A stretch of DNA of 64,000 nt from Chrysaora quinquecirrha (lineage: Eukaryota; Cnidaria; Scyphozoa; Semaeostomeae; Pelagiidae): contig JACTAT010000014.1 of NCBI GenBank assembly GCA_014526335.1, positions 1,311,250 through 1,375,249 on the forward strand, given 5' to 3'. Made by a program: the position numbers and the translations under genes. Below the pieces are notes generated by a model, which did not search any database, was not told the origin of the DNA, and was given only the letters and a program-made list of their open reading frames with translations. Shown here in pieces: positions 1 through 64,000 of this stretch (position 1 is the stretch's first letter; each line of letters starts with the position of its first letter).

Positions 1-39
1 GCGAACTCGGGGAGGAAATGCATCGCCACCACCACAACC

Positions 40-240
40 AAAAATGACAACAACCACCACCAGCGTCATCGTCATCATCATTATCAATCATCATCATCAT
101 CATCTTCATCATCTTCATCGACAACGGCGTGGGAAGTCGGGGAATGGGATCAAAGCAACCACGACCATAACCACTATCACCAACACCACCGCATCATCAT
201 CATTATAATCTTCATTCTCATCGTAATCATTGCTAATTAT
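40..240. repeat. CAC/ATC trinucleotide-rich low-complexity tract
   Basis: The stretch is dominated by CAC, CAA and ATC triplets, with the cleanest (ATC)n run near 85-120. No open frame or splice signal is convincing here. It lies upstream of the first visible MAP9-like exon and is probably non-coding microsatellite. Confidence 0.7.
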
Positions 241-324
241 CATGGAATTCCAAATTTAATAAGCGGGGGTCTTTATAAGGCCTGTCTGGGTCGGGAAAAA
301 ATTAGCCTCTCCTTGTTATAAACA

Positions 325-461
325 CTAGACTCACTACATAAACTACATAAGTTCCGCTACTTCGCTTGACATTGTTGTTGTTGTTATCTACAATAACCCA
401 GTCTGGAGTAACAAATCAAAAGCAGAGGAGAGTAAACTACTGATTAGTGTAGTGAGTCTAG
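325..461. mobile_element. 137-bp MITE with 14-bp terminal inverted repeats
   Basis: The left end CTAGACTCACTACA (325-338) is the exact reverse complement of the right end TGTAGTGAGTCTAG (448-461). The interior has a GTT-rich run. A diverged relative is recognisable near 43142-43295, with the same GACTCACTACATAAG start and a GGAGTGACAAATCAAAA segment. It lies just upstream of the first visible exon of the MAP9-like gene. Confidence 0.75.
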
Positions 462-665
462 GTTTGCTGTGGAGAAAATCCAATTCCCAACACCCAGTGC
501 GACATTTTAGCAATTACAGTGCTATATGGAGCATTGCAATACTTTGTGGACCAAATTACCTGATGAAAAGACCAAAAGGATGCATCTGCAACAAATATTG
601 GTACGTAGAAATAAAAGCAATGTTTGTAGACAGAGTTTATAATTTTCTTATTTTTGTATCGACAG

Positions 666-3600
666 ATAAACCTCGTGCTCCATTACCAAGACCAGGACTT
701 GTAAAGAGAACAGCGTTTCACAGTGAGTTACCAGATGAGCATGAGGATACTCCAACAAAGACAGAATACAAAACAGAGAACAAAAATGAAACGAGGTCGA
801 TGAATCAAAGCGAGGCCAGGATTTCTAGTAGGAGAGAAGAGAGCATCACCATGACTAATGACAGAGAAAGAAAGTATGACGGTCAAAGCAGCAAGATACA
901 TAGCAAAAAAGGTGATCAAAAACTTAATGGTGAAAAAGACTTGACAGATAAAAGAAAATTCGGAAGATCTTCTCGATTAGAAGAAGATGAAGATAGTGAC
1001 AGTGATAATGACATCATCAACGTTCATAATCAATATAGAAAACAGCTTAAAGATTCTAGTGCTAAACGGTTTTCAGGCTCGCGTATGGAAAAAGGCGATA
1101 TTTTGGATGATGATAGCCTAATTAATAAACAGAAAAATAGACTACCAAAAGACAACGCAACTAGTGCGGCGAAGAGATCCCACGTGATCGAAACTACAGA
1201 TTTTCCAAGGTCAAGGTCTCATCGAGAGAGAGGCTCGTCTCAAGACGAGGTTGACGAGATTTCTCCGGTTCACCAAGTTGACAAAACTCCGAAAACCCCT
1301 CGTTCTGGTTTAGTTGACGATTTGTTTTCAACTGATTATAGACGTCCTCGTTCTGGCTCCGAGAAAAGTGTTCACTCGAATGACAGCGGGAGTCGGTCGC
1401 GTTCAGGCTCAACTAAAGACAATTCAGGACAGCCTATCACTCGTTCCAATAAAGAAGACCAGGCAGAACGACCTCGCTCCGGTTCAAATAAGGGAAATTC
1501 AGAGCGGTCTCGTTTCTCTTCAAATCAAGAAAACAATTCACGACGGCCTCGTTCTGGTTCAGCTAAAGATGAAAGTTTCGAGAGACCTCGCTCCGGTTCA
1601 GGTAAAGAAGATCTGAATCGGCCTCGCTCTGGTTCCGATAAAATAGAAACTTCACGACGGCCTCGTTCTGGTTCAGGTAAAGATGAAAGTTCTGAGAGAC
1701 CTCGCTCCCGTGCAGGTAAAGAGGATACAAAAGGGCCTCGCTCTGGTTCCGATAAAAAAGAAAATTCACAGCGGTCTCGGTCTGGTTCAGACAAAGAAGA
1801 AAGTTCCGGCAGACCTCGCTCCGGCTCAGGTAAAGAAGAAACAAAACGGCCTCGCTCTGGCCCCGACAAAGAAGATAATTCCAGGCGACCTCTTTCTAGT
1901 GCAAAGAAAGAAGCTCAATCAGTGCGGCCTCGCTCTGGTTTACATAAAGAGGAATCCACAGAAAGGCCTCACTACGGTTCAAGCAAAGGAGAAGGAATGC
2001 GTTCTCGACCACAGTCATACAAGGAAGACATCCAAGGTTCAAGACCTGGTCACGAGGAAGAAGATAAGAGAAATAAAAAATCAGTGGGCGTAAGGCCCCG
2101 TGATGATACATCATCATACTCGAAAATCAGAAACAAATTTATCTGGAAGAAAAGTTTCCTCTTTCTTTGAAGACAGTGAATCTGATGATGATAGTGACTA
2201 TGAAGTTAATGCAAGCCTTCGTCTATCAAAGCCTAAGGAAATGGATAATGCGGATAAACGTGGTACGAATTCTCGTCCTGGAAGTTCACAATTACGTCAT
2301 AAGCGTGCTGGATCGGTAGGATCTGCACTGACGACTGATAGTCGCCTCGAGCAAGAGGATGCACGGATGCGAAGATATCGGTCAAAATCAGATTTCGAAC
2401 AAAACCCATGGGATGATAAAGAGTCAAGGAGTAACAAAGAGCAGGAGTTTTCTTTGCGCAAAAGTGGGTCACTTGGGTCCCTCATGTATCAGAAAAACTC
2501 GAGTAAAAATGAAGATACGGGAAACCACATGGATAGTAGAACAATAAAAACTAAAGGCGGCGAGTCTGTTAGCGTATCCGATAGTCGTAAAAAGCCAAGT
2601 GTAAAAGGACATTTAGGCCCAGATATTTTCGATAAGTCGAGATCAAGAACTAAAAATATCAGCAGGAAAACACGCGAAGTTTCAGACGATGAGAGCGATT
2701 CCGAGATGAGACAATCAGCTGCTAAAACGTTTAGTCCCAAAGAACATCGAAGACTCAATAAAAATCTTAGAAATGAAGGTATGTGTGTGATTTACGCTAT
2801 TAAGCTCTTTCTCCGCCTTTTCCTTCTGTAGGTTAATTTTTTCTCAAATTTTATTGGTTGAGCTATGTCACTATAGGAAACATCTTGGGCGCGACATTGC
2901 ATTCGATGTGTCTCCCAGGGTGACTAAACATGCGAATGACTAGGCTAGTAAGCAACATGTCCCCCGAGTCACAGAGACAAGAAAAGTTTCTGTTGTCTCC
3001 CAGACAAATTTACGTATCTCTCCCTACAAATTTTGTCACGCACTCATGTTTCCTAGTTTAGCCAAGCCTTTAGAGGTAGTGTTTCTCTAGGTTAAAGCGA
3101 GGGGCATTTCACTCTGCGAAAAAGCGTACGAGATTTCTATTAAAACTAAAGGACGTTCAAGGGATTTCCAAGAAAACAATAGGACTTGCAGCAAAGGTGT
3201 ACTAGACTTCCAAGGAGTGAATCGCCCCTCGGGTTAAAGAACGGGCCACCCGATGCAACAGAAATTGCGAAATAATAGCAAACACGAATTGACTTATTTC
3301 ACACGAAAGCAAACAGCTGCAAAACAGAAGACATCATCTCTAACGGAGAGATTTTATGTTGGCATTTAGCCGCAGTGTCTTTAAAACTTTTGCTAGCGGC
3401 AGATTAATACTGTATTGATAAGCGTCGGTGAAGCTACATGACTTATTGATGGACCGCGATGACTGCCGAGATTTTATAGAACCGCCAACGTATAATGTAG
3501 CAACAGTCCTTATATCATGGGTAATAAACAATCGGAATATGAGAGTTAAGACTCGCTTATATCGAAATATCTCACTTGAGTTGAATAATGTAGTATTAAT

Positions 3601-6600
3601 TTCGTGAAATGCCTACAATTATAAATAAATTATTTGCCTAGGGGGTCCCTTGTTTAGGCCACCTTGTATTTCCACTAAAAATGGCCTAATTTTTAATCGT
3701 TTGTTTGAAGGAAATAACTCTTTATCAAAGACTGGACCTTTAAAGGCAAACAAGGACATAGCAGGAGCAACCGATAAGAAATCTCAAACCACAGCAAAAA
3801 GAGATCATGAAAAGTCTTACAGCAAGAGATCATTGTCTTTCACAAATATAAGCAATATTAGTCCGAAATCTCCATATTTGGATGAAGAGGATGACAGACC
3901 TAGAACGCACGTGGTAGATTCTGCCAGTTTACGCGAACAGATATACTACGATTGGTTGAAGAAAAAAGACTCACACATGAAAACTAAAGTTATAAAAAAG
4001 AAACAGTCCGAGAAAGAAAAAGAAGAAGAAGCTGAAAGAGAAAAACAAGACAAAAGATCATGGTTTGTACAATGAGTTGCATTATTACTCTCTCCCCTTT
4101 TCTAGAATACAAGACTACAATTCTTCACAAAATATGCTGCGACCAGTGTCGAAATCAAAACACATTCATTGCCGTCAGTCAAAATATTTGTATTTCACCC
4201 CTTCTCCCCTGCAAGCAATGTTGTTTCCCCGAACTTAGAACCTTGTACGATGTTGGCGCTCGCAATTGGCGAATATGCTCAACAAATCAAATTAAACATT
4301 GCTTGGAGGGGGCGGGGATGGTAGAAGGGGGAGGGCGGAAGTTGCCTTAGGGTTTTAAGAAGCGACTGTGACTTTTACTCAAAACCATGAAGGTGTTAGC
4401 TAACCATTTGCATACATTTTCTTGACTTCTATTTGAATTGTTCATCAGTCATACGTTGGGGTTATTATGGAGTGGGAAGAGCAAGCAGTCTCGCAATTTT
4501 TGTGAACGAATGTAGCTCGTTGTTGACGTAATTTTTGTGAAATTGTGTGAAGTAATGACCTCACTTCTGAGAATATGCAAGAATTCAGATAAGTAGCCAA
4601 GGTCACCATTTCACCTTTACCCTCACTGCTACGATCATGTTTACGTCTCTCCTTCACCTTTTTAATAGACCCGTGCCTGAAAATCTGTACAAGGCTAAAA
4701 TCGTGGTCCTTTTACTTTACGTAGTTCTAAAGAGTAGAATGTCGAAGCACATGACTCGAGCTGAATCCTGAGAACTGAATAATAAGTAAAGTACAAACAA
4801 AGTTTTATTACAAAAAGGAAGTTAGTAATTGGTATATATTAACATAGATTTGTATTGTTTCCAGCCCTATTACAAATCCTTCTCGCAAGCATTTGCCCCA
4901 GGGGGGGCGGGTACTTCCATTGTTCGTTATACTAGACGTGCCGCCCAAATGGGTAACTTTTTCAGCGCCAATTTCCTTACATATGGGTTGATTTTTCATA
5001 AAGAATCTCTACACATGGGTGGTAAATATATATAACATTTTAGACATTCATTGCTTTGAAAAGCCTGATAAAGAGTACGATTTAGTTTTCAAAGCGAATG
5101 CCTATCGCCGCATTTAGAGTTGCCTCAGGCGTTAAATTGGGTTAAAACATTTGAGATATTGGTACAAATGGGTAAACATTCGTTGTTTTTTCTTTACATG
5201 GGTACCACGACTGACAAAATTTGTGGGTAGACATGGGTGGGTTTGGAAAAACTGGGCAGCACGTCGAGTCATTTGAACAATGAAGTACCCCATGGGGCAT
5301 TTGCCTGCGCATTTGCTTAAAATCTCATTGTTGTTAACGAAATGCCTTAGAAATCCTTTTGTCTCAATGGAAATCTCGTAATTGTATTCATAAGATTTCA
5401 ATTAATTTGTTTGCCTTTCTTCAGTCTCAGAAAGCATTTGAAGCATGGAGTGCAAATAAGGACGAAAAGGCGAAGGAGAAGGCGCATTTAATTCACGAGA
5501 GAAAGAAAATTGAAAAGGATAAGCTTGATGAAACTCAGCAGAAAAAAATGGACTCGAAAAAATATTTTGAATCTTGGAAAGCGAAAAAGGACGAGACTTT
5601 AATTGAAAGTCATCGGAAACGCAAGGAAGAAGAAAGAGAAAAAAGGCAAAAAGAATTAGAGGAAAAGGAAGATAAAATCGATAGTGCGAAAAAAGTTTAC
5701 GACAATTGGTGAGTTAGTAGTTCATTCTAGAAGTTGTTTAGGTTTGAACGCTGTATACTCCCTTCCATTCGTGCAATGAAACGATGGTTTGGCGAGCGCA
5801 GAGTAGCTACCATGGTACGATTACACTCTTTTTTTTAATAAGCAACTGTTCAATAAGCAACCAGGGCTGAGATTGTGCTAAAATTTCTAGTGAAATAGCT
5901 TTCTTTATACTGTGCATCCTTGCAAACTTGTCAGTTACATTGAGAAGCCAGAAAAGAGCCAAAAAAGAGGTTTAAGAGGGTACCAGGCATTCTGCGACGG
6001 CTGAAATCCTAGATATGTTAAGCAACTCTTGAGGGCTGGACCAAAGTCAAGTTGCTTATTGCAAAAAGGTGTACCTTTGTTTCTGTAACGCCTTCTGTTG
6101 CTGCAACTCAAAATAAGCAAATAGAGGGGAAGTTCGAAGTTATCAACATGTTTGCCTTACGATCGATAGGTGGTGAATTCAATTAGACTTATTACGTGAG
6201 TCGTGTTAATCGCTATTGTATTGAATTGCTGAACGCTTAAATTACTGAAGTGAACAACAAAACATCAATTCAACTGAATGTGAGTGACAGTAGATTCAGA
6301 TTTCGTCGAGTCATTTTCCATAAGCCAACGTCAACTCAGCTCTCCCACCTTTTGAGGTCGGTAAAAAGTTCCCGGGGTATTGGTTCTAGAATATCAGTCT
6401 TAGGGTGCAAGTTGCTGGTCCGCGTCAGTTGTATAACTGCAAGAACTCTTGATCTGCATGACAAGTAAAGATTGCTTGCTTGCTGATTACTGACTGATAA
6501 GGGATAACAAACTCTTATATAAGCACCCTACATAACGTATGTGAATTATAGTGGAGGGTGTGCAGTACACCTCTGGGTGTACAGTACAGCGTAGAGATAC

Positions 6601-9418
6601 CATTAGTACAGTGGAGAGATATAATCAGTACGTGGGAATGAATGAATGTTCAGTACAGCGGGCGAGATACCATGAATGCATGGAGGGACACCAGCAGTAC
6701 AGCGGTGTATTTTCGGTACAGTTGAAGGATACCATGAGTTGAGTGGACAAATGCTATCAGTACAGTGGAAGGACTCCAGCAGTACATTAGTGTATGTTCA
6801 TTACAGCGGAGGGCTACCATGAGTTGAGTGGAAAGATTCTATCAGTACAGTGGAAGGACTCCAGCAGTACATCAGTGTATGTTCAGTACAGCGGAGGGAT
6901 ACCTTAAGTTGCGTGGAGGGATGTCGTCAGTACAGTGGAGGGATACCAGCAGTACTGCGGTGTATGTTCAGTACAGCGGGGGGATACCATAAGTTGCGTG
7001 GAGGGATGTCATCAGTACAGTGGAGGGATACCAGCAGTACTGCGGTGTATGTTCAGTACAGCGGAGGGATACCATGAGTTGAGTGGGGGATGCCATCAGT
7101 ACAGTGGAGGGACTCCAACAATACAGCGGTGTATGTTCAGTACAGCGGAGGGATACCATGAGTTGAGTGGAAAGATGCTATCAGTACAGTGGAGGGACTC
7201 CAACAATACAGCGGTGTATGCTCAGTACAGCGGAGGGATACCATGAGTTGAGTGGAGGGATACCATCAGTGCAGCGGAGGGACAACGCGAGTACAGCGGA
7301 GGGATATCATGCGCTTAGCGGTGGATTTTCAGCAGCCTGTTTGTGCTATTGCAAAGGTGTTACACGAAGTATGATATTATCTGCACGCAGAAACGGATGC
7401 GTTTTGTTCTTAATGTCCAGTAAGAACCAAATTTCTGTTAGAGAGCGGGGCTCCTTGTGTAAGGGAAAATATGCATAGAGGCACAATTTTGCAAGACACC
7501 AACCGACACCAACTTAAGTGCAAGAGTAAAGGAAGGATACTGCCTGGTGCAGAAAAGTTTATGTGTAAAGTTGGTGGCTGTGGGAAAAGATTCGCATTTT
7601 GCAGCATCGCACAATAAAGTGAAATACATGCGTGGATTTTGCAAGACGTGATGTTCCTTCAGATCAGCAATGTCAAGACATATGGGCAGCTAAGACAATT
7701 TAAGTAACATCAGAGAGAAATGTGAGAAACTCAAGGTTAAGTTTTTAAAGTGTTATTTGGATCATTTCTTTTAGATATATTTTTGAATCAGTGTTACGCG
7801 GAGATGAAGGCTAATTGATTTCTTTTATATGCTGGACTGAGGGGTATTTGTAGGACAAGTGTTTTGAGCTGAAGAAATTTTTGGAGAGGTTTTTGTGATG
7901 TAGGTGTATCGATGTAATGTCAAATTGATAAGTTCAGGTCGATATGGCATTATGGTATACTGTAGAGTTCTTTTTTTGTTACTTTCGGTCTGTGAGTCGG
8001 CCTTATTGCCAACAAGTTTTATGTATATTGTGAAAAGATCTTTTTTCTCTAAAGGAAGTCGAAGAAAGATGATTTACTGAGAGATAAAATCAAGCAGAAG
8101 AAAATGCAAGAAAAAGAAAAAAGAATGACGGAGTATGAGAAACAAGAGAAGAAGAGAAATGCAGAAAAAGCTTTTGAAAATTGGAAGGACAAAAAGCCTC
8201 GTAGTCTGAAAGAAACTGGACCAGCATTAACACAAAGGTATTCTAACTTTTTATCAAAGTTTTTCTATGATATTCTGTTTTGCTTGTGTTTGTATGAGAT
8301 CCATATAACTATACAGTGACTGTTCGAGATCAGTTAGCCTGACGGCACGCGAGCAAAGCGCCAAGAAGCAAAGAAGAGAGACATTTTCTGCTGCTTGGAT
8401 TTTTCCTTTACAAGTAGTAATGATAAGAGAAAACTTACCTTACTTTTCCAAGGCCATTTGACGAGATAATAAGCTGTATATGATCGGATTCTAACACCAT
8501 TGGAGTATATGCCGTTGAATTTGGATGCATTTTGCCGATAGAAGTGCACCATGTATAAGGTTATCCATTTCGCAATTTTAGTACAAGGAGCAATATCAGT
8601 TTTTGAAATTCTCATGCAATTTATGATGCGAGTTTGGTGTCTATTTAACCGTTGATAGAGTTAGTGTGTGTCATGGTGTGTGTGCTGGTCTCCAGAATTT
8701 GCAAAAACTTTGTTATGCATTCTCTGCAAAATCTTTACAAGTACTGGCATGCATATAGGCCCTATCATTTCTGTAAACGGCCTACAGCATTGAAATCACA
8801 AGATATCAAGTTTTCGATGCGGAAATCGTATAAAGCACAAATCGTCTTGGTACAAAATTCAACTATCTCAGCGCTTGTATTATCGATTTTACGAGCGTTC
8901 AAAGTTTACGATTTTATTCGGGCTTTGAACGATTTGGGCAAAAAGTTTCACCAACTTCAATGGAATCGGGAACTTTGAATGCTCATAAAATTGAGAGCCC
9001 GAGTGCTAGGATAGTGAAACTTTGTACCTAGACTGCTGGGTGGATGCTCGACGGGTGCTTTATACGATTGTCGCATCGAAAACTCGATATCTTGTGATTT
9101 CGAAAAATTTCAATGCTGTTGGCCATTGATCTATAAGATCCCTTCCAGAATGAGTATCTGCAAGCGGTATATCAAGACAAAACCTTTCTTAAGATAAAGC
9201 CTTTTCAAATAAGGTATTTACGTTACTTATTAACTTGGATTAATGTTTCTTCCTTTTCATTCTTTAGAGCTTGGTGTCCATCTGGCAGGAACTCTGGCAA
9301 CGTTGTTCCACAGGATGTTCAGCCAGTTATTCAAAGAAATCCGCCCAACCGTTCACGAACGTTGAGCGCAACCGCGCGATTTTCTGGTTCGTTGCGAACA
9401 ACATCTACAAGATCGTGA
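666..9418 (+). CDS. MAP9: MAP9-like microtubule-associated protein (multi-exon, 5' end unresolved)
   Basis: Visible exons are 666-2778, 3711-4066, 5425-5708, 8055-8237 and 9268-9418 (TGA at 9416-9418), joined by GT-AG introns whose phases fit. The 4066 donor is weak and the third exon could start at 5431. The start matches the MAP9 N-terminus (RPGLVKRTAFHSEL against KVTKRTTFQDEL in human). The 3' exons carry the family's lysine/glutamate-rich coiled-coil repeats with KAFEAW, KYFESWKAKKDE and KAFENWKDKK. Vertebrate MAP9/ASAP binds spindle and astral microtubules; that role here is inferred. At about 1028 codons it is longer than human MAP9 (647), mainly because of an RPRSGS repeat array. The frame changes by one base near 2095-2130. 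The first coding exon is not found: a 25-codon ATG frame at 526-600 ends at a GTACGT donor, but its phase does not fit exon 666. Confidence 0.82.
1420..2000 (+). repeat. Coding minisatellite in MAP9-like exon (RPRSGS-x-KEE repeats)
   Basis: About fourteen degenerate 13-15 residue units follow the pattern RPRSGS(G/D/A)K(E/D)E plus a short spacer such as NSRRP or SSGRP, encoded by 39-45 bp DNA units with a conserved CCTCGCTCTGGTTC core. The array is basic and serine-rich, so it is probably disordered. Open frames on the opposite strand and in the +2 frame are by-products of the repeat. Confidence 0.85.
2876..3068. mobile_element. Family C MITE, degenerate copy in MAP9 intron
   Basis: It contains GCGCGACATTG, TGTCTCCCAGGGTG and GACTAAACATGCGA and ends in CTAGTTTAGCCAAGCC. 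These match the fuller copies at 10024-10234 and 42592-42866. The outermost left TIR is damaged. Confidence 0.65.
3099..3232. mobile_element. Family A 134-bp MITE (CGAGGGGCA ends)
   Basis: It begins CGAGGGGCATTTCAC and ends ATCGCCCCTCG, with interior CGTACGAGATTT and CCAAGGGATTTCC. The copy at 31085-31218 is also exactly 134 bp in reverse orientation. It lies in the intron after the long MAP9-like exon. Confidence 0.75.
4887..5318. mobile_element. Element W1: ACGTGCCGCCC-type TIR element iterating ACATGGGT
   Basis: The left arm includes GCGGGTACTTCCATTGTTC and GACGTGCCGCCCA. The right arm reads TGGGCAGCACGTCGAG then GAACAATGAAGTACCCC, its inverted and slightly diverged partner (about 60 bp). 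The interior repeats ATGGGT-type words (AAATGGGTAA, ACACATGGGTGG, TTACATGGGTACC, ACATGGGTGGG), about seven times. It sits in a MAP9-like intron. Elements at 50192, 54491 and 58672 share the ACGTGCC inner arm but have different interior words. Confidence 0.7.
5822..6073. mobile_element. Family D element, AAGCAAC subtype (copy D1)
   Basis: Left end TACACTCTTTTTTTT then AATAAGCAAC; right end GTTGCTTATTGCAAAAAGG then TGTA. AAGCAAC or its complement occurs four times, with no AAGGAAC or AAGAAAC. It is nearly the same sequence as 56052-56280, apart from indels. It lies in a MAP9-like intron. Confidence 0.8.
6545..7325 (+). repeat. Tandem array of GTACAGCGGAGGGATACC words
   Basis: The tract is built of 18-25 bp words such as CAGTACAGTGGAGGGA, CAGTACAGCGGAGGGATACC and GGTGTATGTTCAGTACAGC, arranged in higher-order units of roughly 100 bp. 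Open frames here are short and arise from the repeat. The same word recurs at 13150-13275 and 13915-14012. Confidence 0.85.
8779..9124. mobile_element. Family H MITE with about 70-bp inverted arms
   Basis: The left arm (GGCCTACAGCATTG, CACAAGATATCAAG, AATCGTATAAAGCAC) is inverted on the right (GTGCTTTATACGATTG, CTCGATATCTTGTG, CAATGCTGTTGGCC). No coding frame is convincing. It lies in the last MAP9-like intron. Confidence 0.75.
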
Positions 9419-9726
9419 TTCTCCTTGCTCTTCCAGTGATGTATGATCGTACCACAAAGAGTTTCAGTTCCAGCAGTGGATGTTATATTTGTTTGAGAAT
9501 CAAACCACGGTTATTCTGGCAGCAAATTTCAGTATTCAATGACCGGTTTCTATTAACCTTGGAATGATATGATGATCTGTTTTCTTCATGAGAACCGACT
9601 TGAACAGGGTTCAGCCTTTCGAGTTTGCAAAGAAAATTTCCGCATGACGCTATAGAGATCCGTTACCTGAATTTTTCAGACAGCTTTTATTGACAAACAC
9701 GTAGTTACTTGCAGAATTAAGAGTGC

Positions 9727-9732
9727 AATAAA
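9727..9732 (+). terminator. Candidate poly(A) signal of MAP9-like gene
   Basis: A canonical AATAAA lies 309 bp past the TGA stop in AT-rich sequence. The cleavage site cannot be seen directly. Confidence 0.45.
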
Positions 9733-9949
9733 CGTTCAAATATGATACCCAATGTTTTGCATGATTTTATACTTATAATTATTATAAATAAGGAAAAGTG
9801 TGTTTTCTTTCGTATTGCTCTGTAATAAATTTATTAACGAAAAATGGTTCATGTCCGATCTCTTCCGACTGAGAGGAATAATCAGAGTCGTGTGACGTTC
9901 GACGTACGCGTAAGTTGGATTACTAATGCCCAGCAACTTTGCGACTTAG

Positions 9950-10438
9950 CCCTTGGCCAAACAATCAAACATAGTTCATCAAACATTTGAAATTTGATGT
10001 CAAGCCAAATCTTTGACTGTTAAGGCCTGGCTAAACTAGGAGACATGTCGCACGCGACTTTGTCACGAGTGACATGTCCCCTCAATGCCGCCCAGTTTAG
10101 CCACCTCAACTTAGCGAGAGACACGCAAATGTTTCTGGGAGACATGTTGCTCGCGTGTTTAGCCACCCTGAGAGACACGACGAATACAATGTCGCGCACG
10201 ACATGTCTCCTGGTTTCGCCACAGCTTTAGACCGTGTCGCGAAACATTGCTTGTCACAAATTTTTGCTGGCGACAAGAAAAAACGTTAGAACTTTAATCA
10301 ATAACATCTTACAACAAATAATGCTTATATTTGCTTTTCAAACAATTTTTGCGACAAAGCCAAACGATCAAACATTGTCGATAGCATGGCCGATTTTCAA
10401 CGTTTGACAAACAATGTTTGATTGTTTGATCAGAGCCT
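9950..10438. mobile_element. Family B element (CAAACATTG words) carrying a nested family C copy
   Basis: The left end has TTGGCCAAACAATCAAACAT and the right end ACAAACAATGTTTGATTG. The interior repeats CAAACATTG/CAATGTTTG. A family C element (10024-10234) splits it, so C inserted after B. Confidence 0.75.
10024..10234. mobile_element. Family C MITE nested in family B element
   Basis: Left arm CTAAACTAGGAGACATGTCG is matched by right arm CGACATGTCTCCTGG. The interior has GAGACACGCAAATGTTTCTG. The ends match the copy at 42592-42866. Confidence 0.75.
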
Positions 10439-11019
10439 AAAATCAACGGGAGACAGAAAACATTGCATCTCACCTTAGGAATGCTTCATTTGCATAAAAA
10501 CTCTGAATACATACAATTTCTCCCATGTGAGCTTATCCAGGTAAAAAATGACTGAAAAATTTTTTGGTGCGTTTATCCACATGTAGCTAAACACTGTTTT
10601 GAGCGAGGTGCAAAAAATCGATTGTTTATAAAAAAGATGTACGATTTGCCCCTCGAATATCGTTCTACGGGTAACTGCTAAAAAATGAGACCAAAATTCT
10701 AAAAATAGGATGATTCTGAGCCTGAATTCTTAGTAAACGTCTTAGTAAACAATAATCTTATAGGAAGAAAAGAGTGCATTGCTAATTGGTCTAAGCTTTT
10801 TCTCAAGCCGAATAAAGACAGCATCCAGCCAAACCTTTGAGAGTGTGTAAACTTTATGAAATTATGACCTACCTTGGCTTAGATTTCTGCAGAAATGATA
10901 TTAACTTACCTGCATAATAGCTGCTACAGTGAGATTTTTTGTTTTAGCAGCTTTAAACTTCAACCAGACAACATCAACATAAAGGAGCACACTACACTAT
11001 CTTAGCTTTTTCAAGAAGT
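10439..11019. other. No gene or element recognised
   Basis: AT-rich sequence with stops in all frames and no clear repeat ends. Confidence 0.5.
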
Positions 11020-11737
11020 TCCATATTTCTAGCCTGACAGTGCCAATCCATTTGTGAAATGGCAGATTAAAGGCAAGTGGTCCGTTCTGCAAACAGCAGT
11101 CCTGTTGTTGTCTTCTGCAGGAAAGCAGAGTGAGTTGTTTATTCATCGATCTGGAAGGTGACCAATCCAGATGCTGATCTCACACGACCAAGCTTAACTT
11201 TAGCTGTCTAACGAGAACTGACTGAGAAGCTTGGCCACTCACTCCACTAGCTGTGTACAACCACTAGTTGTGTTCAAAAAATGATATGTAATATTCTTGC
11301 TTGCAACATGTCAGATCGTTTTACACTTATACTTGTAATATGCCATGTCTTTGTTGAGCCACATCTTGTCATTCTTTTTTTTGTAACAGCATATGGGCTG
11401 CTGAGATTGAGAATAACTGAAAGGACACTTTGTGTAGTTTTTTCTCTGCCGATCCTCAAATAGGTTACACACTGTAGCAGTGGTGCTATACTTTTTCCGT
11501 CGCAAAGCGGTCGTTCCAGTCACCTCTCATCTCAAGAGCCAAAGATGACTCAGATGTAAGGACGGACTGCGGCATCTCTACGCTTCTGGTTTAAACCAAC
11601 ACTGCCAGTAAAGCTGGACGAGAAACTGAGAAAGCTTTGTCACACAGTAGCTGACGCTAGCTTGTTGCATGCCTTTCATCAGATTTGATAACTGACCCAG
11701 AAAGGAACTGGTGAACAAAGCTTGAGAGAGTCCAGTC

Positions 11738-12700
11738 TTGACCAAATATCTCCAACAGAAGAAGTCAGGTTGTTGTGGTTTTTTTATTCGAGTAGGCTGT
11801 TATTTCTAGCTTTACCAGCTAAAAATGGCCTAGTATGCAGGCTTCATCCAGGCATGGGACCCCTAGTTGAACATCCCTTCCGAAGGACGGTGGAGTGATT
11901 CGCCTAATCATCCATACACATATTGACCTCAGGCGAGTTTAGCTTTAGTTTCCGTTTGACAACTAAAGTCTTGACCAGTCTTGACCAAATATCTCCAACA
12001 GAAGAAGTCAGGTTGTTGTGGTTTTTTTATTCGAGTAGGCTGTTATTTCTAGCTTTACCAGCTAAAAATGACCTAGTATGCAGGCTTCATCCAGGCATGG
12101 GACCCCTAGTTGAACATCCCTTCCGAAGGACGGTGGAGTGAGTCGTCTAATCATCCATACACATATTGACCTCAGGCGAGTTTAGCTTTAGTTTCCGTTT
12201 GACAACTAAAGTCTTGACCAGTCTTGACCAAAAATCTCCAACAGAAGAAGTCAGGTTGTTGTGGTTTTTTTATTCGAGTAGGCTGTTATTTCTAGCTTTA
12301 CCAGCTAAAAATGGCCTATTATGCAGGCTTCATCCAGGCATGGGACCCCTAGTTGAACGTCCCTTCCGAAGGATTGTGGAGTGAGTCGTCTAATCATCAA
12401 TACACATATTGACCTCAGGCAAGTTTAGCTTTAGTTTCCGTTTGACAACTAAAGTCTTGACCAGTCTTGACCAAATATCTCCAACAGAAGAAGTCAGGTT
12501 GTTGTGGTTATTTTATTTCGAGTAGGCTGTTATTTCTAGCTTTACCAGTTAAAAAAGGCCTAGTATGAAGGCTTCATCCAGGCATGGGACCCCTAGTTGA
12601 ACGTCCCTTCCGAAGGACGGTGGAGTGAGTCGTCTAATCATCCATACACATAATGACCTCAGGCAAGTTTAGCTTCAGTTTCCGTTAGACAACTAAAGCT
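11738..12700 (+). repeat. Four tandem copies of a 243-bp unit
   Basis: Units begin TTGACCAAATATCTCC at 11738, 11981, about 12224 and about 12467. They share GAGTAGGCTGTTATTTC and CATGGGACCCCTAGTTGAAC with few differences. The copies are close to each other, so the expansion is recent compared with the decayed transposase around it. The 72-codon frames within units look incidental. Confidence 0.9.
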
Positions 12701-13149
12701 AGTCTCCTGTTTCCTAATGGCTCAAACGGAATTTGACTAAGCTGCTTGAGCACTCAACGTCGTAAAGATCCAGAGTTGGAACCAACTTGGCATTTGTAAC
12801 CATTTTGAAACTATCAGCTTTCTGGTAGCGATTTTCTGGAACAATAAGACTCAGAAAACGTGAGAGTGAGACAGGCACTCATCACGCAAATTTTCTGCAA
12901 AATTTCCTTACAAGTTTCCCGTGCGCAGTTCTGACCCAATTGCTGTAATGAGCTTAGAATGTTGCCAATAACATCAACGGAAGAAGCAATGACAAAGTGA
13001 GAGGTGACAGGTATGCTTGTTTGTCTAAACTGCCGGGAATTTGGTTCGAAAAGCATCGGTTAACGGTTTTGCAGTCCACTGGTAGTATGCAGTAAATGTC
13101 ATCTGATAGCAACCACAGCATTCTATCGCCGTATACTCATCAGTACAGG

Positions 13150-13275
13150 ATATCATCAGAACGGCGGAGGGATACCATGAGTACAGCGGTGGATGTTCAG
13201 TACAGCAGTGGGATGATATTCCTCCGCTGTACTGCACAACCACCGCTGTACTGCACAACCACCGCTGTACTGCGC
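13150..13275. repeat. GTACAGCGG word block, partly inverted
   Basis: GTACAGCGGTGGATG and ACGGCGGAGGGATACCATG are followed by three inverted copies of CCACCGCTGTACTGC. The same vocabulary fills 6545-7325 and recurs at 13915-14012. Confidence 0.8.
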
Positions 13276-13914
13276 ATACGTTCTCTCCGGCGTCCAAATC
13301 ACCTGGGCCATCCCATTCATCTCAGACTGAAGTATGTTTTCATAACGAGACTATTCCTTTCCGCTTTCCTTCTTCCCTGAAGTCATTTGACTACTGTTTG
13401 GGCGATGCATTCAATATACACCAGTCGAAGACAAAGAGCACAAGATTGTACAGGTTTTTGGATCGTGACCTTCTGATGCATCCTTCAAATTTGAAGTCAT
13501 TTTTGTGTAAGAACACATTATTTTAAGAAAACTTTTGCCGGCACTTCGAGTTGTCGCTTTTCCAGAGAGAGGTAAGACCATTTTCTGCAAGGATTAGCTT
13601 GGTTGCCTTTACTTCCGACTCGTATCGGTTTACCCTTGACCCACAGCAGTAAATTGTTCATCCAGCTCTTCGAGAGGCTATCGGAATAGCAATTTGTCCC
13701 CTGGGCCCTGGGTAGTGTTGCTGAGGCAGTTGCGGTTAGATAGCAAAAAATACAGTAATCTTGCAGTGGACCACTCCAAGGTATGCCACTGTTGGTATCG
13801 TCTCCCTCGTCTCAGCATGACAAATGTTGCGAAGTGAATTCACTCCATTTTCTTTATTTGATCAAATTTTCTGAAATAGACAATCCTTGTCATGCTGTAG
13901 GTGCATGGTGTAGC

Positions 13915-14012
13915 TGGCACAGAGGGATACCAGCTGTACAGCGGTGGATGCTCAGTACAACAGACAGATAACTCGTGTACAATGGAGGATATCATGCGTA
14001 CAGCGGTGGATG
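13915..14012 (+). repeat. Small GTACAGCGG word block
   Basis: It contains AGAGGGATACCAGC, GTACAGCGGTGGATGCTC twice and GGAGGATATCATGCGTACAG. It is the third site in the window with this vocabulary. Confidence 0.75.
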
Positions 14013-14392
14013 CTCGTCCCAGGTATCCCGTCAGTATGCCTGCACAATCATATATTTCATGTTGATGGCTTGATTTGAGGGTATCGTCGCAGAGTTCATT
14101 TATCCTGCAGCTGGACAGCTACTGGTAACTAGCCAATTGAAGTGATTATACAAAAGCATTGGTCTTCATTTGCACAAAACTCGTTTTCCTGGATCGTTTT
14201 CTTCGTTTTTATTGGCCCCTTGATTTCCAGATGCCTCTGGTCATTAACTCACTGGCTCAAGAACCGTATCGGTCTCACTTTTATTCTAGTGTTTATCATT
14301 TTCTACCGGAAACTGCACGCCGATTTTGCGTATTTTCACTTTTGGTCTTCATTATTTACTTGTACACAAAAAACGTTTTGTCAAACCAAAGA

Positions 14393-14720
14393 AGCTCTTT
14401 TACTGGCTGCTTCCTCTTTACCGAATCAACAGCCAGTAAGTTTCATTCTTTGTTGGCGAGCGGCAGTGGCAGCCGGCGGAAGGCTTTCGATAAAAGCTTC
14501 ATTGGTTTCGTGTTCCTTGACAACAAGTTTCTTTACTGGCCGCTTCCTCTTTACCGCATCAACAGCCAGTTAGTTTCATTCTTGTTGGCGAGCGGCAGTG
14601 GCAGCCGGCAGAAGGTATTCGATAAAAAGCTTCATTGGTTTCGTGTTCCTTGACAACAAGTTTTTTACTGGCCGCTTCCTCTTTACCGCATCAACAGGCA
14701 GTGAATTTTTATTCTTAGCT
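14393..14720 (+). repeat. About 2.5 tandem copies of a 132-bp unit
   Basis: TACTGGC(T/C)GCTTCCTCTTTACC recurs at 14401, 14534 and 14666, and GGCGAGCGGCAGTGGCAGCC occurs twice. Open frames across it (143 and 164 codons) have no recognisable domain and follow the repeat. The rest of 13511-15556 shows nothing I can name. Confidence 0.8.
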
Positions 14721-15556
14721 GACAAAGTGACAGTACTGACCGAAGAAAGTTTTCCGTGCAAAGTTGCATTGGTTGGGTATTCCTCCCGTGATTTATTGAC
14801 GGCCGGTTGCAGCATACCTTTGTAACTTTGGTTCCTTGACAAGACTGATGTTAGCGTTTCGGTACATTGCATACACAAGTGAAGAATTTCAAGTGACTCA
14901 AATTTTGCTCTAAAAAAACCGCTCTTGAGGTTCAATATTGGTTGACTGGAGGGTGACACGGCGCAAAATCAATCAATATTACTTTTCCAAGATGTTCAGG
15001 GTTCATTTGCAGAGCAATACAGTCGTAAAATTACTTGTACTAAAATTTAAGACAGACAAAAAAATTTTCTGAATGAACAAACAGGCCGAACGAACAGCCG
15101 TTCGGTTTTCCACCATTTTCCAGATTTTTCTGTTTTTTTTTGTAAGCTCCTCTAAACCTTCTCTGTTTTCTGCAAAGATTGTCTCAATGTCTAATTTGAT
15201 GTTTATTGTCGATAAGTCTTTGCTATTAATTTTATCCATGTGGCGGGTGGTATTCAAAGCTCTGTTTGTTGGAGTATCAGCCACTCTGTCTTAAGTTTAT
15301 TCACAGGTCGAAACGCAGCAAGACCCAAAACATTGAATTCGCATTCATTTCCGTTGGCAGAAGAACTGATCAATTGATTTCCGACGAGACTCGCACTATT
15401 TCCATTCTATCTAGGCCAAAACCCAACATGGCGGATTCATGAAAATCATAAAAGATCTGTTTTCTTGCCTTCAAAATGAATTTTAAAGGTCCCAGACAGT
15501 AGCTGACAAATTGCTGTGTGAAACCTGCCAGATGACTGAGTATACATCACGATAAT

Positions 15557-15572
15557 GTGCGTGCTTCGGCAC

Positions 15573-15613
<41 letters not shown>

Positions 15614-15626
15614 GGCCCCTGCGCAA
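15557..15626 (+). pseudogene. U6 snRNA 5' portion (truncated)
   Basis: The sequence follows animal U6 from a near-match of the 5' stem-loop (GTGCGTGCTTCGGC) through ACATATACTAAAATTGG, the ACAGAGA box and AGATTAGCATGGCCCC to GCGCAA. It then diverges into GGGGCAAAAA-type repeats. The internal stem-loop and the 3' T-run are missing, so it is unlikely to make functional U6. Confidence 0.85.
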
Positions 15627-15764
15627 AAGCTGGGGCAAAATCTTCGCCATAAGGGGGCAAAAAAGGGGCAAAAAAGGGGGCAAAAAAAGGGGAAAAGGAA
15701 CGTGGAATGTGGACGCTAAACCCGGGATTGTAACGAATAAGGGTTAGTTATGCCCCCTCTGCTG

Positions 15765-16110
15765 CTAATAGCATTAAATGCGTCATATAATGATTAATTG
15801 CGCCATATAATGACGTGCATTCCCCCAATGACAAGGCAATGACATCAGCTGAACGTCATAATACTGAAAATGACGTACGTTGTACGCAATAAGCAATGAA
15901 ATGACGTTGGGGAAGCCTCATAATACAGAGAGCAAACTTCACGAAAATGTCATGCATGAGACAGTGATGTAATGTTGATGTCATTTTCAAGGAAGCTGCC
16001 CTATGCAAACGCAAATGACGTTGATGCATACGTCAGCTCTACGTCATAGATCAGTTAGACGTAACATAACATAAACGTCACTTCTATTAAATTGTCATAT
16101 AAAGCTTTGC
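15765..16110. repeat. TGACGT/ACGTCA word cluster
   Basis: At least eight TGACGT hexamers or complements occur in about 340 bp (AATGACGTGC, GAACGTCATAA, AATGACGTTGG, TACGTCAGC, TACGTCATAG and others), plus relatives such as GCGTCATATAATG. It could be a subterminal binding array of a large transposon or a CRE-like cluster. No gene is seen in it. Confidence 0.6.
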
Positions 16111-17810
16111 GTCTACTATTTACTAATTTACTCTTATGTTTTGCAGGTTAGACTGCCAAATTATAAAGGTAAAGCAAACTTCCATTGGAGGAGGATATTC
16201 ACAAATACTTATATTAAAGGAAACATGGTAAGATCTTTTTTGACGGCTATCGCGCTAGCATTATTGAGAATCATTATTAACCAATAGCTTAATTTTAGAA
16301 AATGATCCGAAGACGATGCAAACATAAAAACCATTTGTTACATTTTCAACATATCTTTCAACAAAACAAAATACAATTTAATGCAATTAGAATTAGCAAC
16401 AAGCTTCAAGTATCAATTCTTTGAAATTCTTTAAATAACGTACAAAAATGGGCTACGTTATAATATTGCAAATAAAATTTCAAGAGTCTACTTTAAAAAT
16501 TGATAGCAGAATTTACTAATTAGCAGACTACTGTTAAAATATGATATGCAACCTTAAAATATTGCAAATGAAACATAATACGCAATCTACTTCTTTAAGA
16601 AATTTCTGTTTAAATTTCTGTAAGACAACAATGCTAAGTTACGAATTTGTTACAAATTACGTCTTCTAAGTGTTCATCTTCAATCATTTTATCAAGATAA
16701 AGCGTTAGTATATTTCTTTGCACACAAAGTATTTATCTAATAAGCTTGTAACATTATTCTGAAGTTGAATTACTGCATTATTGAATCAACCACTAGCAAA
16801 ACTTGCTTAAGGAAAATTTCTAATCACAAGCAACAAGGTTTTAGCCAACTCAAAAGCACCTTCAGCAACAGGTTAAGACGTGTTGCCTTTATTAAAAAAA
16901 CCCATTAATTAATAGTGTTGCAACAGAGGGTTGCAAAATGGAAAATTTCCCCTTTTCTTGAGTCACAGGTGCTTAAAACCATATTGCTTCTCCAAAAGAA
17001 TACAAATATTAAGTACTTCTATACAAATGCAATCAGAAGAATTCCGCAGAGGCATTGTTAGAAAACGGTTAAAAAATGTTAATGAAGCTGTAAGTGAAAT
17101 GGCGTGATAAAGGCAGCAAGCTCCACATGCGTTGGTAGACTGACAGCCCCGCAAAAGGACAGCATCGTAGACTGAAAGAAATGGGCCTCAAGAAAGATGC
17201 CTTTTTTGACATCAAAGACCCGGCATGGAGGTGAAGGTACACTGTATTTATTACACCTCATCACAATTCAGCTATGTGTAAGACTATGTAATAAATAACT
17301 AAAAAACTTGAAAGTGAATAAATTGTTACAGCTGGAAGCACAATTATAGGAAAACGGCTTCATTACAAACTGCTGTGGTTGAAAAATCATGCACTGTTTA
17401 AAACGGTATATAGCATTTTTTAATACACGTCTATAACCGTTTGGCCAATCTATTCACTTTCTGACTTGCGATGCAGCACAAGAAACAGTACAGAATTAGC
17501 CAAATACACACGGTTGAAAAGAGTCATATTTTGAAACATGTTACAAACTGTGAACTATCTTTGTATTCACAGGACAATAGACGGTCAAATTTATTGAACG
17601 AGTATGTCATGCATCGCACGTGGCAATTGGTTAATACTGTACTGAACAAATGCAATGCAAGAACATTATATTACAATTGCAATATAACGGTAAGAATTGT
17701 ACCTAGTAAAATATCAATTAAAATACATAGCGTAAGTGACGAACAACACACACAGAAAACGAAGTTTAAATAACTGACTTTTACGAAATAAACTGACATT
17801 TACATGAGGG
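16111..17810. other. AT-rich sequence without a recognised gene
   Basis: No protein or RNA family is recognised. A 100-codon + strand frame at 17471-17773 has no known motif or splice context and may be chance. The stretch may belong to the same large transposon as the - strand transposase-like gene next to it. Confidence 0.4.
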
Positions 17811-17811
17811 A

Positions 17812-18084
17812 TCGTCTCCAATTATCACAAAGTCTTTATACCAATGAAAATTACTGCCATTCAGAGAAATTCTGGGCTAAATTGGTTAATATAAATTGTA
17901 TAGAAATTTTTTTGGGCCTTTCTGCAAATCAGTTAGAAATTAGATGGGAATTGCAGAGAGAAATTTTGTACCAATATCATGCAATCGAAAAGGACAGCAT
18001 ACATTTTCATTGCAAGTATGCATTTCAATTCAATACAATTGAATATTTCAATTAATGTGGATGCAATTCTTGGAGACGATCCCA
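17812..18084. mobile_element. Inverted-repeat element with GGATCGTCTCCAA ends
   Basis: It begins GGATCGTCTCCAATTATC and ends TTCTTGGAGACGATCC. It stops about 20 bp beyond the stop codon of the transposase-like gene. The same end, GGGATCGTCTCCAATTATTC, appears at 34516. Confidence 0.6.
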
Positions 18085-18104
18085 CGCAAAAAAAAAAAAA
18101 CAAC

Positions 18105-21100
18105 TTAATTGTCACTTTTTTTATTAACACGCTCCTGCTTTTTTGCAGCAAGCCATTCCTCCAGAGGTGGTAAGTCCGGCCTATTTGGGCAATAGCGATT
18201 ACCGTAGTAATGCTTATGCCCAGCCGTGGTGAATGGCTGCTTGCAAAAGGTGCAGGAGTAAACCTTTCGCTCCTTCACCACCAGTCCCTTCTCTATTTTC
18301 TTCTGGTGTCTCCAGGCTGCAGTCCGGGACTGGGGCTCAGTTGAGGTCTGGGACTTGGGCAACTGCATCACTGTGTCAGAGCTGTGTGGGTCCAAGGTCG
18401 TAGAGGATGAACTTGCTACGGATGAACTGTCGACAACAGGCATGCCAGAACTGTTGATGCTGATGGGTTGATGTTGTGCTTCTGCTGCCTGCACTGACGA
18501 CGGAACTGGTTTTGTCCTTTTTTCATGCACGGTCCTCTTGCGCACACGGGCTTTACCTGTCTGGTCCTCAGGATCAGCAAATGCCAAAGGTTCAGCGGAA
18601 GTTACAAGGCGCTCAACAGGTCGTGGTGCAGGCAAAGGATCAGATGCAACCGATGTATTGCCAGGCAGAGCATGACCCTGAAGAAGAATGGTAATTTCTT
18701 CACGCCTTGTCTTCGCTTTGAACCAGCGACTAATCTGCGTCTCATTCAGACAGAACAGGGTCAGCCCAGTTGCAGTCTGCAAATTGCGACTATTCAAGAG
18801 GCGTGCACGGATCTTGTTGTAAGCCGACAAGATCAAACGCCACCTGTTCACAGTCAGCTTTCTCCCAGCCACAGTCTCCACCGTAGTTGAAGAGGGAAAT
18901 TTCTCCAACAAGTGGATGCAAATAGCCTCAACAATCCGGCTTCGACTTGGAGGAAGCGCAGGTGAGCCAGCAGTAATGAAGCATCTGAAAAGATATGAAA
19001 AGAATACACATTAAGTATGACAGTTCACTAGTGGAACAGTAGATAAGAGTGACGAAATAACACTAATTGTCTTAAAGTAACAGCATGTAAATAAACAAAA
19101 GTGGCAAGGCTATTCAAGGTTCAAAAGCAGTATAATCACAACAACAGATTGAAAATGGAGCCAAATTAGACTAGAAATATCACGTGAAAGGTGACAGAAA
19201 TATCAAAAGCATGCATGAAGGTCATATCTACCTTGCCATAGCATCAACGCCAACATGCCCACTCCGGTTCTTTGACCTTGCAAAGCGTCCAGTTGAAGGC
19301 CTGTGCACAACAGACTTGAAGGTCAAAGGCCGCTTGTCATATTCATCCAGTTCATCATACAACTTTTTGACCCTATCAGCTGCCGACTTTGTGACGCTTA
19401 TGCCACGTAATGACACCAACTCTGCTGCCAAACGATCCACTTTGTCCCAGCCTTGAATTCCACGCCAGTTGACAGACGTGTCATCCTCGGCAGAGGTCTC
19501 CTGAGAAACGAGAACCAACAATCAGCAACAAATTGAAATTTTGAAGAGCCACAAAAATCAAGAATGGGAAGTAGAAGATAGAAAATGTAAAAATAAACTT
19601 ACAGTGTCTGCGTCGACAGCAGGTGGATCATTGTCCAACTCGTCATCATCATCTGGCTTCTCCAAAGTCCCTTCCACACCGGGAAGCTCGTCCAGATCAA
19701 CCGCAATGCCAGAATCTATATCACTGTCATCCGGCACAAAAACCTCCTCCAATAGATGATCAATGTCTTCCGAGAGGAATGACATATCACACTGCTTATG
19801 CAGGAACTCCACTCCAAAATCCTCTCCGGTGTATTTACCCGGTGGTTCTTGGTCGACAAGAGGTGCCCCATGAACAGAGGCATGCAGATCATTAACTCGA
19901 GTAACCAGCTCAGAGTCAAAAGACCGAAACATGGTATCTCTGTTCTCAGCAGCCTCCTTACGAGCCTTGTTCCACCTGGTAACACCATCAATGAGGTAAG
20001 CCTGGAAGTTCACAGCATTTGCAGATGTTCCAGGGATGAAGTTCTTTATGTGCAAGTGGAAACATTCCAGTGATGTAGTTCCTCTGGCACAACGATAAAC
20101 CGGCAGCTGTTTTCCACCCTTCGTCACATGTCCGGTGACAGCGTAGAGAGGCACATCTGGTGGGTCTTGCAGACAGCGTACATGCTTCTTCTCCGTAGAC
20201 CAGATGTCATTGATCTCTTCCCTAAAAATAGGAACCCCAAGAGAATCTGTCATGTTAGTCATGCGCAGAATGAGGTCCTCTATTAGGGTTGAGATCTCCT
20301 CTGGACTACGGGTCCGTCGCCTGCAGTGTCTTTGCAATTCCCTAGATGTAATAGCATGGTTCACTGCATCCTCAGATGGAGACCTGACACCTGCAGCAAC
20401 CAGCTCGCCTTTCTTTGCTGTAGTGAGGTCTCTGACATCACCAGCATCCCACTCAAATATGCAACCGGACAACCTCGACATGAAAATGCCATAAAGAGGG
20501 TGTGACTCCGAGGTGCAACCAACTGCCAGGCGTCTCATAAAGTGCCAGATATCTAGCCGGACGACTAAGTCATGCCATTTATTAAACAGCAGATTCAACG
20601 TTGATGGCCCATTCTGCCTGCAGCAGTCCCGATCTGTGTACAACACAGACGGTGGTGCTACACCAGCCTTTGCATAGCGGTCCATCAAGCCATCCGCCAT
20701 TGGCTGCAGAGCTGAAGATGACTCAGAAGATGTAAGGACTGACTGAAGCACCTCTCCACGCTCATTGCCGACATTGACAGCAAAATTCGCTGAGAAAGCT
20801 TCATCACCTGCAAGTTTCTTGCACACCTTCTTAGTGGCATCAATTTTAATAATTGAGCCGAAGGTGCTGGTTATTGAAGCCTTGAGGGTGTTCAGCCGGG
20901 TCCAAACATCTCGCACATAACAAGCCAGAAACCATTTGGCCTTTGGGAGCTTCTTAAACTCATCAGCCTTCTGGTATGCAGTTTCTGGAACAGTGCCACT
21001 CAGAACACCGCTTGAGTGAGACTGACACTCGCGCAGATATTCAGCATGCTTCCGTAGCCAGGTATCCGTGTGCAGTTCCGACAGCATGCTATGCAGAGAG

Positions 21101-23161
21101 CTAGGACTATTCCCAAGCGTTCTGGAGCGAAGCATTGACACAATAGCCCGATCGCACGCATACTTGTACGTCAGAACTGCGGGAAATTTGGCACGAATAG
21201 CATAGGGCAACTGATCCATAATCCTGTTGTCATATGCAATTAGAGTCATCTGACAGCCACCACAAAGGTAATATTCTGCAGCCAGATAATAAAAGGACGA
21301 AGTGTCCAGGACTAGACGCACACGGTTGTACAGGCCTTTGGACTGAAGACTTCTGGTGCATCCAGGACACTTGAAGTCGTATTTGTAGGCCATCCTTGGA
21401 GCCCAGACAAACAATCTCCTCGTAAAGAACTCCCCAGGAACAGGCAGTTTTCCCCCACGACGCTCTGGAGGGTGGTGCCAATTCTTGAGGGGGTCCACAA
21501 GGGATCCCTTCTTGGCAAAAACTTGGCGACCGACCCACTCACGATCTTCTGGCCGCATTGCCTTTTCCCACCCCCTTGGCAGCCTGTGGGCATAGGAAGT
21601 AGCCTGCCTGGGAAGCAGAGGAGGATTCGTGCACTGTGGTGGCTCCTCTGGCACTACAGATACACCAGATGAATCAGCAGTGGACTCTGAAGCCTCTGTT
21701 GGTGCCACCCGTCCCAGACCAGCAGGTTCCAATGGTTCGTCCAGATGAATTTTCTAAAACAGAGAATATGTCACGTTATGGCTATTATTAAAGCTTGCAG
21801 TTCATAGCAGTGAACAACAAAGTTCTCAGCATATGTAAAAAGGAGGCAATGAATTGAGAGTTTTCCAACTTTCGTGGCAAGCAGCAGAGGGAGGGCAAGA
21901 AGTTCTCAACTTAGAAGCAATAAATATTTCTTCAGTCAAGAATCAATTGAAAATAATATTTATCCATAAGGAATCATGCATACCTTCGACATGATGATGA
22001 ATGCGTCTGCGCGACATTCATTTTCTTCGATTTTTCTTTTATTCTAAATAACAGAAGAACTAATAAATTCATGTTGTACTAACAAGCACATTTGCAAACA
22101 AAGTAGTTGCGGGTACGATAATACGATAGGGTTAAAATAGAGTGAAATACTTACGCTTTTGGCCACAAATCCAGGATATCTGGATGCTGCTTGTTGCTGA
22201 AACACAAAGTGAACACAATTACAAAAGATAACTAAAAATAGGCCTTCATTATATATCGTGAAAGTAACAAATTATGAGCAACCAATAACAACTTGTTGAC
22301 TTATAATATTTTATTGCTAGTAATGTTTCGAAGCAGCAAATGACTAGCAACATCTGATATCAGACAAACGCTTATTCCATTTGTTACTATTTGCAATAGG
22401 CTTCTGTAAAGCTCATTCTTCCTTAATTGAGCACCAAGCAAGCAAACTTTGAGTAACAGAATAGGGGTTTTCTATGTATAAATATTCATATCAGGTACAA
22501 ATTACTGGCTATGATAACAACTCACATCTTCTTTTGCAGTTGCTGACGAGCTACTGCCGAAAACTGGAGCAGGGTTAGCAGGCAATGGCACTGGATCCTT
22601 TGGCAGTCCAGCGGCTGGCTACAAGGTAAAAATATATACAACAATTGAGTAGTGCTAACAGTTAACGGGTTTATATTGAAATAATGATAACATAGAAATA
22701 AGAAATAAACCAGTAGTCGCACAGTAGGCGGCAGCCATGAGAAACACAACCAGAGGGGGCGCAAGCAGCTCGCTACATTTTCCAGGAAATGTGTGTCACG
22801 CATGGATGCAGTGATGTAACGTAGAGTTGTACATAGGCCACTATAGAAATTGGTATAATAGTTAAAAATAACAACGCAACATATAATACCAATAATCTGA
22901 ACTGTTATCAGTAGATCTAACTAAGGAAATAAGACATACCGTGTCTTTGTGATAGCCACAACGACATTCCACCTTCCTGCCAAAGATATCCTTGCTTCGC
23001 GAGCTGGTGGAATGGCGTGGACAGGAGTCGATTTTTATCAACTCCCTCCACCAGTGGTTCCCTTTGCTAGGCCACTGCCCACTCCCAAATTTGAAGCGCC
23101 CTGCTGCATAAGCAAGCAGGCGCTCCTTCCAAGCACGGTGGCTCAATCCAGTTTTCGGCAT
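18105..23161 (-). CDS. Seven-exon DDE/RNase H-like transposase-like protein, 1238 aa
   Basis: Exons in transcript order are 23161-22940, 22618-22526, 22196-22155, 22043-21984, 21753-19603, 19500-19232 and 18984-18105. All introns are GT-AG and phases fit, giving one open frame with no defect. Residues near 268-306 form a zinc ribbon (CPGC ... CGGC) in a block resembling what I recall as DUF6729. Candidate acidic catalytic residues follow in IDATKKV (near 444), YTDRDCC (near 513), LDIWHFMRR (near 540) and SLECFH (near 702). The C-terminal part has an acidic stretch, a homeodomain-like helix (ISRWFKAKTRREE) and a zinc-knuckle-like CTFCKQPF-H-C motif before the stop. The layout suggests a cut-and-paste transposase or a domesticated descendant. 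A decayed relative at 11020-13510 supports mobility. The family name is from memory and uncertain. Confidence 0.78.
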
Positions 23162-23460
23162 CTAAATAAGGAGTTACAAAGAAATGAGACCTAATTAAAT
23201 AAAGTAAGACTTTGAACAAGAATTTCCAACAAGCTATGTAAAGCAACAACATTGATTATCAACTCAACTAATTAAATCCAATATTTCTCATGGCAATTGT
23301 GCAAGGCCGGAATTCAGAGGAAATGTTAATAATCTCCAATTCTTTTCATTTATAAGATACTACCAATGCAAATTGCAAGAACCTGTTATAAAATGACAAA
23401 CACACTCACCGTGTTTAGAAAAGGAGAACTCGACAAGACAAAACTATATACAAGAAATAC

Positions 23461-24190
23461 GATGATTCTGAAAGGAAAAAAGGATTATATACAAACAATG
23501 TCATGTTTACAATTATAAACAACTGATACGCAGCAAACATTGCAATAAATATATAAAATATACTGCCGAAAGACACTCACCAACCACACGGACAACGGGA
23601 AAAGGCAACAAGACCACAACAACAGAACTATATACAAGAAATGCGATGAATCTGAAAGGAAAAAAGGATTATATACAAACAATGTCATGTTTACAATTAT
23701 AAACAACTGATACGCAGCAAACATTGCAATAAATATATAAAATATACTGCCGAAAGACACTCACCGACCACATGGACAACGGGAAAAGGCAACAAGACCA
23801 CAACAACAGAACTATGTACAAGAAATACGATGATTCTGAAAGGAAAACAGGATTATATACAAACAATGTCATGTTTACAATTATAAACAACTGATACGCA
23901 GCAAACATTGCAATAAATATATAAAATATACTGCCGAAAGACACTCACCAACCACACGGACAACGGGAAAAGGCAACAAGACCACAACAACAGAACTATA
24001 TACAAGAAATACGAGGATTCTGAAAGGAAAACAGGATTATATACAAACAATGTCATGTTTACAATTATAAACAACTGATATGCAGCAAACATTGCAATAA
24101 ATAGATAAAATATACTGCTGAAAGACACTCACCTAACACACGAACAAGGGGAAAAGGCACCAGACAACAAAACAAAGAATATATTTAAAT
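23461..24190 (-). repeat. About four tandem copies of a 184-bp unit upstream of the transposase-like gene
   Basis: Units repeat every 184 bp; GACACTCACC recurs near 23574, 23758, 23942 and 24125, and AACAATGTCATGTTTACAA recurs in each. On the - strand every unit carries a GTGAGTGTC donor-like site. The array lies just 5' of the first coding exon and could be untranslated leader or promoter DNA. The 91-codon - strand frames seen here are copies of the repeat. Confidence 0.85.
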
Positions 24191-26049
24191 GACTCCAACT
24201 ACCACAATTGAAAAACCTGAAAAGAAATAGATGTTGTTTAAAACTAAATACTTAGAAGTTAGAGAAATTTATGTGTTTTAACACAAAACATTAAAAGAAA
24301 CAAGTAATGAATAAGATAAATAACACTCATCGTTTCAGATGAGGATGGCCAATCACTCAGAGTATGAATGTGACCCAGCTTATAAGCTGCAAGAAAAAGA
24401 AATGTTTCATTGCATCATTTGAACCTCAAGCAAAATTTGTGCATTGAGACAAAATGCAAGGCAGTTAGAATACATTGTAGGCCAAACTCACCAATTCTAT
24501 GCAGTGATTGATGACAATTACGATAATGACAATGATGCTGACAATATTTCTGCAAGGAAAAAATATAATGTCTAATTCTGTTATTGTTTCTTAGCTTGTC
24601 CTAAGATTGATCTAAATAAATAATAAAATAGAATATTATTCAATTTATCATATAACTGTCGCATTAACAGAGTTGCATAAACATAAGTCTTTCATTTCTC
24701 TAAATCTTTGTAAAAGCTCCACACACTGAACACTATTTAACAAGGATATTGACACATGTATTAAAATAAATAAATCATTGGTGCAAATGCAGGCTAATAG
24801 CCTGTAACACATCTGAACACCAGACCGGGGACTTTGTTTTCATTGCAAATTACACATTATTATTCATTACAACAACAATACTATATTCACTATAAATCAC
24901 TACATTTCAACAGTAGTAGTTATGAAATATCAAGATTTAAGAGAAATATGAGATTATAAATTAAAGGTTAACAAGAATAAATTATAAAAAAAATGAAAAA
25001 CTGATGATGTAATTCATTCATTGGAAATCTCATACAACATCATTGCTGTATAAACGTATTGTTTTATGGAAATCCCTTGGAAATCCTTGCATTGTTGTAC
25101 AGTGAAATGCTGAAGGGGTACACAGGTAGTACAATGCATGAGAAAAGTCTGGAATAGCATCTCTCTGAAATAACTGATGACAGAACTGCAACATTGTGGC
25201 TATTAATTCTCTTTCATGGAACCAATTTCTCAAACATTATTGGACTGGCAAGAATCACCCTACCAACGATTTTACAGAATTGTGTAGTAATACTATAAGC
25301 AATTACAAAATTCTTCATGATCATGCTAAGTTAGAGCTTTTGTTATATGGGCCTAGGCATATAGGCCACATGAATTTATCAAATCAAAACACAAAACACT
25401 GGCCTAAAAATCCTGTATTCTCACCAGAAATTTGTAGACATTTCACAGTTGGAAGATAGTAACAAGAAATAAGCTTTATATTTTATTTATTAATTTTCAG
25501 ATTGTCCTATATCTAACATGAGACCAGACAGTTACAGTTGAAGTATTTTGAATTTGGGTTGAGAGCTTCGCGAAGCGGGTGCCTTCGTTCCTCCCTTGTG
25601 TTGACATGGAGTTTAGATTCGAGTAAAATGTCGAAGAGGTATCGTGTAAAATGTCCAAGAGGCAAATGATACAAGTGAACAAATGGCTCAGGAATTTGTC
25701 ATTATATAACCAACCAACTCGCCTGTTTTGCTCGCGAAGGACGAGAGATCGTTGAAACTTCGATAGGGCCTAGGCAGCACAAAACATAAACGAATGTGAT
25801 GACGGTGGAATCAATCCCGCGAGGAATCAGAACACTGTAAAGCGTTGCAAGTCGAAGATAAATGATGAAAATTCTTACAATTATAATTTCCAGTTCTGCA
25901 GATCCAATGATACGTAGGTAGTAGGTACGAAGCCAACCAAGTACGAGGCAACAAGAGCTCTACTCCACAACTCCACCGACGCCATTAACGAAATGAACAC
26001 TCCTCTTCCAACGAACATGCGGTCAGAATTGCTCCGCGAAAATTGGAAC
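24191..26049. other. AT-rich spacer with a family A remnant
   Basis: No gene is recognised. Near 25025-25120 a degraded family A element is visible (GGAAATCCCTTGGAAATCC, GTACAGTGAAATGC). A palindromic AGCTTCGCGAAGC lies at 25565. Confidence 0.4.
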
Positions 26050-26164
26050 AAAATTGGAACAACTAGCCAATCAGATTGCAGGATTGTTCCAAATTTAGTC
26101 ATGTAAAATTGGAACAAAAATTGGAACAATCCTGCAATCTGATTGGCTAGTTGTTCCAATTTTG
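26050..26164. mobile_element. Two opposed copies of a 48-bp micro-element
   Basis: The unit starts AAAATTGGAACAA and ends TTGTTCCAATTTT (13-bp TIR) around a core with TCCTGCAATCTGATTGGC. One copy is at about 26117-26164 and an inverted one at 26050-26096, forming a hairpin with arms of about 41 bp. A third copy is at 30734-30781. Confidence 0.7.
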
Positions 26165-26176
26165 TCGTTGTTCAAT

Positions 26177-26243
26177 CCAGAGAAGATCAGCATTTCCGCG
26201 GCGCAAGGATGACACGCAAATTCGTGAAGCGTTCCAAATTTTT
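26177..26243 (+). pseudogene. U6 snRNA 3' portion (truncated)
   Basis: From AGAGAAGATCAGCAT the sequence follows U6, including GCGCAAGGATGACACG, CAAATTCGTGAAGCG and TTCC with a T-rich end. The 5' stem and central region are replaced by the 48-bp micro-element. Substitutions in the CATGGCCCCTGCG region argue against function. A 66-codon ATG frame that looks like a signal peptide is a translation through this RNA sequence. Confidence 0.85.
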
Positions 26244-26379
26244 CATCTTTATTTTCATATTAGAAGCTTTCTTGAACCTTGCTCCAAGTCTTGGCGAAGT
26301 TTCAGGGGTGAACGCGAGTGATAACATTTCGAAAAAGTGAGTTGAAAATTCTTCTCGTCAAAAGATAACCGTGATGCAC

Positions 26380-28130
26380 TGTTGTAAGAATCCTTCCACT
26401 TCTGGTTCAACCTGCTGGCGTATCAAAGCCAAAGGATCCTTCAACTTCTGGTTCCACCGGTTGTCCTGCGTCAAAAGATCCTTCCACATCGGGTTCCAAC
26501 ATTTGATGAATCAAAAGAACCTACCACTTCTGGCTCCATCTCTGTTGGTGCATCAAAGAATCTTTCCACTTCTGGTTCGACCTGCTGGTGTATCAAAGGA
26601 TCCTTCCACTTCTGGTTCCATCTGTTTATGTATCAAAAGATCCTTCCTCTTTGGGTTTCATTCGTTGACATATAAAAGGATCCTTCCACATCTGGCACTA
26701 CCTGTTGATGTATCAAAGGATCCTTCCACATCTGGCACTACCTGTTGATGCATCAGAGAATCCTTTCACATCTGGTTGTGTCTGTTGATGTATCAAAGGA
26801 TCCTTCCACTTCTGGCTCCATCTGCTGGTGTATCAAAGGATCCTTCCACTACTGGTTCTATCTGCTCATGTATCAAAAGATTCTTCCTCTTTGGGTTTCA
26901 TTTGTTGACATATCGAAGGATCCTTCCGCATCTGGCACCACCTATTGTGCTGCATCAGAGAATCCTTCCACATCTGGCACCATCTGTTGTGATGCATCAG
27001 AGAACCCTTCCACATCTGGCACCACCTGTTGTGCTGCATCAAAGGATCCTTCCACATCTGGCACCATCTGTTGTGATGCATCAGAGAATCCTTCCACATC
27101 TGGCACCATCTGTTGTGATGTATCAGAGAACCCTTCCACATCTTGCACCACCTGTTGATGCATCAGAGAATCCTTCCACTACTGGTTCCATCTGCTCGTG
27201 TATCAAAAGATCCATCCTCTTTAGGTTTCATTTGTTGACATATCGAAGGATCCTTCCACATCTGGCACCACCTATTGTGCTGCATCAGAGAATCCTTCCA
27301 TATCTGGCACTACCTGTTAATGCATCAGAGAACCCTTCCACATCTGGCACCTTCTGTTGATGTATCGGAGAATCCTTCCACATCTGGTTCCATCTGTTAA
27401 TGTATCAAAGGGTCCTTCCACATCTGGCACCATCCGTTGGTTTATCAAAGGATCCTTCAAGATCTGGCACCATCTGTTGGTGTATTAAAGAATCCTTCCG
27501 CATCTGGCACCACCTATTGGTGAATCAAAGGTTCCTTCCACATCTGGCACTACCTGTTGATGCGTCAGAGAATCCTTCCACATCTGGCACCTTCTGTTGA
27601 TGTATCGGAGAATCCTTCTACATCTGGTTCCATCTGTTAATGTACCAAAGGGTCCTTCCATATCTGGCACCATCTGTTGGTGAATCAAAGGATCCTTCCA
27701 TATCTGGCACCATCTGTTGTAATGCATTAAAGAATCTTTCTAGCTACTTCTGGTTCCACCTGCTGGTGTATCAAAGGATCCTTCTACATCTGGCACCATC
27801 TATTGATGTAGCTATCAAAGGATCTGTCCATATCCGACACCACCTGTTGCGACGCATCAGAGAATCCTTCCACATCTGGTTCCATCTGTTCATGTATCAA
27901 AGGATCCTTCCACTTCTTACTCCATCTCTGTTGATGTATCAAAGGATCCTTCTACATATAGCACCATCTGTTGGTATAACAATCAAATCTGGTGTCATCT
28001 GTTAGTTGGTGTGTCAAGGGATCCTTCCATATCTGGTGCAATCTGTTTGTGTATCAGAAGATCCTTCCTATTGTGGTTCAATCTGCTATGTTGCATCAAG
28101 GAATCCTGATCCTTCCACATCTAGTTACAG
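26380..28130 (+). repeat. 1.75-kb minisatellite of 39-42-bp units
   Basis: About forty degenerate copies of TCCTTCCACATCTGGCACC, spacer TCTGTTGxTGxATCA and AAGGA/GAGAA. Units of 40 bp rotate the reading frame and 42-bp units keep it, so translations alternate among SKDPSTSGTIC, HQRILPHLAPS and KGSFHIW-type words. Frames of 121-194 codons exist but stops break each one, and no flanking exon is convincing. Coding use is unproven. Confidence 0.88.
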
Positions 28131-28729
28131 CTGTTGCCAGTGTGTCCTTCCTCTTCCATCTATGTTTACGATTCCAGATTCCATGCTCCGTGTTTTAGGG
28201 ATATTATTTTAATGTTTTTGCGCCCAGATATGCGCTTTCAACAACTATCAAGAAGTTACCATTCAACATACTTCCACTGTCTTCTTGATCTTTATCTTAC
28301 GCATTTCTTGTGCTCGTAAGCGTGAAATCTTTCCAGGCAAAATATACAGGTTTTGCAACAAACATTTTTTGAATACTGAAGCTGAAGTTTACCTTTATGA
28401 ATCGTCTTTTTTCTTTTACCATCATCGTTTCCTAAAAGAAATCAAGACTTGGTTTACAACAAATGTTATGGGGGCCTATCATAGGTAGATGAGAAGCCGC
28501 AAAAAATCAGCTCAAAGTAGCAATCCGTTATAAAATAAATCGCTAAGCTACGGCCGATTAACGTTACTCGTTAACGATAAACTTTACTTGTAAATCAACA
28601 ATAATCCGGTCGCTTCTTTGCTTGGTTACTTTCCTACTTCGTTTTTTAATATTGTCAAGCTTTTTTGAGTTTCTTAAATACAGTATCGAAAGTGAGGGAA
28701 TATTATGGAACTATACCTTAAAAGTTCTT

Positions 28730-28955
28730 ATAGGGGGGGGGTCATAGGGAGGGTGGAAAACCTTAAAACCGCAGATTTTTTAGCCAAAAACCGGACAAGC
28801 GTACCGTAGATGTTTTTCCTTGAAACCGTAAAACCGAATCGAAATCACAAATGGAAAAGCCGTAAAACCGTACTTTTTGAAGCTGATAACCGTAAAACCG
28901 CCCTCAAAATGTCGAAAAACCGCAAACCGTCATGCCCAATGACCCCTCTTTTAGG
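28730..28955. mobile_element. Element W6: iterated AAAACCG words
   Basis: The left end GGGGGGTCATAGGGAG and right end CAATGACCCCTCTTTTAGG are roughly inverted. The interior repeats AAAACCG or AAACCG about ten times with varying spacers. The element at 33868-34303 has the same word. Confidence 0.6.
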
Positions 28956-28957
28956 CC

Positions 28958-29065
28958 CCCCTCTCTCTCTTAAGCCCCCTCTCTATTAAGCCGTCCTTGT
29001 CAAGTGAAAATTCGGAATAAACCCCTTTAGATTAACCCTAAAAACATATTAAGCCCCACTCTCTA
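28958..29065. repeat. Iterated TTAAGCCCC words
   Basis: TTAGGCCCCCCTCTC, TTAAGCCCCCTCTC, TTAAGCCG and TTAAGCCCCACTCTC occur within about 100 bp. It resembles the larger 45553-45977 element in vocabulary, but no clear TIR pair was found. Confidence 0.5.
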
Positions 29066-29769
29066 ATAAGTCACCAAACAAAAAGTCAAATGAGAGGATA
29101 TATTTACAGTTTGGAAAAAGAGTTTCTTTGGTTATATTTTCCCAGTGCTGAAGTTTTCTTTCGTCTTTAACGATGCAAGGGGCTTGTTGCCTTAAATTTC
29201 GAAATTTAACTAATAGACAGACGTTTTATATTGTGACTGGATTACGTACTGTAGATATTTTCTTCGTCATAGGGCTTCAATGCCCCCCCCCCCTTTAAGA
29301 TTAAACAAAATCGTTTTTGAAAAATAGTGTAAATAGATTTACATTTGCGATGCCTTATATTTTTATATATAACCTTCTAGGAGTTGTTCTTTATTGTTTT
29401 CCCCCTTTCAATGGTCCTTTCTTTCACTATTCTCCACATTCCGTTCCCTGTGTCCTATTCCCTGATTCCCTGTTCCTTCTTTTACTTTTTCAGTACTTCC
29501 GACCAGAAGATTTTCACAACAAATTAAATTTTGATAAACAATTGCGGAGAAATAATCACTCAAATTGCCGATTTTTTGTGCTCATTCAAACTGTAATTTG
29601 ATGATTTACAGTGGTGACACTGATGCTATATTGGACCGTGTGCTTTGTGTGAGTACTTCCCTGTGGGAGATCACAACAATTTCTGAAAATCTGAATCAAA
29701 AACATAATAACTAAAATATTTTAGGAAGTTTAATTCTGGAGTTTGCATTCGCACTCTAAGTTTACGACT

Positions 29770-30060
29770 TACGCGTTTATAAGAAACCGGTTTATATGAA
29801 ACCCAGAACAATACACCCCAAAAATTAAGACACTTTTAGAACTAGGAGGAAGGAGTTAAGAAACTTTGGAAATTTATACAATTTCGTTAATATAATAATC
29901 ACTACTAATTTGCTTGTTATATTCACGTTTTCTTATTGTTTTGATTGCAATTTATTTATCAAGAAACTTTTAAGAAATTTTAGAACTAAAATTGGGCCAA
30001 CAAAGTTAATAAACTTTTAGAACTACGCCTCGAGCCAGGTTTCTTATAAAAAAGCGTGTA
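29770..30060. mobile_element. Family D element, AAGAAAC subtype (copy D10)
   Basis: Left end TTACGCGTTTATAAGAAACC; right end GGTTTCTTATAAAAAAGCG then TGTA. The interior includes TTAAGAAACTTTGG, TCAAGAAAC and TTTTAGAACTAGGAGGAAGG. The last string recurs inverted in the fragment at 58998-59104. Confidence 0.75.
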
Positions 30061-30429
30061 ATTAGTAAGGGGAGATTTAACACTGAAATTATTTTTTCCG
30101 AGAAATTTTGGGAAATTTTGGCACTTTGATTCTCGTCTTGGATTATTTTCAAAATGTTACGCCCCCTCACGAAAACGAAATGATTCCGGGAGTGGACTGA
30201 TTCACGCCTACAGAATTTGGTTGCCCTAAAGCACTTTTTGAGAGTTAGACAAATGTGACCCGATTCTCAGATGTTTCATGTTTCACAAAAATATAAAAAA
30301 AGAATGAAAATTTAGCCAATGTTTAAATTTGTGAACGTTTCTGTGGTTTCATGGTTTCATCCTAATAAATTTAAAGATTTAAAAACTTATTCAGTAGGCT
30401 ACTGCTGGGCCAATATTACTCGTTCACAG

Positions 30430-30512
30430 TCCTGTTCTGTTCTTGACGAATCTTGCTCAAGATTCACAACAAACTGCAGCAAAAAGACGAGATAAAGGCG
30501 AAGTAAACATGT
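30430..30512 (+). other. Possible small exon upstream of GDPD-like gene
   Basis: An acceptor-like CGTTCACAG precedes an open stretch (NLAQDSQQTAAKRRDKGEVN) that ends at a GTAAGT donor near 30513. No partner exon or family is recognised. Confidence 0.2.
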
Positions 30513-30733
30513 ATACAGTAAGTAGCCTTACCTTTATAGTCTTTTTTTTAAATCATTTGTCCTCTCAAACCCAGAAAGTTGTAAGTTTTCATCTTCGTCC
30601 ACAACTGACCAAAGCGGAAGAAAGTGACCTGTAAAATGATCGTGCTGAGGACAACGTCGTGTCTTTTGCAAAACACAAACATGAGAGCAATTAACACATA
30701 TTTCTGATTGACTTAACTTGTCAGAACAATACC

Positions 30734-30781
30734 TAAAATTGGAACAATCCTGCATTCTGATTGGCTGGTTGTTCCAATTTT
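30734..30781. mobile_element. 48-bp micro-element just upstream of GDPD start
   Basis: Same 13-bp TIR (AAAATTGGAACAA / TTGTTCCAATTTT) and core as at 26117-26164. It ends 55 bp before the ATG of the GDPD-like gene, so it may lie in the promoter or leader. Confidence 0.65.
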
Positions 30782-30836
30782 CCTGAGCATGCGCAGTGAG
30801 AGCAATTCAATCTGTCTCGTCGTTGTTTTTCTCAAA

Positions 30837-33800
30837 ATGGCGGTTTGGGCCTACATTGCAGCGGTGGCTGGCTCTTATATTTGCACATCAATAGTCCTTT
30901 TCAGATTTCCTACTTTGGTTCATAAGAAAAAGAAACATGCATTTAACTGTAAACACATAAGCCACCGAGGAGGTAAGCATTCGATGTTTTTTTTGTGCAG
31001 TGAAAGCCCAAAAGCGATTCGCAAGTTGGATTGGTTTGTTTGTTCATTTCATCATCTGGAATGCTAGACCTATTTTGTTTGGCCCGAGGGGCAACTCACT
31101 CCTTGAAAATCTCGTACACCTTTACTGAAAGTCCTATTGTTTTCTCTGAAATCCCTTGGAAGTCCTTTTGTTCTAATGAAAATCTCGTACGCCCTTTTGC
31201 AGAGTGAAATGCCCCTCGGTTTGGCCTGTAAAATTTTCGTTATCGTAACATGGCCTAGCACGCTGCATTTTCTCTGGGTTGTTTTTGAAAAATTCAAACA
31301 AATTTTGTGTCTCTTTTAGGTGCAGGTGAAAATTTGGAAAATACAATGACAGCATTTAGACAGTGAGTATTGAATTACTCATCTTAAACACCCTCAACCT
31401 TTGTTCTGTCAAGCATTAAAAAATTAGGTATTGAATTTCAACCCTTGCTGGCTTATCACACAAAATTCCAAGGGGTGCTACAAGGGGGCACAGGGGGTTG
31501 GCAGGAGCCCCCTCAGCATTTCAGCTAGCCCCCCCTGATTGGCACTTAAATTTTCAGACATTTTGCAAAACTGTCAGCAATTTTAGACAACCAACATGGC
31601 ATTTTGGCATTTTACAAAGAGCTTTGTAGTATTTTTTGTAGCTCTTATTTGCACTTGAAAACTGCTGCTAAATTTACACTTCAAAGAGCATGCAGCACAG
31701 GGCTGTGGTATGGGAATTTTACAGGGTGATGAATTGACAGAAAAGACCTGGCTGTGGCACTTGAGAACTTTTTGACCCCCAGCATTTATTGTCTGGTGCC
31801 ATCTCTGCAAATTTCAAAAGATAAATTTCCACTATATGCTTCTGAATTTTACTTTAACAGTAAGAAGTCATGGAGAACTTAACTGTCTGTAGAAGAGATA
31901 AACCAAAATCAAGAAAACACAACAGTTCCTTATGAATAGTATAACCAGAAGCTTAAACATTATGATAAGAAACAAACGAAAGATGACAATTGTTTGTTGA
32001 TTGACTGTATATTCGACTGTACTTTCCAACAATCATCATCAGAGTAACAATTTACTTACTGCGATTATGATTTACTAATTATAATGTTTAAGCTTCTGGT
32101 TATACTATTCATAATTAAGTTTTATGCCCATTGGATATATTTTCATACAACAGTTCCTGTGCAGCATAATACTAACTTCTTGTATTAGGGAAGCTATATA
32201 GGGGCTAAGAGCAAGCTAACCTCTGTCAAAACTTTTTGAAGCATTTAGGTAGAAATTCAAATCATTGTCATAAATGAGGGGGGCTTTGGGATTTCACAGG
32301 TTGCAAGTTTTTCCGATTTTGCCCTTGGGTTTTCGGGTTTTCCAAAAATCATGCAGGTTTTTGGGTCAATTATATTTAATGGGCAACAGCTTTGCCATTT
32401 TTCTAGCTCGGTTTTGGGTATTGTAGTAAAAATGTGAGGGCTTTCAGGTTTTAAACCTTACAAAGAATATCAATGTGTAAAATTCTTAAAACAATTGTTG
32501 AAAATAAGGTCATCTGGGTTTCCAGGTTTGTCCCAATTTTCTTCTGGGTTTTCTGGTTTTGATACCCCCCAAAGCCCCCCTCATAAATTTTCCTGAAAAA
32601 CCCTCAGGATTTTATTTAAAATGTCAATTGCTCTTTTCTTATTCAGTGCTGTGAATTTAGGGACAGAAATGATTGAATTGGATGTGCAGTTAACAGAAGA
32701 TAAGCAGGTTTGAAAAAGTCTCATCCTTTACTTCAAGCAATCGGGTTTCTTCAGGACTGGTACAAGCAACCTTACTTTGCTTGTGTTGATAAGAACACCT
32801 TTATAAGGAAGTTGAGGCTGGAAATTATGTTAAAAAGAACCATCCAGGCTAATGAAAGAAGAAATAATGGAAACATTAGTTTTTGAGTAATACAAAACTT
32901 CAGAATTGCGATAAACAGCGGGAAAGTTTTTGGGCATGCTTAAAAGCTTTTTTTGTCTGACACTCCTCGGAGTATGAACGTCAGAAACAGACCAAAAAAA
33001 TGAACTAAGGCGGAATTTATACCTAGATGCGACTCGAAATGCACCAATCAGAAAGAGAAGCTGAATTGGCATTATGTTTTAAACACCAATCAGCTAGCCA
33101 GATGCAGCATGAAGACCAATAGAATCAATTGAAGAGTCCAAGTGGGAAAACGAACTCTTTCTCTCTACACAGAACCAAAAGGCTATGTTCATTGTTTTGG
33201 TCTGTTTCTGACGTTCATACTGTGCGGAGTATCAGATGAAAAAGATTTTAAGTATGCCCGAAAATTCGCAATGGTAACATTTTAGGCTGAAAGGATATGG
33301 TCAATGAAAGTTAGCATGTGATTTCAAGAAAAATAAACCTTGAGTTATTCAGGTTATTCCCGCATCAAATGTAGGCATTATAGAATTCTGTTGTGTCCGC
33401 CATTTGGTTGTTGTTGTTGTTGGAAGAGAGGAAGGAAGACAGAAGGAGAAACTGCAGAGACTAACTGAGACTGTATGCTTTTGCAACTGTTATAATGTGA
33501 TACTTGTTGTGTTATTTACATGTATACATTAATAGCAAAAGAATGATAGGCCTATCTGATTTTCTTGTGTCGGAGACTTTATAAATTCAATGTTAGCAAT
33601 AAGAGAGACAATTGACTGCTGGTGCCCCCACTTGGCTGCACCACTGAATTACCCATGTATATAGACGCTACAAGAAAGGTATATTTGCATGGGACAGACA
33701 AGAACAACTACACTTTCTGTGTCAGTGACTTTTAACATTTAATTCACCCTATCATTGAAAAATCTAAAAATCTGAAGATATTGCAGTCTTAGCCAAGTGA

Positions 33801-36800
33801 GCTGTTTGTGCCAGCTGTTGTATGAAAGTGTGAAAGATAAAAAGCTTATGCGATAGTTTGAGCAATTGAGCAAATAAGGAGGGGGTATTTGGGGGGCTCT
33901 GGAAACCGTAAGACCGCTCAAAATTTGCTCAAAAACCGTAAAAGCGTGCGATATTTTGAACAAAACCGTATGGCACGATGTTTGATATCCGTTTTACAAA
34001 ATTGCTTAGAATCTATTAAACACTCTAGGTTAGTCAACTTTTACAGTTCACTTCACGTTTTTGAGACGTTTTTTTCCCATAAAAACTCTTGTTTTCAATG
34101 CAGGCTAACCAGTACCTAAAACGCAAAATCTTAATCAAAAACTGAAAAAATTATCCAGAAATTCCTTTCAACCGTTCACCGACGATATTTTCAAAACCGC
34201 AAAACCGCGTAATTTTTCGGGAAAAAACCGATAATCAAAGCCAAAATATTGGCAAAACCGTGTACCCGTAGTAATTAAAACCCAGACAACCCCTCAATAA
34301 GAAGCATATAGAAGAACTTGAAGCAAAATTGAGGTTCCTTATCGAAAAATTAGTAAGAAGACTTCTATGTTATTTCCTTTCAACAGGTTGTCGTGTCGCA
34401 TGATAATAACCTGAAAAGAGTTTCTGGAGTTGATGTCAATATTAGTGATTTAAAATATGAGGTATCATCAGTATTCATAGTCATAAGCTTTTAAATTGTT
34501 TTTATTGGTATTTAGGGATCGTCTCCAATTATTCGTATCAAATTCGTATGATAAAATTCGTATTATTATACGATATTATACGATTTTTTGTATACAGTTT
34601 TTAACAGATCAAAGTAACCAGAGTCTTGTATTAAATTAAATTGTTGGTTTTTCTTCTTTCATTTACTTGTATTTTTTCACTGATAAGAAAATATTTCACT
34701 TCCTTTCTGTAGAATCTCCCGTTACTATCAGAATCTTTGGAGGTGACATTTACAAACAGTAAGTTATCTCACATCGTAAACTGCAGACTATTCTTCAAGG
34801 ATCAAACATCTAGTTATTTGGATAATATACAATAAATATATTGCTGATGTGTGGATATAATCAAGTTTGATTTAAGAACCTTTCAGACTACGAAAAGTAC
34901 ATTATGAATCAGTGTCATAGCCTATTTTAAACGACATCAACTTGACCGACTGACCATACTGAGACATTCTTGGGCTACAATCATGGACAAAATTCTTGAA
35001 AAAATTCTGAAAAAGTAGGTTCAAATCCCTTATTGCCCCACTTAGCTCCCTTCCCCAGTTCAATGTTGGATAATCTGTGTCATTTACATCAGAACTAACC
35101 GCTTTATCATGTGGGTGACAATGTGTAATGAAACCCGTGAGAAAGGGATCAACATTGATTGGAAGAGGCTGGAGACATAGACCCCAAATCAATATGAATG
35201 AGAATTTTTCTCAATATATTTTGTCCATGATTGTACGTTTAAAGGTTTAAATTGAAGTAAGATGCGGAGTAAATTGCTGGATGCGAAATAAGAAATTTGA
35301 AGAGACTTTAATAATCCGAAAATACATTTTCTTCTTTCAGGAGAAATCTGCAGAGGCTGTGATGATAGACAGATACCACTTCTTAAGGACGTCTTCGAAG
35401 AATTCCCCAAATTGCCAATAAATTTGGATATTAAAATTTACAACGAAGAATTAATTTCACTAGTAAGTCAATGTATTAAGTTATTAGCATTAAGTAGTCA
35501 GATTTCGAACCTTGCAATTCAATTGTCTTGATTCCTGTACGATTTCGAACTGTGCATGTACTTTTCAATATTTTAAGAAGACAATAACATCAACTTGATG
35601 TGCACACATCAATGCTCCATCAGCTGAGCTACACGCAGTTTTTTTTTATAAGCAACTTAGCTCGGGCCTAGTTCAAAAAGTTGCTTATTTTTGGACCTCT
35701 TATGGCCACCTTTTAGTAGCCAAAGTTGCTTAGTAGTTGCTTAATTTTAACTGTATCTTTTTACCCTAAGAATAGAATAGAGGCTAGAAAAACAGCAAAT
35801 TCTAACATTCCACATAAAATAACTGGAATCATTTCGCCCTGCTGGTATTGTTACCATTTACAGACTTTGTATTGAAAGTTAAACGGAAACCCCTCAACGA
35901 AATGCCTCACTTAACGAGAAACACTCCGTTGATATGCGAGTTTTGACGACAAATGAATGAAAATAGCTTCTATGTTGATCAATCCTCGATTGCTTGCAGT
36001 GATATAGATTATCAAAAATTTAAAAAGTTGCTTAGGGTTTTTTCCTGTTGTACTATACGTTGCTTAAAGTTTTAGGCCTTCTACATCTTGGTTGCTTATA
36101 AGTGGTTGCTTATAAAAAAGCTGCGTGTGAGCTACTTAGCCACGGGCTCACGATGACTCTTGATAGTACCAAATGCTGTGATTGCTTTTTCTAATCAGTG
36201 CATACTTGATATAAGGGCACCAATATAGCCAACTATCACTGCATACTATACACGTCTGGCAGGTCATCGGACGGCCCCTGACTTTCTTAATGACTATCAG
36301 AGCAACCCCTAAGAGATAGCTAAAATTCTTTCATTAGCCGGAACGGCAAAGCGAAGTGGGCTCTACGGGAGAAGGGGGATCGGAGTACTAGGAAAATCTT
36401 TCAAAACATGCCCTTAAGAACCTTGAAAATGCACTTAACGTGTCCCCTTATTAATGACTGTTTATGGAATGACCTTAGAAAGTCTTTAAGCATTGTACGA
36501 AACAGTACGAGAATTTGTCAGTGGGCCCTCTTTGAAATAAGGGAGAATACGCCACTAGCCAGCCCTAAAGTACGCTTTATCTTAGCCCTCACAGTTGCTC
36601 AGTTTTGCTTAAATCGTCTTGGTGCCTTCCCTGCTAAAATGACACAGTAGTTTAAACTAGTAAGAAATACATTGGTGTATAAATAAAGCGAGTTGAACTA
36701 GAAAAGGTTAACAACAGCAACAAAGTCCTGTTGTACAGTTGCGTAAAGCTTCTTCGCTTAACCCTTACGTTGCCAATCATTTATGTGATCTTAGATCTAG

Positions 36801-39800
36801 TTGCTTATAAACCGGTTTTGTTTTTAGAAGGTGTACTCTGCTATAAGTGAGATTTTTGGACCTGACAAGTTTCCATCTCAAAATTTTCTTACCTGGTTTT
36901 TACACAGATCTTCCCATTCCAGGTTCATAAGATGATTTGCGATTTTAACAGAAAGGATATTACTGTTTGGGGCAATGTGAAAGCAAAAACCACGGAAAAG
37001 TTATATAAATTAGTAAGCATACTTTTGAATTTACACTAGTCCTATTTACTTGCAATTGGCTAGCAATTTTACTTACAGGTGGCTTGCATGCAAGGATTCC
37101 ACAGGTAAAGGATCGTCAAATTTGATCATGAACTTCTCGGCTCTTTTGATGATCATGCTAGCAAGAACTGGTCAGGGGCGGACTGGCAGGGATGCTAGGT
37201 TGCGATTGCAACCCGGGCCTTCGCATATAGGGTCTTTGCTTGTTATAGGCCTATAGAGTCTTTAACAAATTGTTTCTGTTGTTTCTTGAGCAAATCTCTT
37301 CGATTTCTTGGGATTTCGAAGAGATTTGGACTGGTTTCGCTCAGTATGAAAACAGTTGGAAATGACAGAAATTGTTTCTCAATGCAGATAATTGGAAAGA
37401 AGTAAAAATAAAAAGATAATCTGCTTATGCGCAAGAAAATATGGAAGCAAGAAAATATAGAAATGCGAAAATATGTATTAAAGGGAGACGATTTTGCCAT
37501 CGAAATATCCCAAATAAGAAAAGAAGTATTAACATAAACAGTAGCCCTTGCCTTGAATTGATTTTTTACACAAGGGCTCGCTAGAAACAACTAACAAGAG
37601 AAATTGCTATAGTGAAAACAGGCCCCTTTTACTGGAAATAGCAACCCTTGAGATTCGCTGCCAGTCCGCCTCTGGAACTGGTTCATAAAGTTTTTGTCTC
37701 GCATGCCCAATTATCGGATTAAAGTAGAGGACAAAGATGTAATTTTTAAGACCCTTGACACTTTAAGTTCGCTCCATGCAAGTCGCCTGTAGCACTATTG
37801 TAAACCGTCCTTCAGAAACTCGTGCGACGTCACGTTTTCTCTAGTATTGAAATCTTAACAGCAAAACCCTTTAAATTGATAGTCCGTCGGCCTTCATAGA
37901 ATTATCTTTTTGTACATGTTATGCTTCTTGACTGACTATTGCCAAACTGCACCATCAGAGGGTAATGTGTAAGATCGAGACAATTGAAAAAACATCTGGG
38001 GCACAGCTTAAGAATACTTGTGAAGTGATAAGCTGTGTTTTGGAGCCCTATTTTTTCTGCTACTTCGACTGAAATTTTCGAGCCCAGCTTTTTGTCACAA
38101 GAGCTCATTAGGATCTCAACGGTACAGTGTGCAGGACTCTGGCCAAACGGTCAAACATTGCTAATAAAGCAAATTTCAAATGTTTGAAGAGCAATGTTTG
38201 ATCGTTTTGTACGAAATTCCCTAGTCAAATGCAATGTCTGACAATTTAGCCACATTAAAAAACATTGCTTGTCAAACCTTTTATCTTGATAAAGGCATAA
38301 AATATTTTGAAGCTTCATTGAGCGTATTCAGCTCATCAAGCAGTGTTTCATGACGTGGCGAAACGGTCAAACATTGCTTATAAAGCAAATTTCAAATGTT
38401 TGAAGAGCAATGTTTGATCGTTTGGTACGGAATTCGCTTTTCAAATTCCATGTTTAACCATTTAGCCACCTCACAAAGCATTGCTTGTCTAACAATTTTG
38501 CTTGATAAAAGCATAAAATATTTTTGAAGTTTTCAAAATCATCACTGAGCAGATTCAGCTCGTCAAGCAGTGTTTTATGACGTGGCCAAACAATCAAACA
38601 TTGCTTGTAAAGCAAATTTCGAATGTTTGACGAGCATTGTTTGATCGTTTTGTACGAAATCCCTTGTCATATGCAATTTTGACAATTTAGCCACCTTAAA
38701 AACATTGCTCGTCAAACGGTTTATCTTGAAGTATAAAATATTATTGATGTTTTCAAAAGCATTGTTGGGTGAATTCAACTCGTCAAGCAGTGTTTCGTGA
38801 CGTGGCAAAACGGTCAAACATTGCTTGTAAAGCAATTTTAAATGTTTGATGAGCAATGTTTTATAGTTTGTTCGGAGCCAAAGAGTTATTCAAAACAAGA
38901 AAACCGGCGAATTCATGAAAGCATATCCTGCTCTGAAAATTTCATTCAATAGCTTAGTTCAATACATGTTCTCAGGAATAATACCTTCAGCGTAATAAAT
39001 TAAACAGTCGAGATCACTTTTTATCGTTTCAGGATCCAGATATACCACTTCTATTTTCATTCAAAAGATGTATCATTTTGCTAATCGCCTTTTACACTGG
39101 CTTTCTACCATTTCTTCCAATAAAAGAGAGTTACTTAGAAGTCATCATGCCTTCGCCTTTCTTAAGGTACGTAAGAATCTAGGTGTACTATCACTACTGA
39201 TTTTAACCATCTGGAAAAATTAACGAATTTGTATGCTTTGTACCAGAGCGGACAGGGGCTCTATAAGGAAATTTTATCTCGGACCCCGTCAGCTTTTGGT
39301 TTAAATGTTTTTGAACACAGGAACAGCATGAAGAAATTTCTGTTTTCCTTTTAAAAATAGATAAGATTCTATTTCTTAGTTGACTATACGAATAGTTTTT
39401 GTTGTTTTTTGTAATAAAAAGTTCTATTAGAAGAAAAGTGGTAATGAAATATTATACAGCAAAACTGTATTCAACCTAAAGTACACGAATACGCACGAAG
39501 AGTGATCGGCAAGGACAATTCCTGGTCCCAAAAATACACAGAATATTTCAAATTAAAAAAGTTTTTGCAAAACTTTGATTGCCTACTTGTAAGTAACTTT
39601 TCAAGTTTTGCTTGGGCCCCTAGCTCGCGAGCCATTAAGTGTTGCTCTACCCTCAACCGCCCTCAACATAAATCCATTACGCCACCAGGAAATCTGTAGC
39701 TCTTTAAACGCTGGCCTGCACGTAATCTTCTTGTAGCTTTGGCACTCCTCATTTATTCCCAATAAATCAAGATTGGATATTTGAAAAGAATCTTATTGAT

Positions 39801-40804
39801 ATTACTTATAGGGGAAGATTTATAGCCAAGTCAAGCAAAGTTCCGAATTTACACTGAACACTTCAGTTCTGCTTAAATCTAGGGGGTAGGGGTGTTGTTG
39901 ATAACAACGATAGAGATGAAAGATAATACAGTAGTAGAGGTACACGACTTGTCATATTCATGCCTGTGGCCTCCATTAATCGAGTATTTATTGTATTTTA
40001 TCTGATATTTTAATTTTTTTTTCTTTCCAGATGGAAAGACTTGATGTCAGGAAGATTACAGCGATTTATGGTTCGGACAATAGATTTGTAAGTCGTAGTT
40101 TGATTTTCACATTGTGACTATCCATTTGATGCCTGGTTTAACTACATGAAACTCACAGGTTAACTAAGCGATACCTCCGCCTTGGCTGTGACGCTACCGT
40201 AGCTGGGGCTCGAACCCCGACCTCGCTGAGCTTCTGACTACAAGAGTCAATGGAAACAGCGATGTCAACGATAGCTAGAAAGTATTCCAAAACTTAACTA
40301 AGTAACCTGTAATACTGCTTGCTAAATGCATCAAGATCAGGGTGAAGTGAAAAGACAGCTAATAACCAGAGATGTTTCTCGTTTGGAAGTACAAAACTAT
40401 GGAATAGCCCCTCAGCCGGTTTTGCAGAATCTCAAAAAATCACCAGGATTGGCATCTGTTTTGTACACTTACCACTGTACCTTTGGTGGCTAAGATAACT
40501 CGGCCTAATAGAGAGGGTGGCTTATTTTGAATCGGCGCTTGAAAGAGTGGGTCTTCATAAGGGGGCTTATAAGGGACAGGGGGCTTGATAGAGCTTTACT
40601 GTAACCCCTAGGGAGCTACTGTTGACGAAAAGTTTTACCCTTGTGCGAAAGAGGACAGGCAACCTTTTACTAATGTTGAAACCTATTTTCTTTTTAGATT
40701 GGTTTCGTTTCCTACTTCTTTTGAACCTACATGTTTTCTTGATTTGTTGTAGTTTCTTCATGAACTCTTGGTTATTCAAGCATTTAGAAAAACGAGGGAT
40801 CCAG
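30837..40804 (+). CDS. GDPD1: GDPD1/GDPD3-like glycerophosphodiester phosphodiesterase
   Basis: Ten exons: 30837-30972, 31320-31362, 32647-32707, 34387-34461, 34713-34758, 35341-35462, 36923-37012, 39033-39166, 40031-40087 and 40753-40804. All have GT-AG borders and compatible phases. The N-terminus is a hydrophobic segment (residues about 2-24) followed by HISHRGGAGENLENT. Catalytic motifs are the H and R of SHRGG, E and D of MIELDV, and H of VVVSHDNN. Later motifs DVFEEFPKLPINLDIK and ITVWGN fit GDPD1 (GDE4), and a second hydrophobic stretch (ILLIAFYTGFLPFLPI) lies in exon 8. In mammals these membrane enzymes cleave lysophospholipids (lysophospholipase D); the same role here is inferred. 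The family's last 40 or so residues are missing after KHLEKRGIQ. Reading through the last donor adds 20 hydrophobic codons to a TGA at 40865-40867. GDPD3 is an equally possible ortholog. Confidence 0.88.
31085..31218. mobile_element. Family A 134-bp MITE in GDPD intron 1
   Basis: Begins CGAGGGGCAACTCACTCC and ends GAAATGCCCCTCG; reverse orientation of 3099-3232 with the same length. The interior has GAAATCCCTTGGAAGTCC and ATCTCGTAC words. Confidence 0.75.
31932..32115. mobile_element. Hairpin MITE with about 36-bp arms
   Basis: ATGAATAGTATAACCAGAAG at the left is inverted as CTTCTGGTTATACTATTCAT at the right, with further pairing (CTTAAACATTAT / ATAATGTTTAAG). Lies in GDPD intron 2. Confidence 0.75.
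32270..32589. mobile_element. Element W8: iterated GGGTTTTC words
   Basis: Ends TGAGGGGGGCTTTGGG and CCCCAAAGCCCCCCTCA are near-perfect inverted repeats. The interior repeats GGGTTTTCGGGTTTTCC, GGTTTTTGGG, GGTTTTGGG, TCAGGTTTTAAACC, GGGTTTCCAGG and GGGTTTTCTGGTTTT. Lies in GDPD intron 2. Confidence 0.75.
32905..33272. mobile_element. Family E element with about 90-bp inverted arms
   Basis: Left arm ATTGCGATAAACAGCGG, GGGCATGCTTAAAAGC, CTGACACTCCTCGGAG, CGTCAGAAACAGACC; the right arm is its inverse ending ATGCCCGAAAATTCGCAAT. The interior holds several CCAATCA words. Related copies at 51913, 56356 and 63108. Confidence 0.8.
33868..34303. mobile_element. Element W7: iterated AAAACCG words
   Basis: Interior repeats AAACCGTAAGACCG, AAAAACCGTAAAAGCG, AAAACCGCAAAACCGCG and AAAACCGTG, with weak inverted ends (AATAAGGAGGGGGTATTTGGG against its diverged complement CCCAGACAACCCCTCAATAA). 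GDPD intron 3. Confidence 0.55.
34516..34600. repeat. ATTCGTAT word cluster next to GGGATCGTCTCC end
   Basis: GGGATCGTCTCCAATT is followed by ATTCGTATCAAATTCGTATG, AAATTCGTATTATT and the inverted TATACGAT twice. This end matches the element at 17812. The right border is not found. Confidence 0.5.
35631..36128. mobile_element. Family D element, AAGCAAC subtype (copy D2)
   Basis: Ends ACACGCAGTTTTTTTTTATA and TATAAAAAAGCTGCGTGT. All eight word sites read TAAGCAAC or GTTGCTTA, including paired sites AGTTGCTTAGTAGTTGCTTA and GGTTGCTTATAAGTGG. The layout parallels D6 at 49364, where the sites read GTTCCTTA. GDPD intron 6. Confidence 0.85.
37173..37674. mobile_element. hAT-type non-autonomous element with 8-bp target-site duplication
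   Basis: Left end CAGGGGCGGACTGGCAG and right end CTGCCAGTCCGCCTCTG are inverted. They are flanked by the direct repeat GAACTGGT at 37165-37172 and 37675-37682. CAGGGGCGG ends and 8-bp duplications are typical of hAT elements. No transposase frame. GDPD intron 7. Confidence 0.88.
38138..38880. repeat. Four tandem family B units of 215-225 bp
   Basis: GGC(C/G)AAACxGTCAAACATTGC or a variant recurs near 38143, 38357, 38584 and 38804. Each is followed by AGCAATGTTTGATCGTTT (or variant), a FIxCATAAAATATT-coding spacer and CTCATCAAGCAGTGTTT. A 93-codon - strand frame is incidental. GDPD intron 7. Confidence 0.8.
40155..40262 (-). mobile_element. tRNA-derived SINE-like copy
   Basis: On the - strand it has GTCGGGGTTCGAGCCCC (B box-like) and TACGGTAGCGTCACAGCC, shared with the + strand copy at 53272-53415. 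GDPD intron 9. Confidence 0.6.
40496..40612. repeat. GGGGGCTTAT word block
   Basis: GAGGGTGGCTTATTTTG, AAGGGGGCTTATAAGGGAC and AGGGGGCTTGATAGAGC occur together, ending with ACTGTAACCCC. It may be a small relative of the AATAAGCCCC element at 45553. Confidence 0.4.
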
Positions 40805-40867
40805 GTATGGCTTCTTTTTATAATTAGCTTTAAATTTCTTACTCATTTGGTATTTGTGATTAATTGA

Positions 40868-42037
40868 GGGAGCTTAATGGAGCTTCCGAAGCTTGTCTTA
40901 ACCAACGCCATCATGCAAATATTTTGTACTGCCAGTAGACCTGAAAGATTTATCAGTCTCTGTTGTTGCAACAGAAAGGCAATGTAGTAAAGAAGGCGTC
41001 GGGAGAAGGCAATAGATATACACGGTGAATGCCAAGTGAATACTACCCAACTTTTCCCCCAGGGTGAATAGGCCTCTACGTGAAACTTCGCTGTCCATAT
41101 TCGACCCTTGTATCGACCTTTTCAGTTCGTAATTTGATTGGCTGCTGGAACAAAAGAATCGATTAAGTGACTTCACGATGTCATCAAAACATCACACCGA
41201 AATAGGCCGAAAACCATGTGAAAAACATGTTTTAAAACCCAAAGAATGATGCTTCATACGGTATTGTGTCTTTCCTGAAAGTTATCAAGGAAATTCTTCG
41301 CATCTTCATTGCTTAGAACATCTGCTTTCAGAACTACATCGTTTTTTTTGCCTTGGCCAAAATTACTAGTATTTTAGCCGATTTCCATGGCCGGTACCAG
41401 GGCCCAGATCGATTGACCGAGATTTGACAGTGAGATTCGAGCAATTTCGGTTAGGGCCAGGAGACGAGGGATTTTAATCTTGAATATAACTATCTTGTTT
41501 TCCCGTGTTTACTGCTGTTCGCATTTTGGTGACAACTTCGTGTTGGCTGTTTTCACGTTCTTGTTAAACATTAAAAACCAAACTGTTGTATTGTTGTGAC
41601 AACAATTTTCAAAACTGTATCGAAACCAGGCTAGAAAAGTTGACCATGTAAACACTGGCTAGCCAGTGTGGGGCTACTCTTAGGTGCCTAATTGCTGCAG
41701 GGGTAGGAATAGGCAGGGGGTTGGAACTACCTTCAGGATCTAATTAGCGGGGGGTCAGAATAAACGGGGTGTTGGACTTTGTTTGACAAACTTTGTATGG
41801 AAACTGCTGAAACGTAAAGCGAGGGGCCCTATGAAGCCTATAGGCTATGGCAATCCATAGTTCTAACAAACAAATTGAGTGTACAAGTGAAATTTCACAC
41901 CAAGAACGTCAAAGTAAGTTTAGTAAAATAGTTCAACGTCAATATTAATGCAAAACTGATAAGCGGGGGGTCCTAATAAGAGCGGGGGTTGGAAATTTTA
42001 AAAAATCAATTGGCGGGGACGGCAATATCACACAACT
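40868..42037. other. Intergenic, with GGGGG/AATTAGCGGGGG words at 41664-42020
   Basis: I searched by eye for the missing GDPD C-terminal exon (WVLNE, ATGVMTDYP-like) here and on to 43785 and did not find it. Words AATTAGCGGGGGGTCAGAAT, AATAAACGGGGTG and ATAAGCGGGGGGTCC recur near 41740-41990, possibly a degenerate word-type element. Confidence 0.45.
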
Positions 42038-42410
42038 TACACTCTTTTTTTATAAGAACCAGGAAATTTTGATCGAGGCTGGCTGTTCTTAAATTTTTGC
42101 CGTTTTTGAGCCTGAAATGTTCTTAATCTGTTCTTAACTCCCTGGTTAGTTAGACATCTATACTTTTCAATGATTGCCTTGGGTGGTACTAGGTTTGTGT
42201 GAAAATGCAGCATTCTTGTCTATTTCTTTGTTTGCTTGCTTTTTACATTCATTCTGATTGTCTTACTTTCATATTCAGCTGATATTCTTAGGGCTTATGA
42301 AAAGGCCAGCCTCAGCTTGTTCTTATTTTGTTCTTAAAATCTGGGCAAAATCCAGGCTCGTGTTCTTATAAAATTGTTTCCTATGACCCGAGATCACAAA
42401 AAAGAGTGTA
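42038..42410. mobile_element. Family D element, AAGAAC subtype (copy D3)
   Basis: Ends TACACTCTTTTTTTATAAG and AAAAAAGAGTGTA. Seven sites read TAAGAAC or GTTCTTA (for example TGTTCTTAATCTGTTCTTAA, TTGTTCTTATTTTGTTCTTA). The word length differs from the seven-base words of the other subtypes. Confidence 0.8.
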
Positions 42411-42591
42411 TCGCTGTTTTTAGAACATGATATATTTAATTGTCGATTTTTATGGTTATAGTTGATGTATATCATATATGTATTTGCTAGGTCAAAAACA
42501 GGATTTTTATGGTTATAATCGAGTCCAATTGACGCGAAATTTTTTTCGACCGGCGCTATTATTTCTTACCCATCGCACTCGTACCTTAAGC

Positions 42592-42866
42592 TGTGGCTAA
42601 ACTAGGAGACATGTCGTGCGCGACATTGTATTAAGCGTGTCTCCAAGAGTGGCTAAACATGCGAGTGACAAGCGAGCAACATGTCCCCCGGTCGCGGAAA
42701 CAAGAATATTTCCATTGTCTACCAGAAACATTTGCGTGTCTCTCGCTACAAATTTTGCTGCGGGCTGCAAAGTTTCCGAGGTGGCTAAACTGGGAAACAT
42801 CGAGTGGGCATGTCACGCGTGACAATGTCGCGCACGACATGTCTCCTAGCTCAGCCAAGCTTTTAG
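42592..42866. mobile_element. Family C MITE, best-preserved copy
   Basis: Left arm GTGGCTAAACTAGGAGACAT then GTCGTGCGCGACATTG; the right arm is the inverse, CAATGTCGCGCACGACATG then TCTCCTAGCTCAGCC. Interior GTGGCTAAACATGCGAGTG and ACATTTGCGTGTCTCTCGC. Confidence 0.85.
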
Positions 42867-42927
42867 TATCCTACAATTCATTTGTAGGCTGTGACAAGGG
42901 AGAGAAATATGACACTGTGAGGATGTA

Positions 42928-43078
42928 TCTCTTCACAAGTCTCGTACACCTTGACGTTAAATCTTCATAAATCCTAGAAATCTTTTGAATGTGAATCCTA
43001 TAAATTTCTCTAAAACAGACAAAGATACAAGTCCAATGAATCTCGTAGGCCTAGAGTTGATACACCCCTCGAGGCACT
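42928..43078. mobile_element. Family A related copy
   Basis: Contains TCTCGTACACCTT, AATCCTAGAAATC, AATCTCGTAGG and ends in ACACCCCTCG. It is more diverged than the two 134-bp copies, and the left end is unclear. Confidence 0.5.
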
Positions 43079-43785
43079 GTACTCTCAACAGAACGAAACA
43101 ACAACTACTAAGAAACAAAAACTACTCAATGATAAGATGCAGACTCACTACATAAGTCCCACTACCTTGCTCGATGCTGTTGTTGCTGTTTTCTAGAATC
43201 GCTCGGTGTGGGACGTATGGCCTTACAGCTCTGTTGGAGTGACAAATCAAAATAAGGGGAGCGTTAACTAGATACTCGTGTCGCGAATCTAGATAAGATG
43301 TACATATATCGAATGTAACCGAATTAACGTTGGACCTTGAATAATTGCCTGACAGTTACTAAGGGTTCGAAATGAATCGCAAAGTTTTGTGATATGTGTT
43401 TCATTTCCCAAACTTGTGTCTTCTAGCTACTTTTAACTAACTATTGACTACTAGTAGCTACGAGTTTCATTTGATTTAAGGTTAAAACTTCCTGGTTTTG
43501 TTCGTTTTTTAAATGTCTATTGCGTCTGTCTTTACTGACTATGAAAATTTCATGCAATTGAGGATTTTCTGTTGCTGGGATAAGTTACAACAAGGTAAAT
43601 TTCCATAACAAAAAATTACAAAAACATATATATTTTCCCCTTCTATCATGCAAATTACTAAACTCGTTTTTTAATGGCATGAGATTTTTAGCTACTTTGT
43701 AGATGTTTACGGAAGCATGTAGTGCATAATGTAGCATCACTTGCATGTGAGCTGTGCTGCCTAATTTTGCACGTTTAGACCAGAC

Positions 43786-46700
43786 ATGAAGCTGCAAAAA
43801 CCAGAAGAAGCTGAACTAACACTAACTGTCGACGAAAAGAAAGATACAGAACAACACGAGAAAAAGCCAAGTGCATTCGGCACTAGAAGACAGAAAATGG
43901 TATTAATTTCAATTGCATTGTACTGGTTTACTGTCAGTTGTGCATATTCAATGATCGCACCGTTCTTCCCAGGCGAGGTAAGGGATTTATAGATATTGTA
44001 TACTACTTCAGGTGTATCGAGTCAAAGTCCACATAATTTTGTTGCTATGTTTATTGTTTCTCAAGCACCGAAAGCTGAATTTTTCTTTCTTGTGATTACA
44101 CTCTTTTTTTTTATATAAGAAACTAAGATTTTTGGTCAGTACTCAAAGTTTCTTAGTTTTGGGATAAATTTGGTATTGAAAGTTTCTTAGCAGTTTCTTA
44201 GAATCAAAACTTTTAAGTGACAAAACGGGCAATTGACCCTTAAATTCTACAAATAGAAGAAGGAATACAATTCACGTTTACATCAGCTGTTTTTTCTGTC
44301 AAAATAGACACTTATGGTGCAACAGAAGTTTGTTTTCTCGATGCTTTATTTCTAATTCTAAAGATTCTTGAGACCTGCGAGTTTCTTACCATTTTTGGTC
44401 GAGTACTGAAAGTTTCTTAACCAATATTGATCTCAGTACTGAGTTTCTTATAAATGGGTTTCTTAAAAAAAAAATGAGTGTATCCACGCTAGCGAATCTA
44501 TACGCACTACTGTGATGGATAAGCACTACTGTGATGGGTTATAAGTATTATGCTTGATGTGGTGGGATTTTGCTTTGATTTCGTATCCAAAACAGTACGC
44601 AAAAACACGACCACCTCAACATAATAACCCACCACATTAAGAATAATAACCCACCACAGTAGTGCTTATCCGCCAATGTACGCAAAACACCACCACATCA
44701 AGCATAAAAACCTACCACATCAAGCATGATAACCCACCACAGTAGTGCTTTTCCACCACAGTAAGCAAAAAACACCACCACATTACGCAAAATATACCAC
44801 CACAGCAGTGCGTATAGATTCGCTAGCGTGTTGTCGATTACTTGCTAATAACATACGGTAAAACTTCATGTAAATTCACCTTTCTTTTAGACGCCCCCTT
44901 CGAATCAACGCCCCTCGAAATCTTTGAGACATTTTTAAACGCTGTGCCGCGTTTTTTAAGACGCCTTCTTTGCTGAAGAAGGCCGTTTATTTGTGAAATA
45001 GAGGAACATAAGGTATATATTCAAGTACAGTGGAACTTTCATTAATGAAACACTCTACACAACGGGAACCTCTGAAAAAGGACAAATGCTATCATCCTAA
45101 AGGTCGTTTCTTTGCAAAAAACCAACCCTCGTACAGCGGACACCTCTCTACACCGACAATAAAATTGGTCCCACAGGTGTCCGTTATATGGAGGTTTCAA
45201 TGTATCCAGAAACTTTTGGGAGGGGGTTGTATGAACTATTTTTTGGTATTCATATGATAATGAGACATTTTGAAAAGTCAAGCCATAATAGGAGTAGAAT
45301 ATACTACTCAGTTAAACGTTTTAGACCATATCTCTGTCAACTTTGCTGTTAGTTTCCGTGAAAAGTATTGGCGAAACATACGCTGCTGAAGTGCCCATGT
45401 TTTTCTCACAGCAATGGCTTAATAAGAGTTTGTGTAACCATCTTCAGAACTGTAGCGGGTCCCGATTTTGACTCCTGCATATGGCTTCCTAGTAGAGTAG
45501 AGATCTTATCAAGGATTAATGAACTCAGGCAAAGAAATAATGCTGATACCGTAAATCCTCGAATTAGCCCCCCCTCGAATAAGCCCCCTCGAATTAGCCC
45601 CCTTGAATTAGCCCCCTCGAATAAGCCCCTCGAATTAGCCCCCTTGAATTAGCCCCCTCGAATTAGCCCCCTTGAATTAGCCCCCTCGAATAAGCCCCTC
45701 GAATTAGCCCCCCTTGAATTAGCCCCTCGAATAAGCCCCTCGAATTAGCCCCCCTCGAATAAGCCCCATCCTCGAATAGTCCCCCAACCTGACATGTTCG
45801 TGTTAGCCTTTGGGGTTCATAATGGTTCTTTTATCGACTAATGACTGATAAATGTAGTCGCAAAGTCGATGATAAATCATGCTTTTGTGAATAATTTTAT
45901 AAGCCCCCACATCGAATAAGCCCCCCTCCGAAATAGTGAAAAATAATTAAGCCCCCCAGGGGGCTAATTCGAAGATTCATGGTAAGTGCTTTCCCTCCTG
46001 TTGATATTAGGATATATTGCAGTCAAGCATGTAAAACTTTTCTCTTCCAGGCCAAGACCAGAGGTTCAAGCGCAATAATTACTGGACTCATCTTTGTAGC
46101 ATTTCCTCTTACTCTTTTCATTTTCTCTCCTGTCGTTGGAATTGTGGTAAGAACAGATTTTATAAGATTTAATTTTTTGGGAGAGCATGCCCCCAGATTC
46201 ACTAGATACATATTATTTTGCTATAAATGTGCATGTGCCTCGAAACATACTTTTCGTATTGCCTATTTTTTCTACCCTTCTGACCCCCCTTATCAGAGAG
46301 GACTAGGATGCGCCTGCAGGTTCTCGGGGGGGGGGAGGCTTCAGGTCCACATTAGCAATGATTTAGTGACATCGATAACTGTAACTATCGTGGAACCAGA
46401 GGTGATTTCTAAAAATATTAACATGGGGCTCAAGTTGTGACGTCATAAGAGAGGGTTGTGGCTCCTTGTGACCACACCCTTATTTTGATCAATTAGAATA
46501 TGACAACCAATCAGTGCTTAATCAACCAAATTGTGTAAGCAGTAATTACAAAAACCTTAATAACCATAAAAATAGGGGAAGCAAAATAATTGTATTAAGA
46601 ATGTAATTACGGGATGGCATGTTTGCTGTGTTGTGCTAACCAAAGCAAATGGCTTTATTTCTCCCTATTTTACAAACTCATTTACCGACCAGTTTCCGAA

Positions 46701-49700
46701 AAAGGGGGATAGCACCTACCAATTTTGTACCGAAATTCGTTTCTTTGTTAAAAATAACGTCCTTATAGCGGACACCTCTCCACAACAGACAAAAACATTG
46801 GTCCACAGGTGCCCCCTTTATAGGGTTCCAATGTCATTTGTGCTCACCTGCATGATTTCGTTCATTATTTTCCTTTTAGTTGCCATTAATTGGCCCTAAA
46901 TCCACATTAATGCTTGGTCTGTTTATAGAAGGTAGCTCTCAAGTTCTCTTTGGGTACGTTTTTTCCAAGTCAATTATATTATGCTGCCTATTATCTAATT
47001 GTTACCCACTTTCTTTTTGGGTTTAAGGGAGTGATCATTGGAGGAGGTCGGTTTTTCGAGGGGATGCTAATTCAAACTTTTCAAGGTTAGGGCAATGCAA
47101 ACAAATCGGTATTAAGAACTATGCTCTTAAAAACAAAACAGTTCATTCTGTAAATCATGTAAATAAAACATGGGAGTTCAAGCAAGAGTGGAGGGTTAGC
47201 AGTTGTCAGTGCCACGTAAACAAGAAACACGTATTCCAAGAAGAGGTGCGTATTTAAATAAGCGGATCTTTTGAAGCAGAAGGCGATCATTCGAGTAAAC
47301 ACCTCTGTCTGATTTTTGGGGAGACAGTCATTCCAAGGGGGTGGTCATAAGGATGCTTTTTCGAACATTTGAATTAGGGTTATTACCCGAGTCCCAGTTA
47401 TCGCTCAAGAAGTCGACACTAAAGGCCTGGCCAAACGATCAAACATTGTTCATCAAACGTCTGAAAATTGCTTGTCCCATTTGGCCACGTCGAAAAACAT
47501 TGCTCCGCGAGCATTTTCTGTGGAGTTTTTCAAAACATTGCGAAGCAATTCTGGTTGTCAAGCAATGTTTTGCGAAGTGGCCAAACGGTCAAACATATTT
47601 TTTTAAGCAAATCTCAAATGTTTGACCAGCAATCTTTGATCCTTTGGCCAGGGCTTGACACCAAACTGAGCGTTCAACAATTCTATTCAATAACCATAAC
47701 TCATGCGATAACTGCGAGTCAGGTATTCTTTTTGGAATGCTCATTCATAGAAGGTGCTCAGTTGGAGCTGGACGCCCTTTCGAGAAAATACCATATTGTA
47801 CCATCGTTCAAATATTCCTTAACTGAATTTATGAAAATTCATGTTTTAGGTTTTTAGACCTCTTGCCCAATGGAAGAATATTTATTGCGGGGTGTTTTGC
47901 CGTTCGCATCGTTTGTGCCCTTGGGGCATCTGCTACTACCACAGCATCTTTGACGTTGCTTGTTCAGAATTTTCATGAAAATATATCTCCTGCTCAGGTG
48001 AGGTTTATTTTCAAATCTCTGTTACGCAGCGCAAAGATTATTAACATGCATAAAAGGAACATTTTTGCATAACCGAAATTTTCTATGCGTTTCTGTCCCA
48101 CGTCATGTTTGCATCAGGATACCGAAACCTATATTATACCGACTATAGAACAATCTTTAGATGGTACACCCACACCCCCTATTAATGAAAGTCAAATGCC
48201 CCGGAGTTATTGCTATATTCATGACAGATAAAGCAAAGATTTAATCTGTAGTTAAAACACCCAAGAGGGATTGGTCTAATTTCCATATATTGCGGTAATA
48301 ACATGCAATACCAGAATATGGACATAAACTTCCTAACGATGCATGTGAGACGAGGACTGGGTCTAACTGCCATGCATTGCAGTCCTAGCATGCAAGACCC
48401 GGATGTAGGGGTAACCTCCCGAATGAAGCATGTGTGAATTCTTTCCGTCATGAAATCTTCGCATTTTGCATGCTCACCTTTACTTAGATTTGATTTCATC
48501 AATTCGAATTAACATTTAAACGCCCTTCCCACTCTCCCTCTGCTCTCCTTCTTTCTCTGTTCTATTTTCTTCTATTACTCCGCTTTCTTTCCGCCTCCTT
48601 CCGCGGTTGGACTAGTGCATTAGTCACTGACATTGAAACCACTGTCTTAGTCAGGCAGTTCATAGGTTTTGCAGAGGCCAGAGAGCCTGGGGTATCCATT
48701 CGTGCACAGGGGGCGGACATCCTTTCCCTGTTTCACGCACTGACTATGGGAGTAGTTTATCCCTATATAATGCTAAAGGGCTGTAGACAATAGTTACACG
48801 TTTTTTTATAAGGAACACCTTTATAAGGAACTCAAGGCTGAAAATTCCCAAAAAATTAAGGAACTTTAAGGAACTGTCGAGGCTCGGATGAAAAACTAAG
48901 AAACTCTTTTTTGAAGAACAAGACGGTTTGTACGAAAAAGGAACAGAAGTACAATATATTTCCCATCGTTCTTCCCCAAAAGGCTCCATTTATACATAAA
49001 GTTAGAAATGAAGAATATTTTCTATGAATTTGCTGTAAAAATTAGTATTTATACATATCCCACGACAAGGAACAGTATAAGGAACTTTCAGCCTCATTTT
49101 GTTGAAAAATGAAGGAACTCCAGCCTCAACTCAGACCAAAGGTTCCTTATTAAAAAAAAACGTGTAGGCATATGATCCTTCGGCCCCTTGGAGACTACTC
49201 ATTTGTGGCTGATGCACTAACGCCCAACTTCCTGGCATTCTATCCCGATTTGGGAGGATTAATGAGTACTGTAAAGTAAAACGTTATTTGTTAGTTAAAC
49301 CGTTAACACATGTTTGATCTTAATATGTTTGATGTTTGACCTTATACCATAACGAATCACTAGTACACGCTTTTTTTATAAGGAACCTACCTCAAGGCCT
49401 AGTTCTTAAAGTTCCTTATTTTTGGGCCTCTTTTGAGGCAATTGTAGTTCCAAAAGTTCCTTAATAGTTCCTTAATTCTAGGTGCACATGCAGTGGTCTT
49501 AACAATAAAAGAGAGACATTTACATGTGAGCAAAGCTCGAGACTACTCAAAGAAATATTGGATACATGCTTAACGTACAATTTATGTGATTTTCGACTAC
49601 TAATGAATGGAACCGGCTTTCTAATTCTTGATTATTTGCAGTGATAAACGTATTCCATATTCAAAAGTTCCTTAATGATTTTCTCTTTAGTAGTATAAAT

Positions 49701-52700
49701 TCTTTAAATTTTCGGGCCTTCTACATGTAGGTTCCTTATAAAGTGGTTCCTTATAAAAAAAAGCGTGTAAACATTTTCTAATTCAGATACAACAGAAAAC
49801 GTGACTTTTTATTCTTGTCTTGTTGATTTTATTTTCTAGGGTGTCATGGAAACATTTTATGGTGTAGGAATGATGGCTGGTCCCCCTATTGGAGGCTTTC
49901 TATACACTGTAAGTGCAATATTATTCCGAGGTACACCACAGTTTCGAATCTGAATTGTTGACATGTGTGGAGCTGAGTAAATGCACAAGTAAGTTGTGGT
50001 AGTTATATCTTGGGTACTGTGAACTAGGCTTTACGCTAGATTATCTTTTCGATACTATGTTTGTAGGTTGGTGGATTCAAATTGCCATTTCTTGTTCTTG
50101 GAATCATAATTCTTTGCAGCCTGATTCCAATGTGCTGCGTCCTTCCATCTGATAAAGGTGAAATAAACGTAATATACAAAACGTCATTGTTGCCTCGGGT
50201 TGGGGGGATCTTGATAGGTTTGAGGTACGGGGACGTGCCATTATTCAGGGGTACTTTCGTTTGTTCTCAAAAGTGCAGAATTATCGGTATTATTTTCAGA
50301 AGTGATTTCGGAATTATGGGTACCATTGCAGGAAACCTGCGGAATTATGGGTACTATTCTGGAGATGTTTTGCAGAATTATTAGAAAGCAAGCTTAGCAT
50401 TTATGAAATGAATATCCAGTCAGAGCTGGTGCTGCACTTTAAACATTACACGGATACAGTACCATCAGATGATTTTGTTGTGTCTGAAAAATGTTCTTTG
50501 CCTTGCGGAATTATGGGCAAATTATTCATCTATTTTGCGGCATAATGGGTCACAATTTCTACCGGGTTTGCGGAATTATGAGTCACAATTTTTCTGACAT
50601 GGGCGGAATTATGGGTCCGAAATTTGAACTAAAATGGCACGTTCCAATCCTAAACTAAGCTTAGATCCCCCCGAGGTTGTTGCAAGTAGTGTAAGTAGCG
50701 TCTTTTTTCAACAATCCTCTGCCTTTTACCTTAAATCTTCATAAAAATTAAGTTCAATTCATATCAAGAGATAATACTTGCCTCAGTTATTTACCAAAGC
50801 ATATTTTAGCAGAGATATATTGAGGTGTTTCAGCCCTCTTGCCTTTCTATCATCTCTTGCCGAGAAGGGAATCTCCCTCTTTCACTCTTAGGCCTTTGCC
50901 AAGCAATCAAACATTGCTTGTCAAATATTTCAAATTTGTTTGTCAAGCAATGTTTGAACGTTTGGCTATGACTAAAACAATGTTTGACAACCAAAAATAA
51001 GCCAAAATTGTTTCGTAATGTTTATGGTAATTTTAAAAACATTTTTGCTTAACGCGAGCAAGACATGTTTTACGAGCAATGTTTGTGACATGGCCAAAAG
51101 GTGAAGCAGTTTTACTTGATCAGCAAAGTTCAAATATTTGACTGACAATGTTTGATCATTAGACCCTGGCCAAACAATCAAACATTGTTGGTCAAACATT
51201 TGAAATTGGCTTGTCAAGCAAAATGTTTGATCGTTTTGCCACTTACAAAAACATTGCTCGTCCAAAATTTTTTGCGCGGGCCAAGCAAAAAATGTTTTTG
51301 AATTTTTTCAAAAACATCACGCCGCAAATTTCGCTTAGTTTTGCTTGTCAACCAATGCTTGATCGTTTGGCCTCCTTTCCAACATCGCTTGTCAAACATT
51401 TCTTTTGTTTTTGACAAACTGCAACTGGTTGCAACATTTCACCACCTAGCAACATTTCTTAGCAACAAGACGTTCATGCTTGTGCATTAGCAATAACATC
51501 GTTGTTGGACAGCAATGTTTTTGGACGTGGCCAAATGGTCAATCATTTGTTTTAAAGGAGATTTTAAATGTTTGACCAACAATGTTTGATCGTTTCTGCC
51601 AGGACCTTAGATTAAATCATATAGTGAGTGTTGGTTTAAGTGTTAACAATTACATCTGCTTTTACAGAGAAGAAAAAAGAGGAAATTAACAAAGGTGCGC
51701 TGTGGCAAGCAATCAAAATCCCTGCTGTTGCTATTGTCGGTATGAGCTTCTATTTTTGAACTATCAGTTAATAAAAAGTACGTCTGTAAGCTTAAGTTAA
51801 GCTCTCATTTATCAATTAGTAATCGAGAATCAATCAATCAATCAAATCAACCATTGATTAAAATAAATCGATCACAGAATCAATCAGCCAATCAAATATA
51901 TCATTAATCAAAATTGCGATAAAAGCAGAAACATTTGGAAGTACTTTGAAAGCTTTTTGTCCTGACACTCCTCGGAGTAGAGATAAACTTCGGTAATAGA
52001 CCAAAACAGTTGACCATGGCGGAGGAAGTACCCAATTGTGGATCGAAAAGCGCCAATCAGAAATGCGAAGCTAGACTTTTGTTGTGTTTTGAACACCAGT
52101 CACCTCACAGGACACAGAGAGAAAACCAACAGAAATTTGGTTGAAGAGTGTATGTGAGGATAGGAACTCTTTCTGTCTGCGCAAACCGACTTTGTCGTTT
52201 GAAACAATCGTCTTCCATTGCCATTTTTATTGAAACCATGTGGCTGCAATTTGCTGCACAGTTTGGGTAATTAAGTTAATGTGTTTCTATGGCAGAATCA
52301 TTTTAAGCATTGTTCCTAACAACAGTTCCATACAACAAAGTACTTTCTCGGTCTTCGTCTTGCATAAGCGTTAACTTTTTAGAATATACCCTGCTGCATC
52401 AGAGATATCCTTTTAATGTAGTTTTTCTATTTCTTGTAGCCCTGTTGACTGCAGTTGCAGCTATGGTGTTGAGCTTTCTTGAGCCATCGTTACAAAACCA
52501 TCTTTTACCGGTTTGTAAAAAAGACTATTAGCTAAATAACGCCGTTAACACCGTTAAGGAAGTGCTGCTCGGGCAGCTTTTACGCCTGTCAATGTTGAAA
52601 CTAATTTTAGCCACCCTTTGCAAGCTCAAGTCAAAACAGCCCGCCATATTGTTCACAAGATGAAATGTGAATGCCATTCCTTGCACATGCGCAACAACGA

Positions 52701-55700
52701 GATGAAAAGAAAGTCACAAACAAACATTCAAAAATCGAAATATTGCACGATTACATTCTGCTACGCAGGCGCTTCGTGCTGCTCCGCAGCAATAACCCCT
52801 TTGATGTATGAAATGAAAGGGAGCTCTAGTTCGAGTAATTAGTTGATATTAAACAAATATATAGCGGAACCTCCATAAAACTGACACCTGTAGGACCAAT
52901 TTTATTGTCCGCTATAAGGAGGTTGTTTTAACAAAGAAACCAATTTCGGTGCAAAATTATTTGTCCGTTGTTTGGAGGTGTCAGTTGTATAAAGGTGTCC
53001 ATTAATATAGGTTCCACTGTAGCATAATGTATGCAAGATACAGTTTGGTGTCAGACCACAGGCTTACAGACTTATCGTGTTCACATGAGAGAGGGCGAAT
53101 GAAACTTTAGACCGACCTGAAATTTCAGGTCCGCGTGAAGTCGTTCAAATTTTCCACGTCAACGTAATTTTTTCAGGTCGGGGCTGACTGAATTTGTAAT
53201 GAAAGCATGTTCGTATAGCTTTTAATTCTCTTGGTGTCAAGTCGACTGAACTTAATAATCATTGAAGGTGCTGTGGCGTTGTGGTGTAATCCAGCTGACT
53301 CGTGATGTCAGGAGCTCAGTGTAATCAGGGTTCGAGCGCAGCCACGGTAGCGTCACAGCCAGGGTCGAGGTCTTGATCAGTACTACTGAGGTCCTAGCGA
53401 CTGACGCTTGCACACCATTTCACCTTCACCTCACCATTAGAAAGCCAAAACGAAATTGACAATCTTCGAACCGGTTAGAAATTTAAGGTCGGCGTGAGTT
53501 TCAGTTCTGGTCTCATCTGAAGGCTGTCTTGTACGTTTATACTGTAGATTTTTACCTTTTTTCTTTCAGTTTCATTTGAATAGTTCTCAGATTGGTCTTA
53601 TGTTTTTAATTACACCGCTATATATGCACTTACAGCGCCTGGTGTTGGTTATATAGCAGATAAAAAGGTATCAATGGATTCATCTAATCCTTCTATTTTA
53701 TAAAATCCTAATCAGACTTGATGTTATATGACCACAATTTTATGGGTTCATAGTTTGCTATAGACAGTCAGCTCTCTATATCTTGACTACAGTATCCTCT
53801 AACTCAGTTTTCTCTCCATCTCAAACTGAAGTGTCGGTCCGCTGGGCATATGGGGTGACTGACAACTTATTTCCTAACCGTATCTCCACGCTAGCGAATC
53901 TATACGCACTACTGTGATTGATACGCACTACTTTGGTGGTATATTTTGCGTACTGTGGTGGTGGTTTTGCGTAAAAAGGCAGTTGGGAAAAAAAGTTGGC
54001 CAAGTGCACCAAACAACCTTCAGTTTAATAGTCATAGCTACTGTAGAACGTAGTAAAGTAAGCCTACTTACGTATGAAACAAACTAAGTTGGCGTTGTTG
54101 TAAAAATTTGTTGCTGTTGCTGTGAGAAGATGGTTGCAGCTGTTTACGAAAAGTTGGACGAAACTTATAGCAGGCTGTAGTGAGTCTGTGAAAATTAGAA
54201 ATCTTTAGGCAGTGTGACTCTTAAAGCCTTGGAATATTATCACCTTGGTAAATTTCTGTTTTTGTAAAAGATTAAAGCTGTTGCTCTGCGTATATACCGA
54301 CAACCCCCTACCACATCTGAATTCTTAACGAAAAGTAGTCATGAGAGGTGGCAAAATTTAAGAAATCCCATCCAAGCAACTGGGGGAATGGGGGTTCGTC
54401 AAATGAAATTTATTTCTATTTGCAAAAAACTCTTAGCCAATATGGCGAGGATTGTACATATATCTTTAGACTTTTCGTAGCTTATTTTGACCCCGGGGAC
54501 ACTATGTATGATTGGGGTACTGGGGACGTGCCGCCTGGAACGGTATCGATTTTCGCGATTTTTGTGTAAAGACGGTATCCATTTTCACGATTTTGGTATA
54601 GAGACCGGTGTCAGTTTTTACGATTTCGGCGTTTTGTATGACGAAAGGTGTAGATTTTCACGATTTTGGTTAAGGGATGGTCTACATTTTCACGATTTTT
54701 ATGTTTGACGAATTAAAAATAGATATAAAGTCGGGTATACATTTTCGAAAAATTGGTATAAGGTCGGGTATGTTTTTTATACTTGGGCGGCACGTCCCTA
54801 ACAAAATTTGATCAAGTGCCCCCCCCAAGGTAATAATTGATTTCATTGTACCAATACTTTACTGAACTAGTTTCATTTTAATATCTTCTTTTGCCGTTTC
54901 CTTTTCAGGATCGAAGAGTCATCATGATGATCGGTGGAATAATTATGGCCCTTGGATACCTATTACTTGGTCCGATGCCTATTTTTAGAGGTGCTATACC
55001 AAGGTAAAATACATATAACTATAAAATCGAACACAGAGGGGCAGGCAAAGGCTAAACTTATCCTTCAGTTAGTTACTCTTTCTGTACACGATTTCTATTA
55101 TAGAAATAGCTCTCTCTTGTTCATAATTTCAGAAAACATAAACGTACAAAATATGTAGGCTGTAGACTGTATCAGAGAGTTACGGGTGTCGAAGCAATAG
55201 CATTAATCAGCCCCCTTTCCCTCTCTCGAAGAAGTGCAACAGAGAGAGACACAATATGTAGACTGGCAACAGATTAGAGCATTCTACATATACAGATACA
55301 TACTGTCCACATTTCTATACATTTCATACGTACTGCATTTCTTAATACTATATGTGGGCATTGGAAGTGCGAAGTGGCAAGATACTCGCGTAAGGTTTGG
55401 ACAAATTACTGCTGTGGGTAGGTGAAGTACAGTACCCCTGTGGGCGGGCAATGCGAAACCTTAAAATATTTGTTGTGTGCTTGAAGATGGCGTAGCGATA
55501 CAGAGTGCCGGGTCTCTGTCGACTACGGGTGCAATCAGCAATCCAAGGGGTGTACGGATGAAGAGAGGGGGCTGGGTTTCCGTAGCAAGCATCCATGTCC
55601 AACTCCGGTGTGAAACATTAAATAGTGGTTTAACTGCAAGGCAGTTTAAGCTGTAGTTTGTTACATTTCTGAGTCTTTGCTTGGAAGAGTGAAGTTATAT

Positions 55701-58700
55701 CGCACTTCCTGCCACTAATCACACTTATGTGATTACCCCTGGGGGGACAGCTTGACACTTAATCTCGTTGGAATCTCGTTGGCACTCTTATTATCCTTGT
55801 TCCTTCTTTGGATCTACTGGGGATCTCCAAGACTCAAACACTTGTTCAGAAATTTATACCGTATCTATGATTCGCGTTATTTATTCACTCTTCTACCTCA
55901 TTTTGTAGTTCTTTATGGCTGAATGGTGTGTCATTGGCGTTAGTCGGTATTGGAGCTGGGCCATTTATTGTTCCCGGTATATCTGATATGAGTGCATCTA
56001 CAGTGTAAGTCAAATGCCTGATTTTTTTTTATTTTCGAACACCTTTAAGCATACACTTTTTTTAATAAGCAACTGTTCAATAAGCAACCAGGGCTGAAAT
56101 TGTGCTAAAATTTCTGGTGAAATACAGTAGCTTTCTTTATACTGTACATCCTTGCAAACTTGTCAGTTACATTGAGAAGCCAGAAAAGAGCCAAAATAAG
56201 AGGTTTTAGGGGGTTAGATATGTTAAGCAACTCTTGAGGGCTGGACCAAAGTCAAGTTGCTTATTGAAAAAAAAAGTGTAGTCAATAGAAAACTATTGAC
56301 TATTGACTATTGACTTTGAATTTTCTATTGACTGTCCCTTTACTAGTCCGCGTCAGTCTTGTGTCTCGGTCTGTTTCTGACGTTTATACTCTGAGGAGTG
56401 TCAGACGTGTCAGAGTGTCTTTTCGTTGTTCATCCCAATTCGATTATCTGTTGTAGGAAATATGGCATGGCAGATGATACATCAACTCATAGTGCACTGG
56501 CGTCAATTTTAATGCAATGATGAATATGGGGTAAGACTGTGATTTCACAATCTAACACACGCTATTGTTTTGCTGAATTGAAAATAATTACACTCTGAAC
56601 AACGTCTACGATTGCCCTAGGCTACGATTGCCCCAGATTCTGAATTAACAATATCCATGTGCGGGAGGAGAACCTTGGGCTGTATGACTTGGAGAGTTAA
56701 TCGGCGATTTCATTGAGCTCTGTAGCTCAGTGGAAACATCGTTGCTCTCTGATCATGCAGTCCAGGTTCGAATCCCATCTATTGTGGTATGCCACTTCTG
56801 GAAAAATCTATCCTAGTGTTCGCGATTCATGACCAATATGAATTGAAAGAATATACTGATGTATAGGTATGCATGCCTTATAACGTCCTATAGGAAGTAG
56901 CTATCTGGAGAAAATTAGCCGATTTTTAAATCATTAAAAATCTAAAACGACTAGCAGAGCCTTTTTAATATTCATATGAATTTTTCTCATCTTTTCTGTC
57001 TTTGTAGGGCTATTGCAGGACCCACTGTCGGAGGTATATTGGTAGAATACACAAACTTTTCCTGGGCATCAACGGTAAAATAGTTGTTTTTCTACTCGAG
57101 TCGGTGCTCTGTTGATTCGTTTATGCCAAAATTTCGTCCTGCCATGTAGGACTTCTTCGGGGCTAATGAGAATAAAATCTCTTTTTATGAAAACGTGTAG
57201 CGAATCGGCGAGAAACCAATAAACCGGGGCGGCACCTGTTTGCACCACTTCTTTTTTTGTGGAGTGAACCCCCCATCGACCCAGAGTGACCGCAGCAAGC
57301 AAGCAAGCATTTTATTTGTTAAGGCAGGTTGGAGGGTATGGCAGCTTGACACTGATGTGGACCTGCAGCTTGTTCACCCGACTGATATTCTAGAACGAAT
57401 ACCCTGGGTACTCATTTACCGACCTCGGAAGGATGGACTAAATGCCGGGGCGAAATGTTAGCTAGTACGTAAAAATATGAATTTTTTTGTTGTGACGTTG
57501 ATTCGTCCTTTTTGCAGCGTTACTGCTTCACTTATCAGTGTTGATGATTTAACGATCGAAATTAATTTTCTCTAAAATCGTTTGTTTTTTTTCAGATATT
57601 TGGCTTTTACATATTTCTATGGGTAAGCTTATAAAATCTATGGGTTCCGTAGTAATTTTTGTGTTATACAGTACTTATAACGTCGATTTGGAGATGCTTT
57701 GATATGGAAACTGGTTGTATCAACTCCTACACTTCTGCTGAAATTATCATTGATTTGCTTATATTCTATTTTCTAACCGTGAAGATGAACAAGGAAAGTT
57801 CGAAACATGTGATACATACAGCCAAAAGTGGCCGTGCCAGTGCTGAGACAGTGCTGTGACGTTTTTAGTTTTAGTATAAACACTTTCTTACGGTGGCTCT
57901 ACTGTGGTTGGACTCTTGCTCTACCGCGGTAGTGCGAACATAAAAATTTGAATTTGGTTTAATTTTTCCGACCGTTATGACGCTTCTGCCACTAGGAGAT
58001 TTTAATGGAAACATGTGGCACAGCTGTCGGCGACGTGTCTGTGGCACTTGCCTATGATTTCACTGCGCACATGACTGTAACAAGCCAATCAAATGCGAGG
58101 AAATATGAAACCATTTTATAGCAACCACTGTCTCAGCACTCGTACATTTGTGTCTCATCACTGGCCCCGTCACGTATTGCTATAGGGAAGCGAAGCGTCG
58201 ACACACTTTGTCAGCGCTAGTGCAGCCGTTTCTCAGCACTTGCACAGCCACTCATGACTGTATGGAAACCAAGCTTTATTTACCCTATCGACTGCTAGGC
58301 ATGCTTCTGTGGGAAATAAAAATAGCGCGCAATGAAAAAATTCTTGAAAGATTACTTAGCAATGCTACTTCACCTTCCTATTGTACTGTGCATAAATTCA
58401 TTTGCAGACTGCTGTTCTCGCCATATTTACAATTTACGAGAGACGAGGCAGGAGGTAATGTTTTGTAAAGTTAAAATTCTTATGCTTGTTGTTTTACAGT
58501 AGACATACTACATGAGTCGTAGTTATCGCTATTGAACTGAACCGCTGGACGCTCAAACTAACAAGTCCCAAAGTTTAAAGGAAACAAGTCCCTGACTGAA
58601 GCGAACAACAACAACATCAATTCAATTCAATGTGAGCGAAAGTTATAGGGACTTGGGATGCAAGCCAAGGACGCCGAAGGGAGGGGTACTTGACTATCCG

Positions 58701-59273
58701 ATATACGGGTACGGTACGTGCCGCCAGAAAAATGTCAAAGTTACTCTGTCCTGTAGTCAAGTTTAAAAAAAGCTACCCTGTCCGTGAATCGCTTTTTAAG
58801 AAAGGAAACCCTGTACGGGAAGCTTTTTACAAATAATTTCTCGGAAAACTAATAGAACAGATTTTTGATAGTGCTAGGGTGATTCGTGCGTTGTCTTTCA
58901 AGGGAATTTCATCAGAAGTGCAAATTTGGCAATTCTTATTGTCTGAATTACACAACATCGATGTGAAATCAGTATGTTGGAAAACTGACACAACAATTTC
59001 TTAAGTTTCTTAACTCCTTCCTCCTAGTTCTAAAAGTTTCTTAACTTTTGGGGTGTCGAGTTCTAGGTTTCTTATAAACCGGTTTCTTATAAAAAAAACG
59101 TGTCATCTGTCCCGCGGCACGTCCCCGTATGTCAAAACATATGAGTACCTCCAACCCCGGGAAGGACTCCTTGTAGTAATCAAATTTTGTTGATCTAATT
59201 AGATGTAGTATTTTTGTTTAATTCTAGGGAACAACAAGACAACGAAGAAACTACACCGATGCTATTTGAGTGA
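43786..59273 (+). CDS. SLC18B1: SLC18B1-like major facilitator superfamily transporter
   Basis: Exons: 43786-43977, 46051-46146, 46880-46953, 47850-47997, 49840-49908, 50067-50157, 51668-51739, 52440-52510, 53570-53667, 54909-55003, 55909-56004, 56457-56530, 57008-57074, 57596-57622 and probably 59228-59273. The translation follows human SLC18B1 in order: SYSMIAPFFP-type first helix, FGFLDLLPNGRIFIAGCF, METFYGVGMMAGPPIGGF, FLEPSLQNHL, YIADKKDRRV, GYLLLGPMPIF and GAIAGPTVGGILVEYTNF. The length of about 440 codons compares with 456 in human. SLC18B1 is a vesicular polyamine transporter in mammals; transport here is inferred. Exons 9 and 12 each lack one base. The stretch for the final helix between 57622 and 59228 is not found. 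The last exon reads NEETTPMLFE, like the acidic human tail, only in a phase that does not follow directly from exon 14. Confidence 0.87.
44097..44482. mobile_element. Family D element, AAGAAAC subtype (copy D4)
   Basis: Ends TACACTCTTTTTTTT and AAAAAAATGAGTGTA. Eight sites read AAGAAAC or GTTTCTT (AGTTTCTTAGCAGTTTCTTA, GAGTTTCTTATAAATGG). The site order matches D2 and D6. SLC18B1-like intron 1. Confidence 0.85.
44485..44830. mobile_element. Element I1: TIR CACGCTAGCGAATCTATACG with CCACCACA words
   Basis: The left CACGCTAGCGAATCTATACG and right CGTATAGATTCGCTAGCGTG are perfect inverses. The interior repeats ACCCACCACA, AAACACCACCACAT and AGTAGTGCTTATCC. It begins two bases after D4 ends. A truncated copy lies at 53885. 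Confidence 0.85.
45025..45204. mobile_element. Family F element (TACAGTGGAAC ends)
   Basis: TACAGTGGAACTTTCATTAA and GGAGGTTTCAATGTA are inverted ends. The interior carries AGCGGACACCTCTCTACAC and GGTCCCACAGGTGTCCG. Ends of this kind are common in pogo/Tigger-like non-autonomous elements. Related: 46680 and 52859. Confidence 0.7.
45553..45977. mobile_element. Element W5: iterated GAATTAGCCCC words
   Basis: AATCCTCGAATTAGCCCCC at the left is inverted as GGGGGCTAATTCGAAGATT at the right. About fifteen copies of CGAATTAGCCCC or CGAATAAGCCCC fill 45560-45780, then two more follow near 45905. The word is the TIR itself. The 94-codon frame over it is repeat-derived. Confidence 0.85.
46680..46833. 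mobile_element. Family F element, diverged copy
   Basis: Contains CTTATAGCGGACACCTCTCC, AACATTGGTCCACAGGTG and TATAGGGTTCCAATG, matching 45025-45204. SLC18B1-like intron 2. Confidence 0.6.
47421..47655. mobile_element. Family B element, single complete copy
   Basis: AAGGCCTGGCCAAACGATC at the left and GATCCTTTGGCCAGGGCTT at the right are inverted. The interior repeats CAAACATTG, AAAACATTGC and AGCAATGTTT words. SLC18B1-like intron 3. Confidence 0.85.
48269..48436. repeat. Two diverged direct copies of an 80-85-bp unit
   Basis: TTGGTCTAATTTCCATATAT with TGCGGTAATAACATGCAATA is repeated as TGGGTCTAACTGCCATGCAT with TGCAGTCCTAGCATGCAAGA, each ending near GATGCATGTG / AAGCATGTG. SLC18B1-like intron 4. 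Confidence 0.6.
48795..49166. mobile_element. Family D element, AAGGAAC subtype (copy D5)
   Basis: Ends TACACGTTTTTTTATAAGG and TTATTAAAAAAAAACGTGTA. Nine AAGGAAC/GTTCCTT sites (TTAAGGAACTTTAAGGAACT, AGTATAAGGAACTTTC) and one exception, CTAAGAAACTC. SLC18B1-like intron 4. Confidence 0.85.
49364..49769. mobile_element. Family D element, AAGGAAC subtype (copy D6)
   Basis: Ends TACACGCTTTTTTTATAAGG and TTATAAAAAAAAGCGTGTA. Seven sites read AAGGAAC or GTTCCTTA (AGTTCCTTAATAGTTCCTTA, GGTTCCTTATAAAGTGG). Shared flanks such as GGCCTAGTTC and GGGCCTTCTACAT align it site for site with D2. Confidence 0.87.
50192..50684. mobile_element. Element W4: iterated GCGGAATTATGGGT
   Basis: Left arm CCTCGGGTTGGGGGGATC and GGTACGGGGACGTGCCAT; right arm ATGGCACGTTCCAATCC and GGATCCCCCCGAGG-like sequence (GATCCCCCCGAGG), its diverged inverse. 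Eight interior copies of GCGGAATTATGGGT or close variants. SLC18B1-like intron 6. Confidence 0.8.
50890..51607. mobile_element. Two adjoining family B elements
   Basis: Copy one is about 50890-51170 and copy two about 51165-51607, each starting with a CCAAxCAATCAAACATTG-type end and closing on AATGTTTGATC. Interiors repeat CAAACATTG and AAAACATTGC. SLC18B1-like intron 6. Confidence 0.75.
51913..52200. mobile_element. Family E element, right arm lost
   Basis: Left arm ATTGCGATAAAAGCAG, CTGACACTCCTCGGAG, AATAGACCAAAACAG; interior CGCCAATCAGAAATGCG. No inverted partner is found on the right. SLC18B1-like intron 7. Confidence 0.65.
52859..53021. mobile_element. Family F element, good copy
   Basis: TATAGCGGAACCTCCATAAA and TATAGGTTCCACTGTA are inverted ends. 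The interior has CCGCTATAAGGAGG and TTGTCCGTTGTTTGGAGG words. SLC18B1-like intron 8. Confidence 0.7.
53272..53415 (+). mobile_element. tRNA-derived SINE-like element
   Basis: GCGTTGTGGTGTAATCC (A box-like) is followed by TCAGGGTTCGAGCGCAGCC (B box-like) and ACGGTAGCGTCACAGCC. The same body occurs inverted at 40155-40262. No cloverleaf can be closed, so it is not a tRNA gene. Confidence 0.6.
53885..53960. mobile_element. Truncated copy of element I (CACGCTAGCG end)
   Basis: CACGCTAGCGAATCTATACG and CACTACTTTGGTGGTATATT match 44485-44830, but the other end is missing. SLC18B1-like intron 9. Confidence 0.7.
54491..54828. mobile_element. Element W2: ACGTGCCGCC-type TIR iterating ATTTTCACGATTTT
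   Basis: GGGGACGTGCCGCC at 54532 is inverted as GGGCGGCACGTCCC at 54785, with outer CCCCGGGGACAC against GTGCCCCCCCC. Six interior units of about 33-37 bp contain ATTTTCACGATTTT or close variants. SLC18B1-like intron 9. Confidence 0.78.
56052..56280. mobile_element. Family D element, AAGCAAC subtype (copy D7)
   Basis: Nearly the same sequence as 5822-6073, minus a GTACCAGGCATTCTGCGACG-containing segment. Four AAGCAAC-type sites. Ends TACACTTTTTTTAATAAGC and GCTTATTGAAAAAAAAAGTG. SLC18B1-like intron 11. Confidence 0.85.
56356..56446. mobile_element. Family E right-end fragment
   Basis: CGGTCTGTTTCTGACGTTTA and CTGAGGAGTGTCAGACG match one arm of 32905-33272. It ends just before SLC18B1-like exon 12. 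Confidence 0.6.
56715..56785 (+). mobile_element. tRNA-like SINE head
   Basis: GTAGCTCAGTGG (A box) and GGTTCGAATCC (B box) lie at tRNA-like spacing, but GAGCTCT has no pairing partner at the 3' side, so an acceptor stem cannot form. SLC18B1-like intron 12. Confidence 0.55.
57835..58142. mobile_element. Inverted-repeat element with GTGCTGAGACAGTG ends
   Basis: CAGTGCTGAGACAGTG at the left is inverted as CACTGTCTCAGCACTC at the right. The interior has CATGTGGCACAGC and TCTGTGGCACTTG. It lies in the interval where the missing SLC18B1 exon should be. Confidence 0.55.
58672..59170. mobile_element. Element W3: ACGTGCCGC-type TIR with a nested family D remnant
   Basis: GAGGGGTACTTGACTATCC and ACGGTACGTGCCGC at the left correspond to GCGGCACGTCCCCGTATG and GAGTACCTCCAACCCC inverted at the right. 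Interior words include TACCCTGTCCGTGAATCGC and AACCCTGTACGGGAAGC. A family D right half (58998-59104) with GTTTCTTA words is embedded. Confidence 0.7.
58998..59104. mobile_element. Family D right-half fragment, AAGAAAC subtype (copy D9)
   Basis: TTTCTTAAGTTTCTTAACTCC, shortened here to its core TTAAGTTTCTTAACT, then GGTTTCTTATAAACCGG and a TTATAAAAAAAACGTGT end. Its CCTTCCTCCTAGTTCTAAAA is the inverse of a segment in D10. Confidence 0.7.
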
Positions 59274-59494
59274 TTCTTTGAATTGGTTCTTCTGACAGTG
59301 GTTCTTTTGGCTTCCAAGGTATTCGTTCTCTTCTCCACTATCTGAGTGTTGATTTTTCAATAGTTTTCAATAGTGCAATAAGAACCGACATGTACAGGCG
59401 AAGTAAGGAACCCAGAGTTGACAGTAAAGGTTCCACTATAAATATATATGTTTTCAATATATTAATGAATTTATGTTTGATATTCATATTCTAT

Positions 59495-60236
59495 ATCAGG
59501 GGCGCAAATCGAAAAAATTATTGGGGGGGTGTCATGAAGTGGGACCGAAGGGTATTGGTCTTTGTGTGCCGAAAAGCGCACCCACCTAGGGGGGTTCGGG
59601 GGCATGCTCCCCCGGAAAATTTTGAAAAATTGGGTTGCTAGAATCGCTCTGGTGACCGTTTCAGGACTCTTTTAATGTAATTTTTGCGCAGCCCAGCTGT
59701 TGAAGAAAACCTAAGAAACAACAAGTTTTGTCAAAATTTATGTCGATGTTGTAATGTCGCCTGGCGCCCGGAATTGTCCAGAAACATAAAAAATAAGGCC
59801 AGAAATGGCTGACACAACTTGTCTTTGTTGTACAGCTAGGCATCTCCTGACTAACGGCAGTATTGACTACCAATACATTGTACTGTCATGAAGGGATTGG
59901 GTTGCAATTGGCCGAAAGTTGTCCCGCCTAGCTGCTCTGGCCCTTTTGTTTGCTAATTTGTTCTTTCAAGGAAACATCATCACTATTTCCTGCTATGCAA
60001 AACAGCGTGGTGAATTAAGTTCAGTGTTCAATGATCTGCATGAGAGCAATTTTTTACCGATTTTTCTTTGGGTTTCGGGTACAACTCTGTTTATTACTAT
60101 TGAAAATGAAAATAATTTAGTTCAGAGCCAGATCGGGACCGACTTTATTCACTATAAAGTAGCTACTGGGACCGGTTGGAAAAATTATTCAAGATAAGGG
60201 GTGTCACAGCCCCACACCCCCTCATTTGCGCCCCGC
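59495..60236. mobile_element. hAT-like non-autonomous element
   Basis: CAGGGGCGCAAAT at the left and ATTTGCGCCCC at the right are inverted, with GGGGGTGTCA / TGTCACAGCCCC inside. No clear 8-bp duplication was found. An open 92-codon stretch inside has no recognised domain. Confidence 0.65.
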
Positions 60237-60834
60237 ATCCATGCCCACTTTTTGAAGATTCTGTTTCGCTAACCCTTCACGTAAGCCAGCAAATTCGTCT
60301 TGCTTTGAAACTTAGAATGCGTGGCGAAACTAGATGCGTTTCCACAAGCTTTTGATGTCTGCCAAGCAATGTTGAATGTTGGCATCTTTCGCCAAGCCGT
60401 TTCAGTTGTGGAGCGTAAAAGTCTCATGGGAAAATTTGAGTTTCTATACAATGGGCCTTGATTCGGAATGAAGTTTGGTACGAAGTCAATTGCGTGGGTA
60501 TAGACACGACGCGACATATTTGAAAATATGGTACAGTAGAAATTTTCAGTAAGGGAATCTTCGCCTCATGAAACAACCGGAATTACTGTACGGTCCTTTC
60601 AGGAGATGTTTTGCAGCAAATTTTACTTCAAACTCACGTTTAATCTAAAAGAAAGGCTTCAAATCCAACCATATCTGCTCAAGGAGACATTTAATGATGT
60701 ATTTTCTTGTTTGTGAGTTAGTTGCTTGTATCTTGTTTCCTGAATTTCTGCACATATTTTCACCTTTTGTCGTTGTAGATTTCTTTACTCTCTTTTTCTT
60801 CCATTATTCGTGAGTTTTGCGCAAAATTCGCTGA
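60237..60834. other. Intergenic sequence with no recognised feature
   Basis: No splice-supported exon, RNA or repeat end is seen. Confidence 0.4.
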
Positions 60835-61029
60835 ACTACCTCTCCTAAACCGACCGCAATTCCAGTCGTTGCACACGGTGAGGATGCCCTTACTGGAAAT
60901 GTCCACCATTTCCCAGAAAATGTCGCGCCTGACCCAGACCTCTTTGAAAAGGTCTTTCGGCGCAACATATGGCTCCCGCGTCTTGAGGCATACTATAAGT
61001 ACATGTCCACTTCTATTAAGAGTTATTAG
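60835..61029 (+). CDS. Possible coding fragment, unknown family
   Basis: A 64-codon open stretch after a TGA reads IPVVAHGEDALTGNVHHFPE and later DLFEKVFRRNIWLPRLEAYY before TAG (61027-61029). Composition looks like real protein, but there is no ATG, and I do not recognise the family. It could be a terminal exon or an old transposon fragment. Confidence 0.35.
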   Translation, partial: TTSPKPTAIPVVAHGEDALTGNVHHFPENVAPDPDLFEKVFRRNIWLPRLEAYYKYMSTSIKSY

Positions 61030-61606
61030 ATTTTTGACATGAGCTTATAATATGAAGAAAATCAGAGTAAGGCGTTGGTTTATTTAATTTAAAACTCATC
61101 TACGGATTCCGATTTGAAAAGATTTTTGGGAGATTTTAACAAAAGATGACTTTAAAAACGGATGTTTCCTCTGCATCTTTAATTACGTAAACAACATCAA
61201 CGTTATTTTCCTGAAAATCTTTTAATCTGACTGCTTCACATCCGATTCGTATTTGACTTAGACAAGCTGGATCTATGTCTCTTGTTTCCTTGTATCTCTC
61301 AGCTTGTTTTCTTCCCGCGTAGCCATTCTGCCGTCGGACAAACAAGCCCGATTGATAAAAACAATAAGATTTCCCTTGTAAACATAGAGAACTGCATGAT
61401 AACTAACGTATGTTATTGTTCTTTTTGTTGCCTTATACGATCGCCGACAATATACCCTTCGACATGTGGTATACTATTTTCTCAAATTGCTCTTTCATAT
61501 TTGTTGCTATTGAGTCAGGTATTATCTTCTGCCAATATCAAATCTGCATTTGGTGATTCGACCTTATTTTGACCTCAGAGAAGTTTTCACCTAACACCAT
61601 ACAAAG

Positions 61607-61670
61607 ATGAGACTAGCTGCATATTTAGTTTGCCTGTTTTCCATCGTAAGAGTTCATCAGTGCACTGAAG
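61607..61670 (+). CDS. Possible signal-peptide first exon
   Basis: ATG opens MRLAAYLVCLFSIVRVHQC then TE, a short basic start, hydrophobic core and polar end as in a secretory signal. It ends in phase 1 at a GTATTT donor. No following exon was recognised in the remaining 2.3 kb, so the gene would continue beyond the window. Confidence 0.4.
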
Positions 61671-61852
61671 GTATTTTCTAAATCTTTGCAAATGTTCCTA
61701 TATTTCTGTTTATTTATCTTTCACGTATTTTGAATTTCTCCAGTCTTTTGATTCCTGTTGAGTTAGTTATTGCGAAGTAATGTTAAATATTTCATCACTT
61801 TATGCCAAATTTGAATTTATCCCCACACAAATTACGTTATCAAATGGCCCCT

Positions 61853-62251
61853 TTTGCCTAACAATCAAACATGGTTTGTCAAACATTTGAAAACAAAATT
61901 TGAACATTTGGACAAGTAACACGTCAAAAACATTGCTGGATGGGTAGAATTTGCTAAGCAACGTCTTTTGCTGGGCGAAAGAAACAAATGCACACTTTTT
62001 TTATAGGAATATCCTAATTTTTGCCGAGGCTCGAACTTTTCCATTGTTATTCTTAAATTTCCATTGTTCTTTGGCAATTTTGAGCCTGAATATTCTTATA
62101 GACTGTATTCTTATAAAAAAAGTGTGTGTTTGACATGACGAACAATGTTTTTCGACGCGACCAACGGTAAAACAGTTTGTTTCACAAACAATTTCACAAA
62201 CAATTTTCAAATGTTTGACAGACAATGTTTGAACTTTCGGTCAGGACCTAG
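61853..62251. mobile_element. Family B element carrying a nested family D element
   Basis: GCCTAACAATCAAACATGG at the left and CAATGTTTGAACTTTCGG then TCAGGACC at the right. The interior repeats AAACATTG words. It is split by D8 (61991-62126). Confidence 0.75.
61991..62126. mobile_element. Family D element, AAGAAT subtype (copy D8), 136 bp
   Basis: CACACTTTTTTTATAGGAAT and TTCTTATAAAAAAAGTGTG are inverted ends. The word is TATTCTTA (three times), a further variant of the family word. It is inserted in a family B element. Confidence 0.78.
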
Positions 62252-63107
62252 TAGTTGTGCACTTAAGCAGCAAAACTGGGCTGTGAGTGTTCCTCTATAT
62301 AATGTTTCCAAATACCCCCAAACTTCCCCATGCAAAAGCGCTTCTTACTTATGTTTAAATTGCTAACAAGAACGTTATGTATATCTTAAAAATATTACAA
62401 AAATCAACTCTTTTGCTGTATGTGTAGCTTAATAGCTAGCTCATCCCTAATACTGGGGTATTTCTTCGTTCCATTCCATTCGTCCATGTAACTATTGTCT
62501 TTCGTGAATAGCCACCTTTTTAGGAAATATTGGTACGAAAGTTTCAGCTTTAACAGGTCAAAAAATTTCAGTTTCAGTTTAGAAACCCAAACCATTTTAG
62601 GCCATGTTTGCTTGTTTTATCCCCGCTACCCCCCAAAACCCCGCTATTGAACCCACGTAGCTGTTTTCACAGCTGAGTACTGTCCCAAACTCTTTCTAGT
62701 AATATCAAGCTAAACGTGAACCTAAATTCTGCTTTTATTCCCACGGAGCTTAGTACTTTCCTCCATTCCACCTCTCCCCTTTGTTTTTTTCCTTCCCCAA
62801 CGTAACTGCAGTTATAAACAGAATTTTTTTGTTTAATTTTGTCATTTCTATTTTCAAAATAGATAGATATTAGACCATTAAAAACACGTTTTAAAAATGT
62901 GCCGTCGAATGTTTATTAAAACATTAACATAATTGGACGATGTGACCACGCATCGGATTAATCTGTTTTTCCTTTTATAAAAACCAAATAAATGAGAATT
63001 AGCAATATTTCTCAACCCTATGTTATAATAGCCTTGCAGTTACGAAAGCTATTTCTAATTTGATAACAAGATCTCACTAAGGGGTTTTTTAATCTGTAGT
63101 CCAAAAA
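62252..63107. other. Intergenic sequence with no recognised feature
   Basis: AT-rich, stops in all frames, no convincing exon after the possible signal exon at 61607. Confidence 0.4.
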
Positions 63108-63386
63108 CCAAAAGGCAAGGCAGGTTCTGTGTAGACAAAAGGAGTTCGTTTTCTCACTTGGACTCTTTAATTAATTCTATTGATCTTCCCGCTGCAGCCG
63201 GCAAGATGATTGGTGTTTAAAACACAATGCCAGTTCACGTGCGTTTTCTGATTGGTGCATTCCGCATCTGGGTATAAATTCCGCTCCGCCTTTTTCAAGT
63301 CTGTTTCTGACATACTCTGAGGAGTGTCAGACGAAAAAAGCTTTTAAGTATGCCCGAAAAAGCTTCCGCTGTTCATCGCAATTTTG
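63108..63386. mobile_element. Family E element, inverted orientation, left arm partial
   Basis: CAGGTTCTGTGTAGACAAAA and GGACTCTTTAATTAATTC match the interior of 32905-33272 inverted. The right arm has CTGAGGAGTGTCAGACG and AAGTATGCCCGAAAAAG. GATTGGTG words recur inside. Confidence 0.75.
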
Positions 63387-64000
63387 ATATTTCTAATTTT
63401 TAGGCTAATAATGAACTTGTTAAGAGAAGAAACTCAGGGTAAAGTCAAGGATGATTTTGCATGCTTAAAACTTCACAAAACATTGCATCATGATTGGTCC
63501 ACCCATCAAATCGAAGCGATCTGATTGGAGGAAATTGAATCTGGTTAAATGAGACCGGTGATAGTGTGCATCAGTTCTATGTATCGCATGGTGCCTCTGT
63601 AGCATCCAACAGCAACACTGAGCTATGGGCGTGAGCGTGATTTCTCTTTTCGGGTGTAAAGAGACAGAGAAATGTATCAACCAAAATTGTCAACATTAAC
63701 ATTTGCGACAGATTTTCTTGCTCTTATAGAAATAGAGTTTCGTTTTAGTTTCCTCCGAAATAAATACGAAAACTACAATGCCAGCAAAAGGAACATCCCC
63801 ATAGTTTTGTCACACCCCCAACAAGTGTGACTACCCCTTTCTTACTGGGAAATACAGAAAATAAAAGTCCCGAAACAATCTTTCGTTTTGTGTATAGACT
63901 GAGCTTTGATAAGATGCATCTCGGGTTCTCGTGGGGGTATTCCCAACCGAAGAAAATCAACATTGTTTAGGGGGGGGGGTTGTCCTGCTACCACTTGAGT
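63387..64000. other. Intergenic sequence with no recognised feature
   Basis: Two - strand frames of about 70 codons lack motifs or splice context. A G-run is at 63970-63980. Confidence 0.4.

What the first reader, a model, noticed from the sequence alone, without database searches (positions are those of the whole stretch)
35631..49769. Family D transposons: a repeated internal word changes in concert within each copy
Elements with ACAC-T-run-ATAAG ends contain four to nine copies of a seven-base word. In D2 (35631-36128) all eight sites are TAAGCAAC/GTTGCTTA; in D6 (49364-49769) all seven are AAGGAAC/GTTCCTT; in D4 (44097-44482) all eight are AAGAAAC/GTTTCTT; D5 is AAGGAAC with one exception; D3 is TAAGAAC; D8 is AAGAAT. 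D2 and D6 align along their length with shared flanks (GGCCTAGTTC, GGCCTTCTACAT), so word sites are homologous, yet the variable base changes at every site together. Independent mutation cannot easily do this. Possible causes are co-evolution of sites with a recognition factor, copying from one site to all others, or a templated rewriting process.
Basis: seen in the sequence. Interest (0 to 1): 0.88.

Follow-up and report, generated by a model that had tools for sequence, protein, structure and literature searches.

The report
Transposons whose repeated words switch together
Thousands of short mobile DNA elements in one animal-like genome each carry about eight copies of a short word at set places; the copies agree within an element, yet related families use a different letter at every place, which looks like binding sites that follow a changing DNA-binding protein.

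Summary
The window lies in a 328-Mb assembly, probably of an animal. The elements are short (about 140-500 bp) with inverted ends and TA target duplications and no coding sequence found: MITEs. Full-length copies have about eight words TAAGNAAC at similar positions in all families. Two adjacent words occur 5,750 times (reversed control 1) and agree in 5,475 (95.2%). On one contig 49 of 52 elements have the same base in four words spanning both ends (maximum of 5,000 shuffles 28). The D2 and D6 families align along their length (70% identical outside words) and are C and G at 8 of 8 homologous sites; a third, probably related family is A at all eight. A, C and G each have families; no T family was seen (1 T/T pair of 5,750). 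Pairs of other words, nearly all TAAGAACA or TAAGAATA in the 100 listed, number 2,062. In six families a second motif beside the word is also homogenised. One subfamily with 7 of 8 words matching has multiplied, so change can go site by site. Best explanation: binding sites coevolving with a transposase or other protein, which was not found. Nearest precedent: Arabidopsis VANDAL motifs. New variant of a known kind.

The parts
35631..36128 (-). D2, family C1: MITE with 8 of 8 words TAAGCAAC
49365..49768 (-). D6, family G1: MITE with 7 words TAAGGAAC and one decayed site
44098..44481 (-). D4, family A2: MITE with 8 of 8 words TAAGAAAC, second motif CAGTACT
48796..49165 (+). D5, family G2: six words TAAGGAAC with one TAAGAAAC at element position 101, also in other copies of the family
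42039..42409 (-). D3, family E3: words TAAGAACA
5823..6072 (+). D1, family C2s: short MITE, 4 words TAAGCAAC
56053..56279 (+). D7, family C2s, close copy of D1
29776..30059 (+). Decayed copy of family A1 (TAAGAAAC), one TIR at 30043-30059
58961..59103 (-). Partial copy of family A1, 4 words TAAGAAAC
61990..62129 (-).

Best explanation
These are non-autonomous DNA transposons (MITEs) with 2-bp TA target duplications. Their roughly eight regularly placed words are binding sites for a protein needed for their mobility, most likely the transposase of autonomous relatives that were not found. In several families each word is one half of a bipartite site, the second motif lying 1-4 bp downstream. 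When a lineage's protein changes specificity, selection on mobility replaces the sites one after another, and copies with matching arrays are the ones that multiply, so each family ends homogeneous for a new base. Shown: similar layout, homogeneity within copies and across both ends, word-by-word homology between the C1 and G1 families, lower divergence of words in most families, a single-site intermediate, absence of a T family in the pattern counts. Inferred: that the factor is a transposase and that its specificity changed.
For: Similar positions in the A-, C- and G-word families. 5,475 of 5,750 adjacent pairs agree; 49 of 52 elements agree across four words at both ends. C1 and G1 are C and G at 8 of 8 homologous sites, and A1 aligned with them is A at 8 of 8; of the 168 fixed-position letters at these sites one departs. 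Within six families, words other than the two used to find copies differ from consensus at 25 of 1,252 letters against 435 of 7,977 elsewhere. C-to-T changes are common among mixed pairs (31 of 172 assigned) yet only 1 T/T pair exists. An A2 subfamily reads A,C,A,A,A,A,A,A in both copies read, and 11 listed places carry its first two words and spacer. Second motif in A1, A2, A3, C2, G2 and T9: its frequency was reached by 0-5 of 500 shuffles.
Against: No transposase or other protein was tied to these ends; the 150 scored DDE_3 matches could not be linked and none of them lies on C1. No array split half and half was seen (0 of 52 elements, four words each), although a site-by-site switch must pass through such states. 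The second motif is not significant in C1, G1, C2s or, as a 6-mer, E3, and is weaker in T10 (12 of 500). Words are not less diverged in every family: C2s 2 of 64 word letters against 18 of 702 elsewhere, G2 variable base 2 of 33; the 30 copies are not independent. C-to-A changes (37) outnumber C-to-T (31) among assigned mixed pairs, which plain decay does not predict.
Confidence: 0.7

Rival explanations
1. The words bind an element-encoded accessory or anti-silencing protein (as VANC does in VANDAL elements) or a host repressor or activator, not the transposase; the arrays changed to follow or to escape it.
For: VANC21 and VANC6 motifs are short, family-specific words, some differing by one base (PMC5735166). 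Eight sites exceed what simple TA-target transposons need (recalled).
Against: The outermost word lies inside each TIR at a near-constant distance from the tip, which fits a transposase site. In VANDAL the motifs grow by tandem repeats; here sites keep their places.
Confidence: 0.2
2. Gene conversion or templated rewriting copies one word to all other sites of the same element.
For: Sites agree within an element. In A1 and C2 about 19 bp (word, TTT or TTTT, second motif) are shared between several units.
Against: Between C1 and G1 the bases next to each word stay orthologous while the word base differs. A single-site variant persists in a multiplied subfamily and an A word persists at one place in G2. 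No T arrays although T mutants arise.
Confidence: 0.06
3. Ordinary descent only: each family inherits one founder, and the words differ because founders assembled their arrays separately by duplicating one unit.
For: Uniformity within a family does descend from a founder: assigned mixed pairs in G families are mostly transitions (46 of 63), as neutral decay would give.
Against: C1 and G1 share arrays site by site with distinct spacers, so the array predates their split; they are 60% identical with words removed against a maximum of 49 in 60 shuffled pairs.
Confidence: 0.04

Closest known systems
VANDAL21/VANDAL6 elements and VANC proteins of Arabidopsis (PMC5735166; abstract, two results sections and the discussion read)
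   Same: Short family-specific motifs, repeated many times per element, differing by single bases between relatives (C-type YAGTATTAC, T-type YAGTATTAT), evolving with a sequence-specific protein.
   Different: Plant elements of the MULE group (recalled); motifs spread by tandem repeats. Here sites keep their places in MITEs of a few hundred bases with TA duplications and the letter changes at each place.
Galileo (P superfamily) of Drosophila with THAP sites in its long TIRs (PMC3688188, passages read)
   Same: More than one binding site per end (one footprinted, two found by sequence match); limited cross-binding between coexisting subfamilies.
   Different: TIRs of 0.5-1.2 kb; the G-subfamily site had no significant match in the other subfamilies; no word homologous by position with one changed base.
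Herves and other hAT elements with repeated subterminal motifs (PMC3143072, passages read)
   Same: Short repeated transposase sites near the ends; one ambiguous base in the motif CG/AATTCAT.
   Different: hAT elements (8-bp duplications, recalled); the passages describe no set of families with a switched letter.
Tc1/mariner transposons with IR/DR ends such as Sleeping Beauty (recalled)
   Same: TA duplication, bipartite recognition by a paired-like domain, repeated sites.
   Different: Usually two sites per end; here about four per end; no transposase found.
CMITEs of Acropora corals (PMC2872659; part 1 of 4: abstract, introduction, part of the methods)
   Same: Animal MITEs with an unusually conserved internal region.
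   Different: Linked there to piggyBac-like elements; these have TA duplications and another architecture.

Membership tests
MITE | Short (under about 500 bp), TIRs, no coding sequence, high copy number | tested here: met
   Copies of about 140-500 bp with ACAC...TAAG TIRs; 5,750 plus 2,062 paired-word ends. No stop-to-stop frame of 110 aa or more lies inside the ten window elements. Longer copies L056 and L067 hold insertions, longest frames touching them 149 and 153 aa.
Tc1/mariner-like (TA target) | 2-bp TA target duplication | tested here: met
   T before ACAC in 29 of 31 and A after GTGT in 27 of 31 copies; no longer duplication at k 2-10. Two of the 31 rows were mis-bounded by the script (window 62018; L025:661, which by eye has T/A). 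D2 has TA/TG.
Tc1/mariner-like (TA target) | Related autonomous element with a DDE/D transposase and the same ends | tested here: inconclusive
   150 of 251 DDE_3 candidates scored and matching, none of these on C1, not linkable; PF03184 searches not answered.
Stowaway-like MITE | CTCCCTCC-type termini (recalled) | tested here: not met
   Termini CAC followed by 0-5 bases and a T run.
hAT, P/Galileo, MULE/VANDAL | 7-9 bp target duplication (recalled) | tested here: not met
   D2 alone among those read has a 7-bp flank repeat, in tRNA-like sequence.
piggyBac, PIF/Harbinger | TTAA or TWA target duplication (recalled) | tested here: not met
VANDAL-type motif evolution | Motifs multiply as tandem repeats | tested here: not met
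   Sites at shared positions with distinct spacers in C1 and G1.
VANDAL-type motif evolution | A protein of the element binds the motif | not testable with these tools
   No protein identified.

The most novel reading that the evidence does not exclude
The genome carries at least five coexisting, mutually insulated transposition systems whose address is a two-part site. The first half (TAAG+A/C/G+AAC, TAAGAACA or TAAGAATA) and the second half (AGAACTA, CAGTACT, GAGGGCT, GAGGCT) switch separately and at all sites of an element, giving a natural series of protein-DNA specificity changes with the permitted letters and single-site intermediates preserved.
Probability: 0.35. Interest if true: 0.75.

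Novelty: new variant of a known kind. Interest (0 to 1): 0.6.

Why it matters
How a DNA-binding protein with many sites can change specificity is an open question, because all sites must follow. Here one genome holds two clearly related families, and probably a third, whose eight sites have each become C, G or A, over seven thousand paired-word ends, and a subfamily caught with one site changed. Finding the matching transposases would give paired protein and DNA changes that can be tested directly.

Tried and rejected
Chance: rejected. Words duplicated after divergence: rejected for C1/G1. Relatives elsewhere: pattern scans of viral contigs gave 0 and 2 stretches and of genome contigs 11; none of these 13 has more than three words within 500 bases of the match, so no array. 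Autonomous copy: L056 (1,518 bp) and L067 (about 2 kb) carry insertions without a recognised transposase (no domain search was run on them); the DDE_3 search could not be linked. The large window ORF with DUF6729 has no TAAGNAAC between 9222 and 24586. L066, taken as a possible G/C mixed family, shows only two exact words and is not a recognisable array. Coral CMITEs are another group. Paper searches on subterminal repeats with coevolution or co-evolution gave 0 papers; concerted evolution with MITE terms gave 2 (listing only). No printed description of these elements was seen in the listings; the library is open-licence papers only. A tree of families was not built: only 8 of 55 family pairs exceed the shuffled maximum with words removed.
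Full report
WHAT IS THERE. The window belongs to a 327,998,173-base assembly of 740 contigs. Named relatives of its DUF6729 protein are from sponges, cnidarians, fish and other animals, while the closest hits are unnamed, so an animal genome is likely but the species was not identified. The elements have inverted ends ACAC..T-run..TAAG and TA duplications: T precedes the left end in 29 of 31 copies and A follows the right end in 27 of 31, with no longer duplication at any length from 2 to 10 (two rows were mis-bounded by the script, window 62018 and L025:661, the latter by eye also T/A). No frame of 110 aa or more lies inside the ten window elements; two longer copies contain other insertions.

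LAYOUT. Read from the end with two close words, a full-length copy has words at about 15, 30, 61 and 92, then three more about 280-330 into the element, all in one orientation, and a last one in the opposite orientation inside the other TIR. On the first side the steps are about 15, 31 and 31 in A1, A2, A3, G1, C1 and C2. On the second side they are 11, then 34-35 in A1, A2, A3 and C2 but 45 in G1 and C1, then 31-33. G2 differs (steps 15, 33, 10, 30 on the first side), C1 has a longer middle, and C2s is a shortened form with four words.

HOMOGENEITY. Among 35 copies with 211 exact words, 566 of 592 within-copy pairs agree, against 6,878 of 21,563 between copies; the best of 2,000 shuffles reached 248. 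Only four copies, all G2, had more than one word type. At least two of the 35 (L027 and L037) lie in a duplicated segment, and most were fetched because their first two words match the pattern. Genome-wide the pair of adjacent words at one end occurs 5,750 times (reversed control 1). Unequal pairs: 77 starting with C, 60 with G, 107 with A and 31 with T (plus one T/T). That is 275 of 5,750, or 4.8%. In the 100 places listed there were 38 G/G, 34 C/C, 25 A/A and 3 mixed; random pairing would agree about a third of the time (my arithmetic). The pair near the other end (4,673 matches, control 0) was mixed in 5 of 100 listed (by eye). Joining 100 listed B-ends with 78 of the 100 listed A-ends, those on contig C1 up to 4.66 Mb, gave 52 elements; 49 had one base in all four words, the three others differed at one word, and 5,000 shuffles reached at most 28. 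The pair 31 bases apart occurs 3,635 times (control 23); letters were shown for 22 rows and all 22 agree (by eye). Pairs of the form TAAGNAHW add 2,062 (control 9): of 100 listed, 93 are equal pairs of AACA or AATA and 7 are mixed, none of the AACA/AATA kind (by eye).

HOMOLOGY BETWEEN FAMILIES. The D2 family (C1) and D6 family (G1) align along their length, 70% identical over 326 columns outside words. With words removed before aligning they are 60% identical against a maximum of 49% in 60 shuffled pairs. At 8 of 8 homologous sites they read TAAGCAAC and TAAGGAAC; the only departure at the fixed positions is one base of the third G1 site. So these sites are older than the two families and the letter changed at each. 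The third family, A1, is TAAGAAAC at all eight sites aligned with them and shares stretches beside the last words such as GAACTAGGCC and CCAAAAAT, but outside the words it is only 55-58% identical, and with words removed 52% to G1 and 49% to C1, where other pairs such as A3-C2 reach 51%; its relationship is probable, and its site-by-site match is helped by the words themselves. C words occur in C1 and C2, G words in G1 and G2, A words in A1 and A2/A3, and most alignments between these groups are at background level, so the same letters appear in groups not shown to be close relatives; whether by repeated change or by deep shared ancestry is not settled.

SECOND MOTIF. Following the word by 1-4 bases many families repeat a second, different motif: AGAACTA in A1, CAGTACT in A2 and A3, GAGGGCT in C2, GAGGCT or a form of its complement in G2, E3, T9 and T10. 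A shared 6-mer this frequent was reached by 0 to 5 of 500 shuffles in A1, A2, A3, C2, G2 and T9, by 12 in T10, and was not significant in G1 (238), C1 (259), C2s (75) and E3 (333). The site is therefore probably bipartite in several families.

HOW IT CHANGES. Of 268 listed mixed pairs 172 could be assigned by spacer. Those in G families are mostly G to A (46 of 63), as ordinary decay would give; C families show C to A 37, C to T 31, C to G 13; A families A to C 18, A to G 5, A to T 5. The excess of C to A is unexplained. Eleven of the A-to-C cases share one spacer. Two of these copies were read: both have A at seven sites and C at the second only. A copy with one altered site thus stayed mobile and multiplied. 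G2 keeps one A word at the same place in several copies. Excluding the two words used to find copies, words differ from family consensus at 25 of 1,252 letters, other positions at 435 of 7,977 (Fisher p about 1e-8, copies not independent; C2s does not follow, 2 of 64 against 18 of 702). T is supplied by mutation but no T family was seen. These facts fit selection for binding better than copying of tracts.

MECHANISM. I read the words as binding sites of a protein required for mobility, most likely a transposase recognising a two-part site, with array members replaced one by one after a change of specificity. The protein step is inference. The precedent is VANC/VANDAL, where related elements carry C-type or T-type motifs and the authors argue that proteins and motifs evolve together, through tandem repeats (PMC5735166). 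Galileo shows limited cross-binding between coexisting subfamilies (PMC3688188) and Herves repeated short subterminal sites (PMC3143072). What differs here is that the sites keep their places, several letters coexist in one genome, and an intermediate is preserved.

LIMITS. No transposase linked. Sampled letters come mainly from one contig and the window, and 30 loci were chosen because they matched the pattern; 34,431 of 354,867 bases held were N. Whole arrays were read in 36 entries, one of which (L045) is not an element and several of which are near-duplicates, plus L064 and L065. Family names are mine. No half-changed array was seen, which the stepwise reading must explain as rarity.

Noticed in passing
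window 38137-38877, 47422-47656, 50880-51595, 61865-62232: Another element type with many TCAAACATTG/TCAAACATTT words on both strands; AAACATTG occurs 40 times in the window. It might show the same kind of word variation.
   Followed up: no
window 19558-21732 (-): 724-aa open frame with a DUF6729 domain; relatives in many animals, best listed hits 59-63% identical.
   Followed up: partly
window 35611-36160: D2 lies in what by eye looks like tRNA-like sequence and is flanked by a 7-base repeat TGAGCTA, unlike the TA of other copies.
   Followed up: partly
window 45560-45780: Tandem array of CTCGAATTAGCCCC-like units.
   Followed up: no
window 44485-44830: Nested inverted and direct repeats ACTACTGTGATGG/CCACCACA next to D4.
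   Followed up: no
L067 200-1300: A C2 element interrupted by an insertion that by eye consists of repeats of very roughly 150-180 bases.
   Followed up: no
G000, pattern counts: No T family of the word was seen although C-to-T mutants are common: 1 T/T of 5,750 pairs.
   Followed up: partly
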